Source: a virus
Reading direction: 5' to 3' (one strand)
Length of the DNA stretch: 20,833 nt
Virus record (IMG/VR): IMGVR_UViG_3300017962_004005
Location: 1 to 20,833 of that record
A program made the position numbers and the translations under genes. Below are positions 1 to 20,833 of this stretch, piece after piece. Positions within the stretch are counted from its first letter, which is position 1; each line of letters begins with the position of its first letter. A model generated the notes under the pieces. That model was not told the DNA's origin. It made no database searches and worked only from the letters and a program-made list of their open reading frames with translations.

Positions 1-17
1 TGAATCATTATTTTCAT
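1..17 (-). CDS. Start of a further gene, cut by window edge
   Basis: An ATG at 17-15 overlaps the TGA stop of the nucleotidyltransferase gene (ATGA arrangement), which is how many neighbouring genes in this window are joined. The few codons visible read Met-Lys-Ile-Met-Ile. About 8 bases upstream is AACAGG, a plausible ribosome binding site. The same short stretch precedes the start at 4878. An alternative ATG lies in the same frame at 8-6. The product cannot be known from five residues; continuation of the sugar-modification operon is inferred from position only. Confidence 0.4.
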
Positions 18-733
18 ATATTTACCTGTTCTTCTAAAAATTCCCTCATTGAATCGAGTTCAAATATTTTCATGTTTTTTGGCTCGTAACACTTGAACTC
101 TCCTCCACATGAAATTATAGTATTCAAGAACTCGAAAGTCAATTGTTTCTTATTGAAATCAGAGTTGATATTGATATTTTTTTTCGCCGCTTTTAATTCA
201 TCACCAGTAAGATAAGCGATTTGACACCACCTCGGCTGATCTTTAAGTCCAAAAGAAAGATTTGAGGCAAGTTTATTGTCTTTGATCACAACTCCAACCT
301 CTCTCTCATTCATCATTCCTAATGAATCAATAGCCAAGAAAGATCTTGAATAATCAGCGTTTCTTATCGTTTCCCCATTAAATATAATGTCTCCATGAAT
401 AAAAAGAACTTTATCATTCTTCGTATTGTTCAAAGCTAATCTCAGACTAGACGCAGCCCCCGTTTTTTCATAGAGTTCGTTTTCAACAATGCGAACATTT
501 TTATACTTTTCAGTACGCTTGCTGATTCTGTGAGAATCGTACCCACAAACAACGATTATCTCACATCCATTGAAAGAATTATCAATAGTCTTGATTTGAT
601 GATCTATAATGCAGGAATTCTTGTATTTTATCAACGCTCTAGGTTCGTTTGTCTTTATACGATTTCCAACACCAGCAGATAACAAAACTACTGTTGGGTT
701 AAGTCCCTGTCTCTTAATCTGAACTGTTGTCAT
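14..733 (-). CDS. LicC-like nucleotidyltransferase (NTP-transferase fold)
   Basis: A 239-residue protein with the fold signature of sugar-phosphate and choline-phosphate nucleotidyltransferases, which couple an NTP to a phosphorylated sugar or alcohol to make the activated donor used by transferases. The N-terminal loop LSAGVGNR (about 18-25) matches the LxAGxGxR signature. HGD (113-115) supplies the metal-binding Asp. The segment around 85-100 (NELYEKTGAASSL) resembles the N-x-x-Y-x-x-T-x-N-x-x-S-L pattern of the LicC/choline cytidylyltransferase branch. The usual PK after the glycine loop is PR here (Pro31-Arg32), so the typical Lys is replaced by Arg. There is a 13-residue N-terminal extension before the first strand. 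Start and upstream stop abut as TAAATG. Context beside glycosyltransferases supports a role in activating a glycan building block. The exact NTP and substrate are unknown. Confidence 0.7.
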   Translation of the reverse strand: MTTVQIKRQGLNPTVVLLSAGVGNRIKTNEPRALIKYKNSCIIDHQIKTIDNSFNGCEIIVVCGYDSHRISKRTEKYKNVRIVENELYEKTGAASSLRLALNNTKNDKVLFIHGDIIFNGETIRNADYSRSFLAIDSLGMMNEREVGVVIKDNKLASNLSFGLKDQPRWCQIAYLTGDELKAAKKNININSDFNKKQLTFEFLNTIISCGGEFKCYEPKNMKIFELDSMREFLEEQVNI

Positions 734-1555
734 TTAGCCACCCATGATTATTTGTGCATTCTGCTGAAAAATCTCTGGAGTCATTTGAAGACTTTGGTTG
801 TCTCCGTGTTCTTTAGCCAGTGAAAGAGTTTCTGGCACATGAACCATAATACAATGATTAGACAATCTCAACCATAGATCGTAATCTTCGGTACATCCAA
901 TGAATCCCTCAGATTTTGGTCCGTGAAGCTTTGGATTATAGTACTCTTTTTCTTTTGCTACTTTCTTCAAGAATTCAACCTTGACAAGAGATCCGCTAGA
1001 GACTATGCATTTATTTCTAAGGCCCAACGCTGAATAAGGCTCTTTATGCTCTCTTTTTGTATAAAACTTATCGTCATATGTTTTCAGAATATCGTAGTCA
1101 GAATAAGCGACACCAATTTCCTTATGCTCCATAAGTTTTTCGACAAGTCTAGATACTTTATTTGCATAGTATTCATCATCAGCGTCAATGATTCCTATAA
1201 TCTTAGTCTTAGGAAACTTTCGTAGACCATAATTTATTCCGACATTACGAGCAACACTAGCCCCTCTATTCTCTGTCGTGATAAAGAGGAGGTTGACAGA
1301 ATCAATGACTGTTTCTTCCATAGAAATTTTACCACTATAGAAGGATTGATTTGTCTCCTTAGTTTCATAGCTGTCCTCATCGGCAAAGAACTCGTAATCA
1401 ATCAGTTCTTGCGAACGATCTGTAGAACCATCATCAACGATAACAAGATTAAGCTGACCTTTGTAATCCTGTTCTATAATGCTCTTTATTGCACTACGAA
1501 CATAGTTCTCGTAATTATAGTTTGTGAGTATGATTGTTACTTCTGGTTTTTTCAT
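734..1555 (-). CDS. Family 2 (GT-A) glycosyltransferase
   Basis: A 273-residue GT2-type transferase moving a sugar from a nucleotide-sugar donor. The N-terminal strand VTIILTNYNYENY (6-18) and VDDGSTD (40-46) form the nucleotide-binding site. TENRGASVARNVGI (94-107) is the standard follow-on helix, DADD at 124-127 is the metal-binding DxD-type motif, and TEDYDLWLRL (222-231) carries the ED pair expected of the catalytic base. An acidic insertion of about 20 residues (roughly 54-85) lies between VDDGSTD and the conserved helix. No membrane segments are visible, so the enzyme should be cytoplasmic. It starts in an ATGA overlap with the stop of the small Tat-signal gene and ends directly against the nucleotidyltransferase start. 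The acceptor and sugar cannot be predicted. Membership of GT2 is secure. Confidence 0.9.
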   Translation of the reverse strand: MKKPEVTIILTNYNYENYVRSAIKSIIEQDYKGQLNLVIVDDGSTDRSQELIDYEFFADEDSYETKETNQSFYSGKISMEETVIDSVNLLFITTENRGASVARNVGINYGLRKFPKTKIIGIIDADDEYYANKVSRLVEKLMEHKEIGVAYSDYDILKTYDDKFYTKREHKEPYSALGLRNKCIVSSGSLVKVEFLKKVAKEKEYYNPKLHGPKSEGFIGCTEDYDLWLRLSNHCIMVHVPETLSLAKEHGDNQSLQMTPEIFQQNAQIIMGG

Positions 1556-1809
1556 AGTTTTGTGTTACATCCTTCATTGGGTCCGAATAGACTAGAAGAG
1601 AAAGTTATATTTCCACTACTAGATCTAAAAGCACCACCACTACATGTCGTAATAAAACCAGAACAGGGGATCGTATTAATATCAGGAGAATCCAAGGGTG
1701 GATACGATAAAACTTCCGGCTTTTTTTCAAATTCTTCTGAGGCTTTAATTGCAGCAGGACCACCAACTACAGCACCAATCAATCCCCCTAAAAAGCTTCT
1801 TCTCTTCAT
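1552..1809 (-). CDS. Small protein with twin-arginine (Tat) signal
   Basis: An 85-residue protein. It begins with the twin-arginine motif RRSFLGG (3-9), followed by a weakly hydrophobic Gly/Ala/Val-rich stretch to about residue 21, which is the layout of a Tat signal peptide exporting folded proteins across the inner membrane. The remaining 60 or so residues are rich in Ser, Gly and Pro and contain three Cys (49, 56, 81). No lipobox is visible and no enzyme motif was recognised. The gene is 1 base downstream of the preceding stop and overlaps the GT2 start by ATGA, so it is translated as part of the operon. Its GC content and spacing look like those of its neighbours. The Tat reading is by motif only. 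Function unknown; it may be a small exported or virion-associated protein. Confidence 0.7.
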   Translation of the reverse strand: MKRRSFLGGLIGAVVGGPAAIKASEEFEKKPEVLSYPPLDSPDINTIPCSGFITTCSGGAFRSSSGNITFSSSLFGPNEGCNTKL

Positions 1810-1810
1810 T

Positions 1811-2353
1811 TCACACAGCCCCCTTAACTTCTGAAAGTTCTCTTATTCTTTCCGCAAAAGTTCTTTTATCGACAGTTCCATCTGGATGAATTACAGGCTT
1901 GTTGCCATATAATTTCTCAAAAGCACGACAGTGGATCGTCATGCCGTGTAGTTCTTCGCCTTTATATGGGTCGATATAGAAAACTCCGTTACCAGTTTGA
2001 AGCAATTCGTTTAATTGGGAAAAAGCATTTTTAGGAATTTCCTTATTACTTTCAAATATCATAAGATATCCCATATTGTAACGATAGCATTCATCAACAA
2101 TTTCAAGATCACGATGAACAAAGTCAAAGAGTTGAACGATATTGTATTCTATATTGGTCTTCTCTTTATTCTCTGAAAGAATCTTCATTGTTTCTTCTAC
2201 AAACTCAGGTCTCTTAACACAAGAAATGATTCTCGTAGGTTTGAATTCCTGTTGTTCGAGATCTTTGATTCTATCTAGAATTAGACTTGGCTCTCGGTCT
2301 CTACTAATAAGTAAAACACCAATATTTGGAGTACTATTCATTGGAATATTCAT
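1811..2353 (-). CDS. Degenerate GT-A-like protein, function unknown
   Basis: A 180-residue protein whose start (IGVLLISRDREPSL, about 11-24) and alternating strand-helix pattern resemble the nucleotide-binding half of GT-A glycosyltransferases. Family positions expected to carry DDGS and DxD are not recognisable; the corresponding strands end in SCVKRPEF (near 44-51) and MIFESNKE (near 97-104). It is also much shorter than a functional GT2. It may therefore be a partner protein, an inactive paralogue or a distinct fold. The ATG overlaps the stop of the methyltransferase-like gene as ATGA, and an in-frame Met follows four codons later. Coding status is well supported by the tight overlaps on both sides. 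The glycosyltransferase relationship is only a tentative inference. Confidence 0.6.
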   Translation of the reverse strand: MNIPMNSTPNIGVLLISRDREPSLILDRIKDLEQQEFKPTRIISCVKRPEFVEETMKILSENKEKTNIEYNIVQLFDFVHRDLEIVDECYRYNMGYLMIFESNKEIPKNAFSQLNELLQTGNGVFYIDPYKGEELHGMTIHCRAFEKLYGNKPVIHPDGTVDKRTFAERIRELSEVKGAV

Positions 2354-2757
2354 CGTTTTGTCACCATATATCCTTTAAAGTTTGCATTATATCCAGTATT
2401 TACAATCTTAAGTCCATTTTGAGAAACAAGGTTTGCAACAACATCTTCATTTAAAATGCTTTCTCTATTTCTGAGTAGTTCATTTACCTTTTCTATTTGA
2501 ATTTCATCTCTCTCGTATTGAGGACAAATCAGAGACATATCAGTGTAATAAATGACAATCTGCCCCCCCATTCTCAATTTAGAGCATAGCAAAGAAAAAA
2601 CATTAGGGAGTTGGTCGAACGAAATCGTCGAAAGAGTATCGTTAACAATAATCTCTTCTGCCTGTGCGTCGTCTACCAACAAATCCATCATCTTAAAATC
2701 AGAGACATGAACATATCCGTTCATCTCTGGTTCTGTTTTAGAGAAGTATACTTTCAT
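2350..2757 (-). CDS. Truncated methyltransferase-like protein
   Basis: A 135-residue protein resembling the second half of a class I SAM-dependent methyltransferase. After a short N-terminal strand, the segment NDTLSTISFDQLP (about 39-51), followed by a helix and LRMGGQIVIYYTD (61-73), looks like the region around motifs post-I to III, where the sheet usually has a RxLkPGG turn. C-terminal strands end in GYMVTKR. The SAM-binding motif I (GxGxG) that should precede this is absent and there is no room for it, so catalytic activity is doubtful. It overlaps the end of the upstream glycosyltransferase by 20 bases. Position inside the glycosyltransferase cluster hints at glycan tailoring or a scaffold role, but this is inference. 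Confidence 0.6.
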   Translation of the reverse strand: MKVYFSKTEPEMNGYVHVSDFKMMDLLVDDAQAEEIIVNDTLSTISFDQLPNVFSLLCSKLRMGGQIVIYYTDMSLICPQYERDEIQIEKVNELLRNRESILNEDVVANLVSQNGLKIVNTGYNANFKGYMVTKR

Positions 2758-3772
2758 AATCTTCTATTGTCCTATATAATAAGTTGTTCCACTGTTTTGA
2801 GAAGTTTTCAAGATTGTATTCTTGAATTGTTTCCTTTCCTTTTTGGCCTATTTCCTCGCACATTTCTGGGTCATGTATCAGTTTTTCAAGGTGAAATCTA
2901 AGAGTTTCTGGGTCGTTTGAAATGATTCCATTGACTCCATTTTCTATAATTTCTGGGATCATACATGTTTCAGTTGAGACAACTGCACAACCACAAGCCA
3001 TTGCTTCCATGAGGGACATAGGGACCGGAGAATGGAGAGAGCTATTAAAGAAAATCAACGACTCGTGGTACTTCTTTCGAAGATCCTGAGTTGAGTGAGC
3101 AGCCGTTGAATAGGGAGGGCTATTCCCTACTAGCTCTAACGGGAAATCGCATTCTCCAGTTTCCCTATTAAACCCTAAAGTTTCACACCAAAGATTCCAA
3201 CCTAAACACCAATCTCTTTCGGGGAATAGATTAGCGACTGAGATTATTTGTTTCTTGCGATCTCTCTTGTAATCCCCCCAAAATTCAGTATCTAAACCAT
3301 GTTTAATAACTACTGCATTATTTGCATCTGTCATTCCCCACTGATTTCGGTTATAGTCCGATATGAAAACATATTTATCCGCGTCCGTAGCGATTAAATT
3401 AGCTCTTTGCTTATTAACGTCGTACCTAACATCTGGCAAGACATGTACTAACATAATAATCGGTATATTATAGATGTTTGCAATTTTTCTAGCTTCGTGA
3501 TATCTACCGCTGTCCTGACAGAGAACAAGGTCATAATTGATATGCTCTGGAAGACTACTCATTTGGTGGTAGTTATTTGGTTGTATCCCATAGTCACTAT
3601 TCCAAGTTTTTCCAACCTTGAGAGAGTAAAAATTATGTCCAGTGTTCGACAATGACTGCTCATATCTCTCATGTGTGCAGAATGTGATTACATTTAGCGG
3701 AGTATCCTCATTCAACGAAGCTCGTCTAAGAATTGTCCCAATTACAAAGTTATTTGCGTTAGCTACTCTCAT
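2738..3772 (-). CDS. GT-B (GT4-like) glycosyltransferase
   Basis: A 344-residue GT-B-fold glycosyltransferase. The N-terminal Rossmann half runs to about residue 165, with a YVFISDYNR strand (134-142) and IKHGLDTEFW (156-165) at the domain junction, matching the N-G-[VI]D-xx-xF pattern of GT4 enzymes. The C-terminal half opens with IISVANLFPERDW (176-188). It contains SLMEAMACGCAVVSTE (253-268), the donor-sugar and nucleotide site, then IPEIIENGVNGI. The first Glu of the usual E-x7-E motif is Ser248, leaving only Glu256. The protein is slightly shorter than typical GT4 enzymes. It begins in an ATGA overlap with the preceding glycosyltransferase and overlaps the methyltransferase-like gene by 20 bases. 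Substrate and acceptor are unknown. Confidence 0.85.
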   Translation of the reverse strand: MRVANANNFVIGTILRRASLNEDTPLNVITFCTHERYEQSLSNTGHNFYSLKVGKTWNSDYGIQPNNYHQMSSLPEHINYDLVLCQDSGRYHEARKIANIYNIPIIMLVHVLPDVRYDVNKQRANLIATDADKYVFISDYNRNQWGMTDANNAVVIKHGLDTEFWGDYKRDRKKQIISVANLFPERDWCLGWNLWCETLGFNRETGECDFPLELVGNSPPYSTAAHSTQDLRKKYHESLIFFNSSLHSPVPMSLMEAMACGCAVVSTETCMIPEIIENGVNGIISNDPETLRFHLEKLIHDPEMCEEIGQKGKETIQEYNLENFSKQWNNLLYRTIEDYESILL

Positions 3773-4878
3773 GATAATTTTTCCTTGATGATTTCACCGA
3801 CTTTTTCGTGACTAAATTCCATAGCCTTTTTCTTTTGCTCATCACACCTTTTGTCATATTCGTGAATTGATAGAATATGCTCACTATAGATCTCTCTCAT
3901 TTTATCCCTTAAAGCGGAAACTGAAATTTCTCTCCAATATCCTCTTCCGGTATGCAGTTCAGGAGGTGAAGACATTGAATTATAGCACGGTTCCCAACTG
4001 GCAGCTACTGAATTATTACCAGTATCAACATAGTCTTCCATTCCATTATCGCTAGTATAAATTACAGGAATACCCATAACTCCAGCCTCAACAGCAGGTA
4101 TACAACAGGCTTCCCCTCTTGAGGGCATCACAAAACAATGAGCGTTTTTCAAAAGTCCAATATAGTCGATTCTATCTAGTCTATCTGCAACTATAACATC
4201 GCCACCATATCTCTTTCTAATTTTTAACCTATCCTTGATCTGGTTCGTATAATCATTAAGAATTTGGAACTGGTCTCCCCTGCTAACGTTTGGCATACTA
4301 GTTTTAATAACTAGCTTCACATTTTCTTTTGGATGAAATTCTGTATGAAAAGCCTTTAGTAAAGCCTCTATATTTTTTCGTTCGACACATTCCCCAACAA
4401 AGATAAAATTGAAGCTTTTTTGTAGCTCAAAAACCTCGGTCTTTCTATCTCCAATATCATATTCGTCCACATTAATACAATGAGGAACAATTTCGATTGG
4501 GATTTTTACCTTACTAAGTAATGAGGTCTCTTTACCCTTTTGATTTGGAACCCATGCTTCATCAAGTTGATTAATGAATTTAGGCCACATAGCTTGAGTA
4601 ATATCTGTAGTCTCTGTTTCGTAAAGACAGATGTTTTTAAAATTACTGTTATAGCTAAATAGCGGAGGTAAAGTATGCTGAATAACGGTATCAGCCCCTC
4701 TTGAACTTTTAGACTCTAATTCAAGAATTCTTTCTGGAACCGTTACCGGCTGATTATTAAAGGTTATACATCTGGGAACAACGTCTATTCCAACCTTGTC
4801 CATAGCGAGAATATTATTGAGTGCAGCATTGCCCCAACCAGTCCCGTCTTTGTAGTTACCTATGTAGATTACTTTCAT
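3769..4878 (-). CDS. GT-B (GT4-like) glycosyltransferase
   Basis: A 369-residue cytoplasmic glycosyltransferase of the GT-B fold. The N-terminus MKVIYIGNYKDGTGWG has the Gly-rich loop of the first Rossmann domain. ICLYETETT (83-91) and the VPHCINVDEY junction (131-140) follow. The donor-binding half has NFIFVGECVERKNIEALL (157-174), the standard start of the second Rossmann domain. FVMPSRGEACCIPAVEAG (249-266) carries an intact E-x7-E pair (Glu256 and Glu264), and VIYTSDNGMEDYV comes after it. All expected GT4 landmarks are present, so it is probably active. The ATG lies within the last codons of the upstream gene (23-base overlap), with AACAGG about 6 bases upstream as a plausible ribosome binding site. 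Sugar specificity cannot be read from the sequence. Confidence 0.88.
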   Translation of the reverse strand: MKVIYIGNYKDGTGWGNAALNNILAMDKVGIDVVPRCITFNNQPVTVPERILELESKSSRGADTVIQHTLPPLFSYNSNFKNICLYETETTDITQAMWPKFINQLDEAWVPNQKGKETSLLSKVKIPIEIVPHCINVDEYDIGDRKTEVFELQKSFNFIFVGECVERKNIEALLKAFHTEFHPKENVKLVIKTSMPNVSRGDQFQILNDYTNQIKDRLKIRKRYGGDVIVADRLDRIDYIGLLKNAHCFVMPSRGEACCIPAVEAGVMGIPVIYTSDNGMEDYVDTGNNSVAASWEPCYNSMSSPPELHTGRGYWREISVSALRDKMREIYSEHILSIHEYDKRCDEQKKKAMEFSHEKVGEIIKEKLS

Positions 4879-6529
4879 TATTTACCTGTTCCCATCTTGC
4901 TTGTTCTAGCTTATTGAATTGATCCCTACTGTGAGAAAGCTGTTCGTAGGCTTTATGCTTATCATAATCAACAAAATTATTTTTGTTATCCCTAACGTGA
5001 CTTTCATTGAAGAAGTAAATTTCGTTTGTAGTACTCTTCAAGTGTCCTCGATAAGTCAAGTCTCTAACCAATTTTCTCCAGTGGAAACCATGAACCCAAC
5101 TTGGCTTACGCAGTACCTTATCAAACAAATAAGTCGCCTGATCCTTTGGCGAGGTGATATTGCTCGGAACTGGTGGACCCGCATCTAAAATCTCTGGTGG
5201 GGATAGCCAAGTTGTACTCATATCTTCCGAGATAACAGGCTCATTCATGAAGAAATTCATCCACTTATTGGCTGTCCTATCCCAATTATAGTGCTTAAGG
5301 GCGAGTTCTCTTGATCTTTCTCCATATTTTTTCCTTTTTTCTGAAGACATGTTGTATATCTCTCTAAAAAGTCTAACTGCTTCAGCGTTATTAGGTAATG
5401 CCTTTTTCAAGCCAGTTTCCGATTCGTATGGCTTATGCAATACAGGAATCATAAAGGCTTCAATATTGTGTCCTACAGAACTCATTGCGGAATAGTCAAC
5501 TGTCATGACTGGAATACCACAATACGCTGCTTCGACCTGAGGCATACCAAACCCTTCATTTGTCGCATATTGGATATAGCAATCAAAAAGGTTATAGATA
5601 TGAGCTAGTTCTTCATCGTTTATTGGATTATGAGTGCCAATCAAACTTAGCTTAAAGTTTCCACACCCTCTACAGAAGTTGTTTACGTCGTGGAAGAAAT
5701 TACACGTTAAATATCCACAATTAGTACACTTATACGTGAATAAAACCCTGTCAGTTAGCCCATATTCTATTAATAGCTTAGGAATATCCCATCCAAGGTC
5801 AGGATAATAAGTATGACAGTAAAGATAAGCGTTTTTGTTGTCCTTGCTTCTTGAGATAAAATCTTTGAATGTTCGGAAAAGTTCTGGATATAGCTTACGC
5901 TTTTGGTTACGCATTACCGTTCCAAAGATTACGCTATCGTCAATAACTCCAAACTTTTCTCTAGATTCAGGGATTGGCCTAAAAGAATCTGAGGCGGCGG
6001 GAGATGCAACATCAATGATTCTAATGTGATCACTTTGAGATTCGAGAACCTGTTTTCCATACTCCGAGTATGTAAACACCGCATCAGCATCAATATATGA
6101 TTCAATCCACATTTCGTGCTGCGGTTCCGAATCAACCGTTGGCATTGGAACCCACTTATAGTAATCTCTAAAGGCCGACCTTGATTTCTGCTGATATTCA
6201 TGCATCCACCAGTCTCGAATATCCATAACAAAATCAGGCTTCACTTTAATCAGGGCGGCATTAAAGTTGTATTCTCCAAACTCAAATGCATCGTAGGAAT
6301 TATATTCCTCTAAAAGAACTGGATCAGTAGGCTTGTTGATAATTACATCCCAAGGAGTGTTATCGATAGCCTCTCTATCCTCATTTGCATCACAAAAACA
6401 AGCTAATTCAGCAACATAGAAAAGACCAGATTCATAGAATCTTCTTAAGATCTCTCGACTATATACTGAATAACCTGTTGATTTTGTTGTCGATTCTGTG
6501 ACAAAGAGGATTCTTTTTTTTCTGTCCAT
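4856..6529 (-). CDS. GT-B glycosyltransferase with internal zinc ribbon
   Basis: A 557-residue protein, longer than ordinary GT4 enzymes. The N-terminal half starts ILFVTESTTKSTGYSVYS (7-24). The donor-binding half begins near VIFGTVMRNQKRKLYPELF (200-218) and contains NEGFGMPQVEAAYCGIPVM (324-342) with the E-x7-E pair Glu325 and Glu333. Between them sits an unusual Cys cluster, C268-x2-C271, C276 and C286-x2-C289, a probable zinc ribbon inserted in the second Rossmann domain. A C-terminal extension of about 120 residues (from about 440) has no recognised motif and ends in a charged, coil-like tail. This is the first gene after the terminator at 6545-6582. A GAGG sequence 8 bases before the ATG is a good ribosome binding site. 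Glycosyltransferase assignment is firm; the role of the zinc ribbon is unknown. Confidence 0.87.
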   Translation of the reverse strand: MDRKKRILFVTESTTKSTGYSVYSREILRRFYESGLFYVAELACFCDANEDREAIDNTPWDVIINKPTDPVLLEEYNSYDAFEFGEYNFNAALIKVKPDFVMDIRDWWMHEYQQKSRSAFRDYYKWVPMPTVDSEPQHEMWIESYIDADAVFTYSEYGKQVLESQSDHIRIIDVASPAASDSFRPIPESREKFGVIDDSVIFGTVMRNQKRKLYPELFRTFKDFISRSKDNKNAYLYCHTYYPDLGWDIPKLLIEYGLTDRVLFTYKCTNCGYLTCNFFHDVNNFCRGCGNFKLSLIGTHNPINDEELAHIYNLFDCYIQYATNEGFGMPQVEAAYCGIPVMTVDYSAMSSVGHNIEAFMIPVLHKPYESETGLKKALPNNAEAVRLFREIYNMSSEKRKKYGERSRELALKHYNWDRTANKWMNFFMNEPVISEDMSTTWLSPPEILDAGPPVPSNITSPKDQATYLFDKVLRKPSWVHGFHWRKLVRDLTYRGHLKSTTNEIYFFNESHVRDNKNNFVDYDKHKAYEQLSHSRDQFNKLEQARWEQVNNESNLHR

Positions 6530-6544
6530 AGTATTACCTCAAAT

Positions 6545-6582
6545 AAAAAAGCCTACGAAGATACAGAATATCTCCGTAAGCT
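6545..6582 (-). terminator. Intrinsic terminator after ssb
   Basis: On the minus strand a 14-bp stem (AGCTTACGGAGATA paired with TATCTTCGTAGGCT, two G-U wobbles) closes a 5-base loop and is followed at once by six T residues. It starts 10 bases after the ssb stop and ends 16 bases before the next ATG. This is a textbook Rho-independent terminator and marks the boundary between the replication block and the glycosyltransferase block. No convincing separate promoter fits in the remaining bases, so the downstream genes need read-through or a promoter inside ssb. Confidence 0.9.
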
Positions 6583-6592
6583 ATCGTAAACT

Positions 6593-6934
6593 TTATGCCG
6601 TTTCAGCGGCAGCTCTCTTCTTCGCACCAAAGTAGAAGTTCTTGACTTTGAAGACGGTCTTTTTACGTGTTGTACCGTCATTCTTGTCTTCCCAAGTTTC
6701 AGGCTTTGCTCTAGACTCAACAATAAGTTGATCGCCCTTTTTTGCATAGGTAGAGAGCACATTGCCCATGTTACCCCAACAATCGAAATCGAAATAATCA
6801 ACATCGATCTTATCTTCGCCATTAGATCTATAACGATCCTCAACAGCGAGACTAAACTTGGTGACACTACTTGTGCCAACATCACGACTTTCTGGATCTC
6901 CAGTAAGTCTTCCTACAAACGTACAATGATTCAT
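6593..6934 (-). CDS. ssb: Single-stranded DNA-binding protein
   Basis: A 113-residue OB-fold SSB that coats single-stranded DNA at the fork. The family pattern is clear: CTFVGRLTGDPESR (4-17), VTKFSLAVEDRY (24-35), DYFDFDCWGNMGNVLSTYAKKGDQLIVES (46-74) and KTVFKVKNFYF near 92-102. Bacterial SSBs normally continue with a Gly/Pro-rich tail and an acidic tip ending in PF that recruits partner proteins. Here the protein stops after AKKRAAAETA, so both the tail and the acidic tip are missing. AGAGGA about 9 bases before the ATG is the ribosome binding site. An overlapping out-of-frame ATGATG lies between them. The gene is the last one before the strong terminator, consistent with closing the replication operon. 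Confidence 0.93.
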   Translation of the reverse strand: MNHCTFVGRLTGDPESRDVGTSSVTKFSLAVEDRYRSNGEDKIDVDYFDFDCWGNMGNVLSTYAKKGDQLIVESRAKPETWEDKNDGTTRKKTVFKVKNFYFGAKKRAAAETA

Positions 6935-6948
6935 AATTCATCATTCCT

Positions 6949-6983
6949 CTAAAAAAGTTACTATTTTTAGCCGACAGTCGGCT
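6949..6983 (-). other. Pair of short hairpins upstream of ssb
   Basis: Immediately after the stop of the DnaE C-terminal gene is the perfect inverted repeat AGCCGACTGTCGGCT (6983-6969, 6-bp stem, 3-base loop). An AT-rich hairpin follows with arms CTAAAAA and TTTTTAG (6970-6964 and 6955-6949). The two share two bases and so partly exclude each other. The first hairpin has no T-run directly after it on this strand, so it is not a normal intrinsic terminator. It could stabilise or process the mRNA, or tune ssb expression. Function is inference. Confidence 0.45.
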
Positions 6984-7493
6984 TTATCCTTGTTTTAATT
7001 CATCGATTATGAAAAGTTGCCTATTTTTAGAAACAGCACCTTTCACAATCACAACACTTCCTTCATAAAGAAAAGCCTTGTTTTTTCTATGGTATTGATC
7101 GGGAAAAAGAACGGCATTATCAAGTCTTCCGCTTGAGTCTTCAAGTTTTACGAATGCCATTAGTTGTCCGGGGTTTTTACCATTCTTTGTCTTAATCTCA
7201 TTATAGCTCGAAACTGAAGCACATAAAATTAAATCTTTGTTAATTGGAGCATTTTCCAAAACTGTTCTACATTCGTACTGAGTATTGATTCCAACAATGT
7301 CAGAAATAGAATATGAAAGAGAAACACCAAAATAAATTTCTTCTTGCTCACAGATATACCTTATATCATCTTCGAGAGTTTGCATCGGGTTATCGAGAGA
7401 TCTTTTAATCTCTGTAACCTTTTTCAATCTATTTGCCGTAGTTCTTCTATCGGTATTTATGAGTTTTCTTATATGATCACTCAGTGTCTGCAT
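6984..7493 (-). CDS. Separate C-terminal (OB-fold) part of DNA pol III alpha
   Basis: About 169 residues matching the C-terminal region of bacterial DnaE, which in typical alpha subunits lies in the same polypeptide as the polymerase. EEIYFGVSLSYSISD corresponds to the conserved E-x-LG-xY-LS-xHPL stretch. The OB-fold follows: a strand with ASVSSYNEIKTKNGK, then LMAFVKLEDSSGRLDNAVLF (equivalent to the MAFVxLED-xG-xxEVxVF signature), then VVIVKGAVSKNRQLFIIDEL. The polymerase core gene 2.7 kb upstream ends just where this part would begin. I chose the ATG at 7493 with AAGGT about 10 bases upstream; a GTG at 7511 in the same frame is possible and has no better ribosome binding site. It overlaps the preceding gene. 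Likely role: ssDNA binding and partner contacts for the replicative polymerase, acting in trans. Confidence 0.8.
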   Translation of the reverse strand: MQTLSDHIRKLINTDRRTTANRLKKVTEIKRSLDNPMQTLEDDIRYICEQEEIYFGVSLSYSISDIVGINTQYECRTVLENAPINKDLILCASVSSYNEIKTKNGKNPGQLMAFVKLEDSSGRLDNAVLFPDQYHRKNKAFLYEGSVVIVKGAVSKNRQLFIIDELKQG

Positions 7494-7761
7494 ATTTATT
7501 TTTACCTTCACAACAGTCTCTATAAGGAGCGGGAATAGCGGAAGTCTTTATGGTTGGTTTTCCATTTTCGTCCAGATCCATATACTCTATATCCACCGAT
7601 GGTTTACCGCAAGGACAAGGATCTATCCTTTTAGGGAGCATCTTCATAATCGGATACCCCTCCTGAACAGCAGTGCTTCTCTTACCAGAATGAGGCCAAG
7701 TTTGCCGTCTCATATCGTATTTTGTAATATCACCGTAATAATCGTGTTGTTTACTTCTCAT
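7477..7761 (-). CDS. Small Cys-containing protein, unknown
   Basis: A 94-residue protein not recognised as a known family. The N-terminal half is basic and aromatic. The centre has PCPCGKPSVDIEY with Cys49 and Cys51, and a second pair, Cys83-Cys84, sits in YRDCCEGKN near the C-terminus. The four Cys could bind one zinc ion, although the spacing is not a classical ribbon. Its ATG overlaps the preceding stop by 11 bases and its end overlaps the DnaE C-terminal gene, so it is certainly part of the operon. A small zinc-stabilised accessory protein is the most that can be suggested. Confidence 0.7.
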   Translation of the reverse strand: MRSKQHDYYGDITKYDMRRQTWPHSGKRSTAVQEGYPIMKMLPKRIDPCPCGKPSVDIEYMDLDENGKPTIKTSAIPAPYRDCCEGKNKYADTE

Positions 7762-8113
7762 CTTTTCTCCAAACTGTATGAGGGTTTCTTTCTAAATGAT
7801 TAAAGATACCGCTTTCTTCTATATACTCATCCAATTTACTCATATTGAGTTTATGTCCGCTAACCTTAAACTCTCTATAGCATGGAACATGACCCTCTTT
7901 TAATTTTCGGTAATAATGTAAGGTCAAGCAGTTGTCATTACATAGTCTTTTTAGTTCTTCTTCAATTATGTAGTGTTCTGCTTCAGTTAGGTTCAAACAC
8001 CCATAAAATTCACCATTCTTAAAATATGAGAATTTGGAAACATCTATTGGATCTCCAACAATGGCTTTTTCTGGTATTCTCTTGCCTCTAGGTATCGGTA
8101 GCTTCTCTCCCAT
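7751..8113 (-). CDS. Unknown phage protein
   Basis: A 120-residue protein with no recognised motif. It has a basic, Pro-rich start (PIPRGKRIPEKA), a central helical segment, scattered Cys residues, and a C-terminal part with the look of a small alpha/beta domain ending in HTVWRKDEK. The ATG at 8113 is preferred over an in-frame TTG at 8125 because GAGGG lies 5 bases upstream of the ATG. That GAGGG overlaps a TGA which would be the natural end of the preceding gene if its reading frame had not been changed by a 28-bp duplication. The stop overlaps the next gene by 11 bases. Coding is well supported; function unknown. Confidence 0.7.
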   Translation of the reverse strand: MGEKLPIPRGKRIPEKAIVGDPIDVSKFSYFKNGEFYGCLNLTEAEHYIIEEELKRLCNDNCLTLHYYRKLKEGHVPCYREFKVSGHKLNMSKLDEYIEESGIFNHLERNPHTVWRKDEK

Positions 8114-8129
8114 TTTTTCCCTCAATAAA

Positions 8130-8185
8130 TAGCTGGTGGTACATACTTAGGATAAACTAGGTGGTGGCACATCCTTAGGATAAAC
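8130..8185 (-). repeat. 28-bp imperfect tandem duplication
   Basis: Two adjacent 28-base units, 8158-8185 and 8130-8157, differ at 3 positions. On the minus strand each begins GTTTATCCTAAG and ends in CTA. The first unit encodes the end of the 114-residue gene. The second is read in a shifted frame and provides a TAA after three codons. Because 28 is not a multiple of three, the copy changes the C-terminus of the protein. Confidence 0.9.
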
Positions 8186-8491
8186 ACATTGTGGATAATT
8201 ATCTTCAAGCGTATGCTCAAAAGTATAATTAGGGTTCAAGGGGGTAGATCCGTCAGTTAATGTTGCAGTTGTGGGGAATATATCATAATTTTTATTCGGC
8301 TTATCCGTCATAATCACGCTATTGTAATAAGCTGGTGGCTTTTCAATTTCGTGAGTGAAAACCAAATCAAGCTGCTTTTTTACTTTTTCAACTTGATAGC
8401 TATCTAACATGACATAATCTCCATTTACGTCATTATTTCCCGTTATTTCAAAAAAACCCTGTAACCAATAACAAAAATCTCTAGGCGTCAT
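8147..8491 (-). CDS. Conserved phage protein (MTPRDFCYWLQG-type)
   Basis: A 114-residue protein of a type I recognise from many phage genomes as a conserved hypothetical. It starts TPRDFCYWLQGFFEI, followed by a segment ending in QVEKVKKQLDLVFTHEIEKP (about 33-52). No biochemical role is known to me. After about residue 55 the sequence is Pro/Thr/Asn-rich and probably unstructured. The last residues PPPSLS are produced by the frame change at the tandem duplication. Without the second repeat unit the protein would end ...VYPKYVPPAIY-stop, with its TGA inside the next gene's ribosome binding site. The start is in an ATGA overlap with the exonuclease gene. The N-terminal domain is intact, so the gene is probably functional. 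Confidence 0.8.
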   Translation of the reverse strand: MTPRDFCYWLQGFFEITGNNDVNGDYVMLDSYQVEKVKKQLDLVFTHEIEKPPAYYNSVIMTDKPNKNYDIFPTTATLTDGSTPLNPNYTFEHTLEDNYPQCVYPKDVPPPSLS

Positions 8492-9207
8492 ACGTACATC
8501 CCCGTTTTAGCAAAAGCATTTTCAAAGTTAGTTTTGTTAGCAATATTTCTATGATATTTAAGAAACTTGATAAAGATGTTCGCCGTATCTTTAACGTCCT
8601 GCAATGCGTCGTGAGCCTTGTCGAAACTTTCTTCTGGAAAACCTAACCATCTACGATTATTATCCATTGAGATAGATTTAACATCAGGATTTGATTCAGT
8701 CCACATCCAAACGTTCTGCATTACATCTACACTCCTGATTTTATTGAATAGGTTAGGATTTCCATCCTCTCCAACCTGTTTACCTCTCACTCCAACAGAA
8801 CTGAATTCTCCACGACACAATCTATCTATGATTGGAAGGTCGAATCCAACTATATTATAGCCAACAGGAATAGCAGCGTTAAAAGAATTACTAGTTTTAT
8901 TGAATTTTTTTACCCATTTTACAAAATTATTCCAGACAATATCTAGTTCCGGTGCTTGATCTATTTGCTCTCTCGTTTTTCCTGTGACTTTTAGAGCACC
9001 ATCTTCAAGTGGGTCAAGACCTAGTTCAATAGCTTTTTCATCATCAATAACGGCACGAATTTCACTGTTAAACTCTCCCCCAGACTTGATTTCAAGCGTT
9101 CTAGGGTCAAGCATTACAGCGGCAAGCTGCGTTGGTTGGGTCTTGTGCGGATTACGGCTCCCTGTTTCGAAATCGAAGACACAATATGGCGTAAAATTAA
9201 GTGGCAT
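8488..9207 (-). CDS. DnaQ-like 3'-5' exonuclease (DEDDh)
   Basis: A 239-residue exonuclease of the DnaQ/RNase T superfamily, which removes mispaired 3' ends using two metal ions. All five active-site residues are visible. VFDFETG gives Asp12 and Glu14, GYNIVGFDLPII gives Asp123, and AHDALQDVKDT gives His199 and Asp204, the H-x4-D spacing of the DEDDh subclass. The final 30 residues (after about 210) form a short extension that could hold partner contacts. It lies between the polymerase core gene and the separate polymerase C-terminal gene, so a proofreading epsilon-type role in the phage replisome is the natural reading. AAGG upstream of the ATG is a suitable ribosome binding site. Confidence 0.9.
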   Translation of the reverse strand: MPLNFTPYCVFDFETGSRNPHKTQPTQLAAVMLDPRTLEIKSGGEFNSEIRAVIDDEKAIELGLDPLEDGALKVTGKTREQIDQAPELDIVWNNFVKWVKKFNKTSNSFNAAIPVGYNIVGFDLPIIDRLCRGEFSSVGVRGKQVGEDGNPNLFNKIRSVDVMQNVWMWTESNPDVKSISMDNNRRWLGFPEESFDKAHDALQDVKDTANIFIKFLKYHRNIANKTNFENAFAKTGMYV

Positions 9208-9209
9208 AT

Positions 9210-9509
9210 TTATTCCTTTTCTCTTTCGTAAATTTCATTTAAAATCATCTCTATATCTTCTAGTTCACGATATATATTATCTATTTTTGACCTAATTGAT
9301 CTAATATTACCTCTCGTGACAGTATCCTCAAGAACATTCTGTGTTGCTTCCTCACTTCCACACATTCTTAATTGTTCAATAGCCTCTGGAGATATCCATA
9401 GATCATTCGTTTTTGGATCATTATTTAAAAACATGGTTTCAAAATGACCATTGGGACACTTGAATTCTTCGGTGATTTTTTCTTCACATTGAATGCACCA
9501 TTTATTCAA
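9210..9509 (-). CDS. Zinc-finger plus coiled-coil small protein
   Basis: A 99-residue protein with an N-terminal zinc-finger pattern C5-x2-C8-x9-C18-x3-H22 and a C-terminal half (about 58-99) rich in Glu, Ile, Leu and Arg in heptad-like order, suggesting a coiled coil. The start codon is TTG at 9509, overlapping the preceding stop as TTGA, with a strong GGAGG 7 bases upstream that decides the start. A protein of this layout could be a small DNA- or protein-binding adaptor. It belongs to the group of short genes inserted between the two polymerase parts. No family name is assigned. Confidence 0.75.
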   Translation of the reverse strand: MNKWCIQCEEKITEEFKCPNGHFETMFLNNDPKTNDLWISPEAIEQLRMCGSEEATQNVLEDTVTRGNIRSIRSKIDNIYRELEDIEMILNEIYEREKE

Positions 9510-9931
9510 AACTCTACCTCCGCAGCCGCATCCAAGATATCACTCTCATAAGGAGCGTGACAATACAGTTCAAGCTCTTTTTCCTTTGCCTTACGAATCA
9601 TGTCGGCACTATCATTAGACCCTGTATCAATAGCGATACAAGCTTCGGCGTACATAGTCATTTTTTCGTTACGAATAGGTCCAGCTTTAGCATTGTACTT
9701 ACCATAAGCATTCTCTTTAACAATAGCTTCTGGATGATCAATATCCTTCCATTCAGCTTTGAACTTTACGCACTTAACTCCGTTCTCTCTAGCCCATCTT
9801 TCACCGAGAGCATCAGCACCTTTGGCAGCACCGATAACTACTTCCGTAATTTCTATGCCACTTTTTTCTATTGCTAAACACAACTCCTCATAATCAGTAA
9901 AATCACGAGGTCCACAAATAATCGTTTTCAT
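9506..9931 (-). CDS. DUF2493/YspA-like SLOG-fold protein
   Basis: About 141 residues from the preferred start. The pattern KTIICGPRDFTDYE at the N-terminus, VVIGAAKGADALGERWARENG in the middle, and AGPIRNEKMTMYAEACIAI is that of the DUF2493 (YspA, cpYpsA-related) family. This is a Rossmann-like SLOG domain proposed to bind nucleotide-derived ligands and common in phages. The Met at 9931 is chosen over one at 9967 because the family begins directly with this strand. GGAAGG also lies about 9 bases upstream, and the ATG follows the preceding TAG by one base. The biochemical role in phages is not established. Its place in a replication operon suggests nucleotide sensing or metabolism, which is inference. 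Confidence 0.85.
   Translation of the reverse strand: MKTIICGPRDFTDYEELCLAIEKSGIEITEVVIGAAKGADALGERWARENGVKCVKFKAEWKDIDHPEAIVKENAYGKYNAKAGPIRNEKMTMYAEACIAIDTGSNDSADMIRKAKEKELELYCHAPYESDILDAAAEVEF
9517..9521 (-). promoter_or_regulatory. Strong Shine-Dalgarno for TTG start at 9509
   Basis: GGAGG on the minus strand lies 7 bases before the TTG start of the zinc-finger gene. It is among the best ribosome binding sites in the window and offsets the weak start codon. Confidence 0.75.
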
Positions 9932-9932
9932 T

Positions 9933-10187
9933 CTATTTATCCTTCCTATCGTATTTCCTGCACTCATCTATAAAAAACCTTACTGCCTTATTCAAATCAT
10001 TGAACAAAACATCTCCTTCATACATCTTTGTTTCCTTATTGTATTTGGAGCCAGATAAATTTACCTGATATGGCTTATTCGTCTTAAATGGATACCTGAG
10101 TACTTTCGAAAGATCACAGATAGTGTTACCTCTGTATTCGACAGCTCCACCAAACATTACAATTCCCTTTATATTCTCAAACTTCAT
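9933..10187 (-). CDS. Unknown small protein
   Basis: An 84-residue protein without recognised motifs. The start KFENIKGIVMFGGAVEYRGN looks like a small beta-hairpin domain, followed by a Lys/Tyr-rich middle and a C-terminal helix ending in KYDRKDK. The gene overlaps the end of the polymerase core gene by 11 bases and stops one base before the SLOG-protein ATG, so translation is likely coupled. Its Glu/Lys-rich composition suggests a small soluble protein. No function proposed. Confidence 0.7.
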   Translation of the reverse strand: MKFENIKGIVMFGGAVEYRGNTICDLSKVLRYPFKTNKPYQVNLSGSKYNKETKMYEGDVLFNDLNKAVRFFIDECRKYDRKDK

Positions 10188-12741
10188 AATTATCCACCAT
10201 CCAGACTACCTCATTTTTGTTTAGGCTTTTCAAAGTTTCATATTCATAGAGCATTCTATTTCTGCTCACATTACTATTTTTCCCTAATAGCGATCCTGTG
10301 CATATCAAAGGAACACTAGCTCTCTTGTTGAGGCCAGAAAGAATCAACATGAGAATTTCGATCCAAGTAAAATCCTCTACCTTCTTACCTAATTTTAGCT
10401 CGGCTTCATCGATTTTTCGAAAAAAATCATCACAATCTTTATCTCCGACGCTTTTTATTCTAGAAAGACCGTAGAAAATAGAGTTCTTTTCTTCATCATA
10501 ATGAAAATCACGGTAGAGATTAGAAAGATTTGGGGGATTAATATCAATTGAGAATGTTCTACAATCCATAACAAGATCGCGAACCTCATCTTTCCACATT
10601 GGTTTTTTGTGTGCATGGTTCAGATATTTCTCAAAAAATATAGGAGTATCGTGAACCTTACAATAGGCCGACCAATAAGCATTTACAGCATAAACCACAC
10701 TATGGCTAGCGTTGAACGAATATCTGTTTGCCTTTTCGATATTATCAAAAATATCCATAGCGATTTTAGCGTCTACAAGTCCAACCTCTTCACAACCATC
10801 AATGAATTTTTGCTTTAGCTCTTTCATAAGCTTTGCATTTTTCTTACCAATAGCTTTTCTCAAGTCATCAGAAAGTTCTTCGGAAAATCCCGCAAGCTTA
10901 GTTGCGATTTTCATCGCCTGTTCTTGATATACAATAATCCCATAAGTATCTTTTAGGATAGGTTCAAGAGAAGGGTGAAGATAATCAAAACTAGCACCAA
11001 ATTTACGATCAACGTAGTGCTGTGTCATACTCTTACCTTCGAGAGAAGCACCTAACGCCCCCGGTCTTAATAAAGCAGAGAGGTCTGACAATTCCTTGAT
11101 ACTTCTAGGTTTAACTTTTGCTGACCAAGTTTGACCAGTATCTGAGTCTAATTGAAATACTCCCTTAGTTCTTCCTTCACACATCAGATCCCAAACCTCT
11201 TCATCATCAAAATTATTCAACTCAGAAAGTGTTTTAATCTTTTTGCTCTTGTTTACGATCCCCAAGATTTTACTGAGAATATCTACCCCAAGAATATCGA
11301 GTTTAAGTCCACCCATATACTCGACTTCTTTCATAGTGATCGTACTTACAATATCGCCGTCATCATCAATACGAACTGGCATAAAGTTCTTAATTGGATC
11401 TGGAGAAATAACAACAGCAGCAGCATGTTTTCCGTGCTGTCTATAGATTCCTTCAATTTCTACAGCAAGCTTGAATACTTCCGCATAATCACCAACATAA
11501 TGAAATTCACCGTCATCATTAGATACTACTCGACAATATTTGTCCATTATTTTTGGACGATGTTTTAGAGTCCATAGTAGCAGAGAAGTCTCTTCTACAT
11601 CTTCCATCTGGTCTTCGACCTTTGCCTTTTCTGGCATCATCTTAGTGATTTCCTTAATCTCACCAAATGGAAGATCGGTTTTTTGCTTGAACGCAATCTC
11701 TAGAGCAGAACGAGCCTGAAATGTACCAAACGTTCCAATATGACACACATTCTCATTACCATACCTCTGTTTAATATATTCTAGAACATCTGCTCTGTTT
11801 TCAGACGGAATATCCACATCAATATCTGGAAGCTCAACTCTCGTAGCGGTGTTTCTTGATTTATTATAGAAACGACCGAACAGAAGGTTGTATTCGATAG
11901 GATCTGTTTGAGTGACCCCAATTAGATACGAGACAAGGCAACCGGCAGCACTCCCTCTCCCCGGTCCCGGCAACCACCCTTGATCGCGAACGTAATTCAC
12001 AATGTCCCACACGATGAGAAAATATGAAGAAAGTCCAGCACCTTGCAGTACCTCAAGTTCATATTTTACTCTATCGGCGTACTCCTTTTCCTTTTCGGGA
12101 GTATCTATCTTGTCTGTACCCTTTAGCTTTTCACGCCAACCGTCTCTACAAAGCTGTCTTAGAAACTCGTCTGGGGAAAGATTGTTTGGGCAAGAAAAAG
12201 AGGGGAGGATAGGTCTAGACGCCAATCCATAATCCTCAACGCTATCTGCAAGTTCTTTTGCTCTTAGGTACTCTTCATTAGTTTCATATTCGGAAACAAA
12301 ATCAGATTCACTAAGAATTTTCCTTTTCTCTTCAGGGGTTGTTTCTTTATTAGAGTTTACAAGTAGCTCTAGTTCCGCATAGTCTCCATCAAAGTAGTTT
12401 GCGGTCTTATCAGAAAAAAGACGAAGGTTTTTATTGAGTTGAAGATCAGCAATCTCTGACTCAGAGACGGTTTCTCCAAGTCCCATCTTGGAACAGACAG
12501 AGATGAGAGTATTCAGTCCATCTCTATTAAGAGCATAAAATGGAAGTCCGTCGAGTTCCACTCCAATTACCGGCTTGACTTCTTCATCCTTACACGCCTT
12601 GTAGAAGTCTACCATCCCCGATATCGTATTTTTATCGCAGATCCCAACAAACTTCCACTCTTTTTCTTTTGCTAATTTTGCAAGCTGTTTAGGCTTAATA
12701 AAAGAAGAGTGTAACGAATTGTGAGTGTAGTTTCTTAGCAT
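10177..12741 (-). CDS. dnaE: DNA polymerase III alpha subunit, catalytic core
   Basis: An 854-residue family C polymerase core, copying DNA at the phage fork. An N-terminal PHP region (about 1-165) is shortened by roughly 100 residues compared with bacterial DnaE. It reads NYTHNSLHSSF where the metal-binding HxHS motif should be, so it is probably inactive. The polymerase palm follows: GPGRGSAAG (259-267), LPDIDVDI with the catalytic Asp306 and Asp308 (304-311), and GLKLDILG with the third Asp482. Further landmarks are GKHAAAVVIS (437-446), ALLRPGAL (556-563), YQEQAMKIATKLAGFS (605-620) and YSFNASHSVVYA (674-685). The protein ends near the HhH/LIxAGAFD-type region (CTGSLLGKN, 814-822), lacking the usual C-terminal OB-fold and tau-binding part. 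A separate gene at 6984-7493 supplies the OB-fold. GGGGAG precedes the ATG by about 11 bases. Confidence 0.95.
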   Translation of the reverse strand: MLRNYTHNSLHSSFIKPKQLAKLAKEKEWKFVGICDKNTISGMVDFYKACKDEEVKPVIGVELDGLPFYALNRDGLNTLISVCSKMGLGETVSESEIADLQLNKNLRLFSDKTANYFDGDYAELELLVNSNKETTPEEKRKILSESDFVSEYETNEEYLRAKELADSVEDYGLASRPILPSFSCPNNLSPDEFLRQLCRDGWREKLKGTDKIDTPEKEKEYADRVKYELEVLQGAGLSSYFLIVWDIVNYVRDQGWLPGPGRGSAAGCLVSYLIGVTQTDPIEYNLLFGRFYNKSRNTATRVELPDIDVDIPSENRADVLEYIKQRYGNENVCHIGTFGTFQARSALEIAFKQKTDLPFGEIKEITKMMPEKAKVEDQMEDVEETSLLLWTLKHRPKIMDKYCRVVSNDDGEFHYVGDYAEVFKLAVEIEGIYRQHGKHAAAVVISPDPIKNFMPVRIDDDGDIVSTITMKEVEYMGGLKLDILGVDILSKILGIVNKSKKIKTLSELNNFDDEEVWDLMCEGRTKGVFQLDSDTGQTWSAKVKPRSIKELSDLSALLRPGALGASLEGKSMTQHYVDRKFGASFDYLHPSLEPILKDTYGIIVYQEQAMKIATKLAGFSEELSDDLRKAIGKKNAKLMKELKQKFIDGCEEVGLVDAKIAMDIFDNIEKANRYSFNASHSVVYAVNAYWSAYCKVHDTPIFFEKYLNHAHKKPMWKDEVRDLVMDCRTFSIDINPPNLSNLYRDFHYDEEKNSIFYGLSRIKSVGDKDCDDFFRKIDEAELKLGKKVEDFTWIEILMLILSGLNKRASVPLICTGSLLGKNSNVSRNRMLYEYETLKSLNKNEVVWMVDNYEV

Positions 12742-12746
12742 TATCT

Positions 12747-13790
12747 TTAACTCCCCGGTGCATGATAGTAAGAGATATCGAAGTCATCTCTTTTAAGACT
12801 CTTCATTGTTTCATCAAGTCCCACATATTTAACACTTGCCTCAACAAAATCACAGATTCTAGTGTTTGTTCCGGGCCAATTTTCCTTACCGTACCTACAC
12901 ATAAAACACTTATTTTTCTCGGGTTTCCCGTCTGCCATTATCTTGTTTGAATACTTCACGCAACTTGGAAGATCATTCTCCAAAACCTGAGTATACTTCT
13001 TTTTCAGTTTTTCCATGAAAATTTCTTCATGTTCGTCATCAAAGCAGAAACTAAAAGCACCACCATCCCGAATAAAATATATCGTCATGATAATGTTATA
13101 TTCAGGATACATTTTTCTAAGAGCATAATAATAAAGAAGTAGTTGAGGATCTTGATCGAGATATTCGTAATCTTTCTCCTCTCCAGTCGCCCAATTCTTT
13201 CTAGCTCCAGTTTTGTAATCTATCACTTGTAAAGTGTTCTCGTCTTCTTTAACAACTAGATCGATTGTACCTTTTAGACTCAGATATCCAGTCATCTTAG
13301 TTCCGTCTGGTAAGACCTGATCTAATTTTGCCCAATCCTCTTTAATTTCAATATCAAAGTGTTGTTCTGGCTTGAAAATTTCTTGATTACGAGGATCATA
13401 GCGACCATCTTTAAACGTTAAAGCTTCATTAAGCCACTCTACACAAAATTTCCAGTCTGCATTTGTATAATCTTTCTCACATTTAGAAGTGTAGTATTCG
13501 TAACACTCTTCCAACATTCTATCTACAAATTCTTGAGTTCTTAATTCTGACTTGTTGATTTTGATTTCACCAACAGCATCATCATCTAAGATCAATTTTC
13601 TCTTTTTTGGATTTTCCTGCTCGTAGAGTTTGAGTCCCGCCAAAATTTCCATAACCTTATGAATTACGGTTCCTTTGTTTGCGGCTTTCCCAGATCCTCC
13701 ATGAATCCCAAGATTGTAAGATATGAAATATTGCATTTCGCACATATCATATCCGTTCATGCTCGAACTTCTAAAGTAATTAGCATACAT
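12747..13790 (-). CDS. Cas4/AddB-like PD-(D/E)XK nuclease, putative Fe-S
   Basis: A 347-residue nuclease of the RecB/Cas4/AddB branch of the PD-(D/E)XK superfamily. KGTVIHKVMEIL (39-50) carries the conserved His44, LKGTIDLVV has Asp177, VIDYKTG has Asp191 and Lys193 of the catalytic core, and DPQLLLYYYAL (214-224) has Gln216 of motif QxxxY. Four Cys occur as in iron-sulfur nucleases: C17 near the N-terminus and C295-x2-C298-x14-C313 near the C-terminus. The last gap is somewhat longer than usual. Such enzymes trim DNA ends for recombination or replication. The start overlaps the dNMP kinase stop as TAATG, and the stop is 5 bases before the polymerase ATG. Nuclease fold is clear; cluster binding is inferred. 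Confidence 0.88.
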   Translation of the reverse strand: MYANYFRSSSMNGYDMCEMQYFISYNLGIHGGSGKAANKGTVIHKVMEILAGLKLYEQENPKKRKLILDDDAVGEIKINKSELRTQEFVDRMLEECYEYYTSKCEKDYTNADWKFCVEWLNEALTFKDGRYDPRNQEIFKPEQHFDIEIKEDWAKLDQVLPDGTKMTGYLSLKGTIDLVVKEDENTLQVIDYKTGARKNWATGEEKDYEYLDQDPQLLLYYYALRKMYPEYNIIMTIYFIRDGGAFSFCFDDEHEEIFMEKLKKKYTQVLENDLPSCVKYSNKIMADGKPEKNKCFMCRYGKENWPGTNTRICDFVEASVKYVGLDETMKSLKRDDFDISYYHAPGS

Positions 13791-14722
13791 TAAATATTTT
13801 TTCCCTCTTTAGCTGGATTGATTTTCATTGTGGCAGAACTTCTTTTCTGTACCAAGTCTTTTATAGCTATAAAAAAATCCCCTTTTGGGACAAAGGTCTG
13901 AATCCATCCCCAATCCTTGAGGATTTTAACAGCTTCATCGCACATCTCTCTAATGTTCATATCCTGATTATCAATCACAGCATCGCATTTTTCAAGATCG
14001 AATGAATTTTCGGACTTGTGTTTATCGTCAAATGGATTTCTAGTTAGACCAATTATTTTGCCATTATTTTCTTGTACGGCATCTATTTCATTATTGAAAC
14101 GACAGTCAGAAATAACAGCAACTCCAGAATTCTCTGTAAGGATATCCTTCATGCAACGATTGACCCATATCGACTCATACATTTTCCTCATAATATCGCT
14201 ACCGAAGAATTGTAGAAATTCGCGAATGGTCATTGGTCCGGGTTCGTGATACGACAAACACTCATCTAAAAGCATACCGCTCGTTTCCTGTACAGCACGA
14301 TCATTGTAGACATTATCAGTACATACTCCCGGCATGTTTTCCCAACGAAGATGCTCCATTACTGTTTTTTTGTCTTTATCAGTACCATATACAAGATTGC
14401 GAGGACACTCAAATAAATCGATAGCGATTTCTTTTAGTGACTCAGCAAAGCTATAATTCTTAATAAAAGGCCACATTGAATCAGCAGCCCATCTTGCAAA
14501 ACGGAAATCATTAGTTTGATCAACCGTTAACTTTACTGTTGCAAGCTGTTCCTTACCATCAATTATAGTTGGTAGACCTTCTACAATCAACTCCCCCTCT
14601 TCGTCAATTGCGAAGTTTGTAATAATACCATTCCACTGTAATTGTAAACCATGCAGAAAATTAGAGAGGGTATTTTTACCCGCTTGTTTTTTTCCTGCAA
14701 TACCTAAAATTTTCTGTTCCAT
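13790..14722 (-). CDS. Deoxynucleoside monophosphate kinase (T4 gp1-like)
   Basis: A 310-residue P-loop kinase that phosphorylates dNMPs from degraded host DNA to dNDPs, feeding phage DNA synthesis. The P-loop is GKKQAGKN (10-17), of GxxxxGK form with Asn replacing the usual Thr/Ser at the next position before Thr18. REFLQFFGSDIMRKMY, with a following WVNRC, matches the LQ-x-xG-xxxR region. ISDCRFNNEIDAVQ (about 203-216) matches the conserved DxRFxNE motif of phage dNMP kinases. An insertion of about 50 residues (25-75) after the P-loop contains acidic beta-type sequence. Gene overlaps are TAATG at both ends, so it is translationally coupled to the primase and the nuclease. Specificity among dGMP, dTMP and modified dNMPs cannot be decided here. 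Confidence 0.88.
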   Translation of the reverse strand: MEQKILGIAGKKQAGKNTLSNFLHGLQLQWNGIITNFAIDEEGELIVEGLPTIIDGKEQLATVKLTVDQTNDFRFARWAADSMWPFIKNYSFAESLKEIAIDLFECPRNLVYGTDKDKKTVMEHLRWENMPGVCTDNVYNDRAVQETSGMLLDECLSYHEPGPMTIREFLQFFGSDIMRKMYESIWVNRCMKDILTENSGVAVISDCRFNNEIDAVQENNGKIIGLTRNPFDDKHKSENSFDLEKCDAVIDNQDMNIREMCDEAVKILKDWGWIQTFVPKGDFFIAIKDLVQKRSSATMKINPAKEGKNI

Positions 14723-15873
14723 TATTTTTCCTCTTTTAATAACATTGCTTCTTTGAACGTCTTGGGGAGTTTATCTAATATATGCTCCTGAAACTCCTCT
14801 TTTGTTAGATCGGCTACATCTGCCTTCTCTTCTTGTGTTTTATAAAATCTCTGAATGTCTCTCATCAGTGACTTCGGAATAACTGGTCGATGGATATTGT
14901 ATCTCCTGCCACATTTCTTGGCGATTTTTTCTGCTGCCTTTTCTCCAGCATCATCAAAATCTGTGAGTATGACCATATTTTGAATCATGGTTTTCTCCAA
15001 GACCAATAGTTGACTTTCAGAGAGGTCACACCCCATCAGCCCAATGCAATTTTCAGCACCGGATTCGTAACAACGCCAAACATCGCCTTGTCCTTCAACT
15101 ACGAACACAGTCATTATAGTCTCAATTAGCGACTTTGATTGATTAAATCCATAAAAAAGTGAAGAAAAGACACCTTTTGAGGTAGAATTCTTCCATTTCG
15201 GGTATTCATTATTCTCATAAATCTTTCTTCCAGTGCAGCCAGCATATCTTCCGTCTTCGGTGTAAACTGGAACCACTGCCCTAAAAGCCATTGGCTTATC
15301 CTTGTCCATACAGTCGCCAACATCAAATTTATATAGAGTTTCAGGTTCATAGTATGTCCGTCTCTTTAATATATTTGGATTGGTGAGTTTTCCAGTGTAA
15401 TACTGAGATGGAATATCCAGCTTATTGATAATCGTTTCTCTTGAAATATTTGGTAATTCCAGTTCCTTATTTTTCTTTTCAAAAACATCAAAAAGGTTAG
15501 ATTTGTTATTATTGTACTTTTTCGAAGACACGGAAAAATCTATATCTCCAACCAAACTTTTTGCACAGTTGATCACCTGTGGAAAAGCGATTTCTTCATC
15601 ATTCAGGCAACTTAATATCCCTTGAATAAATCCGAAAATATTATTGCCGTAGTCGTCATGACATCCACGAGTCCAACATACCCAATTCCCCTTAGCGGAA
15701 TCTCCATCGGTAAAAATACACGCTCCAGTTGGATTATCTCCATTATGGACCGGACAGGGAAACACTAGTCTGTTGTGTTCCTCAGTGTATTCTATATGGA
15801 ATTTATCTAGAATCTTCTTAGGATCTTCATTAAGAGATTCAGCTATCTTGAATATCTGTTCCTGAGCTATCAT
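14722..15873 (-). CDS. dnaG: DNA primase (CHC2 zinc + TOPRIM)
   Basis: A 383-residue DnaG-type primase making RNA primers at the fork. An N-terminal zinc motif C40-P-V-H43 with C66-x4-C71 fits the CHC2 type. The TOPRIM domain has FVVEGQGDVWRC (Glu260) and VILTDFDDAGEKAAEKIA (Asp305, Asp307), the metal-binding residues. KADVADL near 350 corresponds to the conserved KDPADL segment. It lacks the long C-terminal helicase-binding domain of bacterial DnaG, so it is a compact phage form. The ATG at 15873 is preferred over an in-frame TTG at 15879 because GAGGG lies 8 bases upstream. It overlaps the helicase gene by 35 bases, so the two are coupled and likely act as a primosome. Confidence 0.92.
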   Translation of the reverse strand: MIAQEQIFKIAESLNEDPKKILDKFHIEYTEEHNRLVFPCPVHNGDNPTGACIFTDGDSAKGNWVCWTRGCHDDYGNNIFGFIQGILSCLNDEEIAFPQVINCAKSLVGDIDFSVSSKKYNNNKSNLFDVFEKKNKELELPNISRETIINKLDIPSQYYTGKLTNPNILKRRTYYEPETLYKFDVGDCMDKDKPMAFRAVVPVYTEDGRYAGCTGRKIYENNEYPKWKNSTSKGVFSSLFYGFNQSKSLIETIMTVFVVEGQGDVWRCYESGAENCIGLMGCDLSESQLLVLEKTMIQNMVILTDFDDAGEKAAEKIAKKCGRRYNIHRPVIPKSLMRDIQRFYKTQEEKADVADLTKEEFQEHILDKLPKTFKEAMLLKEEK

Positions 15874-17275
15874 TCTCAAATCCCTCGGAGTTCTTTAAGT
15901 AAAAATCTCTTGTTTCCAACTCTTTTACAGTAGCAATATTAAACTTGTAATTGAAGTTTATGTAATCGCTTCCTTCTAGTCCAGCACCGTGTCTAGCGAC
16001 AATGGGAACCAATTTCCTATTTCCTCTATCGGGACCATCATTCGCTACTTCTTCCTCACTCTTTTCCTTTAATATACTGAAACTGGTACAAGTTTTGAGA
16101 ATACCATCGCTTCCAGCAACAACATCTGTAGATTCTCTTGTAATACCATCTCTATTCAATTGAATAAAAGATACGATTGGAACATCATATTTAACAGCAA
16201 AGTTGTGAAGGTCCATCATACTAAAGGCTAGTAACTGGTATTCCTTCATGCTATCATTGATTTCGCCATGATCGGTTACTTTGAAATAGTCATATATGAT
16301 TACACAATCATTAACTCGACCTGTTTCATCGAATCCAACATCACGATAAATAAAGTTTCTAATGATACCTAGAATTGTGGCAAACTTTGTTCCAGAAACG
16401 TTAACGTATTTGTAGTTCATTTCTTTGAATTTTTTAGCTGCCTCTCTGACTCTTCTTGTTTCTTCTGGGTCTTTAATATACTTTCCGGTTGATATCTTCT
16501 CAATATCTACACCGCTAAGACAAGAAATCATTCTGTCATTATGATCATCTTTCCCCATCTCAGTATCGACGATAAGAGTAGGAATGTCGCGAGAAGCTAT
16601 ATTCATGCATAGAGCATCAGCAGTAAAACTTTTACCGACCTTCATTCTCGCTCCGATAAGATCAACACATTTCCTTCTGAGTCCACCACCAATTGCCTTA
16701 TCAAACCACTTCCATCCGGTGGAGATACCAATCATATCTACCGGATTAGCTTCTTTTTCGGCAAGGTATTCATCGATACTATCTGCGGGACGGATAGCCT
16801 TATTATCAGATTCTTTATATATTTGCGAAGTAAAATCAAGAACTGGAGTCTCAATCAAATTAATGATATCGAGAATTGGCTCGCTACCGCTAACGTCAGA
16901 TAAAGCCTGCTTAATTCTATCTGCTAAAACAGCACCCTTATTCGCAAAGAGTAGCTTTGTTAGTTTAGATGCTTGAACTTCTGCATTTGCACGAGTGATT
17001 GGCATAGAAAAAAGAGATCGGATAAAACCAATCTCTTCATCATTTGCAATCTCTTCATAAAAGCCAAGTTCTGTTGCAGTAGATAATATAGACGTTAAAT
17101 CAATCTCTTCTGAATTTTGAAAAATCTTATCAAAACATTTGAATAGCCTTTGGTTATTAACGTCATAAAAGGCTTGTGGTTCTATATAATCTATCTCATA
17201 GAAGAAATCTACCCCGTACTGGCATAGTCCAGCCAATACTGCATTTTCTGCTGCTGTGTTTTTCAACTCTGTCAT
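15839..17275 (-). CDS. dnaB: Replicative DNA helicase, DnaB type
   Basis: A 478-residue hexameric 5'-3' helicase. The N-terminal domain starts AAENAVLAGLCQYG, a DnaB-type helical collar. The RecA-like motor has GISTGWKWFDKAIGGGLRR before the Walker A GARMKVGKS (208-216), LIVDTEMG as the H1a-equivalent Glu strand, Walker B CVIIYDYFK with Asp329, SFIQLNRD (Gln sensor) and ARHGAG-type arginine-containing loop later. The acidic tail (GFENDSSGTDIQDS) is probably flexible. The ATG at 17275 is preferred over an in-frame TTG at 17290: it follows the preceding TGA by two bases and has GGGG 5 bases upstream. No loader gene is recognised, although the neighbouring zinc-ribbon protein is a candidate. Confidence 0.93.
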   Translation of the reverse strand: MTELKNTAAENAVLAGLCQYGVDFFYEIDYIEPQAFYDVNNQRLFKCFDKIFQNSEEIDLTSILSTATELGFYEEIANDEEIGFIRSLFSMPITRANAEVQASKLTKLLFANKGAVLADRIKQALSDVSGSEPILDIINLIETPVLDFTSQIYKESDNKAIRPADSIDEYLAEKEANPVDMIGISTGWKWFDKAIGGGLRRKCVDLIGARMKVGKSFTADALCMNIASRDIPTLIVDTEMGKDDHNDRMISCLSGVDIEKISTGKYIKDPEETRRVREAAKKFKEMNYKYVNVSGTKFATILGIIRNFIYRDVGFDETGRVNDCVIIYDYFKVTDHGEINDSMKEYQLLAFSMMDLHNFAVKYDVPIVSFIQLNRDGITRESTDVVAGSDGILKTCTSFSILKEKSEEEVANDGPDRGNRKLVPIVARHGAGLEGSDYINFNYKFNIATVKELETRDFYLKNSEGFENDSSGTDIQDS

Positions 17276-17277
17276 TT

Positions 17278-17808
17278 TCACCCCAAACAATCATTACACT
17301 TCGTTCCGTAATCTTCACCAATATAAAGTTCCTGAGGAATCTCAAAAGGACTTCCACAATCGGTACATTTTACTCTAATATTTTTTGCCTTCGGTTTTTT
17401 AATCGGCTTGCTTTCAGCTTTATGCTTTTGATGATCCTCGTCCCTTCCTATAGAATTATAGTCTTTAGGATTGAACATATTTGGTCTATTTTCAGAAATT
17501 ACCGATCTTGATTCCCTTGTTCTGATGGGGTCGTTGAAATCATTTGCGTAATAATCGGTATCGACTTCATCAGTTTCGACTCTCATTTCATGATAGACTT
17601 TTTTATCAACAAGAAGATCTTCCAGAATTGATAATAGGTCATCATCCGGTTCTCCACCATCTTCAGGAATTAGCTTAAAAATCTTATTGCAGATTTTGCT
17701 AGCCTGTTCTCTTGACTCTTCCGGCACTAGCGAGATTCCGATATCAATGAATTCATTATCGCCTAGTTTACACCCTTTTTTTATCAAATTAAGTATCTTC
17801 TCTTTCAT
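17278..17808 (-). CDS. Protein with C-terminal zinc ribbon, unknown
   Basis: A 176-residue protein. The N-terminal 75 residues are helical and rather acidic. The middle (about 80-140) is polar and likely disordered, with a basic KPIKKPKAKN patch. The C-terminus is a clear zinc ribbon C148-x2-C151-x19-C171-x2-C174, ending with the last residue but two. It overlaps the preceding gene by ATGA and ends two bases before the helicase ATG. Helicase neighbours in phages often include loaders or ssDNA-binding accessories. A helical domain tethered to a zinc ribbon would fit such a role, but no homology supports it directly. Confidence 0.75.
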   Translation of the reverse strand: MKEKILNLIKKGCKLGDNEFIDIGISLVPEESREQASKICNKIFKLIPEDGGEPDDDLLSILEDLLVDKKVYHEMRVETDEVDTDYYANDFNDPIRTRESRSVISENRPNMFNPKDYNSIGRDEDHQKHKAESKPIKKPKAKNIRVKCTDCGSPFEIPQELYIGEDYGTKCNDCLG

Positions 17809-18314
17809 GATTTATTTCTTCCTATTTGTTCTAATGTATTTGCCATTTTCTCTATCGGATAAATTGTTTTCTCAATACTTTTTACCCTACTCAAAGAATT
17901 TGTCTTGAGCTTGAAAATTTCCTTAGCAAGTGGATTTTCTTTAACCGCAGAATAAAACTTCTGCTCCCATTTAGTATATCCATCGCCATAGTCATTAATT
18001 TTATCACTAACTATGTAGTAGATGCTCTCGTTTGCCCAATCCAAAATAGACTGCTCTTTCCCTAGTATACCATAGAGATATTGAACGTACCTATGGAGAA
18101 AATATGCGGCATAATTAACTTCGTTAGAGTTCATGCTACGAATTTTATCGTAAGGCATATTCATGTATCTCTTAACTTCGTCTTTATTTTTATCGTTGAA
18201 GTCACAGTTGTATACATTGTTTAGGTCTTTCCACTCTTGTATCTTTAAGAGGAATTCCTTGACCGTTTCGTTGTCAGTATAGTCTTCATATTTAATGTTC
18301 GGATCTATTATCAA
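17805..18314 (-). CDS. Unknown phage protein with TTG start
   Basis: About 169 residues, mostly helical, rich in Tyr, Asn and Lys, with no recognised motif. The middle (NYAAYFLHRYVQYLYGILG) is a hydrophobic-aromatic helix pair rather than a membrane segment. The C-terminal part (SLSRVKSIEKTIYPIEKM) looks like an amphipathic helix. The TTG at 18314 is preferred: it overlaps the preceding TGA as TTGA and has GGAGAGG 6 bases upstream. A TTG at 18329 in the same frame has a poorer spacing. No in-frame ATG occurs for about 50 codons. It lies between recombination and helicase genes; a mediator or adaptor role is possible but unsupported. Confidence 0.7.
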   Translation of the reverse strand: MIIDPNIKYEDYTDNETVKEFLLKIQEWKDLNNVYNCDFNDKNKDEVKRYMNMPYDKIRSMNSNEVNYAAYFLHRYVQYLYGILGKEQSILDWANESIYYIVSDKINDYGDGYTKWEQKFYSAVKENPLAKEIFKLKTNSLSRVKSIEKTIYPIEKMANTLEQIGRNKS

Positions 18315-18712
18315 AATTTTCCTCTCCAATCTTCCTCATCTTCATTGTAGGCAAACTCAATAAAGGTTATTCCATTATTTTCGCACCATTCCTTTTTTTT
18401 CTTATCTCTAGCCTGTGCTAAAAGAAAATCCTTTTTGGAATCGAAGAAATGAGAATTAAATTTGAAATGTTGTTCCCCATGTGCTTCTACTACAATTCTC
18501 TCTACCGGCAAAAAGAAGTCTGCCGTTAAGCATTTTATTCTACCAGTTTTTGATCCGGGTAAAGTAACCTCTTGGAGAATATTTGAGTATGGAAAAATTT
18601 CCCTTAAAAAGTCGTAAGCTTTTTCATGTAACTTGGACCTCTTTGAAACTGAGGATTGCTTGCTTGATGGAGTAAAAGAATATTCACGACCGTCAAATCC
18701 TACAACCTTCAT
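18311..18712 (-). CDS. Vsr/MutH-like small nuclease candidate
   Basis: A 133-residue protein with the look of the Vsr/DUF559-type branch of the PD-(D/E)XK superfamily. After a basic N-terminus comes the helix SKLHEKAYDFLREIFP with Glu30. LTADFFLPVERIVVEAHGEQHFKF (62-85) then gives Asp65, Glu76 and the GEQH motif in the spacing D-x10-E typical of this fold. The helix RDKKKKEWCENNGITFIEF follows. Enzymes of this kind nick DNA at mismatches or branches. Its ATG overlaps the recombinase stop by ATGA, so an endonuclease or junction resolvase acting with the recombinase is plausible. Fold assignment is by motif only, and specificity is unknown. Confidence 0.7.
   Translation of the reverse strand: MKVVGFDGREYSFTPSSKQSSVSKRSKLHEKAYDFLREIFPYSNILQEVTLPGSKTGRIKCLTADFFLPVERIVVEAHGEQHFKFNSHFFDSKKDFLLAQARDKKKKEWCENNGITFIEFAYNEDEEDWRGKF
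18321..18327 (-). promoter_or_regulatory. Shine-Dalgarno deciding the TTG start at 18314
   Basis: GGAGAGG on the minus strand lies 6 bases before TTG at 18314. It makes this codon, rather than the TTG at 18329, the more likely start of the downstream gene. Confidence 0.6.
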
Positions 18713-19773
18713 ACTAATTCCTTAATTTGAGATTTTATGTTCTCTATGTAGTCTGGGTTTTCATCAATCCAGTCGAGAAAATTGGAGAGACCTTGAATCT
18801 TCTCCCCTTCTTCGCCAAATGGTTTGTACCAACTCCCAGAAATATCTATTATACCAAAATCTGCGGCAATGTCAATAGCTTCTTTGGTTTCATCCATTCC
18901 AATTCCATATCTCAGCCAATTATCGGTCTTTTTAATGGTAGATGCCATCGATGACTTATCTATTGACCAGTGAATTTGTTGTCCGATATGGTCTGGATCT
19001 GAATCGCTCTTTTTCCATCTGGTAATATAATCTGCCTTGAGAATAGTATCGGCAGCGTACCTGATCTTTTTACCGCAATCTGGTATCTTCCTACCTCTAC
19101 CATTTGGACTGGTATCGGTAATCAAGTGGGTAATAATAATCAATGTGATATTGTTATCTGGAATTATTTGACAAAACTTCTTGCACCATAAAGCCAGTAA
19201 TCGCGGAAGAGAATTTCGAGTTGCCTTAATATCCTCATCCAACTCCCCTTGAGGAATAAGCGTTGAACTGGAATCCAAGATTACCATAGCCCCCTTATTG
19301 GCAGGATCACCCATAATTGATATACTGGAATCCAAAAAAACTTCTGCTGGAATAATTTTGCCTTCAGGATCTTTTTGAATAACCTTTAGCTTGTCTGGGA
19401 TAAGACCCTTGATTCCCGAAAAATGCTTCTCATCAAGTCTAGCTTCCGAATTAAAGTAAAATACTGGTCTACCAGTAGTTCCATCGGACTGAATAAAAGT
19501 TTCATCATTCTGATGCTTCGCTGCCATGTGTAAAGCGAGGGTCGTCTTTCCGCATCCCTCATCTCCACTAATAATAGTAACGGTTCCTTCTTTTATTCCA
19601 CCTCCAAGTGCCATATCTAACGATGGAGTGATACTAAGTAACTTATGATTTCTTCTCGTCTCTAATACGTCTAGTCCAGAATAAATTATCTTACCATATT
19701 CCTTTTTATACTTATCATCCAACACCTTCAAGTAAGCAGGTAGTGGTATACTCTTTGACTTCTTTTTCGCCAT
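18709..19773 (-). CDS. RecA/UvsX-type recombinase
   Basis: A 354-residue strand-exchange ATPase. After a 60-residue N-terminal region, Walker A is GDEGCGKT (70-77). YFNSEARLDEKHF (106-118) holds Glu110, equivalent to the catalytic Glu of RecA. AMVILDSSS (162-170) is Walker B. IIITHLITDT (212-221) and the following Gly/Arg-rich GRGRKIPDCGKKIRYAAD correspond to the L2 and motif 4 region. The C-terminal part SGSWYKPFGEEGEKIQG matches the SGAWYSYxGExIGQG signature of RecA. The length is close to bacterial RecA and shorter than T4 UvsX. It should drive recombination-dependent replication and repair. It directly follows an unknown gene (TAAATG) and overlaps the nuclease candidate by ATGA. Confidence 0.92.
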   Translation of the reverse strand: MAKKKSKSIPLPAYLKVLDDKYKKEYGKIIYSGLDVLETRRNHKLLSITPSLDMALGGGIKEGTVTIISGDEGCGKTTLALHMAAKHQNDETFIQSDGTTGRPVFYFNSEARLDEKHFSGIKGLIPDKLKVIQKDPEGKIIPAEVFLDSSISIMGDPANKGAMVILDSSSTLIPQGELDEDIKATRNSLPRLLALWCKKFCQIIPDNNITLIIITHLITDTSPNGRGRKIPDCGKKIRYAADTILKADYITRWKKSDSDPDHIGQQIHWSIDKSSMASTIKKTDNWLRYGIGMDETKEAIDIAADFGIIDISGSWYKPFGEEGEKIQGLSNFLDWIDENPDYIENIKSQIKELV

Positions 19774-20208
19774 TTATTTTAGCCTCGAAAAAACTGATTT
19801 ATTTTTCCTCTTTACGTTGCTAGCGTCTGTCTCTGCCTCTTTTGGTTTTTCAACCTTTTCTAAACTCTTTTTTTCTTGCTCAATCTCTTTATCGACAAAC
19901 CACTTATGCTTTTTCAATTTATCAGGAAGAGTCTTAATCCCTAAAGACGGAATCCATTTGTTCTTCTTAATATAGGATATTACAGTTCTCTCGCCAAACT
20001 TTTTTATTAAACGATTAGCACAAACGACTTGCCAACTATAGGTTTTTTTCCACTTTTTTGTGTTCCAAAACTTATGAGCAAGTGACCCCTCGTTATTCTT
20101 TTCTGCCATCCTAAAGCACATAGTTTCAGCCAGCCATTGTGCTGCGGTACAGTATTCTCCAGACGAGGGGGATTTATATTTAGATTTTTCAGATCGCTCT
20201 TTAGCCAT
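19774..20208 (-). CDS. Unknown basic protein
   Basis: A 144-residue, strongly basic protein. A Lys/Ser-rich start is followed by a conserved-looking helical core (YCTAAQWLAETMCFRMAEK, about 19-37, and FWNTKKWKKTYSWQVVCANRLIKKF). A charged, Lys/Glu-rich C-terminal tail from about 105 is probably unstructured. The trailing Lys/Arg patch (VKRKNKSVFSRLK) could bind nucleic acid. The gene overlaps the preceding one by 8 bases and ends directly against the recombinase ATG. No family is recognised. A DNA-binding accessory of recombination would fit composition and position but is not shown by motifs. Confidence 0.7.
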   Translation of the reverse strand: MAKERSEKSKYKSPSSGEYCTAAQWLAETMCFRMAEKNNEGSLAHKFWNTKKWKKTYSWQVVCANRLIKKFGERTVISYIKKNKWIPSLGIKTLPDKLKKHKWFVDKEIEQEKKSLEKVEKPKEAETDASNVKRKNKSVFSRLK

Positions 20209-20722
20209 TAAGGAGTTCTTTCACTTTCTCTTTCTTTTTGCTTCCAACTTTGAAAAGCATTTCACTAACGTTTTCCTCAGTAGGAATCCTTTTCTGCTCG
20301 AAATCTTCAAATTGATTATGGGGCCAAGAATATTTGACAACATCTATCTCATTTCCTTCTTCGTTCAAAACCCCTACTAATAGGTTTTGGAAAGCTTGAG
20401 AATGTCCAGTTTCCATATCTTGACTTCTTGAAAATCCTCTCTTTACAAATATTCCGTCTGCCCCATCTGGATCTTCAAATAAAACATCCTCAGGAGCACC
20501 CATGCAAATCACTTGAACCTTTGTAACTGATAGATTTTTTTCGTTACAATATTCTCTCAAGCGATTCCAAGGCTTTTTATCCTCAGGTTCTTCTCCATTG
20601 ACACTATACCTATCAGGATCTCCCCAAACAATTGTTCCATCAGTAAGAGTTATCTTCCAAGTCATCTTTGTACTTCTGATTAACTCTCTGATATACTCGT
20701 CCTTTTCGACACATACGTTCAT
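20201..20722 (-). CDS. Unknown phage protein
   Basis: A 173-residue protein without recognised domain. The region TWKITLTDGTIVWGDPDRYSV (about 21-41) is a beta-hairpin with a polar turn, followed by acidic and aromatic segments and a Lys-rich C-terminus (VGSKKKEKVKELLNG). The ATG at 20722 overlaps the preceding stop as ATGA and has AAGGA about 8 bases upstream, which supports this start over Met20. Such beta-rich small proteins are frequent accessory genes in large phages. No function can be offered. Confidence 0.7.
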   Translation of the reverse strand: MNVCVEKDEYIRELIRSTKMTWKITLTDGTIVWGDPDRYSVNGEEPEDKKPWNRLREYCNEKNLSVTKVQVICMGAPEDVLFEDPDGADGIFVKRGFSRSQDMETGHSQAFQNLLVGVLNEEGNEIDVVKYSWPHNQFEDFEQKRIPTEENVSEMLFKVGSKKKEKVKELLNG

Positions 20723-20833
20723 TGATCTTTCCTTATTTTTTGTACGTTAGCAGCATATTTTCCCATTTTAGGTTTAGAAGATCTTTTCTTATTAATCTCA
20801 TCGGTGTACTGCGATGCCATAGGAGTTCCAACA
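20719..20833 (-). CDS. 3' end of an upstream gene, cut by window edge
   Basis: An open frame runs from the right edge to a TGA at 20721-20719 that overlaps the next ATG. The visible residues are VGTP, then MASQYTDEINKKRSSKP, and a Lys-rich end (KYAANVQKIRKDQ). The Met at 20820 has no good ribosome binding site, so this is more likely the tail of a longer protein than a 34-residue gene. The basic tail gives no clue to function. Confidence 0.6.
   Translation of the reverse strand, partial: VGTPMASQYTDEINKKRSSKPKMGKYAANVQKIRKDQ

Follow-up and report, generated by a model that had tools for sequence, protein, structure and literature searches.

In the current study it was confirmed that the window, a stretch of 20,833 nucleotides analysed as a whole, encodes a DnaE-type polymerase III alpha core and its OB module in two detached genes. 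On the basis of sequence comparisons, these genes quite likely specify a single DnaE-type polymerase III alpha subunit whose two chains would assemble non-covalently. The window derives from an uncultured virus of bacteria, the record being a 20.8-kb fragment, and both genes lie on the minus strand, with the core gene first (10177..12741; 854 aa comprising a shortened PHP domain, palm, fingers and a helix-hairpin-helix (HhH) region) and the OB gene downstream (6984..7493; 169 aa comprising a helical segment of approximately 60 residues and a five-stranded OB barrel). The core chain stops just short of the OB module, at the point where relatives read on into OB, and the interval is occupied by seven ORFs of 84, 153, 99, 239, 114, 124 and 94 aa (in that order), all on the same strand. 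An earlier note had proposed this split, with seven genes of one direction between the parts and an LMAFVKLED signature in the 169-residue protein, and the coordinates, the gene count and the signature were all found to be correct.

The same two genes occur in the same order in four of five sibling contigs, the fifth ending just past the core, and also in L255, a distinct species from another metagenome in which they occupy the same slots as in the window. Identity between the window and L255 is 65% for the core and 55% for the OB protein, while differences at the first, second and third codon positions amount to 0.28/0.18/0.53 and 0.36/0.23/0.52, respectively; exact-peptide searches retrieved near-identical siblings only. 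A decayed gene or an assembly artefact is highly improbable in view of this recurrence in siblings and in a second metagenome, and of open frames with an excess of third-position differences, even though the window record is merely a fragment. A second DnaE, which the earlier note had regarded as evidence against a split, was not found in the five sibling contigs or in ten large family contigs: one DnaE copy was counted in each contig of both sets (records which may be incomplete, two being common to both sets or perhaps incomplete), and each of the ten large contigs (54-244 kb) carries one DnaE and one OB.

The core protein matches PF07733 (1.5e-69) and PF17657 (1e-43), and an N-terminal PHP domain was detected at residues 2-85 (PF02811, 3.7e-11), this domain being shortened, since core position 240 is reached after 240 residues as against 369-377 in the unsplit L061, L101 and L102. 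A search of PDB sequences at E 0.001 gave eleven matches, all of them to Pol III alpha chains (two of PolC and nine of DnaE, the alignments with the latter extending to about query residue 770), and the AlphaFold model (pLDDT 91.4) returned 7pu7 as its top Foldseek match (E 3.1e-44). Residues D306 and D308 (PDIDVD) and D482 (KLDILG), which we take to be the catalytic aspartates of DnaE, are intact (span 11296..11826, minus strand) and invariant across eight aligned DnaEs. The frame is unbroken at core residues ~497-507 (11221..11253, minus strand), the usual break point of relatives. As the core frame ends before the OB, the core and the OB are not on one chain in the window, and since OB-less DnaEs are known, this marks it as a DnaE variant. 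That the core may exist as a chain of its own is indicated by solved E. coli alpha chains lacking OB, which comprise 910-918 residues (2hnh, 2hqa and 4jom) versus 1160 at full length.

By sequence profile, the 169-residue protein is closest to the OB module of DnaE. Family profiles alone gave a decisive match; single-sequence searches did not, yielding PF01336 at 1.3e-4 (below the Pfam cut-off), phrog_405 positions 997-1070 at E 0.041, no significant PDB match and a best E of 0.09 by tblastn against phages. A profile built from the OB modules of 46 fused relatives, with the window and L255 excluded, scored 155 bits against the OB protein, compared to 9.7 for the best of 1000 shuffles and -1.5 for the window's SSB. 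Against PDB sequences, the OB family profile matched E. coli DnaE residues 948-1058 (1.9e-5) and Taq DnaE (0.005), with further matches to an ORC2 chain (0.24) and M. tuberculosis DnaE (0.49). The predicted structure (pLDDT 89) placed M. tuberculosis DnaE at the top in Foldseek (7pu7, E 9.6e-6; next 2e-4), and VIA-align likewise ranked DnaE top (Z 12.8), although in a tie with PolD DP1 (11.9). The profile search thereby grouped the protein with the DnaE OB module, as the earlier note had supposed, and not with an unrelated OB-fold family. ATG 7493 (169 aa) was preferred as the start over GTG 7511 (175 aa) because the sole possible start in L255 is at the matching place.

Together the two window chains tile a full DnaE, and in the C-part gene of L022 similarity to the core extends as far as residue 369, with the match to the OB profile setting in at 374-376. 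The 854-residue chain would supply the catalytic core and, in its HhH region, DNA binding, and the 169-residue chain the helices and OB barrel that follow on the same chain in other DnaEs; the helices before the barrel may dock on the core without any splicing, and the barrel would hold the single-stranded template. A point against such an assembly is that the OB is only loosely attached in solved DnaEs. Between the window and L255, residues 1-60 of the OB protein are 67% identical and the barrel 49%, and the ratio of segment to barrel identity against 15 fused relatives is 0.96 for the window and 1.02 for L255, compared to 0.85 among the fused relatives. Conservation of the pre-barrel segment favours one alpha subunit over a free accessory, although the segment is preserved in unsplit forms as well, L101 and L257 giving a ratio of 0.99 as a pair.

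The next gene past OB encodes an SSB (6593..6934, minus strand; PF00436, 5.1e-20), and it may be asked whether the OB protein, having derived from DnaE, is now a free single-strand DNA-binding accessory beside SSB. We consider this unlikely: the OB gene does adjoin SSB at a distance of seven ORFs from the core, and bacterial DnaE variants without OB exist according to PMC3919608, but the helices, perhaps needless to a free binder, are kept better than the barrel. Moreover, SSB follows the C-part DnaE gene in most relatives, fused ones included (among the latter it is located elsewhere in L101, L257 and L259), which indicates that the OB-SSB neighbourhood was inherited.

Joining of the two pieces of the proposed alpha subunit by protein trans-splicing or RNA splicing is barely credible. 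Apparent split inteins, read by eye, do occur in the DnaE of relatives L258/L260, L102 and L167; those intein-split relatives, however, carry approximately 90-100 and 35-40 extra residues, whereas the chains of the window and L255 begin and end at a domain border with no extra residues, and seven ORFs separate the pieces. Reading of the chain ends of the window and L255 by eye revealed neither an intein N part after the core nor a C part before OB, in agreement with the earlier note, and no Rfam family, introns included, reached the gathering threshold in the window, L255, L022, L258 or L102.

Among the genes between the two parts (all on the minus strand), an 84-aa ORF termed g84 (9933..10187) adjoins the core, and its homologs lie directly behind the DnaE N-part gene in L022, L024, L114, L115, L122, L132 and L171. 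It is followed by a YAcAr/SLOG-family protein (9506..9967; PF10686, 9.7e-15), which is present in L255, and by a 99-aa ORF (9210..9509) without significant match in L255. A DEDDh-type 3'-5' exonuclease, the probable proofreading subunit, was recognised at 8488..9207 (PF00929 3.8e-8, phrog_192 5.6e-21 and motifs); its gene sits between the two DnaE parts in the window and most relatives, a position counted only for loci having both an N part and OB, and the exonuclease would proofread for the enzyme encoded on either side. The remaining ORFs are one of 114 aa (8147..8491) that weakly resembles phage families lacking an assigned function and has no significant match in L255, one of 124 aa (7751..8125) which is present in L255, and one of 94 aa (7477..7761) which shares its last 17 bases, stop included, with the start of the OB gene, likewise in L255. 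Upstream of the core, a replication cassette (12747..19773, minus strand) encodes a PD-(D/E)XK nuclease, dNMP kinase, Toprim primase, DnaB helicase, two small ORFs, an endonuclease-like protein and RecA, an order common to relatives.

A survey of relatives found whole DnaE, DnaE broken near residue 500 and DnaE with OB as a separate gene, thereby bearing on the question of fused versus split forms raised in the earlier note. Loci were admitted to the family on an exonuclease match or at least two backbone genes; 162 loci passed among the matches listed, of which 37 were set aside as incomplete (L167 solely because its intein-like insert cuts its match), leaving 125 complete loci. Relatives were drawn from the best 80 matches of each scan, one scan using a profile suited to joined forms, so that the counts are not frequencies in nature. 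Among the matches listed, 111 of the 125 complete loci are broken at core residue ~500, where the palm gives way to the fingers, nine are joined at that point with OB fused, and five have the window's form. L061, in which a single 1148-aa frame holds both core and OB, was counted with the joined, OB-fused loci after manual reassignment; the script had classed it as 'OB separate' on account of a core alignment reaching no further than residue 770. DnaE is thus as a rule encoded in pieces in this uncultured family, the usual break lying elsewhere than in the window. One virus group thus offers a natural series in which the same enzyme is whole, broken at ~500 or provided with OB from a separate gene, and permits direct tests of the role of OB in trans and of the break points which a replicative polymerase tolerates.

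Concerning the history of the break, gene order reveals that the window's OB gene occupies the slot of the relatives' C-part gene, which would suggest that the break point moved, the window's pre-OB break being probably the result of such a move and not the original one. We give an even chance to a more specific history in which the family's two-gene DnaE, divided between palm and fingers, was rejoined and broken again before OB, with OB left in the old slot. The ancestor would already have had DnaE as two genes flanking the exonuclease gene; on the branch leading to the window and L255, the N-part gene would have acquired by fusion the polymerase half of its C-part counterpart, with just the OB end left in the C-part slot, possibly through tandem duplication of the exonuclease and C-part genes followed by complementary losses. 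The group lends itself to studying how a replication enzyme can be dismantled and put together again.

In the eight-gene tree, the window's clade is nested among split lineages on starred branches, and trees that keep L275 apart from the split lineages are rejected (AU p 2.8e-47), the placement of L275 indicating that rejoining near residue 500 does occur. Trees of DnaE parts are weak or drawn by long branches: in the fingers tree the split relative L028 adjoins the window pair (SH-aLRT 91), the palm tree gives the window's place without resolution and another puts the window basal. A single origin of the ~500 break, uniting the broken lineages (with L275) to the exclusion of L061 and the window's clade, obtained AU p 0.069, and p 0.66 by DnaE itself, values which leave room for a history without a move in the window lineage. 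Under that history, which we regard as possible but less probable, unsplit DnaE is ancestral, OB was cut off in the window lineage and the ~500 cuts arose separately elsewhere; the closest lineages (L256, L101 and L257) are indeed unsplit, and L061, the sole outgroup sharing the gene order, has a very long branch. Against it stand the nested position of the window's clade, the rejoining seen in L275 and the gene order, as the exonuclease precedes the whole of DnaE in L256, L258, L102, L101 and L257 whereas in the window and L255 the core is upstream of g84 and the exonuclease, with OB downstream.

Compared to bacterial DnaE, the window's enzyme has PHP, palm, fingers, HhH and OB in the same order with the catalytic aspartates kept, but differs in having two chains, a shortened PHP and no C-terminal domain past OB; furthermore, no beta clamp was found in any of the ten large family contigs. 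At least 97% of the C-family polymerases of bacteria were found to contain an OB domain, as stated in PMC3919608. Two-gene Pol III alphas are known, and what is new here is a family whose DnaE is mostly in pieces, with the break usually at another place than in the window. Group 2.2 jumbo phages encode a minimal Pol III alpha as two proteins from distant genes, from which an enzyme is believed to be reconstituted (Iyer et al. 2021, PMC7824862); those consist of catalytic and template-binding parts only and stand beside a family B polymerase, whereas the window has PHP, fingers and OB with the break before OB. Neither Pol A nor Pol B was detected by profile search in the ten contigs of 54-244 kb, which may be incomplete records, and PF00136 matched 0/10 of these possibly incomplete contigs with 5/14 controls positive. 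The T4-type capsid profile PF07068 gave no match in family contigs and none in controls either.

Cyanobacterial split-intein DnaE (Wu 1998 and Caspi 2003, as cited in PMC6390638) is likewise encoded by two genes, but its chains are spliced by an intein, whereas no intein parts were seen at either chain end in the window. Annotation also divides DnaE among two or three CDS in the phages MacGully, Beyoncage, Sparcetus (where PHP is encoded apart), Satyr, S-CoN_Ph11, Cellulophaga phi13:1 and Alicyclobacillus MMB025, and no stand-alone OB was found among the DnaE-annotated CDS of these seven (five by profile, two by annotation and matches). The third 'polymerase' CDS of S-CoN_Ph11 was rejected as an OB candidate (profile E 0.28; full-length profile positions 858-914). 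Stand-alone OBs were sought around DnaE loci only, a search which a lone OB gene far from DnaE would escape, and in the literature searched, which covers few subscription papers, no account was found of a DnaE OB encoded by a gene of its own.

PolC shares modules with the window's DnaE but is a single chain with a built-in exonuclease, the window's core being closer to DnaE. Its OB, located at the opposite end of the core, is believed to descend from the DnaE OB through duplication and circular permutation (PMC3919608). If our reading of the two genes is true, a free OB subunit would be the kind of intermediate that could explain the presence of OB at opposite ends of DnaE and PolC.

No close match to the family was found in the phage records searched, among the matches listed. 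Also among the matches listed, the best identities to cultured relatives were 35% for the window core, 31.9% (L042) and 30.2% (L022) for C-part genes, 34.8% for an N-part gene and 29.9% for DnaB, and within the family the best segments were mostly 36-49% identical. Two family members, L202 and L244, were encountered among the best 80 genome-contig matches, in Flavobacteriales and Lokiarchaeota MAGs, and are perhaps misplaced phage contigs. Contigs of the family reach 244 kb.

The core gene (window 12741-10177, 854 aa), which lies like all genes concerned here on the minus strand, encodes the DnaE catalytic core and fingers and also gives a PHP match; its structure was predicted with high confidence (pLDDT 91.4) and its best PDB matches are the DnaE proteins of M. 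tuberculosis, Taq and E. coli. Its C-terminal end coincides with the border to the OB module, and seven ORFs separate it from the 169-aa OB gene downstream (7493-6984), the latter as the earlier note had claimed. The ATG at 7493 is the better start for the latter gene, since it occupies the position of the sole possible start in L255, a distinct species with the same two-gene form, and since GAAGGT lies upstream of it in the window. The PHP region of the core (residues about 1-150; 12300-12741, minus strand) is approximately 130 residues shorter than in the unsplit relatives L061, L101 and L102, and begins with NYTHNSLHS at the position of an HxH motif in relatives; some split relatives, though not all, are similarly shortened.

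On its own, the 169-aa protein bears only a vague OB-fold resemblance. Scored against a profile of 46 DnaE-fused OB modules of relatives, from which the window and L255 were excluded, it reached 155 bits, compared to 9.7 for the best of 1000 shuffles and −1.5 for the window's SSB; this profile search, proposed in the earlier note, identifies it as a DnaE OB module. Among PDB sequences the family OB profile matched E. coli DnaE (1.9e-5) and Taq DnaE (0.005), whereas M. tuberculosis DnaE (0.49) came lower, behind an ORC2 chain (0.24). In the structure predicted for the small protein (pLDDT 89), helices lead into an OB barrel of five strands; for this structure M. tuberculosis DnaE ranked first in both Foldseek (E 9.6e-6; next 2e-4) and VIA-align (residues 995-1099, Z 12.8, with an rmsd of 2.1 across 100 residues). 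As PolD DP1 (Z 11.9) ties with DnaE under VIA-align's rule, the fold alone cannot settle the family of the protein, which is settled by the sequence profile.

The core is identical in five sibling contigs, four of which contain the OB gene, the fifth ending just past the core. L255, which is 70.6 kb long and derives from a different metagenome, retains the window's order of core, g84 (an 84-aa protein), a YAcAr/SLOG-family protein, a DEDDh-type 3'-5' exonuclease, two of three small ORFs, OB, SSB and glycosyltransferase. Identity to the window is 65% for the core and 55% for OB, and the differences fall mostly at third codon positions in both genes. Within the OB protein, identity is 67% over the 60-residue segment ahead of the barrel, compared to 49% in the barrel itself. 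The window has a segment/barrel identity ratio of 0.96 against 15 fused relatives and L255 one of 1.02, compared to 0.85 among the fused proteins themselves; support from this retained segment is moderate, because the unsplit pair L101/L257 also reaches 0.99.

The OB is missing from E. coli alpha chains of 910-918 residues with solved structures, OB-less E. coli alpha fragments are active, and the DnaE OB binds single-stranded template. Based on these features and the kept helical segment, we infer that the two chains would form one alpha subunit with no covalent linkage. Joining of the pieces by intein splicing is unlikely, since relatives with intein-like parts differ in appearance from the chain ends of the window and L255; at those of the window the earlier note had seen no split-intein motifs. 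By eye, DnaE is broken near core residue 678 by an apparent natural split intein in L258 (9347-14030) and L260 (7198-11881), the N part starting CLDPTTTV and the C part ending IAVSN, then SHS; a 306-aa endonuclease-like ORF lies between the L258 pieces. L102 (9101-13851) has an intein-like break at the GRGS motif (core ~264), and L167 (12464-16100) has both a whole and a split intein-like insert besides its break near residue 500 (L102 and L167 by eye). L090 (9072-11987) carries an in-frame insert of ~400 aa with intein-like ends at the TYG motif of its C-part gene. Rfam detected no intron families at gathering threshold in the window, L255, L022, L258 and L102.

Relatives were collected by scanning viral contigs with profiles three times and genome contigs once (best 80 each), family membership requiring an exonuclease match or two or more backbone genes. 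At least 162 loci, among the matches listed, belong to one family, in which the genes, as far as the contigs extend, run RecA, endonuclease-like, 174-aa gene, DnaB, primase, dNMP kinase, PD-(D/E)XK, DnaE N part, exonuclease, DnaE C part, SSB and glycosyltransferase. In this survey of fused and split forms, which the earlier note had suggested, 111 of the 125 complete loci listed are broken near core residue 500, the second gene encoding fingers, HhH and OB; nine are joined there with OB fused (L061 being assigned by hand), and five have a separate OB, namely L255 plus the window's species, represented by four contigs. At 95% identity these listed loci form 84, 7 and 2 clusters, respectively, with the L061 correction kept. 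The exonuclease lies between the DnaE parts in 117 listed loci, upstream in seven and downstream in one, and is absent within reach in 7 of 162.

In the 111 broken loci the N parts extend a median of 6 residues past the last aligned residue, and 599-3113 bases (median 865) separate them from the C parts. An ATG precedes the C part's aligned start in 106 (GTG or TTG only in five), with a Shine-Dalgarno-like stretch ahead of it in 61, and the parts are taken as separate genes. Each of ten tested contigs (54-244 kb, records possibly incomplete) carries one DnaE and one OB, without the second full-length DnaE that the earlier note had named as evidence against its reading; Pol A, Pol B and beta clamp were not found in these same possibly incomplete records.

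The window's core fills the N-part slot, after PD-(D/E)XK and before g84 and the exonuclease, and its OB gene fills the C-part slot before SSB. DnaE is located entirely downstream of the exonuclease in L256, L258, L102, L101 and L257, and in L256 the exonuclease comes immediately after a g84-like ORF (by eye). In a tree built from eight non-DnaE proteins, these five group with the window and L255 (SH-aLRT 99), nested deep within lineages broken near 500. A single clade of all broken lineages, with the window's group apart, was not rejected (AU p 0.069, and 0.66 for DnaE itself). Forcing L275, joined at ~500, outside the broken lineages was rejected (p 2.8e-47); it must therefore sit inside them, and rejoining near 500 occurred at least once. 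Rejoining probably also took place in the window's ancestry. The DnaE part trees agree only partly with the eight-protein tree: in the fingers tree the broken relative L028 adjoins the window pair (91), and the palm tree gives the pair's position no resolution. Some loci joined at ~500 are broken at other places, L102 and L258/L260 by the apparent split inteins and L275 (9488-13977) near core residue 300, where a 245-aa homing-endonuclease-like ORF intervenes; the L275 exonuclease is relocated behind the glycosyltransferase.

Split DnaE as such is already known, cyanobacteria possessing a split-intein DnaE. Named phages likewise have DnaE annotated in pieces, and some jumbo phages encode a minimal two-gene Pol III (PMC7824862). 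A stand-alone DnaE OB was found neither described in the literature searched, most subscription papers lying outside its scope, nor among the DnaE-annotated CDS of seven named piecewise-DnaE phages. What appears new, in uncultured sequences throughout, is the recurrence across the family of a break around the exonuclease, the apparent displacement of this break and the putative free OB subunit. Another detached DnaE module is the PHP, a separate CDS in Gordonia phage Beyoncage (L293 3519-7151), Microbacterium phage Sparcetus (L294 3495-6992) and Rhodococcus phage MacGully (L295 3495-6961).

Beyond SSB, the window carries a run of glycosyltransferase-like genes (14-6529, minus strand; by eye), and, where contigs extend that far, most relatives have a gene similar to that at 4856-6529 close to their replication genes. 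An 85-aa ORF (1552-1809, minus strand) starts with MKRRSFLGG, which by eye resembles a twin-arginine signal peptide.
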